From the NCBI RefSeq assembly GCF_003337555.1, contig NZ_QPJK01000007.1, positions 258,553 to 322,552 on the forward strand: a DNA stretch of 64,000 nucleotides, given 5' to 3'. Numbering within the stretch: position 1 is the stretch's first letter; each line of letters starts with the position of its first letter. The position numbers and the translations under genes were made by a program. The DNA is from Pseudorhodoferax soli. Lineage in GTDB: Bacteria; Pseudomonadota; Gammaproteobacteria; Burkholderiales; Burkholderiaceae_C. Under the pieces are notes generated by a model. The model was not told the origin of the DNA and did not search any database. It worked only from the letters and a program-made list of their open reading frames with translations. Positions 1 through 64,000 of this stretch are shown here, piece after piece.

Positions 1-191
1 ACCGGCACCAGCGCCGACAGCCGCGCCAGCGTGGCCGACAACACGGCCACCTGCACCTCTGCTGGAACGGCAGACACCACGTCCAGGTGATCGCCCGCAA
101 CCACCACCGCATCGAACTCCTCTGCCCGTTGGAACAACCAGTCGTACTGGCGCAGCTTGTAGTGCAGGTCGGAGGTGAGCAGGATGCGCAT
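1..191 (-). CDS. Metallophosphoesterase, N-terminal part (runs off the window)
   Basis: Only the first 63 codons are present; the gene continues past the left edge. It begins MRILLTSDLHYKL, which carries the DxH pair of the calcineurin-like phosphoesterase fold (SDLHY), and continues with VVVAGDHLD, the second metal site (GDxxD). Members of this family use two metal ions to cut phosphoester bonds; the substrate cannot be told from this fragment. The start is the ATG whose complement lies at 189-191, immediately before the first metal motif, as is normal for the family. It lies downstream of, and on the same strand as, the CsbD-BON pair, but a strong terminator separates them. Confidence 0.8.
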   Translation of the reverse strand, partial: MRILLTSDLHYKLRQYDWLFQRAEEFDAVVVAGDHLDVVSAVPAEVQVAVLSATLARLSALVP

Positions 192-228
192 CGCGCCCGA
201 CTGTAAGCGGCCATGCGCTGCCCGACAC

Positions 229-254
229 AAAAAAAAGCCGCTCGAAAGCGGCTT
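229..254 (-). terminator. Rho-independent terminator of the CsbD-BON operon
   Basis: Read on the minus strand, AAGCCGCT and AGCGGCTT form an 8-bp perfect stem closed by a TTCG tetraloop, followed by a run of eight T. It lies about 20 bases after the stop codon of the BON gene, so it ends that transcript before the metallophosphoesterase. Confidence 0.92.
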
Positions 255-275
255 CCTGGCAGCGGCCGGCGCGGA

Positions 276-692
276 TCAGCCGGTGCGCACTTCCAGATTG
301 TTGTTGACGCCTGCCACGCCATCCACGGCCTGGGCCAGGCTGGTCGCGCGGTCCTTGGCGGCGGCGGTGGGCGCGGGCCCGTTCAGTGTGACCACACCGG
401 ACTTGGTGTCCACGTTGATCTTCATGGCCGAGAGGTCCGGATCCTTGGCCAGGCTGGCATTCACGGAGGCGGTGATGGCTGCATCGTCGACCTTGCGTTC
501 GACGTTCTGGGCCAAGTTGCCGGCCGCGTTGGCGCTGCGTTCCGTGGCGGAGTCAGCGCGCTGGCCCACCGTCGGTTCGGTCGGCTGCGTGCCGGCCGTG
601 TCCACGCGCTCGCCACAAGCCGCGAGGCCCAGGGTCAGAGCGCTGGCAGCCAGCAGACCGGCCGCCCGTACAGAGAGTTGCTTGGTCTTCAT
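276..692 (-). CDS. BON-domain lipoprotein
   Basis: A 138-residue protein beginning MKTKQLSVRAAG. The N-terminus is a lipoprotein signal with the lipobox LAAC, so Cys26 would be acylated and the protein anchored in the envelope. A low-complexity linker follows, then one BON domain (about residues 68-137, AITASVNASLAKDPDLSAMK... to the end). BON domains bind phospholipid and are typical of OsmY-like stress proteins. The start was chosen over an upstream in-frame ATG because it starts the signal peptide and has GAGGAG 6 bases ahead. It follows the CsbD gene by 10 bases in the same operon, which fits a shared osmotic or general stress role. The exact function is unknown. Confidence 0.88.
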   Translation of the reverse strand: MKTKQLSVRAAGLLAASALTLGLAACGERVDTAGTQPTEPTVGQRADSATERSANAAGNLAQNVERKVDDAAITASVNASLAKDPDLSAMKINVDTKSGVVTLNGPAPTAAAKDRATSLAQAVDGVAGVNNNLEVRTG

Positions 693-702
693 GCTGTGCT
701 CC

Positions 703-900
703 TCAAAGCTTGTCCACGGCGTCCTTCGCCTTGTCCTTCGCGTCTTCGCGGGCGTCGCCGAAGTGCTTCTCGGCCTTGCCCATGTTCTTTTGCACATTGC
801 CTTCGGCTTGCAGGCTGGCATTGCCCACGGCCTTGCCCGCAACTTCCTTGACGGCGCCCTTGGCTTGTTCGACGCGGCCCGAAACTTGGTTCTTGTTCAT
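703..900 (-). CDS. CsbD-family stress-response protein
   Basis: A 65-residue, highly charged, Lys/Glu/Ala-rich protein beginning MNKNQVSGRVEQAKGAVKEV. This is the CsbD family signature (xxGxxxQxKGxxKExxGK). Family members are small stress-induced proteins of unknown mechanism, controlled by SigB in Bacillus and seen as YjbJ in E. coli. AAAGGA precedes the ATG. It is the first gene of a two-gene operon with the BON lipoprotein. A second CsbD gene lies at 8283, and both have a GTCCTAC box upstream (see findings). Confidence 0.9.
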   Translation of the reverse strand: MNKNQVSGRVEQAKGAVKEVAGKAVGNASLQAEGNVQKNMGKAEKHFGDAREDAKDKAKDAVDKL

Positions 901-1088
901 GGTAGATGTCCTTTCCTGACAGTTGGTGAAGGCCTGCGGCACTGCCGCTGTGGCCTGGGTCCAATGATGGACCGCCAGTTGGCACAGACCTGTCGGCACG
1001 AACCGATGCGGGCGTAGGACACAGGCCTCGCTCCCGGCCAGCCGGGGGAACGCCGAGCCGTCCCGCTTGCCTGCACAATTGCGGCCAC

Positions 1089-1958
1089 ATGGAAAACACC
1101 GACACCCTCGACAAGCGCAATGTGGACGTGGCCGCGGCCTGGGCCCAGTTGCAGGCTTCCGCCGACCAGGGCCAGCCGTTGCAGGCCGACGCCTACCGTC
1201 TCGCATTCGCCGACCCCGAATTCCTGCTGCGCCGCGAGACGCGCGGCATCCGCTTCCAGCTGGAGATGCTCAAGCCTGACCTGGAGCAGCAAGCCCAGGG
1301 CGTGGAGAACACCATCGTGGTGTTCGGCAGCGCGCGCTTTCCGGCACCCGAGCAGGCCGAGCTGGAGATGGCCGCTGCGCGCACCAGTGGCGACGAGAAG
1401 GCCCTCAAGCTGGCCGAACGGCGCATGCGCAACGCCCAGTACTACGACCAGGCGCGCCGCTTCGCCGCGCTGGTGGCGCGCGACAGCGCCAACCGCCCCG
1501 CCGCCGAGCGCCTGGTGATCTGCACCGGCGGAGGCCCCGGCATCATGGAAGCGGCCAACCGCGGCGCGCACGAGGCCGGCGCGGCCAACGTGGGCCTGAA
1601 CATCGCGCTGCCGCACGAGCAGAGCGGCAACCGCTTCATCACGCCCAGTCTGTCGTTCAAGTTCCACTACTTCGCGCTGCGCAAGATGCACTTCATGATG
1701 CGTGCCAAGGCGCTGGTGGCCTTTCCGGGCGGCTTCGGCACCCTGGACGAGCTGTTCGAGGTGCTCACGCTGGTGCAGACCGGCAAGGCCAAGGCCGTGC
1801 CCATCGTGCTGTTCGGGTCGAATTACTGGAAGCGGCTGCTGAACCTGGACGTGCTGATCGAGGAAGGCGCGATCTCGCCCGACGACCTCAAGCTGTTCAG
1901 CTACGTGGACCAGCCCGAGGACGCCTGGGCCGCGATCCAGGCCTTCTACGCCTTGTGA
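1089..1958 (+). CDS. LOG-family protein (putative nucleotide phosphoribohydrolase)
   Basis: A 289-residue protein with the two signatures of the LOG (formerly lysine decarboxylase) fold: GGGPGIMEAANRGA around residues 145-158 and FPGGFGTLDELFE around residues 213-225. LOG enzymes cut the N-glycosidic bond of nucleoside 5'-monophosphates, classically cytokinin ribotides; PGGxGTxxE is the catalytic motif. The protein is longer than the approximately 190-residue LonelyGuy type, with about 100 extra N-terminal residues, as in the PpnN-like and other long bacterial LOG proteins. The substrate is not certain. The gene converges on the MFS gene and their ends overlap by 13 bases. Confidence 0.85.
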   Translation: MENTDTLDKRNVDVAAAWAQLQASADQGQPLQADAYRLAFADPEFLLRRETRGIRFQLEMLKPDLEQQAQGVENTIVVFGSARFPAPEQAELEMAAARTSGDEKALKLAERRMRNAQYYDQARRFAALVARDSANRPAAERLVICTGGGPGIMEAANRGAHEAGAANVGLNIALPHEQSGNRFITPSLSFKFHYFALRKMHFMMRAKALVAFPGGFGTLDELFEVLTLVQTGKAKAVPIVLFGSNYWKRLLNLDVLIEEGAISPDDLKLFSYVDQPEDAWAAIQAFYAL

Positions 1959-3130
1959 TCGCCGGCTCCGATCTGTAGGCCGAGCACGGCGTGCCCGCCC
2001 AGCGCGAGCACGCCGCCGACGATCCAGAACACGCCGCCGATGCCGATCAGCGCGCCGACCGAGCCGAACAGCATGGGCATGGCGACGCTGGACGCGTTGA
2101 TGGTCATGAGCCGCAGGCCCAGCGCCTCGCCCTGGCGGTGCGGCGGCGTGATCTGGTGCAGCAGGCTCATGACCATGGGCTGCACGGCGCCCAGCGCCAC
2201 GCCCAGCACCACCGAACAGGCGCCCATGGACCAGGGCGAGTGCAGCAGCGGATAGACGGCGAACACCGCCGCCGTGACCACCGTGGAGGTGAAGATCACA
2301 TGGCGCTCGGCCACGCGCGCCGCAATCACAGGCAGCGCCACGCGCACCAGCGCGGCGGCGATCGCGAAGGCCCCCAACAGCGTGCCGATCACGGCCGCGC
2401 TGATGCCGCGCTCGTGGCCCAGCACCGGCAGCACGAAGGCGTGCACGTCCCAGCTGGAGGACTGCAGCCAGTTCACGAACAGCAGCCGGCGGAACATGGG
2501 CTCGCGCAGCAGGTCCCAGGCGCGCGTGGGCGCCGCACCGGCCGGCGGCGGGCTGGCGGGCAGCTCCTGCGCGCGCCGCACCAGCAGCCAGCAGGCCAGC
2601 GGCAACAGGGCCAGCACAGCGAAGCACACCCTGAATGCCAGCAGGTCCGCGGGCGCGCGGCCGGCGTGGTCGATCAGCAGCCCGGCCGCGAACGGCCCGA
2701 GGAAGTTGGCGCCTGCCGGCGCGATGGCCAGCCAGCTGAACACGCGCTTGAGTTCCCCGTTGTCGTGCGCCGAGCGGCCCACGTGGCGCTGCAGCGCGAT
2801 CACGGTGGCGCCGGTGGCACCGCCCGTCATCAGCGCAGCCACGCACATGGCCGTGAAGCTGGGCCACAGCAGGGCCACCAGCACGCCGGCCGAGGCGGCG
2901 GCGGCCGACAGCGCCATCGGCCGCTTGAGGCCATGGCGGTCGGCGAAGCGGCCGGCCGGCAGCGCCAGGAACACCTGGGTCAACGCGAAGAGCGCGATCA
3001 ACACGCCCACGGCCGCCGGGCTGTGGCCCTGCTGCAGCGCCAGCAGCGGCGTGGCCAGGCGCATGCCGGCCATGGTGGCGTGCAGGCAGACCTGGGCCCC
3101 GATCAGGCGCAGCAGCTCGCGGCCCGTCAT
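1946..3130 (-). CDS. MFS transporter
   Basis: A 394-residue integral membrane protein with about twelve hydrophobic segments. The loop after the second segment (GRFADRHGLKRPM) is the MFS motif A (GxLaDrxGrkxxl). The family exchanges small solutes, often by proton antiport; nothing in the sequence defines the substrate. Its start codon overlaps the rmuC stop codon by 4 bases (ATGA), so it is probably translated by coupling from rmuC mRNA. Resemblance to drug efflux or sugar efflux members cannot be separated by eye. Confidence 0.88.
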   Translation of the reverse strand: MTGRELLRLIGAQVCLHATMAGMRLATPLLALQQGHSPAAVGVLIALFALTQVFLALPAGRFADRHGLKRPMALSAAAASAGVLVALLWPSFTAMCVAALMTGGATGATVIALQRHVGRSAHDNGELKRVFSWLAIAPAGANFLGPFAAGLLIDHAGRAPADLLAFRVCFAVLALLPLACWLLVRRAQELPASPPPAGAAPTRAWDLLREPMFRRLLFVNWLQSSSWDVHAFVLPVLGHERGISAAVIGTLLGAFAIAAALVRVALPVIAARVAERHVIFTSTVVTAAVFAVYPLLHSPWSMGACSVVLGVALGAVQPMVMSLLHQITPPHRQGEALGLRLMTINASSVAMPMLFGSVGALIGIGGVFWIVGGVLALGGHAVLGLQIGAGDHKA

Positions 3131-4470
3131 CGGGCGTCTCCGGCCTCGTCGTCCTCGGGCAGCAGCGCCTGGGTGCCGGGCAGCGCCTCGACATCGCGCA
3201 GGTGGCGGTTCAGCACGTTGCTGCGGGTCTGGGCCTTGTCCAGCGTGTTGAGCACGGTCTGGGTCTGGCGGCGCACGTCGGCCAGCACCCCGCCGAACTT
3301 CTGGAACTCGTTCTTGACGGCGCCCAGCACCTGCCAGACCTCGCTGCTGCGCTTTTCCAGCGCCAGCGTGCGAAAGCCCATCTGCAGCGCGTTGAGCATG
3401 GCCAGCAAGGTGGTCGGGCCGGCGATCGTGATGCGGTGCTCGCGCTGCAAGGCCTCGACCAGGCCGGGCCGGCGCAACACTTCGGCGTACAGGCCCTCGG
3501 TGGGCAGGAAGAGGATCGCGAAGTCGGTGGTGTGCGGCGGCTCGACGTACTTCTCGGCGATGGCGCGCGCCTCCAGCCGGATGCGGCCTTCCAGCGCGCG
3601 CGCCGCGGTGTCGACCGCCACGGCATCGGCGCGCTGCTGGGCGTCGAGCAGGCGCTCGTAGTCCTCGTTGGGGAACTTGGCGTCGATCGGCAGCCAGACC
3701 GGCGCGCCATCGTCGCCTCGCCCGGGCAGCCGGATGGCGAAGTCCACCGCATTGCGCGTGCCCGGCCGCGTGGCCACCTGCTCGGCGTACTGGGCCGGCG
3801 CGAACACCTGTTCCAGCAACGCACCCAGCTGGGCCTCGCCGAACATCCCGCGCGTCTTCACATTGCTGAGCAGGTGCTTGAGGTCGCCCACGCCCTGGGC
3901 CAGGGTCTGCATCTCGCCCAGGCCCTTGTAGACCTGCTCCAGCCGCTCTGCCACCTGGCGGAAGCTTTCGCCCAGCCGCGTCTCCAGCGTGGTCTGCAGC
4001 TTCTCGTCCACGGTGCGGCGCATCTCGTCGAGCTTGCCGGCGTTGCTGGCCTGCAGCTGCGCCAGCTGCGTCTCCATGGTGGCGCGCACCTCGGACAGGC
4101 GGCGCGCGTTCGATTCCGACAGGCCCAGCAGCTGCTGCGCCAGCGTGTCGCCCAGCGACTTCTGCAGCACGGCCAGCTGCTGGGCCAAGGCATCGATCTG
4201 GGCGTTCTGCGTGCGCGTGGCCTCGGCCCCCTGGGCCAGCAGCGTGCGCTGGAAGGTGGCCAGCGCCTGGGCGCTCTCCTGGCGGCCGCCGCGTGCGCTG
4301 TCGGCCAGCTCCTGGCGCAGGTTGCGCTCGGTGCGCTCGGCGTGGGCACGCACCATGTCGTCGAATTCGGCCGTGCGCGCGCCGGGGCGGGTCAACAGCA
4401 GCACGAGCAGCACCACGTTCAGCGCTGCCAGGCCCAGCAGCAGCCAGGTGGCGAGCGGAAGTTCAGGCAT
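3127..4470 (-). CDS. rmuC: DNA recombination protein RmuC
   Basis: A 447-residue protein with an N-terminal membrane anchor (about residues 5-27, LATWLLLGLAALNVVLLVLL), a long coiled-coil region rich in Gln, Ala and Glu (about residues 35-190), and the RmuC nuclease-like domain (about 200-400) including VDFAIRLPG, LPIDAKFPNEDY, VEPPHTTDFAILFLPTEGLYAEV and GPTTLLAMLNALQMG. RmuC limits inversions at short inverted repeats in E. coli and is thought to act as a nuclease. Length is normal. It overlaps the upstream 2-hydroxyacid dehydrogenase gene by 8 bases and the downstream MFS gene by 4. Confidence 0.95.
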   Translation of the reverse strand: MPELPLATWLLLGLAALNVVLLVLLLTRPGARTAEFDDMVRAHAERTERNLRQELADSARGGRQESAQALATFQRTLLAQGAEATRTQNAQIDALAQQLAVLQKSLGDTLAQQLLGLSESNARRLSEVRATMETQLAQLQASNAGKLDEMRRTVDEKLQTTLETRLGESFRQVAERLEQVYKGLGEMQTLAQGVGDLKHLLSNVKTRGMFGEAQLGALLEQVFAPAQYAEQVATRPGTRNAVDFAIRLPGRGDDGAPVWLPIDAKFPNEDYERLLDAQQRADAVAVDTAARALEGRIRLEARAIAEKYVEPPHTTDFAILFLPTEGLYAEVLRRPGLVEALQREHRITIAGPTTLLAMLNALQMGFRTLALEKRSSEVWQVLGAVKNEFQKFGGVLADVRRQTQTVLNTLDKAQTRSNVLNRHLRDVEALPGTQALLPEDDEAGDAR

Positions 4471-5446
4471 TCAAAGCGGCAGCGTTCAAGGGCGTCAGGG
4501 GTTTGCCGTGGACGAGGTAGCCGATCAGGTTGTCGGCGGCGAGGTTGGCCATGGCCAGCCGCGTGGGCACGCTGGCGCTGGCGATGTGCGGCGTCAGCAC
4601 CACGTTGGGCACGCGCAGCAGCTCGGGGTGCACCGAGGGCTCGCCCTCGAACACGTCGAGCCCGGCGGCGGCGATGCGCTTGGCCTTGAGCGCCGCGGCC
4701 AGCGCCGCGTCGTCCACGATGCCGCCGCGCGCGATGTTGATCAGCGTGGCGGTGGGCTTCATCTGCGCGAGCTCGGCCGCGCCGATGGCATGGTGCGAGG
4801 CCGGCGAGTACGGCAGCACCAGCACCAGGTGGTCGGCCTGCTGAAGCAGCTCGTCCTTGGAGACGTAGCGGGCCTTGCATTCGGCCTCGAGCTCGGGCGT
4901 CAAACGTGAGCGGTTGTGGTAGATCACGTTCATGCCGAAGCCATGGGCGCCCCGCTTGGCGATGCCTTGGCCGATGCGGCCCATGCCCAGGATGCCGAGC
5001 GTGGCGCCGTGCACGTCGCTGCCGGCGAACAGGTCGTAGCTCCACTTCGTCCACTGGCCGGCACGCAGGTAATGCTCGCTCTCGGCGATGCGCCGGGCCG
5101 TGGCCATCAGCAGCGCGAAGCCGAAGTCGGCGGTCGTCTCGGTCAGCACGTCGGGCGCGTTGGTGGCGAGCACGCCGCGCGCGCTCATGGCGTCGAGGTC
5201 GAAGTTGTTGTAGCCCACCGCCATGTTGGCCGCGATCTTGAGGTCCGGGCAGCGCGCCAGCAGCGCTGCGTCGATGCGCTCGCTGGCCGTGGTGAACACG
5301 CCCTGCCTGCCGGCCAGGCGTGCAGACAGTTCGTCGGCGCTCCAGGTCGCGTCGGCCTGGTTGTCGCTGACCTCGAAATGCTCGGCCAGCCGGGCCAGCA
5401 CTTCGGGGAACACGGCACGGGCGACGAGGACGGAGGGCTTGGACAT
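4463..5446 (-). CDS. D-2-hydroxyacid dehydrogenase (glyoxylate/hydroxypyruvate reductase type)
   Basis: A 327-residue NAD(P)-dependent dehydrogenase beginning MSKPSVLVARAVFPEV. It has the nucleotide-binding GxGxxG (LGILGMGRIGQGIAKR), the substrate Arg in NIARGGIVDD, the Glu in GLDVFEGEPSVHPEL and the catalytic His in TPHIASAS. GAHGFGMNVIYHNRSRL after the Rossmann loop suggests NADPH preference, as in GhrB/TkrA enzymes that reduce glyoxylate, hydroxypyruvate or 2-ketogluconate. A longer reading frame exists upstream, but this ATG has AAAGG ahead and starts the conserved N-terminus. It follows the antiporter gene by 13 bases and overlaps rmuC by 8. A second, more distant member is at 30797. Confidence 0.9.
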   Translation of the reverse strand: MSKPSVLVARAVFPEVLARLAEHFEVSDNQADATWSADELSARLAGRQGVFTTASERIDAALLARCPDLKIAANMAVGYNNFDLDAMSARGVLATNAPDVLTETTADFGFALLMATARRIAESEHYLRAGQWTKWSYDLFAGSDVHGATLGILGMGRIGQGIAKRGAHGFGMNVIYHNRSRLTPELEAECKARYVSKDELLQQADHLVLVLPYSPASHHAIGAAELAQMKPTATLINIARGGIVDDAALAAALKAKRIAAAGLDVFEGEPSVHPELLRVPNVVLTPHIASASVPTRLAMANLAADNLIGYLVHGKPLTPLNAAALNA

Positions 5447-5459
5447 GGCTGGGCGCCTT

Positions 5460-6872
5460 TCAGACGAAGAAGATGAACGTGAGCACGACGAACAGCGGCA
5501 CCAGCACGGCGCACGACCAGGCCATGTAGCCGAAGAAGCTGGGCATGGCGACGCCGCGCTCCTCGGCAATCGCCTTGACCATCAGGTTGGGCGCGTTGCC
5601 GATGTACGAGTTGGCGCCCATGAACACGGCACCGGCCGAGATCGCCGCCAGCGTGGGCGCCAGCGTGGTCATGAGCTGCTGCGCATCACCGCCGGCGGTG
5701 TTGAAGAACACCAGGTAGGTCGGCGCGTTGTCGAGGAAGGAACTCAACACGCCAGTGGCCCAGAAGTACATGGCCGGCAGCGGCTGGCCGTCCGGCCCGG
5801 TGACCGCGCGCACCACGGCACCGAAGGGCCCGTCCACCCCGGCGCGCAGCATGGCGATCACCGGGATGATGGTCAGGAAGATGCCGGCGAACAGCTTGGC
5901 CACCTCGACCATCGGCCCCCAGGAGAACTGGTTGTCCGCATGCACCTTGGGGGCGGTGAGCTTGAGCGACAGCACGGTGACGACCACCAGGCCGATGTCG
6001 CGCACCAGCGAGGGCAGCGGCAGCGGCGTGCCGAACACGTCGAACACCACGGACGATTGCCACAGGCCGCTCATCAGCACCAGGCCGATCACGGCCAGCA
6101 GCAGCACGAAGTTGATGCCGCCGTCGAAGCCCAGGCGCTGGGTGTCCGGCGTGGGGTCGACCGGCAGCACGCCTTCGCGGCGGTAGTACCAGCTGTCCAG
6201 CACATAGAACAGCACCAGCAGGCAGGCCAGCATGAACGCCGTCTCGGGCAGGATGTTGCGCAGCGTCCAGAAGAACTCGACGCCCTTCAGGAAGCCGAGG
6301 AACAACGGCGGGTCGCCCAGCGGCGTGAGCGAGCCGCCGATGTTGGAGACGATGAAGATGAAGAACACCACCACGTGGGCCTTGTGGCGCCGGTTGTCGT
6401 TGGCGCGGACCAGCGGCCGGATCAGCAGCATGGAGGCGCCCGTCGTGCCCATGAAGCTGGCCAGCACGGCACCGATGGCCAGGATGGCGGTGTTCAGCGC
6501 CGGGCTGCCGTGCAGGTTGCCGCGGATGAAGATGCCGCCGGCCACCGCGAACAAGGCCGTCAGCAGCACGATGAACGGGATGTACTCGGCCAGCAGGGCG
6601 TGCACCAGGCTGGCGCCAGCCAGCCCCGGGCCGAACGCCAGCAGGAACGGGACGAAGAACGCGAGCGTCCAGGCCGCGGTGATCTTGCCGTAGTGGTGGT
6701 GCCAGATGCGCACTGCGAACAGCGGGAACAGCGCGATCGACAGCAGCACGCCGGCGAACGGCAACCCCCACCAGGCCGACAGGGCGCGCCCATCGACCTC
6801 GGCCCCCCACCCGGCCAGCGGCACCGCCAGCCCCAGCACGCAACCCAGCGTGCGCCAGTTGCGCGCGTTCAT
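5460..6872 (-). CDS. Putative sodium:proton antiporter / citrate-transporter-like membrane protein
   Basis: A 470-residue polytopic membrane protein with about 11-12 hydrophobic segments and a probable N-terminal signal segment (about residues 5-22). Conserved stretches such as [33 protein letters not shown] and [14 protein letters not shown] are typical of the CitMHS-like/NhaD-like ion transporter superfamily, where the NA/DP motifs line the ion path. The start ATG overlaps the pncB stop by 4 bases (ATGA), which fixes the start and indicates translational coupling. The transported ion is inferred from family only. Confidence 0.82.
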
Positions 6873-8065
6873 GCGGCGGGCTGCTCGATCTCGAACACCT
6901 GGCGCAGGTAGGCCAGGTACTTCTCGTCGTCGCACATGTTCTTGGAGGGCGTGTCCGACAGCTTGGCCACGGGTTGGCCGTTGCAGCGCACCATCTTGAT
7001 GACGATCTGCAGCGGCACATGGTCCGGCGGGTCGCCCAGGTCGTTGGTGAGGTTGGTGCCGATGCCGAAGGCCAGCAGGCAGCGGCCGCGGAAACGCTGG
7101 TACAGCTCGATGGTGCGCGGCACCGTGAGGCCGTCGCTGAAGATCAGCGTCTTGGTGTGCGGGTCCACACGGTTGTGGCGGTAGTGCTCGATCAGGCGCT
7201 CGCCCCAGTTGAAGGGGTCGCCACTGTCGTGGCGGGCGCCGTCGAACAGCTTGCAGAAATACATGTCGAAGTCGCGCAGGAAGGCGTTCATGCCATAGAC
7301 ATCGGACAGCGCGATGCCCAGGTCGCCACGGTATTCCTTGGCCCAGGAATCGAAGGCGAACACCTGGCTGTCGCGCAGCCGCGGGCCGAGGGCCTGGCAG
7401 GCCTGCAGGTATTCGTGTGCCACCGTGCCCAGCGGCGTCAGCCCCAGCTTCATCGCGTACAGCACGTTGCTGGTGCCGGCCAGTTGGCCCGAGGGACCGG
7501 AGCCCAGCCGGTCGGCCAGGTGGCGCAGCACCTCTTCGTGCCAGTCCTTGGAAAAGCGCCGGCGCGTGCCGTAATCGGCGATCTTGAGATCCGCCAGACC
7601 CGCCGCCTGCAGCTGCGCGATCTTGCGGTCCAGCCGCTCGCGGCCCTGTGCAAGTGGTGGGTTGCGCGCCGTGTTGCGGAAATAGACCTCGTTGACGATG
7701 GCCAGCACCGGGATCTCGAACAGGATGGTGTGCAGCCAGGGCCCCCGGATGCTGATGTCGATGTCGCCCGACGGCAGGGCCTTGACCTCGATGTACTTCT
7801 CGTTGAGCTTGAACAGGCCCAGGAAGTCGATGAAGTCGCTCTTGATGAAGCGCAGCGAGCGCAGGTAGTTGAGTTCGGCGTCCTGGAAACGCAGCGTGCA
7901 CAGGTGGCGGATCTCCTCGCGGATCTCGTTCACATAGGGCGCCAGCGGGACGCTGTTGCGGCACTTGAAGCGGTACTCCACCTGCGCGCCGGGGAACTGG
8001 TGCAGCACCACCTGCATCATCGTGAACTTGTACAGGTCGGTGTCGAGAAGGCTGCTGAGGATCAT
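6869..8065 (-). CDS. pncB: Nicotinate phosphoribosyltransferase
   Basis: A 398-residue enzyme starting [21 protein letters not shown], the highly conserved N-terminus of PncB. It joins nicotinate and PRPP to give nicotinate mononucleotide, the entry step of NAD salvage, with ATP hydrolysis. [12 protein letters not shown] and GTVAHEYLQ carry the catalytic region with the His that is phosphorylated; [30 protein letters not shown] and [10 protein letters not shown] form the phosphate-binding part. Full length for the family (about 400). It is the first gene of a run that continues with the antiporter, the 2-hydroxyacid dehydrogenase, rmuC and the MFS gene. Confidence 0.96.
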
Positions 8066-8282
8066 GGTTGGCGGGCCGCGCGGGCTTGTCTCCGGCTCGA
8101 TGCTTCAGGGTGATGACAAGCCATTGTCGCAGGGGCGGCAGGCGGTTTTTCTGCAGGCCGCAAGGCTTTCAGGCCTACGCGGGCAGACCGGCGCGTCCTA
8201 CCGCCCGGCGCCGCACCCCTGCCTACAGTGACTCCACGTCCAGAGCAACCCGCAACGGACGGATTCACAAGGAGATCAGGAC

Positions 8283-8507
8283 ATGAACAACGACAAGGTC
8301 GAAGGCAACTGGAAGCAGTTCAAGGGGAAGGTCCAGGAGCAGTGGGGCAAGCTCACGAACGACGACCTGGACGTGATCGAAGGTCGCCGCGAGCAGCTGC
8401 TGGGCCGCATCCAGGAACGCCATGGCGTTGCCCGCGACGAAGCCGAACGCCAGGTGCGCGACTGGGAAGGCCGCAACCCCGACTTCTTCTTCGAGAAGTC
8501 TGTCTGA
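8283..8507 (+). CDS. CsbD-family protein (YjbJ-like)
   Basis: A 74-residue protein beginning MNNDKVEGNWKQFKGKVQEQWGKLTNDDL, the YjbJ form of the CsbD family, followed by DVIEGRREQLLGRIQERHG. Such proteins accumulate under osmotic and stationary stress; the mechanism is unknown. AAGGAG lies 8 bases before the ATG. The 217-base gap to pncB on the left contains the promoter; I see a GTCCTAC box at 8195-8201 and CCTACAG at 8222-8228 but no ordinary -35/-10 pair. It is followed after 35 bases by a periplasmic protein gene. Confidence 0.9.
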   Translation: MNNDKVEGNWKQFKGKVQEQWGKLTNDDLDVIEGRREQLLGRIQERHGVARDEAERQVRDWEGRNPDFFFEKSV

Positions 8508-8542
8508 ACCCGATCCAAACCAACACAACGAGGAGTACCGCC

Positions 8543-8953
8543 ATGCAAGCCACCACCATCAAGCACGCCCTGACCGCCCTGGGCGTGGCCATGACCTTTA
8601 CCTTCGCATCCCACGCCAGCGCCATGACGCGCGACGAGTACAAGGCCGCCGAAGACCGCGTCGAGGCCGAGTACAAGGCCGACAAGCAGCGCTGCGATGG
8701 CCTGGCCGGCAACGCGAAGGACGTGTGCCAGAGCGAAGCGAAGGGCAAGGAGAAGGTTGCCAAGGCCGAGCTCGAAGCGCAGTACAAGCCGGGCGCAAAG
8801 GCCACGGCCAAGGTCGCCGAGGCCAAGGCCGACGCCGCCTACGACACGGCCAAGCAGAAGTGCGATGCGCTGGCTGGCAACACCAAGGATGTGTGCATGA
8901 AGGACGCCAAGGCCGCCCACGTGGCCGCCATGGCCGACGCCAAGCGCAGCTGA
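8543..8953 (+). CDS. Small periplasmic protein with a duplicated Cys-pair repeat
   Basis: A 136-residue protein beginning MQATTIKHALTALG, with a Sec signal peptide (cleavage probably after SHASA, near residue 27). The mature part is Lys/Ala/Glu-rich and predicted helical. It contains two copies of one unit: YKADKQRCDGLAGNAKDVC (about residues 44-62) and YDTAKQKCDALAGNTKDVC (about 100-118). Each unit has two Cys 11 residues apart (51/62 and 107/118), a spacing that would allow one disulfide per unit in the oxidising periplasm. GAGGAG precedes the start. It probably shares a transcript with the CsbD gene. I do not recognise a named family. Confidence 0.82.
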   Translation: MQATTIKHALTALGVAMTFTFASHASAMTRDEYKAAEDRVEAEYKADKQRCDGLAGNAKDVCQSEAKGKEKVAKAELEAQYKPGAKATAKVAEAKADAAYDTAKQKCDALAGNTKDVCMKDAKAAHVAAMADAKRS

Positions 8954-9003
8954 TCGCGCGCCCCTTGTGGCCTGGTTGGCGCGCGATGGTGCGCGGCAGG
9001 CCC

Positions 9004-9048
9004 GTTCGGGCCGGTTGGGATCTCGCCCCACCGGCCCGAACCCGTTTT
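9004..9048 (+). terminator. Rho-independent terminator between convergent genes
   Basis: A 16-base arm (9004-9019, starting GTTCGGGCCGG) pairs with 9026-9041 (ending CCGGCCCGAAC) with one mismatch around an ATCTCG loop, followed by CCG and four T. It ends the CsbD/Cys-repeat transcript and lies against the stop codon of the convergent thioesterase gene. Confidence 0.85.
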
Positions 9049-9503
9049 CACAGGAGCGGTGCGAGCGCGGCGCGCAGCGCCTCGGGCACCGGCACGGGCC
9101 GGCGGCTCGCCCTGTCCACATACACATGCACGAAATGGCCGTGGGCCGCCGTTTGCGGCGCGCCCTGCGCGAACAGGCCCACCTCGTAACGCACGCTGCT
9201 GGCGCCCAGGCGCGCCACACGCAGGCCGGCTTCGATGGTCTGCGGAAAGGCCAGCGGCGCGAAGTACTGGCATTGCGTCTCCACCACCAGGCCGATGGTG
9301 GGGCTGCGCTCGATGTCCAGCGCGCCCTGCTCGATCAGGTAGGCGTTCACGGCCGTGTCGAACCAGCTGTAGTAGACGACGTTGTTGACGTGACCGTAGG
9401 CGTCGTTGTCGGCCCAGCGGGTGGTGATGGGACGGAACAACCGGAAGTCCTGGCGCCCACGCGGCTGGGCGCGGGCCGTGGCGTTGGCAGGGGTGGCTGG
9501 CAT
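9048..9503 (-). CDS. Acyl-CoA thioesterase (hotdog fold, 4HBT/YbgC type)
   Basis: A 151-residue hotdog-fold protein. The segment RLFRPITTRWADNDAYGHVNNVVYYSWFDTAVNAYL is the signature of 4-hydroxybenzoyl-CoA thioesterase-like enzymes (tRWxDxDxxGHVNNxxYxxxF), with the catalytic Asp in the DNDAYGH stretch. These enzymes hydrolyse acyl-CoA or acyl-ACP thioesters; the chain type is not evident. The start chosen gives MPATPANATARAQPRG before the fold; an upstream ATG at 9593 would add 30 residues read through the phasin promoter region and is unlikely. It is divergent from the phasin gene. Confidence 0.88.
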   Translation of the reverse strand: MPATPANATARAQPRGRQDFRLFRPITTRWADNDAYGHVNNVVYYSWFDTAVNAYLIEQGALDIERSPTIGLVVETQCQYFAPLAFPQTIEAGLRVARLGASSVRYEVGLFAQGAPQTAAHGHFVHVYVDRASRRPVPVPEALRAALAPLL

Positions 9504-9563
9504 CGCGGCATTCTGCCAGCGGGTTTCGTCAAGCCCGGGCCGGTTTAGAAGCCGCTCTCTAGA

Positions 9564-9638
9564 TTGCTGCAATGCAACAAAAAAGACTTGCACCGCCCCG
9601 GTGCGTCCCTATAATTCGTTCCATGCTGCACTGCAACA
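9564..9638 (+). promoter_or_regulatory. Phasin promoter flanked by a TGC-rich direct repeat
   Basis: TTGCAC (9588-9593) and TATAAT (9610-9615) are 16 bases apart, a good sigma-70 promoter with a perfect -10. It is flanked by two near-identical 15-mers, TGCTGCAATGCAACA (9565-9579) and TGCTGCACTGCAACA (9624-9638), 14 of 15 identical. One copy lies upstream of -35 and one across the likely start site, an arrangement that suits repression. The PHA-granule regulator PhaR is the obvious candidate to bind here, because it controls phasin genes and binds TGC-rich DNA in other bacteria. That assignment is inference. Confidence 0.75.
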
Positions 9639-9697
9639 TCAACGGATGAGGCGGGAGAGCAGCAGAGATCCCAAGCATTTTCAAACTGGAGATTCAT

Positions 9698-10249
9698 ATG
9701 CTGACCGCTGACCAAATCGTCGCCACCCACAAAGCCAACTTCGACCTGCTGTTCGGCCTGACCTCGAAGGCCTTTGAAGGCGTCGAGAAGCTGGTCGAAC
9801 TGAACGTCACCGCTTCCCGGGCCGCCCTGGCTGAAGCCGCAGACACCGCCCAGGCTGCCCTGTCGGTGAAGGACGCCCAAGAGCTGCTGGCCCTGCAAGC
9901 CAGCCTGCTGCAGCCCCTGGCCGAAAAGACCGCCGCCTACAGCCGCCACGTCTACGAGATCGCCCAAGGCACCGGCGCCGAATTCGGCAAGGCCTTCGAA
10001 GCCCAGGCCAGCGACGTGCAGAAGAAGTTCCTGTCGGCCGTGGACACCGCCGCCAAGAACGCCCCCGCCGGTTCCGAGACCGCCGTGGCCGTGTTCAAGA
10101 GCGCTGTGGCCGCTGGCACCAACGCCCTGGAATCCGTGCAAAAGGCCGTCAAGCAAGCCAGCGACGTGGCCGAAGCCAACTTCAACGCGGTCGCCACGTC
10201 GGCCGTGAACGCCTCCAAGACGGCCACCACCGTCGCCAAGAAGCGTTGA
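9698..10249 (+). CDS. phaP: Phasin (PHA granule-associated protein)
   Basis: A 183-residue, Ala-rich, all-helical protein beginning [21 protein letters not shown], the conserved start of Burkholderiales phasins (Phasin_2/PhaP). [21 protein letters not shown] and the amphipathic heptads through residue 160 coat polyhydroxyalkanoate granules; TTVAKKR is a basic tail. The protein stabilises granules and limits their coalescence in the cytoplasm. TGGAGA lies 5 bases before the ATG. It is monocistronic, with its own promoter and a strong terminator. Its presence implies that the organism stores PHA, though no synthase gene is in the window. Confidence 0.94.
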
Positions 10250-10340
10250 ACTGCTTTCTCGGAGACCGGCACGGGCCGGCTCCTGCGAGTTGTCTCCTCG
10301 GGTTTCTTCGAGTTCATCGGAATTCAGGAACCCCTTCAAG

Positions 10341-10366
10341 GGCCCCGCCATGCGGGGCCTTTTTTT
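10341..10366 (+). terminator. Rho-independent terminator of the phasin gene
   Basis: GGCCCCGC and GCGGGGCC form an 8-bp perfect stem with a CAT loop, followed directly by seven T. It lies about 90 bases after the phasin stop codon. Confidence 0.95.
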
Positions 10367-10438
10367 ATGCCCGGGCTTTGCGCAAGAATGATTCGCGTTG
10401 GCCTTAACATCGCCGGCTCCCATCGCTCGAGGATCTCC

Positions 10439-11479
10439 ATGTTGAAGAAAGCCATCTCCCTGGCCGTGATGTTGCTGGCTGCGGGCACCGCGCTGGCGCA
10501 GGACCAGGTCGTGAACCTGTACTCGGCGCGCCACTACGCCACCGACGAAGCGCTGTACACCAATTTCACGAAGGCCACCGGCATCAAGATCAACCGCGTG
10601 GACGCAGGCGACGCCGACATCATCGCCCGCCTGAAGGCCGAGGGCACGGCCTCGCCGGCCGACGTGATCCTGCTGGTGGACGCCGCCCGCCTCTACCGCG
10701 GCGAGGTCGACGGCCTGTTCCAGCCGATCCGTTCCAAGCTTTTGGAAGATGCCATCCCGAGCAACCTGCGCGCGCAACCGGCGGCCGATGGTGGCATCGC
10801 CTGGTGGGGCTTTTCCACACGCGCCCGCGTGATCGTCTACGACAAGGCCATGCTCAAGGCCAGCGATGTCGACACCTACGAGAAACTCGCCTCGCCGGCG
10901 CTCAAGGGCAAGATCTGCATCCGCTCGGGCTCGCACCCCTACAACCTCAGCCTGTTCGGTGCGGTCACGGAGCACATGGGCGAGACGCGGGCCGAGGAAT
11001 GGCTCAAGGGCATCGTGGCCAACCTGGCGCGCGACCCCAAGGGTGGCGACACCGACCAGATCAAGGGCGTGGCCTCCGGCGAATGCGGTGTGGGTGTCAC
11101 CAACAGCTACTACCTGGCGCGGCTGATGCGCTCGACCAACCCGGCCGACCGCACGGTGGCCGACAAGGTCGGCGTGGTGTTCCCCAACCAGGGCACCTGG
11201 GGCACGCACCTGAACATCGCCGGCGGCGCGGTGGCCCGGTACGCCAAGAACCGTGACAACGCCATCAAGCTGCTGGAATACCTGGCCAGCCCCGATGCGC
11301 AGAACTACTTTGCCAACGGCAACAACGAATGGCCGACCGCCAAGGGCGTGAAGGTCGACAACCCGGCGCTGGCGGCCATGGTGCCGAACGGCTTCAAGTC
11401 CGAGACGATCCCGATCGGCCAGGTGGGCGCGCACCAGCTGAAGGTGCAGCAGATGCTGGACCGCGTGGGCTTCAAGTAA
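10439..11479 (+). CDS. Iron(III)-type ABC transporter periplasmic binding protein
   Basis: A 346-residue protein with a Sec signal peptide (MLKKAISLAVMLLAAGTALAQ). The mature protein starts DQVVNLYSARHYATDEALY, typical of the FutA/FbpA/AfuA family of ferric-ion binding proteins (SBP_bac family 1/11). The conserved GECGVGVTNSYYLARL near residues 215-231 holds the paired tyrosines that bind Fe3+ in this family. Other family traits are GGDTDQIKGVASGE and FPNQGTWGTHLNIAGGAV. The start is the ATG with GAGGAT 6 bases ahead; an upstream in-frame ATG is inside the terminator and is rejected. No permease or ATPase gene is adjacent; strong terminators on both sides make it monocistronic. Confidence 0.88.
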   Translation: MLKKAISLAVMLLAAGTALAQDQVVNLYSARHYATDEALYTNFTKATGIKINRVDAGDADIIARLKAEGTASPADVILLVDAARLYRGEVDGLFQPIRSKLLEDAIPSNLRAQPAADGGIAWWGFSTRARVIVYDKAMLKASDVDTYEKLASPALKGKICIRSGSHPYNLSLFGAVTEHMGETRAEEWLKGIVANLARDPKGGDTDQIKGVASGECGVGVTNSYYLARLMRSTNPADRTVADKVGVVFPNQGTWGTHLNIAGGAVARYAKNRDNAIKLLEYLASPDAQNYFANGNNEWPTAKGVKVDNPALAAMVPNGFKSETIPIGQVGAHQLKVQQMLDRVGFK

Positions 11480-11537
11480 GGCGCGAAGAGCAGGGCGAGG
11501 GCCCCGCGCACCGGGATCGACCCGCGGAGCGATTGGC

Positions 11538-11568
11538 AAAAGGGCCGCCCTCGATGGGCGGCCCTTTT
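11538..11568 (+). terminator. Rho-independent terminator
   Basis: A 13-bp perfect stem, AAAAGGGCCGCCC with GGGCGGCCCTTTT, around a TCGAT loop, with the T run included in the stem end. It lies about 60 bases after the iron-binding protein gene. Because the stem ends with A and T runs, it could work in both directions. Confidence 0.9.
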
Positions 11569-11616
11569 GTTTCCCCCGCGCGCCGCCGCCATAATTGACG
11601 TTTACGTCAACGTCAA
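11567..11616 (+). promoter_or_regulatory. Promoter with a 22-bp near-palindromic operator upstream of the dehydrogenase gene
   Basis: TTGTTT (11567-11572) and CATAAT (11590-11595) are 17 bases apart. Directly downstream, 11595-11616 forms a palindrome that starts TTGACGTT and ends AACGTCAA; 20 of 22 positions are symmetric. The predicted transcription start falls inside it, so binding would repress. The ACGT-rich symmetric pattern resembles sites of the MerR-family regulator LiuR, which controls branched-chain amino acid and acyl-CoA breakdown genes in proteobacteria. That fits the HSD10-like product, but the regulator assignment is inference. Confidence 0.65.
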
Positions 11617-11634
11617 ACCACCAAAGGAGCACAC

Positions 11635-12393
11635 ATGGACATCGCAGGCAAGGTCTTCATCGTCACGGGCGGCGCATCGGGCCTGGGCGAGGGCACGGCC
11701 AGGGCATTGGCGGCCAAGGGAGGCCGTGTGGTCGTCGCCGACCTGCAGCTCGACAAGGGCGAGGCCCTGGCGCGCGAGATCGGCGGCGCCTTCGTGCGCT
11801 GCGATGTGAGCCAGGAGGCCGACGGCCAGGCCGCGGTGGCCAAGGCGGTGGAGCTGGGCAAGCTCATGGGCCTGGTGAACTGCGCCGGCATCGCTCCGGC
11901 CGAGAAGACGGTCGGCAAGAACGGCGCCCATGGCCTGGCGACCTTCCAGAAGACGCTGATGGTCAACCTGCTGGGCAGCTTCAACATGATCCGGCTCGCG
12001 GCCGAGGCCATGGGCAAGAACGCGCCGGAAGCCACGGGCGAGCGCGGCGTGCTGATTTCCACCGCCTCGGTGGCGGCCTATGACGGCCAGATCGGCCAGG
12101 CGGCCTACAGCGCTTCCAAGGGCGGCGTGGTCGGCATGACGCTGCCGATCGCGCGCGACCTGGCCAAGACCGGCATCCGCAACATGACGATTGCCCCCGG
12201 CATCTTCGGCACGCCCATGCTGTTCGGCATGCCGCAGGAGGTGCAGGACGCACTGGCCGCCAGCGTGCCCTTCCCTTCGCGCCTGGGCACGCCGGCCGAT
12301 TACGCGCGGCTGGCGCTGCACATCTTCGAGAACGACATGCTCAACGGCGAGGTGATCCGCCTGGACGGCGCCATCCGCCTGGCGCCGCGCTGA
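11635..12393 (+). CDS. 3-hydroxyacyl-CoA dehydrogenase, HSD10-like short-chain dehydrogenase
   Basis: A 252-residue SDR. It has the NAD-binding [15 protein letters not shown] near residues 10-24, an Asp after beta-2 (VVADLQLD) indicating NAD rather than NADP, and the catalytic Ser-Tyr-Lys set ([10 protein letters not shown]... then YSASKGG near residue 160). The C-terminal half, from [16 protein letters not shown] through [18 protein letters not shown] to [11 protein letters not shown], matches human HSD17B10 and bacterial 3-hydroxy-2-methylbutyryl-CoA dehydrogenases. It likely oxidises short-chain or branched 3-hydroxyacyl-CoA, for example in isoleucine breakdown. AAAGGAG precedes the ATG. 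The putative operator upstream supports an acyl-CoA catabolic role. Confidence 0.87.
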
Positions 12394-12436
12394 GTCTCTT
12401 CCGATGGACAGGCCGCGGCCTGTGTAAGCTCGCCCC

Positions 12437-14278
12437 GTGGCCATTCCCCAGTCGTTCGTCCAGGAACTCCTCGCCCGCGTCGACGTCGTCGAGGTGGTGG
12501 GGCGGCATGTCCAGCTCAAGAAGGGCGGCGCCAACTTCCTGGGCCTGTGCCCGTTCCACGGCGAGAAGTCGCCCTCGTTCACCGTCAGCCCCAGCAAGCA
12601 GTTCTTCCACTGCTTCGGCTGCGGCAAGAACGGCAACGCCATCGGCTTTCTCATGGAGCACACCGGCGCGGGCTTCCGCGAGGCCGTGCAGGACCTGGCC
12701 CAGCAGGTCGGCATGGCTGTGCCCGACGACGACAGCACGCCGCAGGAGCGTCAGCGCGCCGCCGAGCAGCGCGAACGCCAGGCCACGCTGACCGACGTGC
12801 TGGAGAAGGCGGGCGAGGCCTGGCGCAAGCAGCTGCGCCAGTCGCCGCGCGCGATCGACTACTGCAAGCGGCGCGGCCTGTCGGGCCAGATCGCCAAGCG
12901 CTTCGGCCTGGGCTATGCGCCCGAGGGCTGGCGCAATCTGGCCAGCGTGTTTGCGCACTACGACGACGCGCTGCTGGTCGACAGCGGCCTCGTGATCCAC
13001 CACGAGGACAGCGACGACGGCAAGCGCTACGACCGCTTCCGCGACCGGCTGATGTTCCCCATCCGCAACGTCAAGGGCGAGTGCATCGCCTTCGGCGGCC
13101 GTGTGCTCGGCGACGAGAAGCCCAAGTACCTGAACTCGCCCGAGACTCCGGTTTTCAGCAAGGGCCGCGAGCTCTATGGCCTGTACGAGGCGCGCGAAGC
13201 CCTTCGCGAGATGGGCTATGTGCTGGTGACCGAAGGCTACATGGACGTGGTGGCGCTGGCCCAGCACGGTTTTCCGAACGCCGTGGCCACGCTGGGCACG
13301 GCGTGCACGCCCGACCATGTGCAAAAGCTGTTCCGCTTCACCGACGCCGTGGTGTTCAGCTTCGACGGCGACGCCGCCGGCCGGCGCGCCGCGCGCAAGG
13401 CGCTCGAAGGCGCCCTGCCCTATGCCAGCGACACGCGCAGCGTGAAATTCCTGTTCCTGCCGGCCGAACACGACCCGGACAGCTACATCCGCGAGAACGG
13501 CACCGAGGCCTTCTCGCTCAGCGTGGGCGAGGCCGTGCCGCTCTCTCGCTTTCTCGTGGACGTGGCGCGCGAGGGCTGCGACCTGGGCAGCGCCGAAGGC
13601 CGGGCCCACCTGGCCAGCAACGCCAAGCCGCTCTGGGGCCAGCTGCCAGACGGCGCGCTCAAGCGCCAGCTGCTCGGCGACCTGGCCGACCTGGTGCAGC
13701 TGGACGCGCGCGAACTCTCCGAGCTCTGGGAGCCGCGGGCCGCGCCCGACGCCCCCAAGCCGCGCCGCCGCCCGGCCAGCAAGGAGGCGTCGCAGCCCCG
13801 TCCCAGCCGCGGCCGCAGCGCCAGCCGCCCTGCGCTGCAGGCCCACGCCAGCCACGTCGCCATGCTGCTGCTGCGCAACACGCGGCTCTGGGACAGCCTG
13901 ACGCAGGCCGACCACGACCTGCTCTGCGCGCTCGAAGGTCCCTATGGCGAGCTGTTCCGATGGGTCGACCAGCAGGTGCACGAGCATGGCGCCCAGCCCT
14001 GGGCGGCGCTGGACCTCGGCGTGCAGGGCCAGCCTTTCGAGCCCGAGGCGCGCAAGCTGGTCGCGCAGGACAACATGCAGCCCCTGGGCCAGGTCTTCGA
14101 CATCGAGGACGTGCCGCTGGCCGATGTGCGGGCCACCCTGACCAAGCTGCACCGCGACGTGATCGCCGAGGAACTCAAGTACCTGCAGACGCTGCCGGCC
14201 TCCGACCCGGAACGCATCGGCCGCGAACGCGAGCTCATCCTGCAGCAACTGGCGCTCAAGAAATCGCTCGCGGCTTGA
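12437..14278 (+). CDS. dnaG: DNA primase
   Basis: A 613-residue primase that makes the RNA primers of DNA replication. The N-terminal CHC2 zinc finger is visible (Cys38, His41, Cys59, Cys62), followed by the RNA polymerase domain with the Toprim core (LVTEGYMDVVALAQHG near residues 264-279 and FSFDGDAAGRRAARKAL near 310-326). The C-terminal third (about 440-613) is the DnaB helicase-binding domain after a basic Pro/Arg/Ser-rich linker (KPRRRPASKEASQPRPSRGRS region). The start is GTG: the conserved N-terminus begins right there and there is no alternative ATG. It lies 43 bases after the dehydrogenase gene and is followed by rpoD, the usual macromolecular synthesis order. Confidence 0.97.
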   Translation: MAIPQSFVQELLARVDVVEVVGRHVQLKKGGANFLGLCPFHGEKSPSFTVSPSKQFFHCFGCGKNGNAIGFLMEHTGAGFREAVQDLAQQVGMAVPDDDSTPQERQRAAEQRERQATLTDVLEKAGEAWRKQLRQSPRAIDYCKRRGLSGQIAKRFGLGYAPEGWRNLASVFAHYDDALLVDSGLVIHHEDSDDGKRYDRFRDRLMFPIRNVKGECIAFGGRVLGDEKPKYLNSPETPVFSKGRELYGLYEAREALREMGYVLVTEGYMDVVALAQHGFPNAVATLGTACTPDHVQKLFRFTDAVVFSFDGDAAGRRAARKALEGALPYASDTRSVKFLFLPAEHDPDSYIRENGTEAFSLSVGEAVPLSRFLVDVAREGCDLGSAEGRAHLASNAKPLWGQLPDGALKRQLLGDLADLVQLDARELSELWEPRAAPDAPKPRRRPASKEASQPRPSRGRSASRPALQAHASHVAMLLLRNTRLWDSLTQADHDLLCALEGPYGELFRWVDQQVHEHGAQPWAALDLGVQGQPFEPEARKLVAQDNMQPLGQVFDIEDVPLADVRATLTKLHRDVIAEELKYLQTLPASDPERIGRERELILQQLALKKSLAA

Positions 14279-14280
14279 AA

Positions 14281-14529
14281 TCCGCCGCATCGGCTATACT
14301 CTTGGGTTTGTCTCGCGGCAAGAGCGACAGCAGTACCTCCGAGCCCGGCCAACCGATGCCAACGCGCGCACGACCGGCCAATCTCATCGCAAGGGCTGCA
14401 TTCCAAATGATCGCCCCCACATCTTGCCCATGGGCCGCCCTTTCCTGACGGGAAGGCCGGTCTCATCGCCCCCGCGCCGGGTTACCGCGGCGCTTGCCCT
14501 TTGCGTTTTTCGTGTGTCGAGGTGTATCC
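14281..14529 (+). other. dnaG-rpoD intergenic leader, no gene seen
   Basis: A 251-base gap with stops in all useful frames. TATACT at 14295-14300 resembles a -10 element, and CTTGAA at 14274-14279 could be a poorly spaced -35 (15 bases), so an rpoD promoter just after dnaG is possible but weak. If used, the mRNA would have a leader of about 220 bases. I saw no strong hairpin with a T run. Confidence 0.35.
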
Positions 14530-16875
<2,346 letters not shown>

Positions 16876-16880
16876 ATCCC

Positions 16881-16904
16881 AAGCCCGCGCCAGCGGGCTT
16901 TTTT
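16881..16904 (+). terminator. Rho-independent terminator of rpoD
   Basis: AAGCCCGC and GCGGGCTT form an 8-bp stem with a GCCA loop and continue into T's (16899-16904). It starts 5 bases after the rpoD stop and touches the stop codon of the convergent histidine kinase gene. Confidence 0.92.
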
Positions 16905-18225
16905 ACGCCTGGCCCGGCGCCGGCAGGTCCACCTGCACCAGCAGGCCCGGATGCGCATTGCGCACCTGCCAGGTCCCGCCATGCGCCAGGGCCACCAGGC
17001 GGCACAGGTACAAGCCCAGCCCCACGCCACCGCTGCTGCGCTCACGCGCCGCATCCGGCCGGTAGAAGGGCTCGGCCAGGTGCGGCAGCACGGCTTCGTC
17101 CACGCCGGGCCCGTGGTCGCGCAGGCACAGGCGGATGCCGCCACCCTCGCGCAGCAGTTGCAGCTCGGGCGGCTGCGGCGCACCGCCGCTGTGGCGCAGG
17201 GCATTGCCGAGCAGGTTGCGCAGCAGGAGCCGCATGCGGGCCCGGTCCAGCAGCAGCTGCGGCAGCCCCTCGGCCACCTCCAGGCGCGGCATCTGGCCGC
17301 CCTCCCCGCCCAGGCCCTGCAGCACCTCGCGCGCCAGCAGCGCCAGGTCTGTCGGCTCCAGCTGCAGCGCCGCATGGCGCACCGCCAGGCGCTCGCTCTC
17401 CAGAAGATCGGTGACCAGGTCGCGCATCACGGCAAGGTCGCGCAGCAGCGCCTCGCGTGTGGGCGCGAGTTCGGCGGTCTCGGGCAGCAACTCGGTGTGC
17501 AGGCGCGCGCGCGTGAGCGGGCTGCGCAGCTCATGGCTGATGGCCAGCAGCAGGCCACGCTTGGCCTCCAGCATGCCGTGGATGTCCTGGGCCATGGTGT
17601 TGACGCCTTCGGCCAGCTGGCCGAGCTCGTCGTGCCGGCGCACCGGGATCGGCTCGGCGAAGTCGCCCGCGCCGAAGCGCAACGCGCCTGCGCCGATGTC
17701 GCGCAGCGGGCGCAGCAGGCGGTGCACATAGATCCACGCCAGCATGGTGAGCACCAGCAGCACCGACAGCGTCACCCAGCCGACGCGGCGCGGCTTGTCC
17801 TGCCAGGCCGCGACCGACAGGCCCAGTTCCACCACATGGCCATCGGCCGTGGTGCGGCGCAGGAATTCATGCTCGCGCGTGTCCCGGTCTCGGTAGCGCT
17901 CGCGGCCGGCGTCGGGCTCGCTCTTCCAGTTGATGGCCGGGCCGGAGATGCTCACGCTGACGGGCAGCCGCGCGGCCAGGGCCTGCGCGCGCGCCACGCT
18001 GGGCGGGCTGCCGATCTCGGCGACCAGCCGGTCGACGTAGTCGGCCGCGAGCGGACGCACGGCGTCGCGCCACCCCATGGAGATCGCCCGCTGCATGCCG
18101 AAGAGAAAGCTGGCCGACATGGCCAGCGCCAGCAGCAGGAACAGCGCGACCAGCCGCAGCCGCAGCGAATGCCGCATGGCGCGGTGCGCGCGCCGGTGCC
18201 AGCCCCGCACGCGCACCTTAGCCAC
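16903..18225 (-). CDS. Sensor histidine kinase (CpxA/RstB-like)
   Basis: A 440-residue membrane kinase. Two membrane segments (about residues 23-44 and 149-168) enclose a periplasmic sensor of about 100 residues, followed by a HAMP domain, the phospho-acceptor helix with His231 in AISHELRSPLTRARLH, the N box (LLRNLLGNALRHS), the G1 box (DHGPGVDE) and the G2 box (GGVGLGLYLC). It should phosphorylate the response regulator encoded just upstream, which overlaps it by 8 bases. With a Spy/CpxP-like gene at the head of the operon, an envelope-stress or metal signal is likely. The stimulus itself is not visible. Confidence 0.92.
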   Translation of the reverse strand: MAKVRVRGWHRRAHRAMRHSLRLRLVALFLLLALAMSASFLFGMQRAISMGWRDAVRPLAADYVDRLVAEIGSPPSVARAQALAARLPVSVSISGPAINWKSEPDAGRERYRDRDTREHEFLRRTTADGHVVELGLSVAAWQDKPRRVGWVTLSVLLVLTMLAWIYVHRLLRPLRDIGAGALRFGAGDFAEPIPVRRHDELGQLAEGVNTMAQDIHGMLEAKRGLLLAISHELRSPLTRARLHTELLPETAELAPTREALLRDLAVMRDLVTDLLESERLAVRHAALQLEPTDLALLAREVLQGLGGEGGQMPRLEVAEGLPQLLLDRARMRLLLRNLLGNALRHSGGAPQPPELQLLREGGGIRLCLRDHGPGVDEAVLPHLAEPFYRPDAARERSSGGVGLGLYLCRLVALAHGGTWQVRNAHPGLLVQVDLPAPGQA

Positions 18226-18910
18226 GGCCCGGCCGCGGCGCCAGTGCCAGCGCGTAGCCGGCGTTGCGCAGCGTCTTGATCGCGTCCAGCGGCTCGAGCT
18301 TCTTGCGCAGCCGGCTGATGACGATGTCGACCGCGCGCGTGTAGAGCTCGGCCTCGTGGCCGCGCAGCTGGTTCAGGATGTCGTCGCGGCTCCAGACGCG
18401 TCCGGGCTCGCGCGCCAGCAGCTGCAGCAGCTCGAACTCGGTGCCGGTCAGCTCCAGCGCCTGGCCACCGCGCCAGACGCTGCGCGTGACCGGATCGATC
18501 TCCAGCCCCTCGAAGCGCAGGCGGGCGTCGTCGGCGGCGGCTGCAGGCGCCACACGGCGGCGCAGCACGGTCTGCACGCGCGCCACGAGCTCGCGCGGCT
18601 CGAAGGGCTTGGGGATGTAGTCGTCGGCGCCCAGCTCCAGGCCCACGATGCGGTCCATGACCTCGCCGCGCGCCGTCAGCATGAGCACGGGCAGGTCGCT
18701 GTCCTTGCGGATCGCGCGGCACAGCGCGAAGCCGTCCATGCCGGGCAGCATCACATCCAGGATGGCGGCGTCGAAGCCCCCCGCGCGCAGGCGGGCCAGG
18801 CCCTCGTCCGGGTGCAGGGCCTGGAGCAGCTCCAGCTCGAAACGCGCGAAGTACGCGGCCAGCGGAGCGCCCAGGTCGGCGTCGTCGTCGATCAGCAGGA
18901 TGCGGGGCAT
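18218..18910 (-). CDS. OmpR-family response regulator (CpxR/RstA-like)
   Basis: A 230-residue regulator. The receiver domain has the acidic pair in LLIDDDADLG, the phospho-acceptor Asp52 in AILDVMLPGMDG, the Thr in LMLTARGE and the Lys in YIPKPFEPRELVARVQ. The C-terminal OmpR-type winged helix spans about residues 130-225 (LELTGTEFELLQLLAREPGRVWSRDDIL, VDIVISRLRKKLEP, IKTLRNAGYALA). The start MPRILLIDDD is preferred to an ATG 93 bases upstream because family proteins begin at the receiver. Its start codon lies in a strong predicted RNA stem (separate entry). It precedes and overlaps the kinase gene. Confidence 0.93.
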   Translation of the reverse strand: MPRILLIDDDADLGAPLAAYFARFELELLQALHPDEGLARLRAGGFDAAILDVMLPGMDGFALCRAIRKDSDLPVLMLTARGEVMDRIVGLELGADDYIPKPFEPRELVARVQTVLRRRVAPAAAADDARLRFEGLEIDPVTRSVWRGGQALELTGTEFELLQLLAREPGRVWSRDDILNQLRGHEAELYTRAVDIVISRLRKKLEPLDAIKTLRNAGYALALAPRPGRG

Positions 18911-18943
18911 CAACGCCGCCCGGCCGCCCGAAGGCGTTGATGC
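18907..18943 (-). promoter_or_regulatory. RNA stem-loop covering the response-regulator start codon
   Basis: In the mRNA, GCAUCAACGCC upstream pairs perfectly with GGCGUUGAUGC, 11 bp, around a 15-base loop. The AUG of the response regulator (18910-18908) lies inside the 3' arm, so the stem would hide the start codon. Such a structure could lower or condition translation of the two-component system relative to the Spy-like gene ahead of it. The pairing is seen in the sequence; the regulatory role is inferred. Confidence 0.6.
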
Positions 18944-19016
18944 GCCCCCATCACGGGCTGTGACAGGGGCAGCGGTACGCGAAGCGATGAACGTGGGGGC
19001 CACATGACCCGCATTG

Positions 19017-19481
19017 TCATCCGCGGTGCCAGCCGCTTCGGCGCTGCATGAAGTCGCGCACCTTCTGCTGCTGGGCCGGCGTCAGGCTGTCGTAGAAGTC
19101 GCCCAGCGCGGTCACGATCTCCGGCGCCTTGGTCTTGAGCGCGTCGGTCTTCTGGTCCACCAGGGCCTGCGCGCCGGCGCGGTCGAACTTCTCGCCCGCC
19201 ACCAGGGCCTGGGCCTGCTCGCGCGGATGGGCGCCGGCCATCAGCGCACTGCGCTGCTCGGAGAGCTTGCCGGCCAGCACCTCGAGCTTGGCCTTCTGCG
19301 CTGCGTCGAGGTCGAGCTTGCCGGCCACGCGCGCCACCATCTTGGCGCGGCGCTCGGCCATCTGCTCGGCGCTGGCATTCCAGCCGCCATCGTGCGGCCG
19401 GTGCCCGCAGGCCGACAGGCTGCCGACCACCACGGCGGCGCCGAACACGCCCGCCAGACTGCGCTTGATCCAGGATTTCAT
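19017..19481 (-). CDS. Spy/CpxP-family periplasmic protein (LTXXQ motif)
   Basis: A 154-residue protein with an N-terminal signal (MKSWIKRSLAGVFGAAVVVGSLSACG). The motif LSAC suggests a lipoprotein, with Cys25 acylated. The mature part is helical and charged and ends with the family motif LTPAQQQKVRDFMQRR, the LTXXQ repeat of Spy and CpxP; DLDAAQKAKLEVLAGKL is the first copy. Spy is a periplasmic chaperone and CpxP a brake on the CpxA kinase. Here the gene heads an operon with a matching kinase and regulator, so a feedback role like CpxP is likely. AAGAGG is 7 bases ahead of the chosen ATG; an ATG 6 bases upstream is too close to it. Confidence 0.88.
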   Translation of the reverse strand: MKSWIKRSLAGVFGAAVVVGSLSACGHRPHDGGWNASAEQMAERRAKMVARVAGKLDLDAAQKAKLEVLAGKLSEQRSALMAGAHPREQAQALVAGEKFDRAGAQALVDQKTDALKTKAPEIVTALGDFYDSLTPAQQQKVRDFMQRRSGWHRG

Positions 19482-19578
19482 CGCCATGCCTCTTGAAGAG
19501 AAGTGAACATGGCAGCGATGGTGCCGGCGCCCCGCCCAGCCGGGGTCTCGCGGCGGTTTCGCTTTGTTTCGGTTTATC

Positions 19579-20583
19579 TCAGGCGAAGTTCTCGGTGTCG
19601 ACCTCCCCCGTGGCCTGCGGCGCATAGCGCGGGCCGACCACGTTGTGCTGGCCGATCAGCGCCTCTGCCTGCGCCATCTGCGCGGGCGTCAGCTGCACCT
19701 TGGCGGCGTCCAGGTCCTCCTGCAGGTGGGCGAGGTTGGTCGTACCGGGGATCGGCACGATGTGGGGCGCCTTGTGCAGCAGCCAGGCCAGCGCCAGCTG
19801 AGCCGGCGTGCAACCCACCTCGCGCGCGAACGCCACGTAGGGCTGCAGCAGCTGCAGGTTGGCCGCGTAGTTCTGCGGCGCGAAGCGCGGCATGGGCCGG
19901 CGGATGTCCTTGGCGTCCAGCGTCGCCACGTCGTGCAGCGTGTCCGTCAGGTAGGCCCGCGCCAGCGGGCTGAAGGCGACGAAAGCAGCACCGATGGCGC
20001 GGCAGGCCTCGAGCACCGCGATCTCGGGGTTGCGCGTCCAGAGCGAATACTCGGTCTGCACGGCCGTGATGGGGTGCACGGCATGCGCCTTGCGGATGGT
20101 GGCGGCCGACACCTCCGACAGGCCGATGGTGCGCACCTTGCCCGCGCGCACGAGGTCGGACAGCGCTCCCACGCTGTCTTCGACCGGCACCTCCTTGTGC
20201 CAGCGGTGCAGGTAGTACAGGTCGATGACATCCGTGCCGAGACGGCGCAGGCTGTCCTCGCAGTTGCGGCGCAGGGCCTCGGGCCGGCCGTCGATGACGC
20301 GGCGCACGACACCGTCCTCGCCGCGCACACCGGCCATCCCGCCCTTGCTGGCCAGTGTGATGCGGCTGCGGTGGGCCTTCAGCACCCTGCCGACCAGTTC
20401 CTCGTTGGCACCGAAGCCGTACAGCGCGGCCGTGTCGAACAGCGTGACGCCCGCGTCCAGCGCGGCCAGCAGCAGGCGCTCGGCCTGCTCGGGCGAAGGC
20501 GGCACGCCATAGGCGTGGCTCAGGTTCATGCAGCCCAGGCCGATGGCCGAGACGGTAAAGGGTCCGATGGTGCGTGTTTGCAT
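19579..20583 (-). CDS. Aldo/keto reductase
   Basis: A 334-residue NADPH-dependent oxidoreductase of the AKR superfamily (TIM barrel). The catalytic tetrad is visible as Asp and Tyr in LFDTAALYGFGANEE, Lys in ITLASKGG and His in DLYYLHRWH. The motif GLSEVSAATIRKAHAVHPITAVQTEYSLW and the C-terminal IPGTTNLAHLQEDLDA, which contacts NADPH, are those of the AKR13/YhdN-like group. It reduces aldehydes or ketones; the physiological substrate is unknown. The start MQTRTIGPFTVSAIGLGCMN is the normal N-terminus, so an in-frame upstream ATG is rejected. It stands alone between the Spy operon and the HTH gene. Confidence 0.92.
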   Translation of the reverse strand: MQTRTIGPFTVSAIGLGCMNLSHAYGVPPSPEQAERLLLAALDAGVTLFDTAALYGFGANEELVGRVLKAHRSRITLASKGGMAGVRGEDGVVRRVIDGRPEALRRNCEDSLRRLGTDVIDLYYLHRWHKEVPVEDSVGALSDLVRAGKVRTIGLSEVSAATIRKAHAVHPITAVQTEYSLWTRNPEIAVLEACRAIGAAFVAFSPLARAYLTDTLHDVATLDAKDIRRPMPRFAPQNYAANLQLLQPYVAFAREVGCTPAQLALAWLLHKAPHIVPIPGTTNLAHLQEDLDAAKVQLTPAQMAQAEALIGQHNVVGPRYAPQATGEVDTENFA

Positions 20584-20661
20584 GCGCGCAAGCTTACCGC
20601 CAGCCCCGTGGCATCCACGCCCCGGCCACGCTGATCCGCAGCCCGGGGCCAGAACCATTTG

Positions 20662-20683
20662 TTTCATCCATGCAAGGATGGAA
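20662..20683. promoter_or_regulatory. Inverted repeat upstream of the solitary HTH gene
   Basis: TTTCATCC and GGATGGAA flank an ATGCAA spacer; 7 of 8 arm positions pair. It lies about 60 bases before the HTH start, next to a locally A/T-rich stretch (20698-20720) that stands out in this GC-rich window and probably contains the promoter. It may be the binding site of the HTH protein itself. Confidence 0.35.
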
Positions 20684-20740
20684 TCGGCGTACGCGTGAAT
20701 ACATTAAAACAATACGTTCAACAGCACACAGGATGTACTC

Positions 20741-21187
20741 ATGAGGCAGATCGAGCTGCAACTGACGGCAGAAGATCGCGATACGGTCGAAGAGATCCGG
20801 AGCAAGGGCGTACACCACGCCCGCGAGGTCAACAGGGCCCATGTGCTGTGGTGCCTGGACCGCGGCATTCCCGAGGCGCAGATCCTGGAGGTTCTGGGGG
20901 TCGGCCGCACGGCCCTTTGGCGCACGCGGGCGGCTTACTTGCAAGGGGGCGTGGAGCGTGCCGTCTTCGACATGGCGCGCTCGGGCCGCCCGCGCCGCTA
21001 TGGCGCGGAGGCAGAGGCACGGGTGATGGCGCTGGCCAGTTCCGAGCCCCCCGAAGGCCGCCAGCGCTGGACCTTGCTGGAGCTGGAGCGCGCGGCGCGC
21101 CAGCAATTCGGCCTGGGCTCGGTGAGCCGCGAGACGGTGCGGCGCATCCTCAAGAGAACCGCGAGCGGCTCGGTCGCGGCCAGCTGA
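20741..21187 (+). CDS. Solitary IS630-type helix-turn-helix protein (transposase-derived, no catalytic domain)
   Basis: A 148-residue protein matching only the N-terminal DNA-binding half of IS630/Tc1-like transposases. It has a first helix-turn-helix (about residues 30-68, VNRAHVLWCLDRGIPEAQILEVLGVGRTALWRTRAAY), the linker ARSGRPRRYGAEAEARVMALASSEPPEGRQRWTL, and a second winged helix ending SRETVRRILKR. An IS630 transposase would continue with a DDE domain of about 200 residues; here the protein stops and the next 24 bases reach the ligC stop codon. AGGATG precedes the ATG. The reading frame is intact with normal local codon use, so it may be a domesticated regulator rather than debris. Confidence 0.8.
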   Translation: MRQIELQLTAEDRDTVEEIRSKGVHHAREVNRAHVLWCLDRGIPEAQILEVLGVGRTALWRTRAAYLQGGVERAVFDMARSGRPRRYGAEAEARVMALASSEPPEGRQRWTLLELERAARQQFGLGSVSRETVRRILKRTASGSVAAS

Positions 21188-21206
21188 GGCTGGCGCGCCG
21201 CCTCAG
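21184..21206. terminator. Hairpin between convergent HTH and ligC genes
   Basis: CTGAGGC and GCCTCAG form a 7-bp perfect stem around a 9-base GC-rich loop, overlapping the HTH stop codon and ending just before the ligC stop. There is no T run on either side, so it could slow RNA polymerase but is not a classical terminator. Confidence 0.35.
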
Positions 21207-21210
21207 GCGT

Positions 21211-22161
21211 TCAGGCGTTCAGCTGCTGTTCCAGCTGGTGCAGCACCTGGTAGCACGGCAGCACCTGGGCCACGCTGCTGTTCGGTTCGCGCCCTTCGCG
21301 GATGGCGGCAAAGAACTCGCGGTCCTGCAGTTCGATGCCGTTCATCGACACGTCCACCTTGGACACATCGATCTTCTCTTCCTTGCCGTTCACCAGGTCG
21401 TCGTAGCGTGCGATGTAGGTCGCCGTATCGCCGATGTAGCGGAAGAAGGTGCCCAGCGGCCCGTCGTTGTTGAACGACAGGGAGAGCGTGCAGATCGCAC
21501 CGTTGGCGGCCTGGAGCTGGATGCTCATGTCCATGGCGATGCCCAGCGTCGGATGGATCGGGCCCTGAACGGCGTTGGCCTTCACGATCGGGCTGCCGGC
21601 CTGGTAGGCGAACAGGTCCACCGTGTGCGCGGCGTGGTGCCACAGCAGGTGGTCGGTCCAGCTGCGTGCCTGGCCCAGCGCGTTCATGTTGGTGCGCCGG
21701 AAGAAGTAGGTCTGCACATCCATCTGCTGGATGTTGAACTCGCCGGCCACGATCTTCTGGTGCACGTACTGGTGGCTGGGGTTGAAGCGGCGCGTGTGGC
21801 CGCACATGGCGACCAGCCCGCTGGTCTTGGCCACCTGCACCACCTCTTCGCCGTCCTTCAGCACGTCGCACAGCGGAATCTCCACCTGCACGTGCTTGCC
21901 GGCCTTCAGGCAGGCCAGCGTCTGCGCGGCGTGCATCTGCGTCGGCGTGCACAGGATGACGGCATCCACTTCCTTGAGCGCCAGGCTGTCCGCCAGATCG
22001 GTCGTGACATGCTGGATGCCGTACTTGTCGGCCACTTCCCTGGTCTTTTCCAGATCGCGGCTGATCAGCGAGACGACTTCGACGCCGTCGATGTTCTTGA
22101 TGCCGTCCAGGTGCTTGATGCCGAAGGCGCCGGCACCGGCGAGGGCTACTTTGATCGTCAT
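21211..22161 (-). CDS. ligC: 4-carboxy-2-hydroxymuconate-6-semialdehyde dehydrogenase
   Basis: A 316-residue NAD(P)-dependent oxidoreductase of the Gfo/Idh/MocA fold, close in length to Sphingobium LigC. The Rossmann start is VALAGAGAFGIKHLDGI; the sugar-dehydrogenase-like motif EIPLCDVLKDGEEV replaces the usual EKP, and HTRRFNPSHQYVHQKI, WTDHLLWHHAAHTVDLF are characteristic of LigC/PmdC. It oxidises the ring-fission product (as its hemiacetal) to 2-pyrone-4,6-dicarboxylate. It is the last gene of the six-gene operon and starts 2 bases after the ligAB stop. The ATG before TIKVALAG was taken; a 42-codon upstream extension lies inside ligAB. Confidence 0.94.
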   Translation of the reverse strand: MTIKVALAGAGAFGIKHLDGIKNIDGVEVVSLISRDLEKTREVADKYGIQHVTTDLADSLALKEVDAVILCTPTQMHAAQTLACLKAGKHVQVEIPLCDVLKDGEEVVQVAKTSGLVAMCGHTRRFNPSHQYVHQKIVAGEFNIQQMDVQTYFFRRTNMNALGQARSWTDHLLWHHAAHTVDLFAYQAGSPIVKANAVQGPIHPTLGIAMDMSIQLQAANGAICTLSLSFNNDGPLGTFFRYIGDTATYIARYDDLVNGKEEKIDVSKVDVSMNGIELQDREFFAAIREGREPNSSVAQVLPCYQVLHQLEQQLNA

Positions 22162-22163
22162 GT

Positions 22164-24474
<2,311 letters not shown>

Positions 24475-24484
24475 GTGCGTGTCC

Positions 24485-25471
24485 TCAATCCAGCGTGATG
24501 TTGGCCTTGCGGATCACGTCGCCGAAGCGCTGGGTCTCCGCCTTCACGGTGGCCCGGAACTGCTCGGGCGTGGTCGGGAAGGACTCGTAGCCGAAGGTCT
24601 TGAAGCGCTCGACGAAGTCCTTGTCCTTGAGGATCTCCGCCAGGTCCTTGCGGATCTTCTCGCTGGTGGCCGCGGGCAGGCCCGGCGGCACGGCGATCAC
24701 GTTCCAGCCGATGACCTCGAAGTCCTTGGGGCCGCCGGATTCGGCCACCGTCGGAATGTCCGGGAAGTCGGCCGAGCGCTTGGGCGCGGCAAAGGCCAGC
24801 AAGCGCAGCTTGCCGGCGCGGTACAGCGGGCCGGCGGTGCCGGCGCTGCCCAGCGCGAAGTCGATGTCGCCGGTGGCCACCGAGGTGTAGAGCTGCGTGG
24901 TTTCCTTGAAGATCACGTGCTCCATCTGCGTGCCGGTCATGCTCTCGAACAGCTCGGAGCCCAGGTGCACGGGGTTGCCCACCGACCAGGAACCGTAGTT
25001 CAGCTTGCCCGGGTTGGCCTTGGCGTCGGCAATGATGTCGCCCACGGTCTTGTACTTGCTGTTGGTCGGCACCGTGAAGAAGAAGTGCGTCTTGAACAGC
25101 GGCAGCGCGATGTCGAAGTCCTTCTGCGGGTCGTAGGGCAGCTTCTTGAACAGCGCGGGGTAGGCCGCCAGGTGCACGTTGTCCAGCACCAGCAGGTCGG
25201 TGCCGTCCTTGGCACCGCGCTTCCAGGCGTCGATGGCGATGAAGCCGTTGCCACCCGGGCGGTTTTCCACCACCACGGGCTGGCCCCACAGGCGCGAGAG
25301 CTTGTCGGCCGCCAGGCGGGCCACGCCGTCCGGCCCGCCACCGACCGGGAACGGCGTGATGATGCGCACGGGCTTGGTGGGGAACTGCTGCGCCGACGCG
25401 CCGAAGGCGGCCGCCAGTGCAACGGTGGCGAGGCCGGCGCTCAGCAGCGCGCGGCGAAAAGTGTTGGTCAT
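24485..25471 (-). CDS. Bug-family (TctC-type) periplasmic solute receptor in the lig operon
   Basis: A 328-residue protein with a Sec signal (MTNTFRRALLSAGLATVALAAAFGASA) and the Bug/TctC fold: FPTKPVRIITPFPVGGGPDGVARLAADKLS, then GQPVVVENRPGGNG, KLPYDPQKDFD and NPGKLNYGSWSVGNPVHLG. These receptors bind carboxylates for tripartite tricarboxylate transporters. No TctA or TctB membrane gene is nearby. Its place between ligK and ligI suggests it delivers protocatechuate or a related aromatic acid, or a pathway intermediate, to a membrane partner encoded elsewhere. That role is inferred from position. Confidence 0.9.
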   Translation of the reverse strand: MTNTFRRALLSAGLATVALAAAFGASAQQFPTKPVRIITPFPVGGGPDGVARLAADKLSRLWGQPVVVENRPGGNGFIAIDAWKRGAKDGTDLLVLDNVHLAAYPALFKKLPYDPQKDFDIALPLFKTHFFFTVPTNSKYKTVGDIIADAKANPGKLNYGSWSVGNPVHLGSELFESMTGTQMEHVIFKETTQLYTSVATGDIDFALGSAGTAGPLYRAGKLRLLAFAAPKRSADFPDIPTVAESGGPKDFEVIGWNVIAVPPGLPAATSEKIRKDLAEILKDKDFVERFKTFGYESFPTTPEQFRATVKAETQRFGDVIRKANITLD

Positions 25472-25489
25472 GCTCGTGTCTCTCTCGTG

Positions 25490-26173
25490 TCAGTCGATGT
25501 ATTTGAGGCCTGCAGCGGCCAGCGGCTCGCGCATCTTGTACATGTCCAGCCCCAGCACGCCCGAGGCCAGCTTGTCGCGTTTCTCGCCCTCGTTGGCCTC
25601 ACGCTTTTGCGCAGCCTCCAGCGTCTTGGCGGCAATGGCGCGGGGCACGCAGACCACGCCGTCGTCGTCGGCCACGATCACGTCGCCCGGCGTGACGAGC
25701 ATGCCGGCGCAGACCACGGGGATGTTGACCGAGCCGATGGTGGCCTTGATCGTGCCCTTGCTGCTGATCGCCTTGCTCCAGACCGGGAAGTTCATTTCCT
25801 TCAGCGTCTTCACGTCGCGCACGCCGGCGTCGATGACCAGCGCCCGCGCGCCACGCGCCTGGAAGCTGGTGGCCAGCAGGTCGCCGAAGTAGCCGTCGGT
25901 GCACTCGGCCGTGATGGCCGCGACCACGATGTCGCCAGGCTGGATCTGCTCTGCCACCACATGCATCATCCAGTTGTCGCCCGGGTGCAGCAGCACCGTG
26001 ACGGCCGTGCCGGACACCTGCGCGCCCGGGAAGATCGGGCGCATGTAGGGCTTGAGCAGGCCCACGCGGCCCATGGCCTCGTGCACGGTGGCCGAGCCCA
26101 GCGCAGCCAGTGCATCGGCGGTGGCAGCGTCGGTGCGCTGGATGTTGCGGTAGACGACTCCGAGTTCGTACAT
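25490..26173 (-). CDS. ligK: 4-carboxy-4-hydroxy-2-oxoadipate aldolase / oxaloacetate decarboxylase
   Basis: A 227-residue enzyme of the RraA-like class II aldolase family. [30 protein letters not shown] is the LigK/PmdF/HMG aldolase N-terminus, and [41 protein letters not shown] contains the metal-binding and substrate residues (GxxxGDLL, the Arg after DAG and the Asp). It splits 4-carboxy-4-hydroxy-2-oxoadipate into pyruvate and oxaloacetate, the last step of the pathway, and can decarboxylate oxaloacetate. AAGGAG lies before the ATG. It is second in the operon, 11 bases after ligJ. Confidence 0.94.
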
Positions 26174-26184
26174 GTCAGATCTCC

Positions 26185-27231
26185 TTATTTGCCTTTGGCC
26201 TTGAGGGCCGTGTCGAGGCGCGAGAACACGCGGCGCGCATTGCCTTCGAAGACCTGGTAGCGGTCGTCATCGGTCAGGTTGGGCGTTGCGAGCACGTAGC
26301 GCTTGGTGTCGTCGTAGTAGTGGCCGGTCTCCGGGTCGATGCCGCGCACGGCGCCGATCATCTCGCTGGCGAACAGCACGTTCTTGGTCGGGATCACCTT
26401 GGTCAGCAGGTCGATGCCGGGCTGGTGGTAGACGCAGGTGTCGAAGTAGATGTTGTTCAGCAGGTGCTCGGTCAGCAGCGGCTTCTTGAGCTCTTGCGCC
26501 AGCCCGCGGAAACGGCCCCAGTGGTAGGGCACCGCGCCGCCGCCGTGCGGGATCAGGAACTTCAGCGTCGGGAAGTCCTTGAACAGGTCGGACGTCAGGC
26601 ACTGCATGAAGGCCGTGGTGTCGGCGTTCAGGTAGTGGGCGCCCGTGGTGTGGAAGCAGGCGTTGCACGAGGTGCTGACGTGCACCATGGCCGGGATGTC
26701 GTACTCCACCATCTTCTCGTAGATGGGGTACCAGCTGCGGTCCGACAGCGGCGGGCTGGTCCAGTGGCCACCCGATGGATCGGGGTTCAGGTTGATGCCG
26801 ACGTTGCCGTACTCCTTGACGCACTTTTCCAGCTCGGGAATGCAGGTCGCCGGGTCGACGCCCGGGCTCTGCGGCAGCATCGCGGCGGGGATGAAGTTGT
26901 CGGGAAACAGCTGCGACACGCGGTAGCACAGCTCGTTGCAGATCGCCGCCCAGGTCGACGAGACGTTGAAGTCGCCGATGTGGTGCGCCATGAAGCTGGC
27001 GCGCGGGCTGAAGATGGTGAGGTCGCTGCCGCGCTCGCGCATCTTGGCCAGCTGGTTCAGCTCGATGCTCTCGCGCAGTTCGTCGTCGCTGATCTTGAGG
27101 TCGGACACCTTCGGCATCACCGCCGGGTCCTTGATGCCGGCGATCTGCTGGTTGCGCCAATTCTCCAGCGCCTTGGGCGCGGTCGTGTAGTGGCCGTGCA
27201 CGTCGATGATCAAGGGGTTCTCGCGGCTCAT
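26185..27231 (-). CDS. ligJ: 4-oxalomesaconate hydratase
   Basis: A 348-residue amidohydrolase-fold enzyme, near the usual 341 of Lig[27 protein letters not shown] has the HxH metal motif; [52 protein letters not shown] and [27 protein letters not shown] are LigJ/PmdE signatures. It adds water to 4-oxalomesaconate, giving 4-carboxy-4-hydroxy-2-oxoadipate. It is the first gene of the operon; GAGGAG is 6 bases before the chosen ATG, so a 24-codon upstream extension is rejected. The LysR gene is divergent. No LigU-type oxalomesaconate tautomerase gene is in the operon. Confidence 0.94.
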
Positions 27232-27330
27232 GTTGCTCCTCGGTTTGGGCTCTGCGGTGTGCGCGGATTCTGCGCGCGCCGCGGATACCCGCCTAGCTTG
27301 CAAGCCTGCTATCAGCTAGAACGAAATGGC

Positions 27331-27349
27331 ATAGCTCCGCCGGCGCTAT
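27331..27349. promoter_or_regulatory. Candidate LysR-type binding site between ligJ and the LysR gene
   Basis: ATAGC and GCTAT flank 9 bases, and the T-N11-A pattern of LysR-type sites fits inside (T at 27336, A at 27348). It lies in the 134-base divergent region, just before the LysR start. A second partly symmetric stretch (27294-27319) with CTAGCTTGCAAGC and CAGCTAG lies between it and ligJ and could be the activation half-site. Confidence 0.5.
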
Positions 27350-27365
27350 TCAATACACTCACAGC

Positions 27366-28289
27366 ATGGATTTGAAGCAATTGGAGTACTTCGTCCGCGT
27401 GGCCGAGCTCGGCAGCTTCACGCGCGCGGCCATTGCGCTGGACGTGGCACAGCCCGCGCTCTCGCGCCAGATCCGCCTGCTGGAGGTGGAATTGCGCCAG
27501 AACCTGCTGGCCCGCAACGGCCGCGGCGCCACGCCCACCGAAGCCGGCAAGCTGCTGCTCGAACACGGCCGCGGCATCCTGCACCAGGTGGCCGTGGCGC
27601 GCGAGGAACTCGGCGTGGCACGCGGGGCGCTGGCCGGGCGCGTGTCCATCGGCCTGCCGCCCAGCCTGTCGCGCCTCATCACGGTGCCGCTGACCCAGGC
27701 GTTCCGCGCCAAGCTGCCGCAGGCCCAGCTCACGCTGACCGAGGGCTTCTCGCTGGTCATGATCGACAGCCTGCGCATGGGCAACCTGGACATGGCCCTG
27801 CTCTACAACCCCGAGCGCTCGCCCGACATGGAGCAGACCCTGCTGCACGAGGAGGAACTCGTGCTGATCTCCCCGCGCGCAGAGGTGCCGGAAAGCAAGG
27901 GCAGCAAAGCGCGTACCGCCGTGGCGCTGCGCGACGCGGCCGCCCTGCCCCTGATCCTGCCGAGCCGGCCCAATGCGTTTCGCCTGCTGCTGGAGGCCGA
28001 GGCCATGCGCCTGGGCAGCGCACTGCGCATCGCGATGGAAGTGGACGGGCTCAACGCCATCCTGAGCCTGGTGCGCGAAGGCTTCGGCCATGCCGTGCTG
28101 CCGGCCTACACGCTGGCCAACATCGACCACGGCGGTGCGCTGGTGGTGCGCCGGCTGCAGGCGCCGCGGCCCACCAGCCAGCTCACGCTGGTGCGCTCGT
28201 CGCGCCGGCCCTCCACCGAAACGCAGAAGGTGGCGCGCGCGCTGCTGCAGGACGTGGTGCTGCGCGCCATCGCGCCGTACACCACCTGA
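27366..28289 (+). CDS. LysR-family transcriptional regulator of the lig operon
   Basis: A 307-residue regulator. The N-terminal winged HTH is clear (MDLKQLEYFVRVAELGSFTRAAIALDVAQPALSRQIRLLEVEL), followed by the periplasmic-binding-like effector domain from about residue 90 (GRVSIGLPPSLSRLITVPLTQAF, LPLILPSRPNAFRLLLEAEA). It is divergent from ligJ across a short region with a candidate LysR site, the standard layout for activators of aromatic operons such as PmdR and LigR. The effector would most simply be protocatechuate or a ring-cleavage intermediate. That is inferred. Confidence 0.9.
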   Translation: MDLKQLEYFVRVAELGSFTRAAIALDVAQPALSRQIRLLEVELRQNLLARNGRGATPTEAGKLLLEHGRGILHQVAVAREELGVARGALAGRVSIGLPPSLSRLITVPLTQAFRAKLPQAQLTLTEGFSLVMIDSLRMGNLDMALLYNPERSPDMEQTLLHEEELVLISPRAEVPESKGSKARTAVALRDAAALPLILPSRPNAFRLLLEAEAMRLGSALRIAMEVDGLNAILSLVREGFGHAVLPAYTLANIDHGGALVVRRLQAPRPTSQLTLVRSSRRPSTETQKVARALLQDVVLRAIAPYTT

Positions 28290-28299
28290 CGGCCCGCCC

Positions 28300-29292
28300 T
28301 CAGCCGATGGGCGGCAGCGCAGCTTGCACGCCGGCAGCCGCCCGGCGCAGGCGGTCCGCCCTCGCCGTCTGGGACGGCAGCTCGCCGAACAACAGCCGGT
28401 ACTGGTGTGCGAAATGGCTCAGCTGCGAGAAGCCGGCGTGGGTCGCAATCTCGCCGATGTCGACCTCGCCGGGCAGCGTGCCGTGCAAGCTGCGGCGCAC
28501 GAGGTTCAACCGCATCGACCGCAGGTAGTCGACCGGGGTGGTCCCGGCCACCTTCTGGAAGCTGTCCTGCAAGGTGCGCCGGCTGGTCCGCAGGCGCGCG
28601 CAGAGCGCGTCGATGCTCAGCGGCTCCTGGACATTGGCCAGCGTCAGGCGGTGGCACTCGGCGACCAGGGCGTGGCTGGACATTCCCTTGGCGCGGCCCT
28701 GCGGCACTTGCCCGTCCCGCAAGGCGTGGACCACCGTGGCGGCGATGGCGGCCTCCACCCATGCCGCCGGCGGCAGGCCACCAGCCACCGGCCGAGGACG
28801 CACCTGCGCCGAGAGCCAGGACCACAGCGCGCCGCGCAATGCCGCCAGCCCGCTGGCCGACACCTCGACCAGCCCGTGGCCCAGGGCGGCGCGCAGGCCC
28901 GCGGCATCGTTCTGCTGCGCCACGAGCGCGTCGAAGCGCGACGCGTCGAACGTGACGGCCAGCAGCTCCATCTGCGCTGGCCGGTGGATCACGAACTCCT
29001 CCCCGCCCCGCAGCACGAAGAGGCTGTGCGCCGTCACCTCCCGCCCCTGCATGCGGGCCATGGCGGCGGCGGGCGCCGCCACGGCGAAGCAGATCTTCCC
29101 GGGAGGCAGGCAGCCCTGCTGCAGCACGCGCTGGCTCAAGGCCTTGCGAAACAGGTGGGTGTGCCCCAGCGCAACTTCCACCATCGAGCTGCGCATCGTG
29201 CCGCGAGACACCTGCTCGTAGCGCTGGTGCCACTCGGGCGCCGAGGCACCGTAGAGGTGGAAGTCATCGAACCGGGCCACCGTGGACAGCAT
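28300..29292 (-). CDS. AraC-family transcriptional regulator
   Basis: A 330-residue regulator. The N-terminal part (1 to about 200) begins MLSTVARFDDFHLYGASAPEW and resembles the sensing domain of FeaR/EutR-like AraC proteins (SRGTMRSSMVEVALGHTHLFRKALSQRVLQQGCLPPGKICFAVA). The C-terminal double HTH (about 215-320) includes LSIDALCARLRTSRRTLQDSFQKVAGTTPVDYLRSMRL and IGEIATHAGFSQLSHFAHQYRLLFGELPS. The ligand is unknown. It is convergent with the LysR gene and divergent from the lipoprotein gene. An in-frame extension further upstream lies within the divergent region and lacks family similarity. Confidence 0.88.
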   Translation of the reverse strand: MLSTVARFDDFHLYGASAPEWHQRYEQVSRGTMRSSMVEVALGHTHLFRKALSQRVLQQGCLPPGKICFAVAAPAAAMARMQGREVTAHSLFVLRGGEEFVIHRPAQMELLAVTFDASRFDALVAQQNDAAGLRAALGHGLVEVSASGLAALRGALWSWLSAQVRPRPVAGGLPPAAWVEAAIAATVVHALRDGQVPQGRAKGMSSHALVAECHRLTLANVQEPLSIDALCARLRTSRRTLQDSFQKVAGTTPVDYLRSMRLNLVRRSLHGTLPGEVDIGEIATHAGFSQLSHFAHQYRLLFGELPSQTARADRLRRAAAGVQAALPPIG

Positions 29293-29427
29293 GGGATCGC
29301 CGTGGGTTGTCGCAGCGCAGCGCTCGGCCTGCGTCGCCGGATGTTGCCGATTTGGGTTACCGCCCCCGGGCCCTTCCGTCCGAGACTCCATTGCAGGCTT
29401 TCGCCCGATCGGCACAGCCGCACCACC

Positions 29428-30099
29428 ATGTTCCACCGAATCCTCCCGCATCTCTGCCTCACCCTGTGCATCGGCCTTGCCGCCTGCGCCTCGGCGCCCA
29501 GCGCCCCACCGTCCACCACCCGGAAAAGCACCATGCATCTCGAAGACACCCGCCAGGCGCTGGTCGGCGACTGGGCCAGCATCGCGCCCGAAATCCGCCC
29601 CAGCGCCGCCAGGAACGCCGACGGCACGCTCAAGCCGTTCTACCTCACGCGGGCCTTCAAGTACCTCGATGGCGACCGCTTCGAGTTGCGCATCGTCAAC
29701 TCGGCCGACGCCAACGGCGCCGTGCCGTTGGCCAAGATCGCGATCAAGGGCCACATGCTCTGGCGCGGGCCGCATCCCATCGCCGAGGGCGCGCAGAAGG
29801 TCGATTTCGTCGCCGACGAAGGCTATGAGGTCACGCCGCTGGTCCAGGGCTTCGCCGATGTCCTGAACCAGGTGGCCGGCCAGGGCTACGCCAGGTGGGA
29901 GGTCGGCGCCACGCAAAGCGTCTTCGGCAAAACCTTCGTGCCCTTCGGGCTGGCGCAAGGCCGCCACTTCATGGAATACGACCTCGTCTACCTGGCCCAC
30001 GGCATGCTGTTTTGGGGCGCTCGCCACATCGACGGCCGCGGCTTCGACACGGAGGCGAACCGGCCCACCAACCTGCAGATCCCGCTCGTGCGGCAGTGA
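29428..30099 (+). CDS. Lipoprotein with an APCDD1-like beta domain
   Basis: A 223-residue protein beginning MFHRILPHLCLTLCIGLAAC, a lipoprotein signal with lipobox LAAC (Cys20). After a Ser/Pro/Thr-rich linker the domain reads LVGDWASIAPEIRPSAARN, then KPFYLTRAFKYLDGDRFEL and GYEVTPLVQGFADVLNQ. The order Trp-Ser, RP, Phe-LTR-x-F, VTP recalls the APCDD1 domain, a beta-barrel known from an animal Wnt inhibitor and found in scattered bacteria. This assignment is by eye and tentative. Its biochemical role is unknown. It is divergent from the AraC gene at 28300, which may control it. Confidence 0.7.
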   Translation: MFHRILPHLCLTLCIGLAACASAPSAPPSTTRKSTMHLEDTRQALVGDWASIAPEIRPSAARNADGTLKPFYLTRAFKYLDGDRFELRIVNSADANGAVPLAKIAIKGHMLWRGPHPIAEGAQKVDFVADEGYEVTPLVQGFADVLNQVAGQGYARWEVGATQSVFGKTFVPFGLAQGRHFMEYDLVYLAHGMLFWGARHIDGRGFDTEANRPTNLQIPLVRQ

Positions 30100-30133
30100 A
30101 GCGGCCGGCCGGTCGGGCTGCAGCACCGGGCGT

Positions 30134-30625
30134 TCAGGCGGAACGGGCCACCATCGGCCGGCTGCGCCACATCTGCAGCAGCTGCAGCAGCATGACCACG
30201 GCGAACACCACGAAGACCACCCCGATGCTGGCCTGCAGGCGCGGGTCGTCTGGGCCGGTGAACAGCGGCGCGCCCACGGGCAGCCGGGTGAAGGTCTCGT
30301 TGAGGCCCGGCACCATGTGCAAGAACAGCGTCAACGTCCACAGCAGCGTCTGCGCATACCGCCACCACGCGGCGCGCAGCGGCAGCAGCGCCACGCCCAC
30401 CACCAGCAGTGTCAGCACGCCCAGGCCGTGGCCTGCGTTGAAGCCGCCGTGGCGGAAGATGCCGAAGCTTGTCAGGCATGTCAGCACCGTGGCCCAGAGA
30501 TAGATGCGGCCCAGCCCGCCGCGCGGGTCGATCGCGCCGCCACGCAGCAGGCTGTGCAAGCCGGTCCAGAGCGCAACCAGGCTGATCGCCGTGTGCACGA
30601 GGCCGAGGGGCGTGAGTCCGAACAT
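30134..30625 (-). CDS. Small integral membrane protein of unknown function
   Basis: A 163-residue protein with four predicted membrane helices: about residues 5-25 (LGLVHTAISLVALWTGL), 44-62, 70-110 (two segments around HGLGVLTLLVVGVALLPL and WWRYAQTLLWTLTLFLHM) and 130-152 (ASIGVVFVVFAVVMLLQLL). The motif GGLGRIYLWATVLTCLTSFGIFRHGGFNAGH, with conserved-looking His residues near helix ends, suggests a redox or proton-linked membrane family, but I cannot name one. Start: the ATG opening the first helix. It ends convergently 34 bases from the lipoprotein gene. Confidence 0.72.
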   Translation of the reverse strand: MFGLTPLGLVHTAISLVALWTGLHSLLRGGAIDPRGGLGRIYLWATVLTCLTSFGIFRHGGFNAGHGLGVLTLLVVGVALLPLRAAWWRYAQTLLWTLTLFLHMVPGLNETFTRLPVGAPLFTGPDDPRLQASIGVVFVVFAVVMLLQLLQMWRSRPMVARSA

Positions 30626-30796
30626 GGGCAGCTCCGTTGTGTCGATGTTGTGGGGAGGCAGCCTGCCGGTGAATCCACCAGGCATGTGGCTGCGCCGGCA
30701 TCGTGCCACGGCCCCAGCGCTTGCGCCAGACCCGCCGGTGCCGCATGGCGCACGCGGATAGACTGGCCGGTTTCCAGATTTCCACGCAAGCTGACG

Positions 30797-31738
30797 ATGT
30801 CTTCTGCCATTCCCCTGCTCGTGCTGTGCCCCCTGCAAGCCGAGTACATGCAACAGTTCCGCGACCGCTTCGAGACCATCGAAGCCGGCGACGATGCACG
30901 CCGTGCCCAGGCCATCGCCGCGCACGGCCCGCGCATCCGCGCGGTGCTGACGATCGGCACCATCGGCCTGACGGCGCTCGAGATCGCCGCGCTGCCGGCG
31001 CTGGAAGTCGTGCACACGCTGGGCGTGGGCTACGAGCAGGTCGACGTGGCAGCCGCCAAGTCGCGCGGCATCGCCGTCGCCAATGCCGCGGGCAGCAACG
31101 CCACCTGCGTGGCCGACCACGCCTTCGGCCTTCTGCTGGCGGCCGTGCGGGGCATCGTGCAGATGGACGTGGGCGTGCGCCGCGGCCTGTGGCGCGACCA
31201 GCTCACCGTCTACACGCCCACCGTGAGCGGCAAGCGCATGGGCCTCCTGGGCATGGGCGACATCGGCAAGCAGATCGCCAAGCGCGCCGCCGGCTTCGAC
31301 ATGCCCGTCGGCTACCACAGCCGCAGCGCCAAGCCCGAACTGCCGCACCGCTACTTCGACAGCGTGCGCGCGCTGGCCGAGTGGGCCGACTACCTGGTCG
31401 TGGCCACCCCGGGCGGCGCAGAGACCAGGCACCTGGTCAACGCCGAGGTGCTGCAGGCGCTCGGGCCCAAGGGCACGCTGGTCAACATCGCGCGCGGCAG
31501 CGTGGTGGACACGGCCGCGCTGGCCACTGCCCTGCGCGCGGGCCACATCGCCTCGGCCGGCATCGACGTCTACGAGAGCGAGCCGGCACCGCCCGCCGAG
31601 CTGCTGGACATCGCCAACGTGGTCATCACGCCGCACATCGCCGGGCGTTCGCCCGAGGCGATCCAGGGTTCCGTCACGCTGGTGCTGGACAACCTGGAGG
31701 CCTTCTTCGCCGGCAGGCCGATGCCCACACTGCTTTAA
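30797..31738 (+). CDS. D-2-hydroxyacid dehydrogenase
   Basis: A 313-residue NAD-dependent dehydrogenase. The nucleotide-binding loop is MGLLGMGDIGKQIAKRAAGFDM, with YHSRSAKPEL after it. The catalytic Arg lies in LVNIARGSVVDTAALATAL, the Glu in GIDVYESEPAPPAELL and the His in VVITPHIAGRSPEAIQ. It resembles GhrB/hydroxypyruvate reductase and phosphoglycerate dehydrogenase-like enzymes; the keto acid is not known. The start is the ATG at MSSAIPLLVLCPLQAEYM. It is only distantly similar to the enzyme at 4463. A terminal-inverted-repeat element begins on its stop codon. Confidence 0.9.
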   Translation: MSSAIPLLVLCPLQAEYMQQFRDRFETIEAGDDARRAQAIAAHGPRIRAVLTIGTIGLTALEIAALPALEVVHTLGVGYEQVDVAAAKSRGIAVANAAGSNATCVADHAFGLLLAAVRGIVQMDVGVRRGLWRDQLTVYTPTVSGKRMGLLGMGDIGKQIAKRAAGFDMPVGYHSRSAKPELPHRYFDSVRALAEWADYLVVATPGGAETRHLVNAEVLQALGPKGTLVNIARGSVVDTAALATALRAGHIASAGIDVYESEPAPPAELLDIANVVITPHIAGRSPEAIQGSVTLVLDNLEAFFAGRPMPTLL

Positions 31739-31957
31739 GAAGCTGTGAACGGATCCCTCACGACCACGCGACGCCCATGACGGCCGGCTTGCATGGCAAT
31801 CGTTGCGCCCAGAGCCTCGCCCTTCGGGCCGGGGCGCGCCAGGCCACATGCGGGCGTTGCAGGCCTTGCCCGGGCACGAGCCCGGGCGGCGGCCTGTGCC
31901 TGCGCCTGTGGCCTGGCACACCCCGTCGTGGCTGCGATCGATTCATTCACAGCTTCT
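31738..31957. repeat. 220-bp element with 12-bp perfect terminal inverted repeats (MITE-like)
   Basis: AGAAGCTGTGAA at 31738-31749 is matched exactly by TTCACAGCTTCT at 31946-31957. It fills the gap between two convergent genes and begins on the last base of the TAA of the dehydrogenase gene. Inside is a GCCCGGGC-ACGA-GCCCGGGC hairpin (31868-31887). There is no credible gene inside and I see no target-site duplication. It may be a non-autonomous mobile element, an interspersed repeat of the species, or a transcription-ending structure; one window cannot show copy number. Confidence 0.6.
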
Positions 31958-31968
31958 GAGTCCCCGCA

Positions 31969-33075
31969 TCAGCGGCGCGCCATCCAGGCCTCCAGCGGCC
32001 AGGGGCCGCGGCTCTGCCTGGCCGCTGCCAGCGCCAGCATCCACAGGGCCAGGCACCAGAGCACGGTCTGCAGCGTGCTGGCCGCCAGCGCCCATCCCAG
32101 TCCGGAGAACAGCACCAGGCAGAGCAGGCTGTGGCCGATGTACAGGCTCAGCGTGCGTTGGCCCAGCGGGCTGAACCAGCCGCACCAGCGCGCCCTGCCC
32201 CCGCACGAGGCCAGCGCCAATGCGGCCAGGTAGCAGGCGGCGAGCGGGATGGCGATGAAGTCGCCGAGCGCGTCGGTCCACGGGCGCCAGGCACCCGCAG
32301 GGTCGAGGGCCGCACATCCCCACCCGTGCACAGCGCCCAGCGCGAGCAAGGCCGGGCCGCTGCGCCACAGCACGCGGCGCAGCGCCCCGCGCCAGCGCGG
32401 GTGCGTCAACAGCCGCAAGCGTGCCGCGGCCACGCCGCACACCATGCACAGATAGGTGATCGGCCCGGCCATGACCAGGCTCGTGGCCAGCCCGAAGACG
32501 TAGGTGCTCGCGTTGAGTTGCAGGAACGGCCAGGCGCCCCGGACGGACGCGAAAGACGGCACATCGCCCGTATCGGGATTGGCGCCGAAGCCCACAAGGA
32601 CCAGCACCCACGCCAGCTTGGCCAGCAGCGCCCAGGCCAGCGCGTGCCACAGATGGCGGCGCAGGCTGCGCCAGGGCATGTGCAGGCGGCGCAGCAGTGG
32701 CCGGCCGACCAGCGCATAGAGCGTCAGGATGTCGCCGAAGTAGACGAAGACACCGTGCGCGATGCCCAGGCCGAGCAGGCGGCGATGGCGCACCCGCCCG
32801 CGCTGCAGCGCCTCGGCCCGCCCACGCCGCCGCGCCGCCAGCCACAGCGACATGCCGAACACGAAGCTCAGCATCGCCACGCCCTTGCCCTGCAGCAGTG
32901 CGCCCACCAGGCCCTGGGCGATGGCCGCCCAGGCGCTGTCGGCGGGGCTGCGCGCACCGAGCATCGGCCCCCAGGGCGCCACGGCATAGCCGATGGCGTT
33001 CACCACCAGCACGGCCAGCATGGCGATCGCGCGCAGTGTGTCGGGAAGCTGTTCGCGGGCGCGCGCAGCGTTCAC
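31969..33075 (-). CDS. DUF418-family membrane protein
   Basis: A 368-residue polytopic membrane protein. The core LSFVFGMSLWLAARRRGR, HRRLLGLGIAHGVFVYFGDILTLYALVGRPLLRR is typical of the DUF418/YeiB family, and the C-terminal SPLGQRTLSLYIGHSLLCLVLFSGLGW closes the domain. Function is unknown; relatives are acyltransferase-like membrane proteins. I take the GTG at 33075 as the start: it overlaps the GNAT stop codon (GTGA) and places the first helix at residue 13. An ATG 60 bases upstream would sit deep inside the GNAT gene. It is the third gene of a Bug-GNAT-DUF418 operon. Confidence 0.82.
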   Translation of the reverse strand: MNAARAREQLPDTLRAIAMLAVLVVNAIGYAVAPWGPMLGARSPADSAWAAIAQGLVGALLQGKGVAMLSFVFGMSLWLAARRRGRAEALQRGRVRHRRLLGLGIAHGVFVYFGDILTLYALVGRPLLRRLHMPWRSLRRHLWHALAWALLAKLAWVLVLVGFGANPDTGDVPSFASVRGAWPFLQLNASTYVFGLATSLVMAGPITYLCMVCGVAAARLRLLTHPRWRGALRRVLWRSGPALLALGAVHGWGCAALDPAGAWRPWTDALGDFIAIPLAACYLAALALASCGGRARWCGWFSPLGQRTLSLYIGHSLLCLVLFSGLGWALAASTLQTVLWCLALWMLALAAARQSRGPWPLEAWMARR

Positions 33076-33560
33076 GGCGAGACGCTGGCCGCGAAGTCGC
33101 GCAGCGCCTGCCCGTGCAGGCGGTAGCGCACCCATTCGCTCTGCGGCCTGGCACCGATGGACTCATAGAAGTCGATGGCCGGCTGGTTCCAGTCCAGCAC
33201 GCTCCATTCGAAGCGGCCGCAGCCCTCGGCCACCGCGATGCTTGCCAGGTGCTGCAGCAGGCGCTTGCCGGCGCCCTGGCCGCGCGCCGAAGGCAGCACG
33301 AACAGGTCTTCCAGGTACAGGCCCTTCTTCGCCTGCCAGGTCGAGTAGTTGAAGAAGTACACGGCGAAGCCGATGGCCTGGCCGTCCTGCTCGCAGATGA
33401 GTGCGCGCGACGGGCTGCCGGGGCCGAACAGGCTCGCGGCCAAGGTCTCGTGCGTGGCCTCGACCTGGTCCTCGGCCTTCTCGTAGATCGCCAGTTCGCG
33501 GATGAAATGCAGGATCAGGCCGGCGTCGGCCGTGCTGGCGTTGCGGACGGACATGCTCAT
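33072..33560 (-). CDS. GNAT acetyltransferase, diamine N-acetyltransferase-like
   Basis: A 162-residue GNAT enzyme. FFNYSTWQAKKGLYLEDLFVLPSARGQGAGKRLLQHLA is the signature of the spermidine/spermine (SAT1-like) branch, with the acetyl-CoA loop RGQGAGKRL (Q/RxxGxG/A). The motif VLDWNQPAIDFYESIGA holds the conserved Asn and Tyr. It probably acetylates a diamine or an amino acid-like amine in the cytoplasm. Its ATG overlaps the Bug gene stop (ATGA) and its own TGA overlaps the next gene's GTG, so all three genes are translationally coupled. Confidence 0.9.
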   Translation of the reverse strand: MSMSVRNASTADAGLILHFIRELAIYEKAEDQVEATHETLAASLFGPGSPSRALICEQDGQAIGFAVYFFNYSTWQAKKGLYLEDLFVLPSARGQGAGKRLLQHLASIAVAEGCGRFEWSVLDWNQPAIDFYESIGARPQSEWVRYRLHGQALRDFAASVSP

Positions 33561-34531
33561 TGCTTGGGGATGTTGGCGCGGGCAATGACTTCGCCCCAGC
33601 GCTTGACCTCGCGGTCCAGCTGGCTGGCCAACTGCGCCGGCGTGCTGCCCTGCGCGATGAGGCTCAGGTCCAGCAGCTTTTGTTTCACGTCGGGCAGGGC
33701 CAACGCTGCGTTGACTTCCTTGCTCAGCCGCGCCACCACGTCCTTGGGCGTGGCGGCCGGCACCGCGAGGCCGTTCCACGAGGCCACGTCGAAGTGCGCC
33801 AGGCTGCCGCCGGTCTCGCGCGCGGCGGGCGTGTCCGGCAGCAGCGCGGTGCGCTTGGCGCCCAGCACCGCCAGCGGCCGCAAGGCCTTGGCGTTGATCT
33901 GCGACATCAGCGGCCCGAGGATGTCGAGCATGGCGTCGAGCTGGCCGCCCCGCACCGCGGTGATCACGGGCGGCGTGCCGTTGAACGGCACGATCTGCGC
34001 GTCGATGCCGGCCGTGCTCTTGAACAGCTCGGCCGCCAGGTTCTGCGTGGTGCCGATCTGCGGCGTGCCGATGTTGAGCTTGCCGGGGTTGGCCTTGGCA
34101 TAGGCCACGAGCTCGCCCAGCGTCTTGAAGCGGCTGTCCTGCGCGACCACGATACCGAGGTCGAAGCTGGCCAGCATCGAGACCGGCGCGAAGTCCTTGG
34201 CCGTATCGAACGGCAGCGACTTGAACAGCGCCGCGCTGACCGCCGTGCCGCTGGACACCAGCAGCAGCGTGTGGCCATCGGCCGGCGACCGCGACAGCGC
34301 CTCGCCCGCCACGATGCCGCCCGCGCTGGGCCGGTTGTCGATGACCACGGGCTGGCCCAGCGCATCGGCCAGCTTCTGGCCCACGGTGCGCGCCGTCAGG
34401 TCGGCCGCGCCGCCCGCGGCGTTGGGCACGAGGATCTTGAGCGGCTTGCTGGGGAAGGCCTGGGCGCGTACGCGCAGCGGCCACAGGATGGCGGCGGCCG
34501 ATGCCGCCAGTAGGTCACGTTTGGTCCACAT
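33557..34531 (-). CDS. Bug-family (TctC-type) periplasmic solute receptor
   Basis: A 324-residue receptor with an N-terminal signal (MWTKRDLLAASAAAILWPLRVRAQ). Bug signatures are FPSKPLKILVPNAAGGAADLTARTVGQKL, GQPVVIDNRPSAGGIVAGEAL, SLPFDTAKDFAPVSMLA and NPGKLNIGTPQIGTTQNLAAELF. It should bind a carboxylate in the periplasm. It is the first gene of an operon with a GNAT acetyltransferase and a DUF418 protein, an unusual partner set that gives no substrate clue. No tripartite membrane genes are nearby. Confidence 0.88.
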   Translation of the reverse strand: MWTKRDLLAASAAAILWPLRVRAQAFPSKPLKILVPNAAGGAADLTARTVGQKLADALGQPVVIDNRPSAGGIVAGEALSRSPADGHTLLLVSSGTAVSAALFKSLPFDTAKDFAPVSMLASFDLGIVVAQDSRFKTLGELVAYAKANPGKLNIGTPQIGTTQNLAAELFKSTAGIDAQIVPFNGTPPVITAVRGGQLDAMLDILGPLMSQINAKALRPLAVLGAKRTALLPDTPAARETGGSLAHFDVASWNGLAVPAATPKDVVARLSKEVNAALALPDVKQKLLDLSLIAQGSTPAQLASQLDREVKRWGEVIARANIPKQ

Positions 34532-34581
34532 GCCGAACCCCCCTTCGATGAAGCTTGAAATGGAAAATGGAAATGCCGCAC

Positions 34582-34599
34582 TGTAGCCGCATGGCTACA
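34582..34599 (+). promoter_or_regulatory. Perfect palindromic operator of the toxin-antitoxin module
   Basis: TGTAGCC and GGCTACA are exact inverted repeats around GCAT. TACAAT (34596-34601), a good -10, overlaps the right arm, and the toxin ATG is only 6 bases after it, so the mRNA would be nearly leaderless. Binding by the antitoxin HTH protein at this site would block the promoter, the usual autoregulation of such modules. I could not find a well-spaced -35. Confidence 0.6.
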
Positions 34600-34607
34600 A
34601 TCGATCG

Positions 34608-34928
34608 ATGTACAGCGTCCTCGAAACCGAGCAGTTCTCTGCCTGGCTGATGGGTCTCAAGGATCGCACCACGCGCGCGCGGCTGCAGTTGCGGCTGCGC
34701 AAGGCCATGCTCGGCAACCTGGGGGACCACAAGTCCGTCGGCGGCCAGGTATAGGAACTGCGCGAGAACTTCGGCCCTGGCTGGAGGTTGTACTACACGC
34801 TGCGTGGCACGACGCTCATCGTCGTGCTGGCGGGCGGCGACAAAGCCTCGCAGGCACGCGACATCGAACGCGCCAAAGCCATGGTGCTGGAGCTTCCGGA
34901 TGGCCAATCTCAAGACCCGCCCGTTTGA
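34608..34928 (+). pseudogene. HigB/RelE-type toxin gene interrupted by an amber stop
   Basis: The frame encodes a 106-residue addiction-module killer protein of the HigB/Gp49 family: MYSVLETEQFSAWLMGLKD, then RLRKAMLGNLGDHKSVGGQV, a TAG at 34752-34754 (codon 49), then ELRENFGPGWRLYYTLRGT and GGDKASQARDIERAKAM. The family normally has GV-Tyr-E-LR at this place, so TAG most likely replaces a Tyr codon by a single base change. The rest of the frame is intact with no other stop or frameshift. These toxins cleave ribosome-bound mRNA. Truncation at 48 residues should abolish activity. Sequencing error or suppression are alternatives. It overlaps the antitoxin gene by 29 bases. Confidence 0.85.
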
Positions 34929-35199
34929 CGCAGCCCACTACCTGCGCGACGAAGCCGACATGGCCGCCTACCTGCAGGCTGCCATCGACGATGGAGACCC
35001 GGCGCTGCTGGCAGCCGCGTTGGGCGATGTTGCCAAGGCACGCGGCATGTCGCAGCTGGCGCGCGACACCGGCCTGTCACGCGAGAGCCTGTACAAAAGC
35101 CTGTCGGGCGAGCGCGCGCCCAGTTCCGACACGCTGTTCAAGGTGCTCCATGCACTGGGCTTGAAGATCACCCTGTCGCCCATCGAGACCGGCTCCTGA
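34900..35199 (+). CDS. HigA-type antitoxin (HTH protein)
   Basis: A 99-residue protein starting MANLKTRPFDAAHYLRDEADMAAYLQAA, with an XRE-like HTH in the second half: AKARGMSQLARDTGLSRESLYKSLSGERAPSSDTLFKVLHALGLKITLSP. This matches the addiction-module antidote family that pairs with Gp49/HigB-type toxins. It would neutralise the toxin and repress the module through the palindrome upstream. The gene itself is intact even though the toxin frame is broken, so it may persist as a lone regulator. It overlaps the toxin frame by 29 bases and is convergent with the ABC operon. Confidence 0.9.
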   Translation: MANLKTRPFDAAHYLRDEADMAAYLQAAIDDGDPALLAAALGDVAKARGMSQLARDTGLSRESLYKSLSGERAPSSDTLFKVLHALGLKITLSPIETGS

Positions 35200-35210
35200 A
35201 ACACGCGCCC

Positions 35211-35930
35211 TCAACGCACCACGCCCAGCAACTGGTCCAGCAGCGCCGGCTGCGCCCGCAGCTCTGCCGCCCCTCCGCGGTGCACCACGCTGCCGCGGTC
35301 CAGCACCGCAGCGTGGTCGGAGATCGCAAGGATCGCCTGGGGATGCTGCTCGACGATGATGGCCGACAGCCCCTCCTCGCGCGTGATGCGGCCGATGGCC
35401 CGGAGCAGCTCTTCCACGATGATGGGCGCCAGGCCCTCCAGCGGCTCGTCCAGCAGCAGCAGGCGCGGATTCAGCACCAGCGCGCGGCCCACCGCCAGCA
35501 TCTGCTGCTCGCCGCCCGACAGCTGCGTGCCCAGGTTGCCCTTGCGCTCGGCCAGGCGCGGAAACAGTTCGTAGACGCGCGCGGGTGTCCACTGCGGCGC
35601 ATGGCCGCGCGCCGGCCGCGCCACGGCGGTCAGGTTCTCGTGCACCGTGAGCGACTTGAAGATGTTGCGCTCCTGCGGAACCCAGCCGATGCCGGCGGCG
35701 GCACGCTCGTGCGAGGGCAGTTGGTGCAACGCGATGTCGCCCAGCCGGATGCTGCCGGCATGCTGGCGCGTGGCCCCGGCCAGCGTGTTCATGAGCGTGG
35801 TCTTGCCGGTGCCGTTGCGGCCCAGCAGCGCCAGCGTCTGGCCCTCGGGCAGCGACAGGCTCACGCCAGTCAGCACCACGGCTTCTCCGTAGCCGGCCGA
35901 CAGGTTCTCGACATGCAGCAGCTCAGCCAT
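35211..35930 (-). CDS. livF: Branched-chain amino acid-type ABC transporter, ATP-binding protein LivF
   Basis: A 239-residue ABC ATPase. Walker A is LLGRNGTGKTTLMN, the signature is QLSGGEQQMLAVGRAL and Walker B is RLLLLDEPLEGLAP, with the H-loop at IIVEQHPQAI. WVPQERNIFKSLTVHENLT is typical of LivF. I start at the second ATG (MAELLHVENL) because GGAG is 9 bases ahead of it. It is the last gene of the first Liv operon and overlaps livG by 8 bases. The cargo is probably not leucine; see the binding protein entry. Confidence 0.93.
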   Translation of the reverse strand: MAELLHVENLSAGYGEAVVLTGVSLSLPEGQTLALLGRNGTGKTTLMNTLAGATRQHAGSIRLGDIALHQLPSHERAAAGIGWVPQERNIFKSLTVHENLTAVARPARGHAPQWTPARVYELFPRLAERKGNLGTQLSGGEQQMLAVGRALVLNPRLLLLDEPLEGLAPIIVEELLRAIGRITREEGLSAIIVEQHPQAILAISDHAAVLDRGSVVHRGGAAELRAQPALLDQLLGVVR

Positions 35931-36696
35931 GGACGGCATCTCCGTGTCCCAGGTACACCGCCTTCACCTGCGGATCGTTGGCGATCTCCTCGGGCGTGCC
36001 TTCCGTAAGCAGCGTACCGTTCACCAGCACCGTGATGCGCCTGGCGAAGTCGAACACCAGGTCCATGTCGTGCTCGATCAGCAGCACCGACACATCGGCC
36101 GGCAGCGCGGCCACGGTCTGCAGCAGCTCCTCGCGCTCGCCGGGCGGCACGCCGGCCACGGGCTCGTCGAGCAGCAGCACGCGCGGCTCGCAGGCCAGCG
36201 CAATGGCGATCTCCAGCAGGCGGCGCTTGCCGTAGGCCAGCACCTCGGTCCGCTGGTTCATCACGTCCGTCAGGTGAAACTGCTCCAGCAGTTCGGCGCA
36301 GCGCTCGGCCACGCCCGCCTGCGCGCCCAGCTTGTGCCACCCCCTTGCGCCGATGCCGCGCTGCTGCGAGACCACCATGGCCAACGTCTCCAGCGGCGTC
36401 ATGGTGGGGAACAGCTGGCTGATCTGGAAGGTGCGCACCATGCCGCGCTGCACGCGGGCGTGCGGCGCCATGCGCGTGATGTCCTCGCCCAGCAGCGTGA
36501 TGCGGCCCTCCGATGGCTCTAGCACGCCTGTCAGCAGGTTGATCAGTGTGGTCTTGCCCGCGCCGTTGGGGCCGATCAGCGCGTGGCGCGCGCCCTTCTC
36601 CAGGTGCAGCGTGACGTCGTTGGTGGCGGTGATGCCACCGAAGCGCTTGACCAGCTTGTCGGCCGAGAGAACAACGTCCTTGGCGATCTCGCCCAT
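35923..36696 (-). CDS. livG: Branched-chain amino acid-type ABC transporter, ATP-binding protein LivG
   Basis: A 257-residue ABC ATPase. Walker A is LIGPNGAGKTTLINLL, the LivG-specific RMVRTFQ-like loop is VQRGMVRTFQISQLFPTMT, the signature region is LAYGKRRLLEIAIAL and Walker B is VLLLDEPVAGVPPGE, ending with LIEHDMDLVFDFARRITVL. The signature LSGGQ is altered to AYGKRR, as commonly seen in LivG proteins. Its ATG shares one base with the livM stop (TGATG), so the two are co-translated. Confidence 0.93.
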   Translation of the reverse strand: MGEIAKDVVLSADKLVKRFGGITATNDVTLHLEKGARHALIGPNGAGKTTLINLLTGVLEPSEGRITLLGEDITRMAPHARVQRGMVRTFQISQLFPTMTPLETLAMVVSQQRGIGARGWHKLGAQAGVAERCAELLEQFHLTDVMNQRTEVLAYGKRRLLEIAIALACEPRVLLLDEPVAGVPPGEREELLQTVAALPADVSVLLIEHDMDLVFDFARRITVLVNGTLLTEGTPEEIANDPQVKAVYLGHGDAVHG

Positions 36697-37664
36697 CACG
36701 CGCCCCTCCGCTTGCCGAACCAGGTCCAGGGCCTGAGCAGCCGGTCGCGGCCCACTTGCACCAGCACCACCAGGAACAGGCCCAGCCAGAACGTCCAGTA
36801 CTGCGGCGTGATGGAAGCCAGCACGTCGTACATGAGCTTGAACACGATGGCGCCCACCACGCCGCCGTACAGCCAGCCGGTGCCGCCCACGATGAGGATC
36901 AGCATCACGTCGGCCGAGCGGTGGAAGTCGAAAACGTCCAGCGAGGCGAAGCCCGTGGTCTGCGCCAGCAGCGCCCCCGAGGCACCCGCCAGCGCCGCGG
37001 CGATGGTGTAGGCCACGGCGATGCGCGACGCGACCGGGATGCCGATGGCGCCCGCGCGCAGCCGGTTGTCGCGGATCGCCTTGAAGCTGGCGCCCAGCGG
37101 CGAGTGCACGAGCCGGCGCGCCAGCACGAAGCCGACGAGCAGCACCGCCAGCGAATACCAGGCGGCCGTGCGGCCGTACATGTCGAACTCGAAGCGGCCC
37201 AGCACCGGGCCTAGCACCACGCCCTGCAAGCCGTCGGCCCCGCCGGTCAGCCAGTCGAGTTTGTTGGCCAGCTCCATCATGATCATGCCCACGCCCAGCG
37301 TGACCATCAGCCGCGTGAGGTCGGTCCCGCGCACCACCGTGAGCGAGCACACGGCCCCCAGCGCCGTGGCCGTGGCGATGCCGAAGGCCAGGCCCACCAG
37401 CGGATCCGGCATCACATGCTTGGCGAACAGCGCGGCCGCATACGCGCCCATGCCGAAGAACGCCGCATGGCCCAGCGAGACGATGCCGGCATAGCCCAGC
37501 ACCAGGTCGAGCGAGACGGCGAACAGCGCCACGATGGCGACCTCGTTCACCAGCAGCGCATTGGGCAGCAGCAGCGGCATGGCGAAGGCCAGCAGCCACA
37601 GCACGGGCTCCCAGGGCCGCATGCGGCTGATGCGCAGGATGGAGGCGCGCGCGTCGGTCGTCAT
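36696..37664 (-). CDS. livM: Branched-chain amino acid-type ABC transporter, permease LivM
   Basis: A 322-residue membrane permease with about nine helices. VSLDLVLGYAGIVSLGHAAFFGMGAYAAALFAKH is the LivM core, AIRDNRLRAGAIGIPVASRIAVAYTIAAALAG is the cytoplasmic EAA-like loop that meets the ATPases, and GGTGWLYGGVVGAIVFKLM lies near the end. Start: the ATG overlapping the livH stop by 4 bases (ATGA), giving MTTDARASILRIS; longer upstream frames run through livH. The tail RPWTWFGKRRGA is basic and cytoplasmic. Confidence 0.92.
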   Translation of the reverse strand: MTTDARASILRISRMRPWEPVLWLLAFAMPLLLPNALLVNEVAIVALFAVSLDLVLGYAGIVSLGHAAFFGMGAYAAALFAKHVMPDPLVGLAFGIATATALGAVCSLTVVRGTDLTRLMVTLGVGMIMMELANKLDWLTGGADGLQGVVLGPVLGRFEFDMYGRTAAWYSLAVLLVGFVLARRLVHSPLGASFKAIRDNRLRAGAIGIPVASRIAVAYTIAAALAGASGALLAQTTGFASLDVFDFHRSADVMLILIVGGTGWLYGGVVGAIVFKLMYDVLASITPQYWTFWLGLFLVVLVQVGRDRLLRPWTWFGKRRGA

Positions 37665-38536
37665 TTGGACGCTCCCTTGCGCACGAACAGCCCCTGCGGC
37701 CGCCAGATCAGGATCACGATCATGAGGCTGTAGACGATGAAGGCCCCCATCTTGGGGATGTAGTACTTGCCCGCCACGTCGGCCACACCCAGCAGCAGCG
37801 CGGCCAGCAGCGGGCCGGTGATCGACGCCGTGCCGCCCACCGCCACGACGATCAAAAAGTACACCATGAACTTCAGCGGGAACTGCGGGTCCAGCCCCAG
37901 CACCTCGGCCCCCAGGGCGCCGCCCAGGCCCGCCAGGCCCGAGCCCACCGCGAAGGTGGCGAGGAACACGACGTTGACGTTGATGCCCAGGCCGGCCGCC
38001 ACGCGCTGGTCGTCCACGCTGGCGCGCAGCCGGCTGCCGAAGCGCGTGGACGAGAGCACGTACTGCAGGGCCAGCGTCAGCAGCGCGCAGACCACGATGA
38101 TGAACAGCCGGTAGTGCCCCATGCCCAGCGTGAGCGCGCCGCTGCCGAACTCGCTGCGCCCCTTGAGCCACTCGGGCAGCTGCATGTTCTGCTGCGTGGA
38201 GCCGATGAAGTAATCGACTGCCGCCACGGCCATGAACACGAGGCCGATGGAGAACAGCACCTGGTCCAGGTGCGGGCGCTGGTAGAGCGGGCGGTACAGC
38301 GTGCGCTCCAGCAGCGCACCCAGCAGCGCCGGCACGATGAAGGCCAGCGGCAGGCAGGCCAGGAAAGGCCAGCCCGCGCGCTGCATCAGCAGCACCGTGG
38401 TGTAGCCCCCCACCATGGCGAAGGCGCCGTGTGCGAGGTTGATGAAGTTCATCAAGCCCATGGTCACGGCCAGGCCCACGGCCAGGATGAACAGCAGCAT
38501 GCCGTAGGCGATGCCGTCGAAGAGGATGGTCAGCAT
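37661..38536 (-). CDS. livH: Branched-chain amino acid-type ABC transporter, permease LivH
   Basis: A 291-residue membrane permease. ILFDGIAYGMLLFILAVGLAVTMGLMNFINLAHGAFAMVGGYTTVLL is the conserved LivH start, SSTRFGSRLRASVDDQRVAAGLGINVNVVFLATFAVGSGLAG is the coupling loop and GGTASITGPLLAALLLGVADVAG ends the domain. It is the second gene of the operon, 63 bases after the binding protein gene, and overlaps livM by 4 bases. Confidence 0.93.
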   Translation of the reverse strand: MLTILFDGIAYGMLLFILAVGLAVTMGLMNFINLAHGAFAMVGGYTTVLLMQRAGWPFLACLPLAFIVPALLGALLERTLYRPLYQRPHLDQVLFSIGLVFMAVAAVDYFIGSTQQNMQLPEWLKGRSEFGSGALTLGMGHYRLFIIVVCALLTLALQYVLSSTRFGSRLRASVDDQRVAAGLGINVNVVFLATFAVGSGLAGLGGALGAEVLGLDPQFPLKFMVYFLIVVAVGGTASITGPLLAALLLGVADVAGKYYIPKMGAFIVYSLMIVILIWRPQGLFVRKGASK

Positions 38537-38599
38537 GGAATGGAAGGAAAAGGATGGCGGCCCGCCGCGCAGGCCACCACCCAGCCGCTCAGGCGCGGC

Positions 38600-39781
38600 T
38601 TACTTGGCTTTACCCGGGTCCTTGACGTCCTTGATGACGTCGAACTCCACGTTGAACAGCTGGCCGTCCTTCTTCTCGACCTTGCGCAGGTAGATGTCCT
38701 GCACCACGTCGCGCGTCTGCGCGTCGATGTAGATCTTGCCGCGCGGGCTCTCGAAGATCTGGCCCTTCATGGCCGCGACCAGGGCCTCGCCGCCGCCCGC
38801 GCCCTTGGTCGAGCGCAGCGCCTCGTAGATCACGCGCATGCCGTCGTAGCCGCCGACCGCCATGAAGTTGGGCCGCAGGTTCTTGTTGGCCTTCTGGAAG
38901 GCGTCGACGAACTTCTTGTTGAGCTCGGACGGGTGCGCGGCCGAGTAGTGATGCGAGGTGACCACGCCCAGCACGCCGTCGCCCATGTCGTTGAGCTGGT
39001 CGTCGTCGGTCACGTCGCCGGTGCCGATGAGCTTGATGCCGGCCTTGTCCATGCCGCGTTCGCTGAACTGCTTCATGACGGCCGCGCCCGCGCCCGAGGG
39101 CACGAACACGAAGAGTGCGTCGGGCTTCAGGTCACGCACCTTCTGCAGGAAGGGCGCGAAGTCGGGGTTGCGCATGGGCACGCGCAACGCCTCGATCACC
39201 TTGCCGCCGTTGTTGACCATGCGCGCGTTGAAGAACTTCTCGGCGTCGATGCCGGGGCCATAGTCGGACACCAGCGAGACCACGGTCTTGATGCCGTTCT
39301 TGGGCGCCCAGTCGGCCAGCGCGACCGAGGCCTGCGGCAGCGTGAAGCTGGTGCGCACGACGAAGGGCGAGGCCTCGGTGATGCTGGAGGTGGCGGCTGC
39401 CATTACCACCAGCGGCGTCTTCGATTGCGTGGCCAGCGGCGCGACGGCCAGGGCCGAGGGCGTGATGCCCATGCCGGCCAGCACGTTGACCTTGTCGTTG
39501 ACGATGAGCTCCTGCGCGAGCCGGCGCGTCTGGTCGGGCAGGCTGGTGTCGTCCTTGACGATGAGCTGCACCTTCTTGCCGGCCACGGTGTCGCCGTTCT
39601 GCGCCATGTACAGGCGCGCGGCGGCCTCGATCTGCCGGCCCGTCGTGGCCTGCTGCCCGGTCATGGGCAGGACCAGGCCGATCTTGAACACGTTGTCCTG
39701 GGCCATCGCCGGGGCGGCCAGGCCGGCCAGCGCGGCCGCGGCCAGGGTCAGCGCCGTGCGGCGGCTCGTCGGTGCTTGCAT
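38600..39781 (-). CDS. Periplasmic binding protein of the first Liv-type ABC transporter
   Basis: A 393-residue type I periplasmic binding protein (Peripla_BP_6) with a twin-Arg-like signal (MQAPTSRRTALTLAAAALAGLAAPAMAQ). KIGLVLPMTGQQATTGRQIEAAARLYM opens the mature fold, and VSLVSDYGPGIDAEKFF and FVFVPSGAGAAVMKQF line the cleft. Binding proteins of this class next to aromatic catabolic genes often carry aromatic acids rather than leucine. Here the operon lies 71 bases from a GntR regulator that is divergent from vanAB, so vanillate or a related acid is a plausible cargo. That is inference. It is the first gene of the Liv operon. Confidence 0.9.
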   Translation of the reverse strand: MQAPTSRRTALTLAAAALAGLAAPAMAQDNVFKIGLVLPMTGQQATTGRQIEAAARLYMAQNGDTVAGKKVQLIVKDDTSLPDQTRRLAQELIVNDKVNVLAGMGITPSALAVAPLATQSKTPLVVMAAATSSITEASPFVVRTSFTLPQASVALADWAPKNGIKTVVSLVSDYGPGIDAEKFFNARMVNNGGKVIEALRVPMRNPDFAPFLQKVRDLKPDALFVFVPSGAGAAVMKQFSERGMDKAGIKLIGTGDVTDDDQLNDMGDGVLGVVTSHHYSAAHPSELNKKFVDAFQKANKNLRPNFMAVGGYDGMRVIYEALRSTKGAGGGEALVAAMKGQIFESPRGKIYIDAQTRDVVQDIYLRKVEKKDGQLFNVEFDVIKDVKDPGKAK

Positions 39782-39852
39782 GTCATCTCCTTCATTGGTC
39801 TTGGAATCGAACGGGTTGGTCGCCACTTTCGGTCGCGCATTGTGCGATAGCT

Positions 39853-40698
39853 TCAGGGCACCGCCGCGTCTTTGCGCGGCCTGCCGCGGCGCCGCGGCGC
39901 GGCTGTGGCTTCGGCCGCGGGCTCGGGCAACGTGGCCTCCGGCACCACCAGCCGCACGCCCGGCGCGCGGCCCGGCAGCGGCGCGGCCATGGCCTCGCGC
40001 AGGTTGCGCTGGGCGATGCGCGCGTGCTCGCGCAGGATGGCCTCGGCACGTGCGCCCTCGCGCCGCGCAATCGCGTCCAGCACCTGGCGGTGCTGGTCCT
40101 GCGCCACGATCAGCATGTCGCGCGCCTGGGGCGCGTGGGCCTGCTGCACCACGAAGGCCGAGGGCGAGGCGAACGGCAGCCGCACCACGCGCTCGAGCTC
40201 GCGCGCCACCACGGCGCTGCCGGCCATGCCGTGCAGCAGGTGGTGGAACAACTCGTTCGCCGCCACGTAGCGCTGCCACTGCGCATCGTCGAGCGCGCTG
40301 TGGCGCAGCACCGCGTCGATCTCGTCCAGCGCCGCGCCGGCCTGGGCCAGCGCCTCGGCCGGCGCGCCGCGCTCGGCCGCCAGCCGCGCCGACAGGCCTT
40401 CCAGCGTGCCGCGCAGCTCGATCGCATCGGCCACCTCACGCTCAGAGAACACGCGCACGGCGTAGCCACCGCCAGGCAGCGCCTGCAACAGCCCTTCCTG
40501 CTCCAGGCGCAGCAGCGCAGCGCGGATCGGCGTGCGCGAGACGCCGATGCGCTCGACCAGCGCCACCTCGGCGATGCGTGCGCCGGGCGCCAGTGCGCCG
40601 GCCAGGATCAGCTCGCGCAGGCGCAGCTGGGCGCGCAACGACTGCGATCCGCCAACGTCGCCAGCCTCGCGACCGTCTGGGTCTATGTATACATTCAT
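39853..40698 (-). CDS. GntR-family regulator (FCD type, VanR-like) with a C-terminal AT-hook-like tail
   Basis: A 281-residue regulator. The N-terminal winged HTH reads LRLRELILAGALAPGARIAEVALVERIGVSRTPIRAALLRLEQEGLL, followed by an FCD ligand domain (about residues 90-235). The last 15 residues, PRRRGRPRKDAA, match an AT-hook core (RGRP flanked by basic residues), an unusual addition to this family. It is divergent from vanA, the arrangement of VanR, which represses vanAB until vanillate is present. With this ATG the first candidate operator falls inside codons 2-5, so a later start is possible. It also lies upstream of the Liv operon on the same strand. Confidence 0.88.
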   Translation of the reverse strand: MNVYIDPDGREAGDVGGSQSLRAQLRLRELILAGALAPGARIAEVALVERIGVSRTPIRAALLRLEQEGLLQALPGGGYAVRVFSEREVADAIELRGTLEGLSARLAAERGAPAEALAQAGAALDEIDAVLRHSALDDAQWQRYVAANELFHHLLHGMAGSAVVARELERVVRLPFASPSAFVVQQAHAPQARDMLIVAQDQHRQVLDAIARREGARAEAILREHARIAQRNLREAMAAPLPGRAPGVRLVVPEATLPEPAAEATAAPRRRGRPRKDAAVP

Positions 40699-40758
40699 CC
40701 GAGTAATTCGCTATGAAACATCGATTCTGACCAATAAATTGGGATGGCGGTATACATT
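40685..40758. promoter_or_regulatory. Divergent vanR-vanA control region with paired GTATACATT boxes
   Basis: The 9-mer GTATACATT occurs at 40687-40695, inside the 10-bp palindrome ATGTATACAT, and again at 40750-40758, 63 bases apart. The region between is A/T-rich compared with the genes. Two identical boxes in a 90-base divergent region next to a GntR gene are good candidates for its operators. The first lies just inside the regulator's reading frame, the second 30 bases before vanA. Confidence 0.6.
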
Positions 40759-40788
40759 AGAACCCTAATTAAACCCCACGGAGACCGC

Positions 40789-41844
40789 ATGTTCCCGCGC
40801 AACACCTGGTACGTCGCCTGCACGCCCGACGAGATCGACGCCAAACCCCTGGGCCGCCAGATCTGCGGCGAGCACATCGTGTTCTACCGCGCCGGCGACG
40901 GCCAGGTCGCGGCGCTGGAAGACTTCTGCCCGCACCGCGGCGCCAAGCTCTCGCTGGGCAGCGTGTGCGAAGGCCAGCTGGTCTGCGGCTACCACGGGCT
41001 GGTGATGGGCTGCGACGGCAAGACCGTCTCCATGCCCGGCCAGCGCACAGCGGGGTTCCCGAAGATCCGCGCGTTCCCGGTGGTCGAGCGCCACGGCTTC
41101 ATCTGGGTCTGGCCGGGCGATGCCGCGCTGGCCGACCCCGCCGCCATCCACCACCTCGAATGGGCCGACAGTCCCGACTGGGCCTACGGCGGCGGCCTGT
41201 ACCACCTCCAGGCCGACTACCGGCTCATGATCGACAACCTGATGGACCTCACGCACGAGACCTACGTGCACGCCAGCAGCATCGGCCAGAAAGAGATCGA
41301 CGAGGCGCCCGTGGGCACCAAGGTCGAGGGCGGCCAGGTCGTCACCAGCCGCTTCATGGAGAACGTGATGGCCCCGCCCTTCTGGCGCGCCAACCTGCGC
41401 GGCAACCACCTGCCCGACGACCAGCCGGTGGACCGCTGGCAGGTCTGCCGCTTCACGCCGCCCAGCCACATCATGATCGAGGTGGGCGTGGCGCTCGCGG
41501 GCCAGGGCGGCTACCACGCGCCCGCGGAGCAGAAGGTCTACAGCATCGTGGTCGACTTCATCACGCCGGAGACGGAGACCTCGCACTGGTACTTCTGGGG
41601 CATGGCGCGCAACTTCAACGTGAAGGACAAGGCGCTCACGGCGCAGATCCGCGAAGGCCAGGCCAAGGTCTTCGCCGAAGACACGGCCGTGCTCGAGGCC
41701 CAGCAGCGCAATCTCTCGCTGCACCCGGGGCGCCGGCTGCTGATGCTCAACATCGACGCGGGCGGCGTGCAGTCGCGCAAGCTGCTCGACAAGATGGTCG
41801 CGGCGGAACAGGCGGCGGCAAGCCCTGTCGCCCAGGCGGCCTGA
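40789..41844 (+). CDS. vanA: Vanillate O-demethylase, oxygenase subunit
   Basis: A 351-residue Rieske oxygenase. MFPRNTWYVACTPDEIDAKPLGRQICGE is the VanA start. The Rieske cluster ligands are Cys47, His49, Cys66 and His69, and the mononuclear iron motif DxxHxxxxH appears in NLMDLTHETYVHASS. With VanB it oxidises the methoxy group of vanillate, releasing formaldehyde and protocatechuate, the substrate of the lig operon about 13 kb away. GGAG lies 7 bases before this ATG, so an ATG 45 bases upstream (inside the control region) is rejected. The vanB gene starts one base after the stop. Confidence 0.95.
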   Translation: MFPRNTWYVACTPDEIDAKPLGRQICGEHIVFYRAGDGQVAALEDFCPHRGAKLSLGSVCEGQLVCGYHGLVMGCDGKTVSMPGQRTAGFPKIRAFPVVERHGFIWVWPGDAALADPAAIHHLEWADSPDWAYGGGLYHLQADYRLMIDNLMDLTHETYVHASSIGQKEIDEAPVGTKVEGGQVVTSRFMENVMAPPFWRANLRGNHLPDDQPVDRWQVCRFTPPSHIMIEVGVALAGQGGYHAPAEQKVYSIVVDFITPETETSHWYFWGMARNFNVKDKALTAQIREGQAKVFAEDTAVLEAQQRNLSLHPGRRLLMLNIDAGGVQSRKLLDKMVAAEQAAASPVAQAA

Positions 41845-41845
41845 G

Positions 41846-42802
41846 ATGGACACGATCACCGTCAAGGTCCTGCGCAAGACGCAGGAGGCACAGGACATCG
41901 CCAGCTTCGAACTCGCGCGTGCCGATGGCGGCCCGCTGCCGGCATTCAGCGCGGGCTCGCACATCGATGTGCAGATCCCCGGTGGGCTCACCCGCCAGTA
42001 CTCGCTGTGCAACGACGACCAGGAGTCGCACCGCTACCGCATCGCCGTGCTGCGCGATGCGGCCTCGCGCGGCGGCTCGCAAGGCATGCACGAACAGGTG
42101 CGCGAAGGCGATGTGCTGACCATCAGCACGCCGCGCAACCACTTCCCGCTGGTGCGCGCCGAGCGCACATTGCTCCTGGCTGGCGGCATCGGCGTGACGC
42201 CGCTGCTGTGCATGGCGCAGCGCCTGGGGGCGCTGGGCGCAGACTTCGAACTGCACTACTGCACGCGCTCGGCCGAGCGCACGGCCTTCCGCGCCGAGAT
42301 CGCAGCCGCGCCCTTCGCCGATCGCGTGCACCTGCATTTCGACGATGGCGATGCGGCGCAGAAGCTCGACGCCGCGCGCCTGCTGGCTGCGCCCGCGCCC
42401 GGCACGCACGTCTACGTCTGCGGCCCGACGGGCTTCATCGACCACGTGGTCGGCACGGCCGCAGCGCAGGGATGGGACCAGGCCAACGTGCACCTCGAGT
42501 ACTTCGGCGCCGCGCCGCAGGACACCAGCGGCGATGGCAGCTTCGCCGTGCGCATCGCCAGCAGCGGCCAGACCTACACCGTGGCCAAGGACCAGAGCGT
42601 GGTGCAGGCGCTGCTCGCCCATGGCATCGAGATCCTGACCTCCTGCGAGCAAGGCGTCTGCGGCACCTGCGTCACGCGCGTGCTGGAGGGCGAATGCGAG
42701 CACCGCGACCTGTACTTCACAGACGAGGAGAAGGCGAAGAACGACCAGTTCACGCCGTGCTGCTCGCGGGCGAAGAGCGCGGTGCTGGTGCTGGACTTGT
42801 AG
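41846..42802 (+). CDS. vanB: Vanillate O-demethylase, reductase subunit
   Basis: A 318-residue iron-sulfur flavoprotein. The flavin domain contains the RQYSLCND motif (about residue 51) that binds FMN, the NAD domain has LLLAGGIGVTPLLCMAQRL and YVCGPTGFID, and the C-terminal plant-type [2Fe-2S] domain has the Cys cluster CEQGVCGTC with a later Cys near CCSRAK. It passes electrons from NADH to VanA. Length matches known VanB (about 315). The vanAB pair is followed by a convergent Bug gene 15 bases away. Confidence 0.95.
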   Translation: MDTITVKVLRKTQEAQDIASFELARADGGPLPAFSAGSHIDVQIPGGLTRQYSLCNDDQESHRYRIAVLRDAASRGGSQGMHEQVREGDVLTISTPRNHFPLVRAERTLLLAGGIGVTPLLCMAQRLGALGADFELHYCTRSAERTAFRAEIAAAPFADRVHLHFDDGDAAQKLDAARLLAAPAPGTHVYVCGPTGFIDHVVGTAAAQGWDQANVHLEYFGAAPQDTSGDGSFAVRIASSGQTYTVAKDQSVVQALLAHGIEILTSCEQGVCGTCVTRVLEGECEHRDLYFTDEEKAKNDQFTPCCSRAKSAVLVLDL

Positions 42803-42817
42803 CGCGGCCCGCCACCC

Positions 42818-43816
42818 TCATTCGAGCTGCAGGCCGATCTCCTTGACGAGGGCGGCCCAGTCGCGCAGGTCCTGCGCGATCGTGGCCGCGAACTGCTCGG
42901 GCGTGGTCTGCGGCAGATCGCTGAAATTCAGCTCGCGCATGCGCTGGACCACGACCGGGTCCTTCAGCGCCGCGTTCACCGCTTCGTTGAGCTTGTTCAC
43001 GATCGCCGGGGGCGTCTTCGCGGGTGCAAGCAGGCCGTACCAGGCGTAGTTGCGGAACGGAAAGCCGGCCTCGTTCATGGTCGGCACGTCGGGCAGCATC
43101 GGCAGGCGCGAAGGGCCGCTGTTGGCCAGCGCCTTGAGCCTGCCAGAGCGCACCATCTCCACCGTCGTGGACGTGTCGGCGAAAGCCGCATCCACCTGCC
43201 CACCCATCAGGTCATTCACACAGGGGCTGCTGCCCTTGTACGGCACGTGCACCAGCTGCATGCCGGTCTGCTTCTTGAGGCTTTCCATGGCCAGGTGGCC
43301 GCCCGAGCCGGCGCCCCACGAGCAGTAGCTCAGCTTGTCGGGCCGGGCCCTGGTGTAGTCGACGAACTCCTTCAGCGTCGTGACCGGCAGGTCTTTGCGC
43401 ACCAGCAGCAGGTTGCCGCCGCGGCCGATCTGCGCCACCGGCGCGAAGTCCTTCGCCGGATCGTAGGACAGCTTCTTGTACAGGCTGGGATTCACGACCA
43501 CTGCGGCGGCGTAGGCGAACAACAGGCGGTAGCCGTCGGGCGCGGCCCGCGCGCCGGCTTCCACGCCCAGGATGCCGTTGGCGCCGGGCCGGTTCTCGAC
43601 CACGAAGCTCTGGCCCAGCCGCTTGCCCAGCGCCTCGGCCACCACGCGCGCGATGGTGTCGGTACCGCCGGCCGCGGCCGTGGGGACCACCAGGGTCACG
43701 GGCTTGTCGGGATAGGTGTCGGCCACTGCTCCTTGCGCGGCCTGCGCGGCTTGGGCCGCCAGAGCGGCGCAGGCCACCAGCGCCAGCGGCGCCCAGCGTT
43801 TGAACCAGTGCTGCAT
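42818..43816 (-). CDS. Bug-family (TctC-type) periplasmic solute receptor, last gene of the porin operon
   Basis: A 332-residue receptor from the chosen ATG, with a signal (MQHWFKRWAPLALVACAALAAQA). Bug motifs: YPDKPVTLVVPTAAAGGTDTIARVVAEAL, GQSFVVENRPGANGILG, KLSYDPAKDFAPVAQIG and LSYCSWGAGSGGHLAMESL, the last with an unusual Cys. There are two possible starts. The ATG at 43816 has an ideal GGAG 7 bases ahead; an ATG at 43843 overlaps the previous stop by 4 bases (ATGA) and adds nine residues (MTTTTRRRD). It ends convergently with vanB. A carboxylate ligand is expected, identity unknown. Confidence 0.88.
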   Translation of the reverse strand: MQHWFKRWAPLALVACAALAAQAAQAAQGAVADTYPDKPVTLVVPTAAAGGTDTIARVVAEALGKRLGQSFVVENRPGANGILGVEAGARAAPDGYRLLFAYAAAVVVNPSLYKKLSYDPAKDFAPVAQIGRGGNLLLVRKDLPVTTLKEFVDYTRARPDKLSYCSWGAGSGGHLAMESLKKQTGMQLVHVPYKGSSPCVNDLMGGQVDAAFADTSTTVEMVRSGRLKALANSGPSRLPMLPDVPTMNEAGFPFRNYAWYGLLAPAKTPPAIVNKLNEAVNAALKDPVVVQRMRELNFSDLPQTTPEQFAATIAQDLRDWAALVKEIGLQLE

Positions 43817-43839
43817 GTCTCGTCTCCGTGTGGTCGTTG

Positions 43840-45093
43840 TCATCGGATGCTGAACCTCGCCTGCGTGCCCTGCTCAAGCATGTCGGCGCTGGCCCGGTAC
43901 AGGTTGCGCGACACGTAGCTGGACACCTCTGCCGCGCGCTGGCGCAACCAGGCGGCCTTGAGCCGGCGGGCCTCGGCGATCTCTGCGGCCGCGCCGTCGG
44001 CCGTGGCCAGCAGGTCGATCACGTGCAGCGCCAGCTGCACGCGGCCCTGGTCGGCCAGGGCGCTGGCCTGGTCGATCACGGCCTGCTTGTCGGTGATCGC
44101 GTCGGCCACCGCCCGGCCCACGGCCTCGGGCGGCTCGGGGTGCAGCGAGGTCGGGTTGCGGTCCCACCAGCCATTCTCCGAGCGGTAGATGTCCCGCACG
44201 ATGTAACTGGGATCACCGTACGCGGGCTTCATCCACTCGACGCCGAACAGTTCGTCCGGCAAGTGGATGCGCGCCAGCAGTTCGCGCTCGCCCAGGCCCT
44301 CGTTCATGAGCCGCACCACCTCGGCGCGCAGCCAGCGCAGCGCGTGTGCCGTGTGTCCGAGCACGTGCTGCACCTCCGCTTCGCCGACGATGCTGGGGCC
44401 GAACTCGCGCACCGCCAGCCGCGGGCCGAGCGCGGCCAGCGCGTCCAGCGTGTCGGCCCAGCGCACGGTGTCGCGCAGCGTGCGGAACGGCGTGCCGATG
44501 TTGGGGATGGAATCGATCAGCGCCGCGCCACCGTACAGCACGCGCTGCGCCGGGCTCCACAGCGCGATCGCGTCGTCGGTCTCCGATGGCGCCCAGCGCA
44601 GCTCGATGCGGCGCTCGCCCTGGCCGATCGCCAGCACTTCGTCGAAGGTCTCGACCGGCGCGTGCAGCGGCAGCCGCTGTGCGAAGAAGCCGGCCGGCCG
44701 CCGGAACTGGATCTCGGCCATGCGCTGCTGCAGCGCATGCGTCTCGCGGTAGCGCGCCAGGCGGCGCGGCACGTTGCGGTGCGCGATGACACGCGGCGGC
44801 GCGTCGCCGCGTTCGGCGGCATGCGCCAGCCACTGCGGCAAGCCCGCGTTGTAGCCGATGTGGCCATGGCTGAAGCACAGCGCGTGCAGCGGCGCGTCGG
44901 ACAGCCGCCGCACCGCCTCGAGCATGCCCTGCGTGACCGAGCCGCCGGGGCCGGTGTCCACGACGACCAGGCCGGCATCGGTCTCGGCGACGAAGGACTG
45001 GCCCTGGCCGCGCAGGATGTGCAGGCCCGGCGCCACGGTCTCCGTGCCGCTGCCGACGATCAGGAACGGCTTGTCCTCGACGGCGTTGCTCAT
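43840..45093 (-). CDS. Metallo-beta-lactamase-fold protein, alkyl-sulfatase-like, with altered metal motif
   Basis: A 417-residue protein. The N-terminal half (about 1-230) follows the MBL fold (GLVVVDTGPGGSVTQGMLEAV, then FSHGHIGYNAGLPQWL), and the C-terminal part from about 270 resembles the dimerisation domain of SdsA/Pseudomonas-type alkyl sulfatases (WMKPAYGDPSYIVRDIYRSENGWWDRNPTSLHP, a very characteristic stretch). The usual HxHxDH metal motif reads His76-Gly-His78-Ile-Gly80-Tyr81, so Asp and the third His are missing. Either the metal site is rebuilt or the enzyme is not a normal hydrolase. It overlaps the DUF1254 gene by 4 bases. Substrate unknown. Confidence 0.82.
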   Translation of the reverse strand: MSNAVEDKPFLIVGSGTETVAPGLHILRGQGQSFVAETDAGLVVVDTGPGGSVTQGMLEAVRRLSDAPLHALCFSHGHIGYNAGLPQWLAHAAERGDAPPRVIAHRNVPRRLARYRETHALQQRMAEIQFRRPAGFFAQRLPLHAPVETFDEVLAIGQGERRIELRWAPSETDDAIALWSPAQRVLYGGAALIDSIPNIGTPFRTLRDTVRWADTLDALAALGPRLAVREFGPSIVGEAEVQHVLGHTAHALRWLRAEVVRLMNEGLGERELLARIHLPDELFGVEWMKPAYGDPSYIVRDIYRSENGWWDRNPTSLHPEPPEAVGRAVADAITDKQAVIDQASALADQGRVQLALHVIDLLATADGAAAEIAEARRLKAAWLRQRAAEVSSYVSRNLYRASADMLEQGTQARFSIR

Positions 45094-46421
45094 GCCAGCT
45101 CCTCAACGCGCGTCACGGCCGGCAACGCATAGCGGCCGTCCAGCAGCTCGGCACGCGGCACATAGGCGCGCAGGCACAGGTAGAAGCCACCCACAGGCGC
45201 CGGAAGCCAGTTGGCGCGCGCGGCGGCATCGGCCGGCGCCGCGTGCGCGATGTGCAGCGTGAGCCCGCCATCGGCGTCGCGCTGCAGGCCGGGCGTGCGG
45301 TCGCCGATGGCGTAGCGGTCGATCGGGTTGTCCACCAGCATGTAGTCGCCGCTGTCGTACAGCGTGATCGACCAGAACGCATCCACCGGCGGCAGCGCGC
45401 CGGGCGCGAAGCGCAGCCGGTAGCGCCGGCTGCCGTCGAGCGCCTGGCCGGCGGCGTCGCGCCAGGCGATCGGGTAGGTCGCCTCGCGGCTTTCCAGCAT
45501 GCCGATGTACTTCAGCGCCACGAGCGCGCGGAGCAGATGGTCGCCGCCGAAGCTGCCCTCCACCACCGGCATCAAGGTCCAGCCCGAAGCCGTGACCTCG
45601 CCGGCCTGCTGCTCGCGCATGCGCGGCAGGACCGCGTCGAGCGCGGCCTGCAGCAGGTCGCGCTGGGCCGCGTCCGGCGGGCCGGCGTCGGCGCCGATGC
45701 CCAGCGCCGCGAAACGCGCCCAAAGCGCGGCCTCGGCCGCAGGCGGCGGGTTCTCACGCAACGCGCGGTTGACCTGGTCCACGAAGTGCGCAGCCCCGAG
45801 CGGCGCCTTCGGGTCGCAGGCCGGGTCGAAGGCCAGCGGGCGCGGCGCCGCGCCCGCCTGCCAGTCGGCCAGCGGCCGCACGGTGAAGCCGTCCTGCAGC
45901 GCGTTGACGGCGGCCACGTCCTGCGGGCCGTCGACCAGGATGCGGCCGATGATCCACAGCCAGCGCGTGGGCGCCGCGATGTGCGCGCCAGGCACGTCGA
46001 AACCGGCCGGCAGCGGGCCCGCCCAGCCCGGCGGCGTGACCAGGAACGCGCGCGCCCGGGTGCCCGTGCGCCGCTGGCCGATGTGGGCGAAGGGCTCGGT
46101 GTAGAAGTCCAGCAGGCCCAGCACGTAGTAGCGCCCCGCCGTGTCCGGCACGTCGATCACGAGCGGCCCGGCGCCCAGGTCGAGCCAGGCATTGGTGTAC
46201 AGCGTGTCGTTGTTGGGCGTGACCACGCGGCTCTTGCCGGCGCCCAGCAGTGCGCGCGCATGCGTGAACACGTTGCACCAGCGCTGGCCCTCCGGTGCCG
46301 CGCCGGCGCCATCGGTGCGGCGCGGCGAGGTGGCCGCACGCATGCGGGCCATCTCGTAGAGCGGGTAGGCGCTGACCACGGCCTCTTCGGCCAGCGCTCG
46401 GTTTGCGATCGCGGCCACCAT
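45090..46421 (-). CDS. DUF1254/DUF1214 protein, copy 1
   Basis: A 443-residue protein with an N-terminal DUF1254 domain (VVSAYPLYEMARMRAAT, VVTPNNDTLYTNAWLDLGAGPLVIDVPDTAGRYYVLGLLDFYTEPFAHIG) and a C-terminal DUF1214 domain (RRYRLRFAPGALPPVDAFWSITLYDSGDYMLVDNPIDRYAIGDRTPGL). The function of these domains is not established. There is no obvious signal peptide; relatives are often exported. It follows the second copy by one base and overlaps the MBL gene by 4, so it is firmly in the operon. The two copies share the same domain layout and C-terminal motifs but differ clearly in the N-terminal half. Confidence 0.88.
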   Translation of the reverse strand: MVAAIANRALAEEAVVSAYPLYEMARMRAATSPRRTDGAGAAPEGQRWCNVFTHARALLGAGKSRVVTPNNDTLYTNAWLDLGAGPLVIDVPDTAGRYYVLGLLDFYTEPFAHIGQRRTGTRARAFLVTPPGWAGPLPAGFDVPGAHIAAPTRWLWIIGRILVDGPQDVAAVNALQDGFTVRPLADWQAGAAPRPLAFDPACDPKAPLGAAHFVDQVNRALRENPPPAAEAALWARFAALGIGADAGPPDAAQRDLLQAALDAVLPRMREQQAGEVTASGWTLMPVVEGSFGGDHLLRALVALKYIGMLESREATYPIAWRDAAGQALDGSRRYRLRFAPGALPPVDAFWSITLYDSGDYMLVDNPIDRYAIGDRTPGLQRDADGGLTLHIAHAAPADAAARANWLPAPVGGFYLCLRAYVPRAELLDGRYALPAVTRVEELA

Positions 46422-46422
46422 C

Positions 46423-47802
46423 TCAGGCCTCCACCGCTTGGAGCGCCGGGATGCGCCAGCTGCGCACGCCCTCGCGCGGGTGGTACAGGCGCAGGATCAG
46501 GTAGAAGGGGCCGGCCGGCGTCGGCAGCCAGTTCGCGGTGCGTGGCGGCGGCGTGTGGCCGAAGTCGATCTGCAGGCTGCCGTCGGCGTCGAATTGCAGG
46601 CCCGGCGTGCGGTCGCCGATGGCGTGCCGGCGCGCTGCGTTGCGGTACAGGAAGCGGTCGGCGTCGTACAGCGTGACCGACCAGAAGGCCTCGGCCGGCG
46701 GCATCTCGTCGGGCGCGAAACGCAGCGTGTAGCGGCGGCGCCCGTCCAGCGGCGCGCCCTGGCTGTCGAAATGGCCGGCACCGTACAACGCCTCGTCCGT
46801 GGCCAGGGCGCCCAGCCCGATGTAGGCCGTCAGCGCGCGCGCCAGGTAGTCGTGGCCATAGCGGCCTGCGCGCGAGGCCAGCACCCAGGGCCGGGCGCGG
46901 CGGCTGCGCGCGGCCGCGGCCACCAGCGCGACGCCTTCGGCGAAGCCTTCGACCAGGCCTGCACGCAGCGGCGCGTCCATGCCGTCCCAGGCCAGGTTGC
47001 CACCGGCCACCAGCCCGGCCTGGCCGAACCAGGCGACGAGGCCCTGGTCCTCGGTGCGGCCCGGCGCGTCGGCGAGCGCGCGGCACAGGTTGGCGAAGAA
47101 CGGCGGCGCCACCTGCGCGGCGGGTTGGCCCTGCTCGAAGCAGGCGGCCATCGCGTCGAAGGGCGCGCCTTCCCAGTTCTCGACGCCGCGCGGCCGCCGC
47201 CCGGTCAGCGTGCCCGGCGCGGGCGCCAGCCCGATGCCGGCCTGCAGCGCGCGCGCGGCCGGCCAGTCGGCCTCGTCGCCGGCGAGGATGCGGCCGATCA
47301 GCCAGACCAGCGTGGTCGGGCAGCGCAACACGCGGTGGCCCGCCAGCGCCTCGGGCACCTGGCCACCCGGCCCCACCAGCAGCACCGTCTCGCCCACCGC
47401 CGCGCAGTTGCGCGGGCCGAGGTTCTCGAAGTTCTCTGTGTACGCGTCGTACAGCGCGAGCACGAAATAGCGGCCCCGATGCGCGGCCGAAGACGGCACC
47501 GTCAGCAGGCGCGGTCCGTCGCCCAGGTGGATCCAGCCCGTGCTGTAGAGCAGGTCGTTGGCCGGCGTGACGATGTCGCGGTCCTGGTCGGTCGAGGGGC
47601 GCGGGCTGTGGTGCAGCCGGTCGATCGGCACGCGTGCGTCCGAGCCCTCGTCCGCGCCTGCCGCCGCCGCCGAGGTCTGCAGCCGGCAGGTGCGGAAGGA
47701 TTCGACCAGCGGGTAGCCGTAGACGAAGGCCGACAGGCCGATGGCGCGGGCCTGGGCCTGGCGCGCGGCGGCCAGAGCGGCCGGGGATGGTGGGGTATGC
47801 AT
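46423..47802 (-). CDS. DUF1254/DUF1214 protein, copy 2
   Basis: A 459-residue paralogue of the gene downstream. DUF1254 is seen in AFVYGYPLVESFRTCRLQTSA and DIVTPANDLLYSTGWIHLGDGPRLLTVPSS... RYFVLALYDAYTENFENLG; DUF1214 in RRRYTLRFAPDEMPPAEAFWSVTLYDADRFLYRNAARRHAIGDRTPGLQFDADGSLQ. The central part (about 200-320) is poorly conserved between the copies. No signal peptide is evident. GGAG lies before the ATG. Tandem DUF1254 genes with a synthetase, two receptors and a porin suggest that both act on one imported compound. That is inference. Confidence 0.88.
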   Translation of the reverse strand: MHTPPSPAALAAARQAQARAIGLSAFVYGYPLVESFRTCRLQTSAAAAGADEGSDARVPIDRLHHSPRPSTDQDRDIVTPANDLLYSTGWIHLGDGPRLLTVPSSAAHRGRYFVLALYDAYTENFENLGPRNCAAVGETVLLVGPGGQVPEALAGHRVLRCPTTLVWLIGRILAGDEADWPAARALQAGIGLAPAPGTLTGRRPRGVENWEGAPFDAMAACFEQGQPAAQVAPPFFANLCRALADAPGRTEDQGLVAWFGQAGLVAGGNLAWDGMDAPLRAGLVEGFAEGVALVAAAARSRRARPWVLASRAGRYGHDYLARALTAYIGLGALATDEALYGAGHFDSQGAPLDGRRRYTLRFAPDEMPPAEAFWSVTLYDADRFLYRNAARRHAIGDRTPGLQFDADGSLQIDFGHTPPPRTANWLPTPAGPFYLILRLYHPREGVRSWRIPALQAVEA

Positions 47803-47827
47803 GGGGTGGTCTCCTGGTTCGACGGTT

Positions 47828-48817
47828 TCAGTCCAGCTTGACGCCGGTGGCCTGGATCAGCCGCAGCGTGACGGGCAGCGACTGGCGGTAGGCGGCCGCG
47901 GCTTCCTCGGGCGTGTTCCCGACCGGCTCGGCACCGAGCTCTTCGATGCGGCGGCTGACCTCGGGCTGGCGCACGGTCTCGGCCACGGCGCGGCCGATCC
48001 TGGCCACCACCGCGTCGGGCGTGCGGGCCGGCGCCATCAGCGAGGTCGGCCCGGTCTGGGCGTAGACCTCGTCGGGGTAGCCCTGCTCGGCGAAGGTCGG
48101 CACCGTGGGCAGCGCCCGTGCGCGCCGCGTGCCGGCCACGGCCAGCGGACGCAGCTTGCCGGCCGCGATATAGGGCTGCAGCGTGGTGACGGAGCCCACG
48201 GTCATCTGGATGGTGCCGGCGATCAGGTCGATCGCCATCGGCCCCTCGCCCTTGTAAGGCACGTGCAGGGTGCGCAGGCCGTAGGTCTTGTCCATGTAGA
48301 CCTGGACCTGGTGCGGCTGCGTGCCGGGTCCCCAGGAGCCCATGGCATAGCGCCCCGGTGCCTGCTTCAGCGCGGCGACCAGGCTGCCGACGTCCTGCGC
48401 CGGCACCGAGGGGTGCACCGCCAGCACCGTGCGCATGGTGGCGACGTCGGAGACCATGCGCAGGTCGGTGCGCGGGTCGTACGGCAGCTTGCCGTACAGC
48501 GCGAGGTTGGCGGCCACGGGGCCCGGCGTGGTCAGCAGCAGCGTGTGGCCGTCGGGCGCGCTCTTGGCCACATGGTCGGTGCCGATGATGCCGCCCGCGC
48601 CGCTGCGGTTCTCCACCACCACGGGCTGGCCCAGCTTCCTGGAGAGCCTCTCGGCCAACAGGCGCGCCAACGTGTCGGTCGAGCCGCCGGGCTGGTACTG
48701 CACGATGATGCGGACCGGCTTGGACGGGTAGTCCGGCTCGGCCGCGCCCGCCATGCCGAGCCAACCCAGGGACGGCAGCGCCAATGCACCGCCCAGCAGG
48801 TGGCGGCGGCGCGTCAT
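47828..48817 (-). CDS. Bug-family (TctC-type) periplasmic solute receptor, third gene of the porin operon
   Basis: A 329-residue receptor with a signal (MTRRRHLLGGALALPSLGWLGMAGAAE; the RRR start is Tat-like). Bug motifs: YPSKPVRIIVQYQPGGSTDTLARLLAERLS, GQPVVVENRSGAGGIIGTDHVAKS, KLPYDPRTDLRMVSDVA and YAMGSWGPGTQPHQVQVYM. Its ATG overlaps the acyl-CoA synthetase stop by 4 bases (ATGA). Together with the receptor at 42818 it gives the operon two receptors of different sequence, perhaps for two related acids. Confidence 0.9.
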   Translation of the reverse strand: MTRRRHLLGGALALPSLGWLGMAGAAEPDYPSKPVRIIVQYQPGGSTDTLARLLAERLSRKLGQPVVVENRSGAGGIIGTDHVAKSAPDGHTLLLTTPGPVAANLALYGKLPYDPRTDLRMVSDVATMRTVLAVHPSVPAQDVGSLVAALKQAPGRYAMGSWGPGTQPHQVQVYMDKTYGLRTLHVPYKGEGPMAIDLIAGTIQMTVGSVTTLQPYIAAGKLRPLAVAGTRRARALPTVPTFAEQGYPDEVYAQTGPTSLMAPARTPDAVVARIGRAVAETVRQPEVSRRIEELGAEPVGNTPEEAAAAYRQSLPVTLRLIQATGVKLD

Positions 48818-50931
48818 GCGGCGCTCCCGACGACCAGCGCGTCCACCGCCACGCAGCCGCCCTCGCCCGCCGGGCGCGCGATCAGCGGATTGATCTCCGC
48901 GCTGGCCAGCGTGTCGCCGGCGCGCAGCGCGAAGTCCGCAAGCGCCTGCAGCGTGGCGGCCAGGGCGTCCCGGTCCACCGGCGGGCGGCCGCGCGCACCG
49001 TCCAGGATGGCGGCACCGCGCAGTTCGCGCAGCATGGCCTGCGCGTCGCCCGGCGCCAGCGGCAGCGGGCGCAGCGCCACGTCGCGCAGCGTCTCCACAT
49101 GGATGCCGCCCAGGCCGAACATCAGGATGGGCCCGAACACCGGGTCGCGGTGCACGCCGGCGATGCACTCCACGCCGGCGCCATCCACCATGCGCGCCAC
49201 GAGCGCGCCGTCCAGCCGCGCACCGGGCAGCGCGGCCCGCGCGCTGACGCGGGTGCGTTCGAACGCGGCGCGCACCTGGGCTGCGCCCTGCAGCCGCAGC
49301 GCCACGCCGCCCACGTCGGACTTGTGCGCGATGTCGGCGCTGACGACCTTCAGGGCCACCGCACCGCCCAGGGCTTCGGCCGCCGCGGCAGCCTCGTCGG
49401 CGCCATGCACCACCCGGTAAGCGACCACGGGCACGCCCGCATCGGCCAGCAGCGCGAGCGCCGCCGGCTCGGACAAGGCGCCCGGCGCCAGCACGACCGG
49501 GGTGCCCCGCGGGGGCGCGGCAGCGGCCACCGCCGCACCGGGCGCGGGCAGGCCGGCCAGCGCGGCGATGGTGCGGATGCCGTCCGACGGGTCGGCGAAC
49601 ACCAGGCAGCGCATGGCCTCCAGTTCGGCGCGCCGCGCGGGCGACAGCAGCGTGCTGATGGCCAGCAGCGTGTCGGGATAGGCCTCGCGCAACGCGGCCA
49701 CGAGGCTGCGCAACACCGGCCAGAACGCATCCGACGCGCCGGCCGCCGCCAGGAAGCCCAGCCACGATGCAAAGCGCTGGTCGTCCAGCATCACGCGTGC
49801 GCTGCGCTCCATCAACGTCATGTCGTTGGTGACCTGGCCGGTGATGTCGACCGGGTTGCGCGGCGCCGCGAACGGCACCCAGTCGCGCAGGCGGTCCTGC
49901 GCGGCAGTGCTGAGCGGCCGCACATCCAGGCCCTGGGCGCAGGCATCGTCTGCCATCAGCGCGCCGACGCCGCCCGACAGCGTGAACAGCCCGATCGAGC
50001 GGTCGCGCGGCCGGCCCGCCACTGCGGCGCTGTGGGCCAGGTCGAAGAACTCGGTCAGCGTGCGCGCGCGCAGCACGCCGTAGCGGCGGAAGACCGCGTC
50101 GTAGACCGCGTCGTCGCCGGCCAGAGCCGCCGTGTGCGAGGCAGCGGCCTGCGCACCCAGTGCGGTGCTGCCGACCTTGACCATCACCACCGGCTTGCCC
50201 GCGGCCTGCGCCAGCGCCAGCGCCGCGCGCAGCCGCGGGCCGTCGCGGCAGCCCTCGATGTAGCCCATGATCACGTCGGTGCCCGGATCCTGCGCGAGCC
50301 AGGCCAGGCAGTCGGCGAACTGCACATCGGCCTCGTTGCCAGTGGTGGCCCAGAGCGACAAACCGACGCCGCGCTCGCGCGCCATGGCATAGGCATAGGC
50401 GCCGAACGCACCCGACTGGCTGACCAGCCCGATGCGCCCGGGCTGCACGCGCCCCACGTTGGGCGCGGGCGAGAAGGTCGCGTACACATGGCGCGCGACG
50501 TTCATAAAGCCCAGGCAGTTCGGCCCGATCAGCCGCACGCCGGCCGCACGCGCCCTGGCGCCCAGCCGTGCCTGTGCCGCCGCCCCGTCCGCGCCGATCT
50601 CGGCGAAGCCCGACGAGAACAGCACCACGCCCTTGACGCCAGCGGCCACCGCGTCGTCGAACGCACCATCCACCAGCGGCGCGGGCACGGCCAGGATCGC
50701 CAGGTCCACCGGCTGGCCGATGGCGCGCAGGCTGGGCCAGGCCGGCAGGTCCTGGATGCGGTCGGCCTTCGGGTTGACGGGATACACGGCACCGCCGAAG
50801 CCGAAGCGGCGCTGGTAGTCGACCGGGATGCCACCGATCTTCTGCGCGTTGGACGATGCGCCCACCACCGCGATGGAGCGCGGTGCGAACAAGGCCGACA
50901 GGCCGGCATGCTGGGAAGTGAAGAGGTCCAT
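48814..50931 (-). CDS. NDP-forming acyl-CoA synthetase, fused alpha and beta domains
   Basis: A 705-residue protein of the acetyl-CoA synthetase (NDP-forming)/succinyl-CoA synthetase superfamily. In order: CoA-binding domain (LFAPRSIAVVGASSNAQKIGGIPVDYQRRFGFGGAVYPVNPKADRI), ligase domain with the phosphohistidine region ASHTAALAGDDAVYDAVFRRYG (about residue 255), and a C-terminal ATP-grasp domain (ALALLADAGVPVVAYRVV, VALKVVSADIAHKSDVGGVALRL, FGPILMFGLGGIHVE, SAEINPLIARP). It should join a carboxylic acid to CoA with ATP or GTP. The acid is unknown. It follows the porin gene by 11 bases and overlaps the Bug gene by 4. Confidence 0.92.
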   Translation of the reverse strand: MDLFTSQHAGLSALFAPRSIAVVGASSNAQKIGGIPVDYQRRFGFGGAVYPVNPKADRIQDLPAWPSLRAIGQPVDLAILAVPAPLVDGAFDDAVAAGVKGVVLFSSGFAEIGADGAAAQARLGARARAAGVRLIGPNCLGFMNVARHVYATFSPAPNVGRVQPGRIGLVSQSGAFGAYAYAMARERGVGLSLWATTGNEADVQFADCLAWLAQDPGTDVIMGYIEGCRDGPRLRAALALAQAAGKPVVMVKVGSTALGAQAAASHTAALAGDDAVYDAVFRRYGVLRARTLTEFFDLAHSAAVAGRPRDRSIGLFTLSGGVGALMADDACAQGLDVRPLSTAAQDRLRDWVPFAAPRNPVDITGQVTNDMTLMERSARVMLDDQRFASWLGFLAAAGASDAFWPVLRSLVAALREAYPDTLLAISTLLSPARRAELEAMRCLVFADPSDGIRTIAALAGLPAPGAAVAAAAPPRGTPVVLAPGALSEPAALALLADAGVPVVAYRVVHGADEAAAAAEALGGAVALKVVSADIAHKSDVGGVALRLQGAAQVRAAFERTRVSARAALPGARLDGALVARMVDGAGVECIAGVHRDPVFGPILMFGLGGIHVETLRDVALRPLPLAPGDAQAMLRELRGAAILDGARGRPPVDRDALAATLQALADFALRAGDTLASAEINPLIARPAGEGGCVAVDALVVGSAA

Positions 50932-50942
50932 GGTCCTGGCTT

Positions 50943-51998
50943 TCAGAAGGTGTGGCGGATGCCCGCCGCGAGCACGCGCACGCCATCGCCGCTGTCCGCA
51001 ACAACGGGAACGCCGGCCAGCGTTGCCGAGGCGCCGCTGCGGTTGTCCAGGCCGAGCCAGCGCGCGTACAGCGCGGTGCGCTTGCTCAGGTGGTGGTCGT
51101 AGCCCAGCGTCCAGGCGACTTGCGCGCGCGCGCTGCCGTCCACCTTGCGCCGGATCGCCTCGACGATCAGCGTGGACACCGGGGTGACGGGGTACGAGGC
51201 ACCGAGCGCGAACAGCACGGCGTCCGGCACGCCCGGCAGACGCGCCGTGGTGCGCATCCCGTGCGCGTACAGCGCCAGATCGGTGAACTGGTAGCTCGCG
51301 CTCAGCGCGTGGTAGGTGGTGACGGCCGGCACTGCCACCGGCGCCGCGGCCGAGCCGGAGCGCACACGCTGGAACGCATAGCCCACGTACCAGGGTTTGC
51401 GCTGCCAGCCGAACGCGGCGCCCTTGAACTCCCCGCTGCGCCGGCTCGACGTGGCCGCCTTGCCCGGCGCATAGGCGATGTCTGCGACGAAGGGGCTGGC
51501 CACGGGCGTGCGGTAGCGCAGCATGCCGCTGGCGCGCGCTGCAAACGCCGTGATGCCGGGCTGCGCGTCGGTGGCCGACACCAGGTTCAGCGGCGAGAAC
51601 ACGGCGTTCACGCCGTAGGGATCGGCCTTGAACAGCGTGTAGAACATCGGCGTGTACATGCGGCCCGCGTCGAGCTGGCCCCAGGCGCCGGAGAGGCCCA
51701 CGAAGGCCTGGCGCGAGAACGCGAGGCTGGGACCGGGCAGCGTGCCGGCGCCGGTTTCGGGGTTGTAGCCGGCCTCCAGCAGAAAATGCGCTTCGAGACC
51801 GCCGCCGAGGTCCTCGGTGCCGCGAAAGCCGATGCGCGAGGCGGTGTGTCCGCCATCCTTGAGCCCTGTCGTGGTATGGCCGCCCGAACTGTCGCGCGAC
51901 AGGTACAGGTCGGCCGTGCCGTAGAGCGTCACGCTGCTTTGCGCGCACGCACCGCCCCACGCCGCGAGCGCGAACACCGCGCCGGCTGTCTTGTTCAT
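50943..51998 (-). CDS. Outer-membrane porin (Gram-negative type)
   Basis: A 351-residue porin. The signal MNKTAGAVFALAAWGGACA is followed by QSSVTLYGTADLYLSRDSSGG, the standard N-terminus of Burkholderiales trimeric porins (SSVTLYGxxDxgl). SRIGFRGTEDLGGGLEAHFLLEAGYNPETG and SRQAFVGLSGAWGQLDAGRMYTP are also typical, and the protein ends in Phe (GIRHTF), needed for BAM insertion. It gives small solutes passage across the outer membrane. It is the first gene of the seven-gene operon, with a candidate -10 and a Crp-family palindrome upstream. Confidence 0.94.
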   Translation of the reverse strand: MNKTAGAVFALAAWGGACAQSSVTLYGTADLYLSRDSSGGHTTTGLKDGGHTASRIGFRGTEDLGGGLEAHFLLEAGYNPETGAGTLPGPSLAFSRQAFVGLSGAWGQLDAGRMYTPMFYTLFKADPYGVNAVFSPLNLVSATDAQPGITAFAARASGMLRYRTPVASPFVADIAYAPGKAATSSRRSGEFKGAAFGWQRKPWYVGYAFQRVRSGSAAAPVAVPAVTTYHALSASYQFTDLALYAHGMRTTARLPGVPDAVLFALGASYPVTPVSTLIVEAIRRKVDGSARAQVAWTLGYDHHLSKRTALYARWLGLDNRSGASATLAGVPVVADSGDGVRVLAAGIRHTF

Positions 51999-52055
51999 CT
52001 GCCTTGTCTCCGTGCTTGTAATGACCGGCTCTACGATAGAAACGCCTGCCGAACG

Positions 52056-52079
52056 AATCTGTCAACGCGTTGACAGATT
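52056..52079. promoter_or_regulatory. Perfect 24-bp palindrome, probable Crp-family operator
   Basis: AATCTGTCAACG is followed at once by its exact reverse complement. The core TGTCA-N6-TGACA has the same layout as the CRP site TGTGA-N6-TCACA. Its centre is 41.5 bases upstream of the start predicted from a -10-like TATCGT for the porin (minus strand, 52038-52033), the position for class II activation. It is also 27 bases before the GTG of the divergent Crp-family gene, so it may autoregulate. Confidence 0.78.
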
Positions 52080-52106
52080 TGCCAACATGGCGCCCGTGAG
52101 AACCCT

Positions 52107-52838
52107 GTGACGCAGACCGACCCCACCCTTGCCGACGGCACCGACAGTGCCGCGCTGATGACCCGCGCGCTGCGGCTGGTGCAGCTGTTCAGCACCTGGC
52201 CCGATGCGAGGCTGGCGCAACTGATCCGCTCGGCCCGCCTGCACCGCTACACGCGGCGCACGCAGCTGCTGTCCGACGACCGGCACAAGCGCGAACTGCT
52301 GGCGGTGGTCTCGGGCTGCCTGGAGATCAGCAGCAGCAGCGCGCAGGGCCGCAAGTACGTCAACACGCTGCTCGGCGCGGGCCAGGTGGCGCCGCTGGTG
52401 CGCCTGCTCGACGATGTGCCGCTGCCCTACGACTACCACGCGCACGAGGACTCGGTGATCGTCCACCTGCCCTGCGACGCAGTGATCGCCGTGCTCGATG
52501 CGGAACCGGTGCTGTGGCGGGGCGTGGCCCAGCTGGCGCTGCAGCGCCAGCGCCAGAGCGTCGCGCTGCTGCAGAACCAGATGCTGGCGCCGGTGCGCGC
52601 CCGCGTGGCGGCCACGCTGCTGAGCCTGGCGCAGATCTACGGTGCACAGGACCAGGGCGGCCTGGACCTGCGCGTTCGGCTCTCGCAGAACGACCTGGCG
52701 GCCATGCTCTCGCTGTCGCGCCAGACCATCAACAAGGAGCTGGGCCGGCTGGTCGAGGAGGCCGTGATCGAACGCCGGTACAAGCACATCACCATCGTCG
52801 ATGGCGAGGCACTGCGCCGCATCGCGGCGCTGCCCTGA
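52107..52838 (+). CDS. Crp/Fnr-family transcriptional regulator
   Basis: A 243-residue regulator. The N-terminal cyclic-nucleotide-binding-like beta-roll spans about residues 25-140 but lacks the usual cAMP phosphate motif and has no Cys cluster for iron-sulfur sensing. The C-terminal winged helix contains RVRLSQNDLAAMLSLSRQTINKELGRLVEEAVIERRYKHITI, where SRQTINKEL is the recognition helix (consensus SRxTVxRxL). The start is GTG; no ATG fits before the domain. It is divergent from the porin operon across a perfect palindrome and is the best candidate to control it. The signal is unknown. Confidence 0.88.
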   Translation: MTQTDPTLADGTDSAALMTRALRLVQLFSTWPDARLAQLIRSARLHRYTRRTQLLSDDRHKRELLAVVSGCLEISSSSAQGRKYVNTLLGAGQVAPLVRLLDDVPLPYDYHAHEDSVIVHLPCDAVIAVLDAEPVLWRGVAQLALQRQRQSVALLQNQMLAPVRARVAATLLSLAQIYGAQDQGGLDLRVRLSQNDLAAMLSLSRQTINKELGRLVEEAVIERRYKHITIVDGEALRRIAALP

Positions 52839-52844
52839 GCGGAC

Positions 52845-53843
52845 TCAGCCGCGCCCGCGCAGCGTGGCCGAAGGCGCCTCGCCGAAGCGCTGCGCATAGG
52901 CCTGGGCGAACCGGCCCAGGTGCGTGAAGCCGCAGTCCAGTGCCACCGTGGCCACGGTGGCGTGGGCCTGCGGTTCGCGCAGCCGGCGGTGCGCCACGTC
53001 GAGCCGCAGCGCGCGCAGGTACTGCATGGGGCTGCAATCGCGCGCCTGCTGGAAGGCCTCTTGCAGCGTGCGCACCGGCACGCCGGCGGCGCCTGCGATG
53101 TCGGCCATGCGCAGCGGCTCGTCGGCGTACTCGCGCATGTAGGCCTCGGCGCGGCGCACGCAGGCGCGGCCGCCCTGCCCTGTCCGCAACACGGGCGCGG
53201 CCGGCACCTCCTGCCAGGGCTGGCCGGCCAGCAGCAGCTGCACCAGCAGGCGCTCCATTTCCAGCGCCACCAGCGGATGCGCGTGCACGGCTGCCAGCAT
53301 GGGCTCGGCGTTGAGCAGCAGGTGCAGCTGCTGCAGCCAGGCCTGCAACGCCGGGCGGCGCAGGTCGAAGGCGGTGTCGAAGCGGATCGGCCGGCCGGCG
53401 TGGGCTTCCAGCATGCGGCGGTCCAGCCGCAGCACCAGCTGTTCGGCATCGGCCGACAGCGCAGCCAGGAAGCGCTCGCCAGGGGCGCAGGCCAGGCCCT
53501 GCAGGCCGCGCGTCTGCAACGCTTGGCCACCGACCAGCGTGTCGGCCTGGCCGCGCAGGCAGAACATCAGCAGGTGGTAGTCCTCCACATGCTCGACATC
53601 CACGCGCATGGCCTCGCCGAAGGCGATGGTGCCGATGCCGATGCCGCCCACGCGGAGATAGTCCATGTGGGCACGCCCGCCGTGCGCGCGCGCGATCGGC
53701 TGCAGGCCGTGCGGCTGCATCACGCGCGAGATGCGCTCGCGCGTGTCTTCCAGGTCGTCGGATTCGAACAGGCGGCGCGCACGCAGCAGCGCGGGCTCGA
53801 ACGCGCAAGGCGTGGCTGGACGGAAGGTCTGGCTGGGCAACAC
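52845..53843 (-). CDS. AraC-family regulator of the ring-hydroxylating oxygenase cluster
   Basis: A 332-residue regulator with an AraC-binding-like N-terminal domain (about 20-190: YLRVGGIGIGTIAFGEAMRVDVEHVEDYHLLMFCLRGQADTLVGGQ) and the C-terminal double HTH (about 235-325: LRMADIAGAAGVPVRTLQEAFQQARDCSPMQYLRALRLDVAHRRL and ATVATVALDCGFTHLGRFAQAYAQRFGEAPSATL). This is the layout of XylS/BenR/AntR-type activators of aromatic oxygenases. It is divergent from the oxygenase genes, and direct repeats lie in the gap. The inducer is probably the oxygenase substrate. It is convergent with the Crp-family gene, 6 bases apart. Confidence 0.9.
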   Translation of the reverse strand: MLPSQTFRPATPCAFEPALLRARRLFESDDLEDTRERISRVMQPHGLQPIARAHGGRAHMDYLRVGGIGIGTIAFGEAMRVDVEHVEDYHLLMFCLRGQADTLVGGQALQTRGLQGLACAPGERFLAALSADAEQLVLRLDRRMLEAHAGRPIRFDTAFDLRRPALQAWLQQLHLLLNAEPMLAAVHAHPLVALEMERLLVQLLLAGQPWQEVPAAPVLRTGQGGRACVRRAEAYMREYADEPLRMADIAGAAGVPVRTLQEAFQQARDCSPMQYLRALRLDVAHRRLREPQAHATVATVALDCGFTHLGRFAQAYAQRFGEAPSATLRGRG

Positions 53844-53890
53844 GGGTGCTCTGGCGCAAGAAGCGCGCCAGCGGCGCCTGGCCGCAAACG

Positions 53891-53935
53891 GCTGCGCAAA
53901 ACGGACGACCCCGCCGTGCTGCCGCGCAAAGCGGA
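53891..53935 (+). promoter_or_regulatory. Direct-repeat activator site for the oxygenase operon
   Basis: GCTGCGCAAAACGGA (53891-53905) and GCCGCGCAAAGCGGA (53921-53935) are 13 of 15 identical, 30 bases apart start to start, about three helical turns. The second continues as GGATA, fitting the GGNTA half of the XylS-type site (TGCA-N6-GGNTA). AraC activators bind tandem repeats of this kind just upstream of -35. An A/T-rich AAGAAT (53960-53965) could be the -10. AGGAGG is at 53999-54004. Confidence 0.6.
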
Positions 53936-54013
53936 TAGCCAGCGCCCCCTGGGCCTTCCAAGAATGGCCCCACCCGCCGCCCCGGTGCGGCGCATGCCAG
54001 GAGGACCCGACCC

Positions 54014-55300
54014 ATGAACCACCCCGTCGACATCAGTGCACTGAAATCGATCAAAGCCACGGCCGAGGCGGCCCGGCTGGTGCATTTCCCGCAGGCCGAC
54101 GGCTCGCGCGTGCCCTACGAAGTCTTCAGCTCGCAGGAGGTTTTCGAACGCGAACAGGAGCGCATCTACCGCGGCCCGACCTGGAGCTTCGTCGCGCTGG
54201 ACGCCGAGATTCCCAACCCAGGCGACTACAAGAGCACCTTCGTCGGCGACACGCCCGTGGTCGTCACGCGCACCGAGGACGGCGGCGTGGCCGCCTGGGT
54301 GAACCGCTGTGCGCACCGCGGCGCCATCGTCTGCCGCAACGCGCGCGGCAACGCCACATCGCACACCTGCGTCTACCACCAGTGGAGCTTTGACACCCGC
54401 GGCAACCTGCAGGGCGTGCCGTTCCGGCGTGGCCAAAACGGTGCACCGGGCATGCCGGCCGACTTCAACCCGAAGAACCACGGCCTGCGCCAGCTGCGCG
54501 CCGAGAGCTACAGCGGCCTGGTGTTCGCCAGCTTCAGCGCAGAGGCCCCGCCGCTGGCCGAGTACATCGGCCCGCAGATGGCGCCCTGGGTCGACCGCGT
54601 GATGCACAAACCGGTGGTGTACCTCGGTTGCACACGGCAGTACGCGCGCTCCAACTGGAAGCTGTACTACGAGAACGTGAAGGACCCCTACCACGCCAGC
54701 CTGCTGCACCTGTTCCACACCACCTTCAACATCTTCCGCGTGGGCATGAAGGCGCGCTCCATCGCCGACGTGCGGCACGGCCTGCACAGCATCATCACGG
54801 CGACCAAGGTGGACGAGAGCGACACCGCCACGGCCTACAAGCAGCAGGCCATCCGCTCGATGGACGAAGGCTTCCACCTGGAGGACGACTCGGTGCTGGG
54901 CTTCGTCTCCGAGTTCGCCGAAGACTGCACCAACCACATCCAGACCATCTTCCCGCAGCTGGTGCTGCAGCAGATCCACAACACGCTGGTGGCGCGCCAG
55001 GTGCTGCCCAAGGGCCCGGGCGAGTTCGAGCTGGTTTTCCACTTCTTCGGCTACGCCGACGACACGCCCGAGCTGCGCGCGTTGCGCATCAAGCAGGCCA
55101 ACCTGGTCGGCCCGGCCGGCTACATCTCGATGGAAGACACCGAGGCCACCGAACTGGTGCAGCGCGGCACGGCGCGCGACGCCGACGCCACCTCGGTCAT
55201 CGAGCTGGGCCGCTCCGACCCGACGCGCGAGGACACCATGGTCACCGAGAACCTGATCCGCAAGTTCTGGACGGGCTACCAACAGCTGATGGGGTATTGA
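54014..55300 (+). CDS. Aromatic ring-hydroxylating oxygenase, large (alpha) subunit
   Basis: A 428-residue Rieske oxygenase. The Rieske ligands are Cys99, His101, Cys119 and His122. The catalytic iron triad is Asp224, His227 and His232 in NVKDPYHASLLH, with the exact spacing of naphthalene dioxygenase. The N-terminal part (VPYEVFSSQEVFEREQERIYRGPTWSFVALDAEIPNPGDYKS) and the motif QGVPFRRG resemble salicylate 5-hydroxylase (NagG) and three-component anthranilate dioxygenase (AndAc). It hydroxylates a benzoate-like ring using O2 and electrons from the ferredoxin. Salicylate, anthranilate and related acids are the main candidates. AGGAGG lies 9 bases ahead. Confidence 0.92.
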   Translation: MNHPVDISALKSIKATAEAARLVHFPQADGSRVPYEVFSSQEVFEREQERIYRGPTWSFVALDAEIPNPGDYKSTFVGDTPVVVTRTEDGGVAAWVNRCAHRGAIVCRNARGNATSHTCVYHQWSFDTRGNLQGVPFRRGQNGAPGMPADFNPKNHGLRQLRAESYSGLVFASFSAEAPPLAEYIGPQMAPWVDRVMHKPVVYLGCTRQYARSNWKLYYENVKDPYHASLLHLFHTTFNIFRVGMKARSIADVRHGLHSIITATKVDESDTATAYKQQAIRSMDEGFHLEDDSVLGFVSEFAEDCTNHIQTIFPQLVLQQIHNTLVARQVLPKGPGEFELVFHFFGYADDTPELRALRIKQANLVGPAGYISMEDTEATELVQRGTARDADATSVIELGRSDPTREDTMVTENLIRKFWTGYQQLMGY

Positions 55301-55301
55301 G

Positions 55302-55829
55302 ATGACGACGACGCTTGCAGAACGCCCGGCCACCACATCTGACGCGCCGGCCACCATCGACAGCCTGCTGCTCTGGTTCGAGATCCACCAGCTGCACGAG
55401 CGCTACTGCGCCGCGCTGGACAACGACCGGCTGGAGGAATGGGCCACGCTGTTCACCGAGGACTGCCTGTACGAGATCGTGCCCAAGGAAAACGCCGACC
55501 TGGGCCTGCCCATCGGCCTCATCCACTGCAACAACCAGCGCATGCTGCGCGACCGCGTCGTATCGCTGCGCCACGCCAGCATCTACGAGGACCACAGCTG
55601 CCGCCACATGACGGGCGGGCTGGTGCTGGCACCGCAGGCCGATGGCAGCGTGCACGCCGAGTCGAACTACGTGGTGGTGCAAACGCGCACCAACGGCGAG
55701 AGCTTCGTCTACCAGGCCGGCCGCTACCTCGACCGCATCGTGCGCACGCCGCAAGGCTGGCGCTACGCCGAGCGCCGGGTCATCTACGACACCTCGCGCG
55801 TCATCACCCTCCTGGCAACCCCCATCTGA
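55302..55829 (+). CDS. Aromatic ring-hydroxylating oxygenase, small (beta) subunit
   Basis: A 175-residue protein of the ring-hydroxylating beta-subunit family (NTF2-like cone fold): EIHQLHERYCAALDNDRLEEWATLFTEDCLYEIVPKENADLG, then CRHMTGGLVLAPQADGSVHAESNYVVVQTRTNGESFVYQAGRYLDRIVR. It has no cofactor and holds the alpha3beta3 hexamer together. One base separates it from the alpha gene. The N-terminal 20 residues are low complexity and specific to this protein. Confidence 0.92.
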   Translation: MTTTLAERPATTSDAPATIDSLLLWFEIHQLHERYCAALDNDRLEEWATLFTEDCLYEIVPKENADLGLPIGLIHCNNQRMLRDRVVSLRHASIYEDHSCRHMTGGLVLAPQADGSVHAESNYVVVQTRTNGESFVYQAGRYLDRIVRTPQGWRYAERRVIYDTSRVITLLATPI

Positions 55830-55830
55830 C

Positions 55831-56172
55831 ATGGACACCACCATCCTGCAGCCTGCGGCCTGGACCGACGTGGGCGAGCCCGATGACTTCCCGGACGGCG
55901 CGGTGTGGCCCGTCGTGGCTGGTGGCATGCCGATTGCTATGTTCAGGCAAGGGGAGTCGCTGCATGCGCTGCACGACCTGTGCACGCACGGCAACGCCCG
56001 GCTGTCGGACGGCTACGTCGAGAACGGCCGCATCGAATGCCCGCTGCACCAGGGCCTGTTCGACATCTGCACCGGCGCGGCCTGCGGCGGCCCGGTGACC
56101 GAGGCCGTGCGCAGCTATCCGGTGCGCGTGCGCGACGGCCGCGTCGAAGTCGCCACGCCGCTTCTCCCCTGA
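55831..56172 (+). CDS. Rieske-type ferredoxin of the oxygenase
   Basis: A 113-residue [2Fe-2S] Rieske ferredoxin. The ligands are in CTHGNARLSDGY (Cys-x-His) and CPLHQGLFD (Cys-x2-His), and the size matches NagAb/AndAb (about 105-110). It carries electrons from a ferredoxin reductase to the oxygenase. The start is the ATG one base after the beta-subunit stop. The next gene is a transporter component, and no reductase (NagAa/AndAa type) is present in the operon or the window, so the reductase must be supplied from elsewhere. Confidence 0.93.
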   Translation: MDTTILQPAAWTDVGEPDDFPDGAVWPVVAGGMPIAMFRQGESLHALHDLCTHGNARLSDGYVENGRIECPLHQGLFDICTGAACGGPVTEAVRSYPVRVRDGRVEVATPLLP

Positions 56173-56200
56173 TCCGATCTGTCCATCCCACGGAGTTCCC

Positions 56201-57394
56201 ATGCCCGCACCGATTCGCCTTGCCACCCTGCGCCACACCGGCCTGTTCCTCACGCTGGCGCTCGCGGCCGCCGCGCCGGCCCTGGCCGCCGACCCGATCA
56301 AGGTCGGCCTGGCGCTGGACATCTCGGGCCCGTTCGCGGCCGGCGGTGCCGAGACGCGCGACGCCATCAACCTGGCCATCAAGCTCTTGGACGGCAAGCT
56401 CGGCGGCTACCCGGCCGAGTTCCTGCAGGCCGACACGGCTGGCAGCCCCGACCAGGCCAAGCAGGTGGTCGACCGCTTCATCCAGCAGAACAAGATCGAC
56501 TTTTTCACCGGCCCCACGCCATCGAACGTGGCGCTGGCCGTGGGCCCGGCCCTGTTCGCGGCCAAGGTGCCCTTCATCACCAGCAACCCCGGCCCCAGCC
56601 AGTACGCCGGCGCGCAGTGCAACCCCTACTTCTTCGGCCAGAGCTACCAGAACGACACCTGGGACGAGGCCGCCGGCCAGTGGGCCACCGACAAGGGTCT
56701 GAAGAGCTCGTTCATCGTCGCGCCCAACTACCCCGCGGGCCGCGACCACCTGACCGGCTACAAGCGCTTGTACAAGGGCGAGGTGGTGGCCGAGGTCTAC
56801 ACCAAGGTTGGCCAGCTCGACTACGCGGCCGAGCTCGCGCAGATCCGCGCGGCCAAGCCGCAGGCCGTGTACTTCTTCCTGCCCGGCGCCATGGGCATCA
56901 ACTTCATCAAGCAGTTCGTGGCGGCCGGCCTGTCGCGCGACATCCAGCTCGTGACCGGCCCGGCCTCGGCCGACGAGGACACCATCGCCGCCGTCGGCGA
57001 GCCCATGCTGGGCCTGTTCTCCACCTCGCAGTACTCGCACGACGTGCCGAACCCGGCCAACCAGAAGTTCGTCGCCGAGTTCCGCAAGGCCTACAAACGC
57101 TACCCGACCTTCTATGCCGCCCAGGCCTACGACGCCGTGATGGCCATGGACGCCGCCGCGCGCGACACCAAGGGCAACGTGAAAGACCGGGCCGCCGTGC
57201 TCAAGGCCCTCAAGGCCGCCAACTTCCAATCGATCCGCGGGCCGTTCAAGTACGGCAACAACAACTTCCCGGTCCAGGACTACTACCTGCGCGTGATCGG
57301 CAAGGACGCCGAGGGCAACATCACGAACAAGACGCTGTCCACGCCATTGAAGGGCTACCAGGACGCCTACCACCAGCTCTGCAAGATGAAGTGA
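56201..57394 (+). CDS. Periplasmic binding protein of the second Liv-type ABC transporter
   Basis: A 397-residue type I periplasmic binding protein (Peripla_BP_6) with a signal peptide (MPAPIRLATLRHTGLFLTLALAAAAPALAA). The mature protein starts DPIKVGLALDISGPFAAGGAETRDAINLA. Conserved blocks are FFTGPTPSNVALAVGPALFAAKVPFITSNPGPS, VAPNYPAGRDHLTGYKRLYKG and YPTFYAAQAYDAVMAMDAAA. It lies 28 bases after the ferredoxin gene in the same direction, so the transporter is probably co-expressed with the oxygenase and would import its aromatic substrate. It is not closely similar to the binding protein at 38600. Confidence 0.92.
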   Translation: MPAPIRLATLRHTGLFLTLALAAAAPALAADPIKVGLALDISGPFAAGGAETRDAINLAIKLLDGKLGGYPAEFLQADTAGSPDQAKQVVDRFIQQNKIDFFTGPTPSNVALAVGPALFAAKVPFITSNPGPSQYAGAQCNPYFFGQSYQNDTWDEAAGQWATDKGLKSSFIVAPNYPAGRDHLTGYKRLYKGEVVAEVYTKVGQLDYAAELAQIRAAKPQAVYFFLPGAMGINFIKQFVAAGLSRDIQLVTGPASADEDTIAAVGEPMLGLFSTSQYSHDVPNPANQKFVAEFRKAYKRYPTFYAAQAYDAVMAMDAAARDTKGNVKDRAAVLKALKAANFQSIRGPFKYGNNNFPVQDYYLRVIGKDAEGNITNKTLSTPLKGYQDAYHQLCKMK

Positions 57395-57407
57395 ACGCGC
57401 GCGCCGC

Positions 57408-58328
57408 ATGACGACCACGCTCTTCATCGAACAGATGCTCAACGGCATCGGCTACGGCCTGATGCTGTTCCTGCTGGCCGCCGGCCTCACGCTGGTGTTC
57501 GGCATCATGGACGTCATGAACCTGGCGCACGGCTCGCTTTTCATGGGCGGGGCCTACGTGGCGGCCAGCGTGCACACGCTGACCGGCTCCTTCATCGGCG
57601 CACTGCTCGCGGCGCTGGCGGTGACCGTGCTGGTGGCGCTCGCGCTCGAGGCCCTGCTGGTGCGCCGGCTCTACGGGCGCGACCACCTGTCGCAGGTGCT
57701 GGCCACCTTCGGCATCATCCTGATTGCCGACGACCTCGTGAAGATGGCCTGGGGGCCTTCGCCCATCATGGCCTCGGCACCGGCGGCGCTGGCCGGCCCC
57801 ATCGAGCTGATCCCGGGCCTGCCCTACCCGGCCTACCGCTTCGTGATCATCGCGGCGGGCGTGCTGGTGGCGCTGGGGCTGTACCTGCTGGTGAACCACA
57901 CGCGCGTGGGCATGCTGGTGCGCGCCGGCGCCTCGAACCGCGCCATGGCCGAGTGGATGGGCGTGCGCGTGGACCGCGTGTTCTCACTCGTCTTCCTGCT
58001 CGGCGCAGCCCTCGCGGCGCTGGCGGGCGCGCTGATGGGCCCGCTCACGGCCGTGCAGGTCGGCATGGGCGAGGAGATCCTGATCCCCTCGCTCGTGGTG
58101 CTGGTCATCGGTGGCATCGGCTCGGTGCGTGGCGCCTTCGTGGCGGCCATGCTGGTCGGGCTGGTGGACACCATCGGCCGCGCCTTCGTGCCGATGGCGC
58201 TGCGCAGCGTGCTGCCGCCCACGCTGGTCTCCGACCTGGCGCCGCTGATCGCCGGCCTGGCCACCTACGCGCTGATGGCCGGCGTGCTGGCCTTCAAGCC
58301 GACCGGCCTGTTTCCCGCACGGGGATGA
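57408..58328 (+). CDS. livH: Branched-chain amino acid-type ABC transporter, permease LivH (second system)
   Basis: A 306-residue permease. EQMLNGIGYGLMLFLLAAGLTLVFGIMDVMNLAHGSLFMGGAYVAASV is the LivH core, VNHTRVGMLVRAGASNRAMAEWMGVRVDRVFSLVFLLGAALA is the coupling loop and GGIGSVRGAFVAAMLVGLVDTIGRAF ends the domain. It starts 13 bases after the binding protein gene and overlaps livM by 4 bases. It has several extra hydrophobic residues in the middle relative to the copy at 37661. Confidence 0.93.
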   Translation: MTTTLFIEQMLNGIGYGLMLFLLAAGLTLVFGIMDVMNLAHGSLFMGGAYVAASVHTLTGSFIGALLAALAVTVLVALALEALLVRRLYGRDHLSQVLATFGIILIADDLVKMAWGPSPIMASAPAALAGPIELIPGLPYPAYRFVIIAAGVLVALGLYLLVNHTRVGMLVRAGASNRAMAEWMGVRVDRVFSLVFLLGAALAALAGALMGPLTAVQVGMGEEILIPSLVVLVIGGIGSVRGAFVAAMLVGLVDTIGRAFVPMALRSVLPPTLVSDLAPLIAGLATYALMAGVLAFKPTGLFPARG

Positions 58329-59320
58329 ACGCCGCCATGCATTCCTCGCCTTCCCCGATGCAACGCTGGCTGCCCTGGGCCGCGTTCGCCCTGCTCGCGG
58401 TCTTCCCGCTGCTGGCCCCCCTGCTGGGGCTGGACTACTACATCAACTTCGTGCGCCGCGCGCTCGTCTTCGCGCTGGCCGCGGCCAGCCTGAACTTCAT
58501 CCTGGGCTACGGCGGCCTGGTGGCGCTGGGCCACATGGGCTTCGTGGGCGTGGGCGCCTACACGCTGGTGGCGCTGGCCGATGCGGGCCAGACCTCCGCC
58601 TGGCTGATGTGGCCGGCCGCGATGGGGGTGGCCGGTGGCGCCGCCGCGCTGATCGGCCTGGTGGCGCTGCGCACGCGCGGCGTGTACTTCATCATGATCA
58701 CGCTGGCCTTCGCGCAGATGCTGTACTTCGTGGCGGTGGCGCTGCGGGCCTACGGCGGCGACGACGGCTACAACCTCATGGAGCGCCCGCAGTTCGGCCT
58801 CGGCCTGGACAGCACGCACGAGCCCACCTTCTACTGGGTGGTGCTGGCGCTGTGCGTGGCGGTCATGCTGCTGCTGAACCGTGCCACCACCTCGCGCTTC
58901 GGCCATGCGCTGATGGGCATCCGCGACAACGAGACGCGCATGCAGGCCATGGGCTTCCCGGTGTTCCGGCTGCGGCTGGCGGCCTTCGCGCTGGCCGGCG
59001 CGCTCGCAGGCCTGGCGGGCGCGCTGCTGGTCTCGCACAACAGCTTCGTGAGCCCGCAGATCATGCACTGGACACAATCGGCCACGCTGGTCGTGATGGT
59101 CGTCATCGGCGGTGTCGGCCGGCGCTGGGGCGGGCCGGTGGGCGCTGCGGTGTGGATCGGGCTCGAAGAGGTGGTCAAGCTGCACACCGAGTACTGGCAC
59201 CTGCCGCTGGGCGTGTTGTTGATCGCCATCGTGTTCCTGGCGCCGAAGGGGCTGGCCAGCCTGCTGGAGCGGCGCCAGCCCAAGGCCGCAGCGCTGCACC
59301 CACGGGAGGCATTGCCATGA
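58325..59320 (+). CDS. livM: Branched-chain amino acid-type ABC transporter, permease LivM (second system)
   Basis: A 331-residue permease. AAASLNFILGYGGLVALGHMGFVGVGAYTLVALADAG is the LivM core, GIRDNETRMQAMGFPVFRLRLAAFALAGALAGLAGALLVSHNSFVSP the coupling loop and VVIGGVGRRWGGPVGAAVWIGLEEV the C-terminal part. The start ATG overlaps the livH stop (ATGA), giving MNAAMHSSPSPMQRWL; a frame extending further upstream is inside livH. It overlaps livG by 4 bases. Confidence 0.92.
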   Translation: MNAAMHSSPSPMQRWLPWAAFALLAVFPLLAPLLGLDYYINFVRRALVFALAAASLNFILGYGGLVALGHMGFVGVGAYTLVALADAGQTSAWLMWPAAMGVAGGAAALIGLVALRTRGVYFIMITLAFAQMLYFVAVALRAYGGDDGYNLMERPQFGLGLDSTHEPTFYWVVLALCVAVMLLLNRATTSRFGHALMGIRDNETRMQAMGFPVFRLRLAAFALAGALAGLAGALLVSHNSFVSPQIMHWTQSATLVVMVVIGGVGRRWGGPVGAAVWIGLEEVVKLHTEYWHLPLGVLLIAIVFLAPKGLASLLERRQPKAAALHPREALP

Positions 59321-60077
59321 GCCTGTTCCAGGTCGAAGGACTGGTCAAGCGGTTCGGCGCGCTGCTGGCCACGGACCACGTGAACCTGGGCGTGGACGCC
59401 GGCGAGATCCACGCGCTGATCGGTCCCAACGGGGCCGGCAAGTCCACGCTCGTGAACCTGATCTCGGGCCTGTTCGCGGCCGATGCCGGCCGCGTGCTGC
59501 TCGATGGCCAGGACCTCACCCGATTGCCCATGCACGACCGCGTGCGCGCCGGCCTGTCGCGCTGCTTCCAGATCACCAGCATCTTCCGCGAGGCCACCGT
59601 GCGCGACAACCTGCTGCTGGCCGCGCAGGCCCATGCCGGCTCCAGCTTCGGCATGCTGCGCGACCGCCGGCATGAGCGCCCGCTCGCCGACACCGCGCAG
59701 GCGCTGGCCGAGCGCGTGGGCCTGGCGGCCGAGCAGCACCGCGTGGCCGGCACGCTGCCGCACGGCGCCCAGCGCAAGCTCGATGTGGCGCTGGCCCTGG
59801 CCGCCAATCCCAAGCTGCTGCTGCTCGACGAACCCATGGCCGGCATGGGCCCCGAGGACTCCGAGCGCATGACCGAATTGATCCACACACTCAAGCGCGA
59901 CATGGCGATCCTCTTGATCGAGCACGACATGAAGGCCGTGTTCGCACTCGCCGACCGCATCTCGGTGCTGGTCTACGGCAAGGTCCTGGTCTCGGGCAGT
60001 GTCGAGGCGATCCGCGGCAACCCGCAGGTGCAGGCCGTCTACCTGGGCACCGAAGACACCACGGGAGCACCCGCCTG

Positions 60078-60078
<1 letters not shown>
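59317..60078 (+). CDS. livG: Branched-chain amino acid-type ABC transporter, ATP-binding protein LivG (second system)
   Basis: A 253-residue ABC ATPase. Walker A is LIGPNGAGKSTLVNLISG, then RAGLSRCFQITSIFREATVRDNLLL, the signature region is LPHGAQRKLDVALAL and Walker B is LLLLDEPMAGMGPEDSERM, followed by ILLIEHDMKAVFALADRISVLVYGKVL. The signature is altered (LPHGAQRK in place of LSGGQ), as usual for LivG. Its ATG overlaps the livM stop by 4 bases, and its TGA shares a base with the livF ATG. Confidence 0.93.
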
Positions 60079-60797
<719 letters not shown>

Positions 60798-60806
60798 CGC
60801 AGCGCC

Positions 60807-61727
60807 TCAGCGCCCCCAGCGCAGCACCAGCGGGTCGAGCCGCCGGGCCGTCTCCAGCAGGCCCTTGCGCACCTCGGGGTGCATGGCAGGCCAGGGGCTG
60901 CGTGGCAGGTCGCAATCGATCACGCCGCCTTCCAGCATCAGCGCCTTGGCCGCCAGGAAGCCGGCCTGCCGGTTCTCGTAGTTGATCAGCGGCAGCCAGC
61001 GCGTGTACTGCGCGATGGCCTCGTCGCGCTTGCCGGCGACATACGGGTCCATGATCTGGCGGATGCCGTCGGGGTAGCCGCCGCCCGTCATCGCGCCGGT
61101 GGCGCCAGCGTCCAGATCGGGGATCAGCGTGATGGCTTCCTCGCCGTCCCACGGGCCTTCGATGGCGTCGCCGCCCAGGCGGATCAGCTCGCGCAGCTTG
61201 CTGGCGGCGCCCGCGGTCTCGATCTTGAAGTAGCTCAGGTGCTCGATCTCCTGCGCCATGCGCGCGAGGAAGGCGGCCGACATCGGGGTGCCGGCGGCCG
61301 GTGCGTCCTGCACCATGATGGGAATGGAGATGGCGTCGGACACGCCGGCGTAGAACGCGTGGACCTGCGGCTCGCCTACGCGGAAGGTGGCGCCGTGGTA
61401 GGGCGGCATCACCATGACCATGGCCGCGCCCATGTCCTGCGCGCGGCGGCTGCGCTCGGCGCAGACCTTGGTGGAGAAGTGCGTGGTGGTCACGATCACC
61501 GGCACGCGGCCGGCCACGTGTTCCAGCACCGTACGCGTGAGCAGCTCGCGCTCGTCGTCGGCGATCAGGAACTGCTCGGAGAAGTTGGCCAGGATGGCGA
61601 GGCCGTGCGAGCCCGCGTCGATCATGAAGTCGACGCAGCGCTTCTGGCTGGCGAGGTCCAGGCTGCCATCTTCGCGGAAGGTGGTGGGGACGACGGGGAA
61701 GACGCCTTGGTAGCGGGGTGCGGTCAT
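60807..61727 (-). CDS. Dihydrodipicolinate synthase-family enzyme, 2-keto-3-deoxy-sugar-acid dehydratase-like
   Basis: A 306-residue class I aldolase-type barrel. YQGVFPVVPTTFREDGSLDLASQKRCVDFMIDAGSHGLAILANFSEQF opens the fold with an altered GTTGE loop (ANFSEQF). MVMPPYHGATF holds the catalytic Tyr and LSYFKIETAG the Schiff-base Lys. The combination matches L-2-keto-3-deoxyarabonate dehydratase, which makes 2-oxoglutarate semialdehyde in oxidative pentose pathways. The neighbour is an L-arabonate dehydratase-like gene, supporting this. Other keto-deoxy sugar acids are possible substrates. Confidence 0.85.
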   Translation of the reverse strand: MTAPRYQGVFPVVPTTFREDGSLDLASQKRCVDFMIDAGSHGLAILANFSEQFLIADDERELLTRTVLEHVAGRVPVIVTTTHFSTKVCAERSRRAQDMGAAMVMVMPPYHGATFRVGEPQVHAFYAGVSDAISIPIMVQDAPAAGTPMSAAFLARMAQEIEHLSYFKIETAGAASKLRELIRLGGDAIEGPWDGEEAITLIPDLDAGATGAMTGGGYPDGIRQIMDPYVAGKRDEAIAQYTRWLPLINYENRQAGFLAAKALMLEGGVIDCDLPRSPWPAMHPEVRKGLLETARRLDPLVLRWGR

Positions 61728-61748
61728 GGGGTGGCCCTGTTCAATGGA

Positions 61749-63488
61749 TCAATGCGAATGGCGTGGCACGTCGGCGCCGCGGCAGCCGACCAGGAAGTCG
61801 AAGTCGCAGCCCTCGTCGGCCTGCAGCACGTGCTGCACGTACAGGCCCTGGTAGCCGCCGCGCGCGGGCTGGGCCTCTAGCGCCGCCTGCGCGGCGCGCT
61901 CGGCCAGGCGGCGTGCGAGTTCTTCGTCCGAGATGTCCAGGTGCAGCCGACCGCCGGCGCAGTCCAGCTCGATCCAGTCGCCGTCTTGCACGGCCAGCAA
62001 TGGGCCGCCCGCGCCGGCTTCGGGCGCCACGTGCAGCACGACGGTGCCGTAGGCCGTGCCGCTCATGCGCGCATCCGAGATGCGCACCATGTCCTTCACG
62101 CCCTGGCGCAGCAGCTTGGGCGGCAGGCCCATGTTGCCGACCTCGGCCATGCCCGGGTAGCCGCGGGGGCCGCAGTTCTTGAGCACCAGCACCGAGTCGG
62201 CATCCACCTCCAGTGCCTCGTCGACGATGCGCTCCTTGTAGTGCTCCAGGTTCTCGAACACCACGGCGCGGCCGCGGTGCTGCAGCAACGCCGGAGTAGC
62301 GGCCGAGGGCTTGAGCACGGCGCCGCGCGGCGCCAGGTTGCCGCGCAGGATGCGCATGCCGCCGTCGGGCAGCAGCGGCTTGTCGAGCGGGCGAATCACC
62401 TCGTCGTCGTAGCTCGGCGCATCCTTCACGTTGTCCCACAGCGTGTGGCCGTTCACGGTCAGCGCTTCGGGGTGCGGCAACAGGCCATGCTCGCCCAGGC
62501 GGCGCAGCACGGCCGGCAGGCCGCCCGCGTAGTAGAACTCCTCCATCAGGAAGCGGCCCGAGGGCATCAGGTCGACCAGCGTGGGGGTGCCGGCGCCGAT
62601 GCGTGTCCAGTCTTCCAGCTCCAGCGGCACGCCGATGCGGCCCGCGATGGCCTTCAGGTGGATCACCGCGTTGGTCGATCCACCGATGGCCGCGTTCACG
62701 CGGATCGCGTTCTCGAAGGCCTGGCGCGTGAGGATCTTGGACAGGCTGAGGCCCTCGCGCGCCATGGCCACGGCGCGTGCGCCCGACATCTGCGCCAGCA
62801 CGTAGCGCCGGGCATCCACCGCCGGGATCGCTGCGTTGTGCGGCAGCGAGGTGCCCAGCGCCTCGGCCATGCAGGCCATGGTAGAGGCCGTGCCCATGGT
62901 GTTGCAGGTGCCGGCCGAGCGCGACATCCCGCCCTCGGCCGCCAGGAACTGGTGCAGGTTGATCTCGCCCGCTTTCAAGGATTCGTGCAGCTGCCACACG
63001 GCCGTGCCAGAGCCGATGTTGCGACCCTCCAGCTTGCCGTTGAGCATCGGCCCGCCCGTGACCACGATGGCCGGGATGTCGCAGCTGGCCGCGCCCATCA
63101 GCAGAGCGGGCGTGGTCTTGTCGCAGCCGGTCAGCAGCACCACGGAATCGATGGGGTTGCCGCGGATGGCCTCCTCCACGTCCATGCTGGCCAGGTTGCG
63201 CGTGAGCATGGCGGTCGGCCGCAGGTTCGATTCGCCGTTGGAGAACACGGGGAACTCCACCGGGAAGCCGCCCGCCTCCGAGATGCCGCGCTTGACGTGC
63301 TCGGCGATCTTGCGGAAGTGCGCGTTGCAGGGCGTCAGCTCCGACCAGGTGTTGCAGATGCCGACGATGGGCCGGCCGTCGAACTCGTGGTCGGGGATGC
63401 CTTGGTTCTTCATCCAGCTGCGGTACATGAAGCCGTTCTTGTCGGCCGTGCCGAACCAGGCGGCGGAGCGGAGTTTCTTCTGGGTCAT
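61749..63488 (-). CDS. IlvD/Edd-family sugar-acid dehydratase, L-arabonate dehydratase-like
   Basis: A 579-residue iron-sulfur dehydratase, exactly the length typical of L-arabonate and related pentonate dehydratases. LRSAAWFGTADKNGFMYRSWMKNQGIPDHEFDGRPIVGICNTWSELTPCN is their N-terminus (not that of IlvD). The cluster Cys residues are in GICNTW, LLTGCDKTTPALLMGAASCD and AGTCNTMGTASTM. It removes water from a sugar acid to give a 2-keto-3-deoxy acid, the substrate of the gene 21 bases downstream. The start ATG is preceded by GAGAGG-like bases; a 20-codon extension upstream overlaps the permease gene. It follows that permease by 7 bases. Confidence 0.9.
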   Translation of the reverse strand: MTQKKLRSAAWFGTADKNGFMYRSWMKNQGIPDHEFDGRPIVGICNTWSELTPCNAHFRKIAEHVKRGISEAGGFPVEFPVFSNGESNLRPTAMLTRNLASMDVEEAIRGNPIDSVVLLTGCDKTTPALLMGAASCDIPAIVVTGGPMLNGKLEGRNIGSGTAVWQLHESLKAGEINLHQFLAAEGGMSRSAGTCNTMGTASTMACMAEALGTSLPHNAAIPAVDARRYVLAQMSGARAVAMAREGLSLSKILTRQAFENAIRVNAAIGGSTNAVIHLKAIAGRIGVPLELEDWTRIGAGTPTLVDLMPSGRFLMEEFYYAGGLPAVLRRLGEHGLLPHPEALTVNGHTLWDNVKDAPSYDDEVIRPLDKPLLPDGGMRILRGNLAPRGAVLKPSAATPALLQHRGRAVVFENLEHYKERIVDEALEVDADSVLVLKNCGPRGYPGMAEVGNMGLPPKLLRQGVKDMVRISDARMSGTAYGTVVLHVAPEAGAGGPLLAVQDGDWIELDCAGGRLHLDISDEELARRLAERAAQAALEAQPARGGYQGLYVQHVLQADEGCDFDFLVGCRGADVPRHSH

Positions 63489-63495
63489 GGAGAGG

Positions 63496-64000
63496 TCACC
63501 GGTTGGGGCCGCGCGCCGTGATAAAGCGCTGCAGGATGCAGAAGACAAACAGCAGCGCGCCCACGACGATGCGCGTCCACCACGAGCTCAGCGTGCCGTC
63601 GAAGGAAATCAGCGTCTGGATGATCCCCAGCATCAGCACGCCGAACAGCGTGCCGGCCAGGTAGCCCACGCCGCCCGACAGCAGCGTGCCGCCGATGACG
63701 ACCGCGGCGATCGCATCGAGCTCCAGGCCCAGCGCGTGCAGGCCGTAGCCCGACAGCATGTAGAACGTGAACAGCACGCCGGCCAGCGCCGAGCACAGCC
63801 CCGACAGCGCGTACACGCCCACGAGGGTGCGACGCACCGGCAGCCCCATGAGCCGGGCCGACTGCTCGTTGCCGCCGATGGCGTAGACGGTGCGGCCGAA
63901 CGGCGTCCAGTGCGCCACATAGATGGCCAGCGCCAGCACCACCAGCGCGATCACCGCCGACAGCGACAGCGAGGTCTCGCCCGGCAGCGGGATGCGGATC
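63496..64000 (-). CDS. Sugar ABC transporter permease, YjfF-like, C-terminal part (runs off the window)
   Basis: The last 167 codons of a permease; the gene enters from the right edge and no start is in the window. IRIPLPGETSLSLSAVIALVVLALAIYVAHWTPFGRTVYAIGGNEQSARLMGLPVRR is the coupling-loop region of the RbsC/YtfT/YjfF family, and ELDAIAAVVIGGTLLSGGVGYLAGTLFGVLMLGII the conserved C-terminal block. YjfF is one of the two permeases of the galactofuranose/arabinofuranose importer YtfQRT-YjfF, which fits the arabonate-type enzymes downstream. Four to five membrane helices are visible. Confidence 0.88.
   Translation of the reverse strand, partial: IRIPLPGETSLSLSAVIALVVLALAIYVAHWTPFGRTVYAIGGNEQSARLMGLPVRRTLVGVYALSGLCSALAGVLFTFYMLSGYGLHALGLELDAIAAVVIGGTLLSGGVGYLAGTLFGVLMLGIIQTLISFDGTLSSWWTRIVVGALLFVFCILQRFITARGPNR

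Follow-up and report, generated by a model that had tools for sequence, protein, structure and literature searches.

It is proposed that seven minus-strand genes of the window (the whole 64,000-nucleotide stretch of Pseudorhodoferax soli DNA analysed here) constitute, with a divergent Crp-family gene, a mobile catabolic module that takes up carboxylic acids of one class and breaks them down at the CoA level, a reading that we consider probable. Judged from sequence and from comparison among loci, the seven genes are a real, co-inherited module with a dedicated regulator. The computed part of this explanation comprises the gene families, their linkage, a conserved operator and the loss of the metal site in an altered MBL protein.

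Operon layout and the predicted route of uptake and activation

Order, strand and coordinates of the seven genes (51998 to 42818) agree with an earlier sequence-only reading of this DNA, as do all six junctions, for which 4-base overlaps and gaps of 1-25 bases had been claimed. A porin gene (50943..51998) comes first and is separated by 11 bases from the gene for a fused NDP-forming acyl-CoA synthetase of 705 aa (ACS; 48814..50931), which overlaps by 4 bases the gene for Bug2, a TctC-type periplasmic receptor (47828..48817). After a gap of 25 bases follow DUF1254a (46423..47802) and, 1 base further on, DUF1254b (45090..46421); 4-base overlaps then join DUF1254b to the gene for the altered MBL protein of 417 aa (43840..45093) and the latter to the gene for Bug1, another TctC-type receptor (42818..43843, with an alternative start at 43816). 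The family assignments of the earlier reading hold in Pfam, with Porin_4 in the porin, CoA_binding, Succ_CoA_lig and ATP-grasp_5 in ACS, TctC in both Bug proteins, cNMP_binding plus HTH_Crp_2 in the regulator, and DUF1254 plus DUF1214, both above gathering scores, in DUF1254a and DUF1254b; the MBL protein carries Lactamase_B and the alkylsulfatase dimerisation domain Alkyl_sulf_dimr. Between 42600 and 52300 neither a terminator-like site nor a sigma-70 consensus site was found, and from the spacing and the conserved order we infer that the seven genes form one transcript.

By eye, the porin, Bug1 and Bug2 have signal-like N-termini; ACS, DUF1254a, DUF1254b and MBL have no signal-like start and are therefore taken as cytoplasmic. 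The porin would admit the compound through the outer membrane, and Bug1 and Bug2 would bind it in the periplasm and pass it, presumably, to a TctAB permease encoded elsewhere. Both receptors are near full-length homologues of TctC/Bug receptors such as BugD and the terephthalate-binding protein TBP, but differ from those systems in that TctA does not lie alongside. The full uptake route claimed earlier is thus incomplete: of the tripartite tricarboxylate transporter the operon has the TctC receptor and no TctA/TctB permease, a Pfam scan of the 20 proteins from 39853 to 60797 recognised neither TctA nor TctB, and no TctA occurs on the window's contig, all 8 TctA genes of the genome lying on other contigs. 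Since the genome has at least 150 TctC/Bug genes, as against those 8, the presence of two Bug receptors in one operon is unremarkable.

The CoA activation claimed earlier agrees with the family of ACS, which would convert the acid to an acyl-CoA with ATP in the cytoplasm; the chemistry at the CoA level is likewise a prediction. ACS carries the motif SHTAALAG, which we take to be the phospho-His loop, and shares its domains and fused architecture with the NDP-forming acyl-CoA synthetases, including the 3-hydroxypropionate-, 4-hydroxybutyrate- and acetate-CoA ligases and the DddX-type DMSP lyase (7cm9). It differs from the named CoA ligases, however, in bit scores far under the NCBIfam cut-offs, and because all seven curated subfamilies were missed in this way the substrate is not readable from the family. 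DUF1254b is homologous over most of its length to proteins of the VPA0735-like DUF1254/DUF1214 fold (VPA0106, 3u07; 2p3y), whose structures were deposited as uncharacterised or hypothetical; passages of PMC2744874 and PMC10734457 on VPA0735/VPA0106- or DUF1254-type proteins give no function for them. In the proposed route, the acid or its CoA ester would be handled by both DUF1254 proteins and by the altered MBL protein before it reaches beta-oxidation-type enzymes, which are clustered with the module in some Cupriavidus loci and would elsewhere be chromosomal.

Searches of the open-licence literature brought up nothing recognisable as this gene set, in line with the earlier statement that no described pathway has it. 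Two candidates were considered and rejected. For 3,3'-thiodipropionate catabolism in Variovorax (PMC6370202) TTT import is one hypothesis only, and the main text does not mention a porin, a lactamase or a DUF; the acesulfame MBL-type sulfatase is described, in the accessible part of its source, as Mn-dependent and hence has a different active site.

Conservation of the gene set and of its operator

A search of genome contigs with the MBL protein as query gave 149 relatives, and the best 80 of the 149 loci were kept, 52 of them betaproteobacterial (including one assigned only to Pseudomonadota) and 28 others; being retrieved via this protein, they give conservation figures that are conditional on its presence. 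A GC3-based gene caller misses or inverts genes in some loci (MBL was called in 53 of the 80), so that module content was read from those six-frame open reading frames of the fetched flanks that phmmer matched at E up to 1e-5, and gene order was counted from plus-strand hits only, with repeats ignored. Among these best 80 of 149, the order porin-ACS-Bug2-DUF1254a-DUF1254b-MBL-Bug1 occurs in 23 of the 52 betaproteobacterial loci and DUF1254a-DUF1254b-MBL-Bug1 alone in 5 more; of the remaining 24, at least L052, L053 and L062 are cut by contig ends. Within the fetched flanks of the same 52 (best 80 of 149), a DUF1254 gene is present in 44, and DUF1254 and ACS are found together in 38. DUF1254 is absent from the available flanks of the other eight (L053, which is cut, and L061, L065, L066, L067, L068, L069 and L095; best 80 of 149), five of which are Cupriavidus (L061, L065, L066, L067 and L069), and the flanks of L095 have neither DUF1254 nor ACS. 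None of the 28 non-betaproteobacterial loci (best 80 of 149) gave phmmer hits to other operon genes in its flanks.

The full order is seen in Variovorax, Comamonas, Delftia, Xenophilus, Pseudacidovorax and Pseudorhodoferax, in differing surroundings where these were inspected, and parts of the module are reshuffled in Cupriavidus, Verticiella, Noviherbaspirillum and others. Reshuffled Cupriavidus loci further contain a CaiB-type CoA-transferase, an enoyl-CoA hydratase and acyl-CoA dehydrogenases, families assigned by Pfam on examples from L058, L061 and L063. All three kinds adjoin MBL in L063, the dehydrogenase there in two copies. The pBB2 locus of C. necator N-1 has ACS, three Bugs, two MBL genes, an alpha/beta hydrolase and an IclR regulator. 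In the window's own genome, a third DUF1254 gene adjoins Bug genes and a gene for a CaiB-type protein that is 51% identical to the Cupriavidus one. Carboxylate catabolism at the CoA level is the reading that best fits these neighbours.

Whole genomes point to the same linkage. In a separate sample of 149, MBL is closely matched (E below 1e-170) in seven, four of them from one genus, and in all seven two or more DUF1254 genes lie no further than about 8 kb from it; DUF1254 occurs in 18 of the 142 without such a match, and two same-genus genomes that lack MBL lack DUF1254 too. Among 399 genomes sampled across the order, matches with E below 1e-150 occur in only 6, which makes the module patchy.

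The nearest neighbours of the operon raise the question of whether it serves an aromatic pathway, since AndR and AndAc reach their NCBIfam cut-offs on one side and VanA/VanB-type genes lie on the opposite side. We regard service to the anthranilate or VanA-type pathways as very improbable. Apart from the window, the module is flanked by close homologues of these genes only in L026-L028, the three further loci that the genome search assigns to the same genus (entered as Variovorax boronicumulans DE0202, Pseudorhodoferax aquiterrae and Pseudorhodoferax sp. Leaf265), and Variovorax, Comamonas, Delftia and others hold the module in other surroundings. Confined as they are to one genus, the And- and Van-type neighbours are uninformative on the substrate, and membership of the operon in their neighbourhood was rejected.

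The regulator is a local one. Its gene (52107..52838, plus strand) diverges from the operon, and between the two lies a gapless, perfect 24-bp palindrome of 12+12 bases (AATCTGTCAACG/CGTTGACAGATT; 52056-52079, unstranded) with the core TGTCA-N6-TGACA; this is the perfect palindrome of the earlier reading. Crp-type sites have N6 between 5-base half-sites, and the palindrome with this spacing, together with the cNMP_binding and HTH_Crp_2 domains, fits a Crp/Fnr-type regulator with a predicted local operator. In 28 loci a Crp homologue scores over 150 bits, and all 28 have at the operon promoter an operator-like site that is the best match within its locus; its arms show no mismatch in 12 loci, three in 6, four in 3 and five in 7. 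The core TGTC[A/G]-N6-[T/C]GACA is present in every locus except L051, and the recognition helix (SRQTINKE in the window) reads SRQT[IV]NK in 30 of 30 Crp rows, two of which are the window's own gene. The operator keeps its place at the porin even in L081, where crp has been relocated to a position between ACS and Bug2. Within three mismatches the operator is single-copy in its own 8.16-Mb genome; because the unrelated L105 and L109 (84 loci scanned) each contain one match at five mismatches as well, the weakest sites rest on location rather than score. Symmetry by itself misses the operator outside Pseudorhodoferax and Variovorax, another stretch being the best palindrome in 16 of the 28. The phylogenetic conservation of the site and the kept recognition helix support the earlier claim that the Crp-family protein is the likely regulator of the operon, which it would control locally, as an activator or as a repressor. 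Both arms carry TTGACA, suggesting that the operator may overlap the -35 regions of both divergent promoters.

A metal-poor clade of MBL-fold proteins

The description of the MBL protein as altered was right: SHGHIGYN replaces HxHxDH. Five of the seven columns that correspond to the metal ligands of MBL enzymes are replaced relative to the nearest canonical kin, whose D, H, H, D and H correspond to G80, Y81, W167, A190 and F231; H76 and H78 are kept. Eight canonical kin (L108, L109, L129, L008, L126, L127, L128 and L121) have T/SHxHxDH, an H before an ETDD/ETED stretch, D and H, whereas across the window's clade the altered columns hold G or S, Y, W, a small residue for D, and F. In 34 aligned rows SHGHxGYN is invariant save x, with G80 nearly so, and S75, H76, H78, Y81, N82, W167, S170, E171, D173, D174, E230 and F231 are the same in all 34. 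Column 190 is A in the window; elsewhere in the clade the displayed rows have A, P, S, C or N there, and neither D nor E. Column 167 holds A, H and A instead of W in three added basal rows, the one that has kept His being the first MBL of C. necator N-1. On this alignment a binuclear centre as in the kin cannot form, so the protein, earlier called a possible hydrolase, is predicted to be no ordinary one; a single metal may sit at H76, H78 and E171.

The alignment with canonical kin has 117 rows, some of them the same gene fetched repeatedly: 90 with GY or SY, 25 with DH and 2 with AH. The tree, which omits the two AH rows and came with a warning of long branches, was built on the 51 + 25 rows that remained when the set was thinned at 88% identity. 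In it a branch with support 100/99 sets the metal-poor clade apart, which spans Actinomycetota, Myxococcota and Pseudomonadota. Canonical short MBL-dimerisation proteins (such as Terrarubrum L108, which is similar in length, and Ensifer L109) are the sister group; they keep T/SHGHxDH, H, D and H, and the window's clade does not.

Zn alkylsulfatases have HxHxDH with further Glu and His ligands and a C-terminal SCP2-like domain. The window's protein shares the MBL and dimerisation domains of SdsA1, Pisa1 and YjcS (2cfu, 2yhe and 4pdx; fold TMq about 0.8), and differs from them in its length of 417 aa, the absence of a further C-terminal domain and four changed metal-ligand columns, so that it has the domains of the family without the full ligand set or the SCP2-like domain. 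In its predicted structure (mean pLDDT 88.9) the best fold match is the sec-alkylsulfatase Pisa1 (TMq 0.82, target-normalised TM 0.55), and the dimerisation domain (matched over 270-409 of 417) is the last of the chain. This likeness, with E171 aligned to the Glu of the alkylsulfatase rows, raises an alternative in which the operon serves an acid with a sulfate (or other) ester, and MBL would be an alkylsulfatase in modified form that works with one metal, bound at H76/H78/E171. A type I sulfatase gene near MBL in L056 (Pfam; CSPTR) and a sulfatase-like gene with CQPAR adjoining MBL in L099 (by eye) fit the same view. We nevertheless find sulfate-ester use unlikely: in the clade HxHxDH is without its D and H, D/E is lost from column 190 and H from column 231, the SCP2-like C-terminal domain is missing, and an unsystematic look at the best 80 of 149 loci recognised sulfatases in only two.

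It is possible, if somewhat doubtful, that the protein is instead a pseudoenzyme that holds no metal and serves as binding subunit or scaffold for DUF1254, for ACS or for an acyl or CoA ester. The alteration of five of seven ligand columns, three of them to aromatics (Y81, W167 and F231), would suit such a role, but the invariance of S75, H76, H78, N82, S170, E171, D173, D174 and E230 looks like that of an active site. We also suggest, tentatively and as less likely than not, that an old MBL-fold clade gave up its binuclear centre and gained another conserved site instead (H76, H78, Y81, W167, S170, E171, E230 and F231), that it acts on acyl or CoA esters with one metal or none, and that in Burkholderiales it is tied to paired DUF1254 proteins. 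Around MBL in 26 of the 28 non-betaproteobacterial loci, the closest called genes (no more than six per locus) encode 129 proteins, among which are 8 P450, 7 PhyH, 5 TauD and 4 acyl-CoA dehydrogenases (raw counts); because these loci lack the other operon genes and have differing neighbours, the role of the MBL protein may exceed this pathway.

The DUF1254/DUF1214 proteins are represented by structures deposited as uncharacterised and by few mentions in the open-licence literature; their place in a compact linked operon that has a regulator and an operator to itself opens their function to direct tests. If the tentative reading of the MBL clade is true, the operon would give paired DUF1254 proteins their first pathway role, and the MBL clade would exemplify a metalloenzyme fold retained across phyla despite the loss of most of its metal ligands.

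Genes flanking the operon

The genes adjoining the operon (window 52845-56172) belong to an anthranilate 1,2-dioxygenase cluster and include AndR and AndAc, both of which score above their NCBIfam cut-offs. Beyond them, at 56201-60797, comes an ABC transporter of the branched-chain type. A VanA-type Rieske oxygenase and its reductase are encoded at 40744-42802; among the loci compared, only those of the window's own genus (L026-L028) have this pair next to the module.

Another Crp-like gene, with its own site, in Cupriavidus

Five Cupriavidus loci (L061, L065, L066, L067 and L069) carry, near locus positions 16330-16760, a Crp-like gene that differs from that of the window and has its own upstream palindrome-like site, with six mismatches relative to the window's operator.

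Altered MBL genes in other settings

Plasmid pBB2 of C. necator N-1 bears two tandem genes for the altered, alkylsulfatase-like MBL protein (L107:10562-13224), the first of which retains His at the third ligand column and is possibly an intermediate in the loss of the metal site. In three Myxococcota loci (L076, L087 and L090), the MBL gene is preceded in a repeated order by two genes: one is PhyH-like, as assigned from its cluster and by eye, and the other codes for a hybrid PAS histidine kinase, identified by Pfam on the L076 copy. An Acidimicrobiales MBL gene (L082) lies a few kb from putative sulfate-activation genes (L082:5706-9137), judged CysD/CysN/APS-kinase-like by eye.

The third DUF1254 gene of the same genome

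The third DUF1254 gene of P. soli, in locus L130 (C4:574500-593500), adjoins a CaiB-type CoA-transferase gene and genes for Bug receptors, and this locus is a second DUF1254-CoA-Bug association in the genome.
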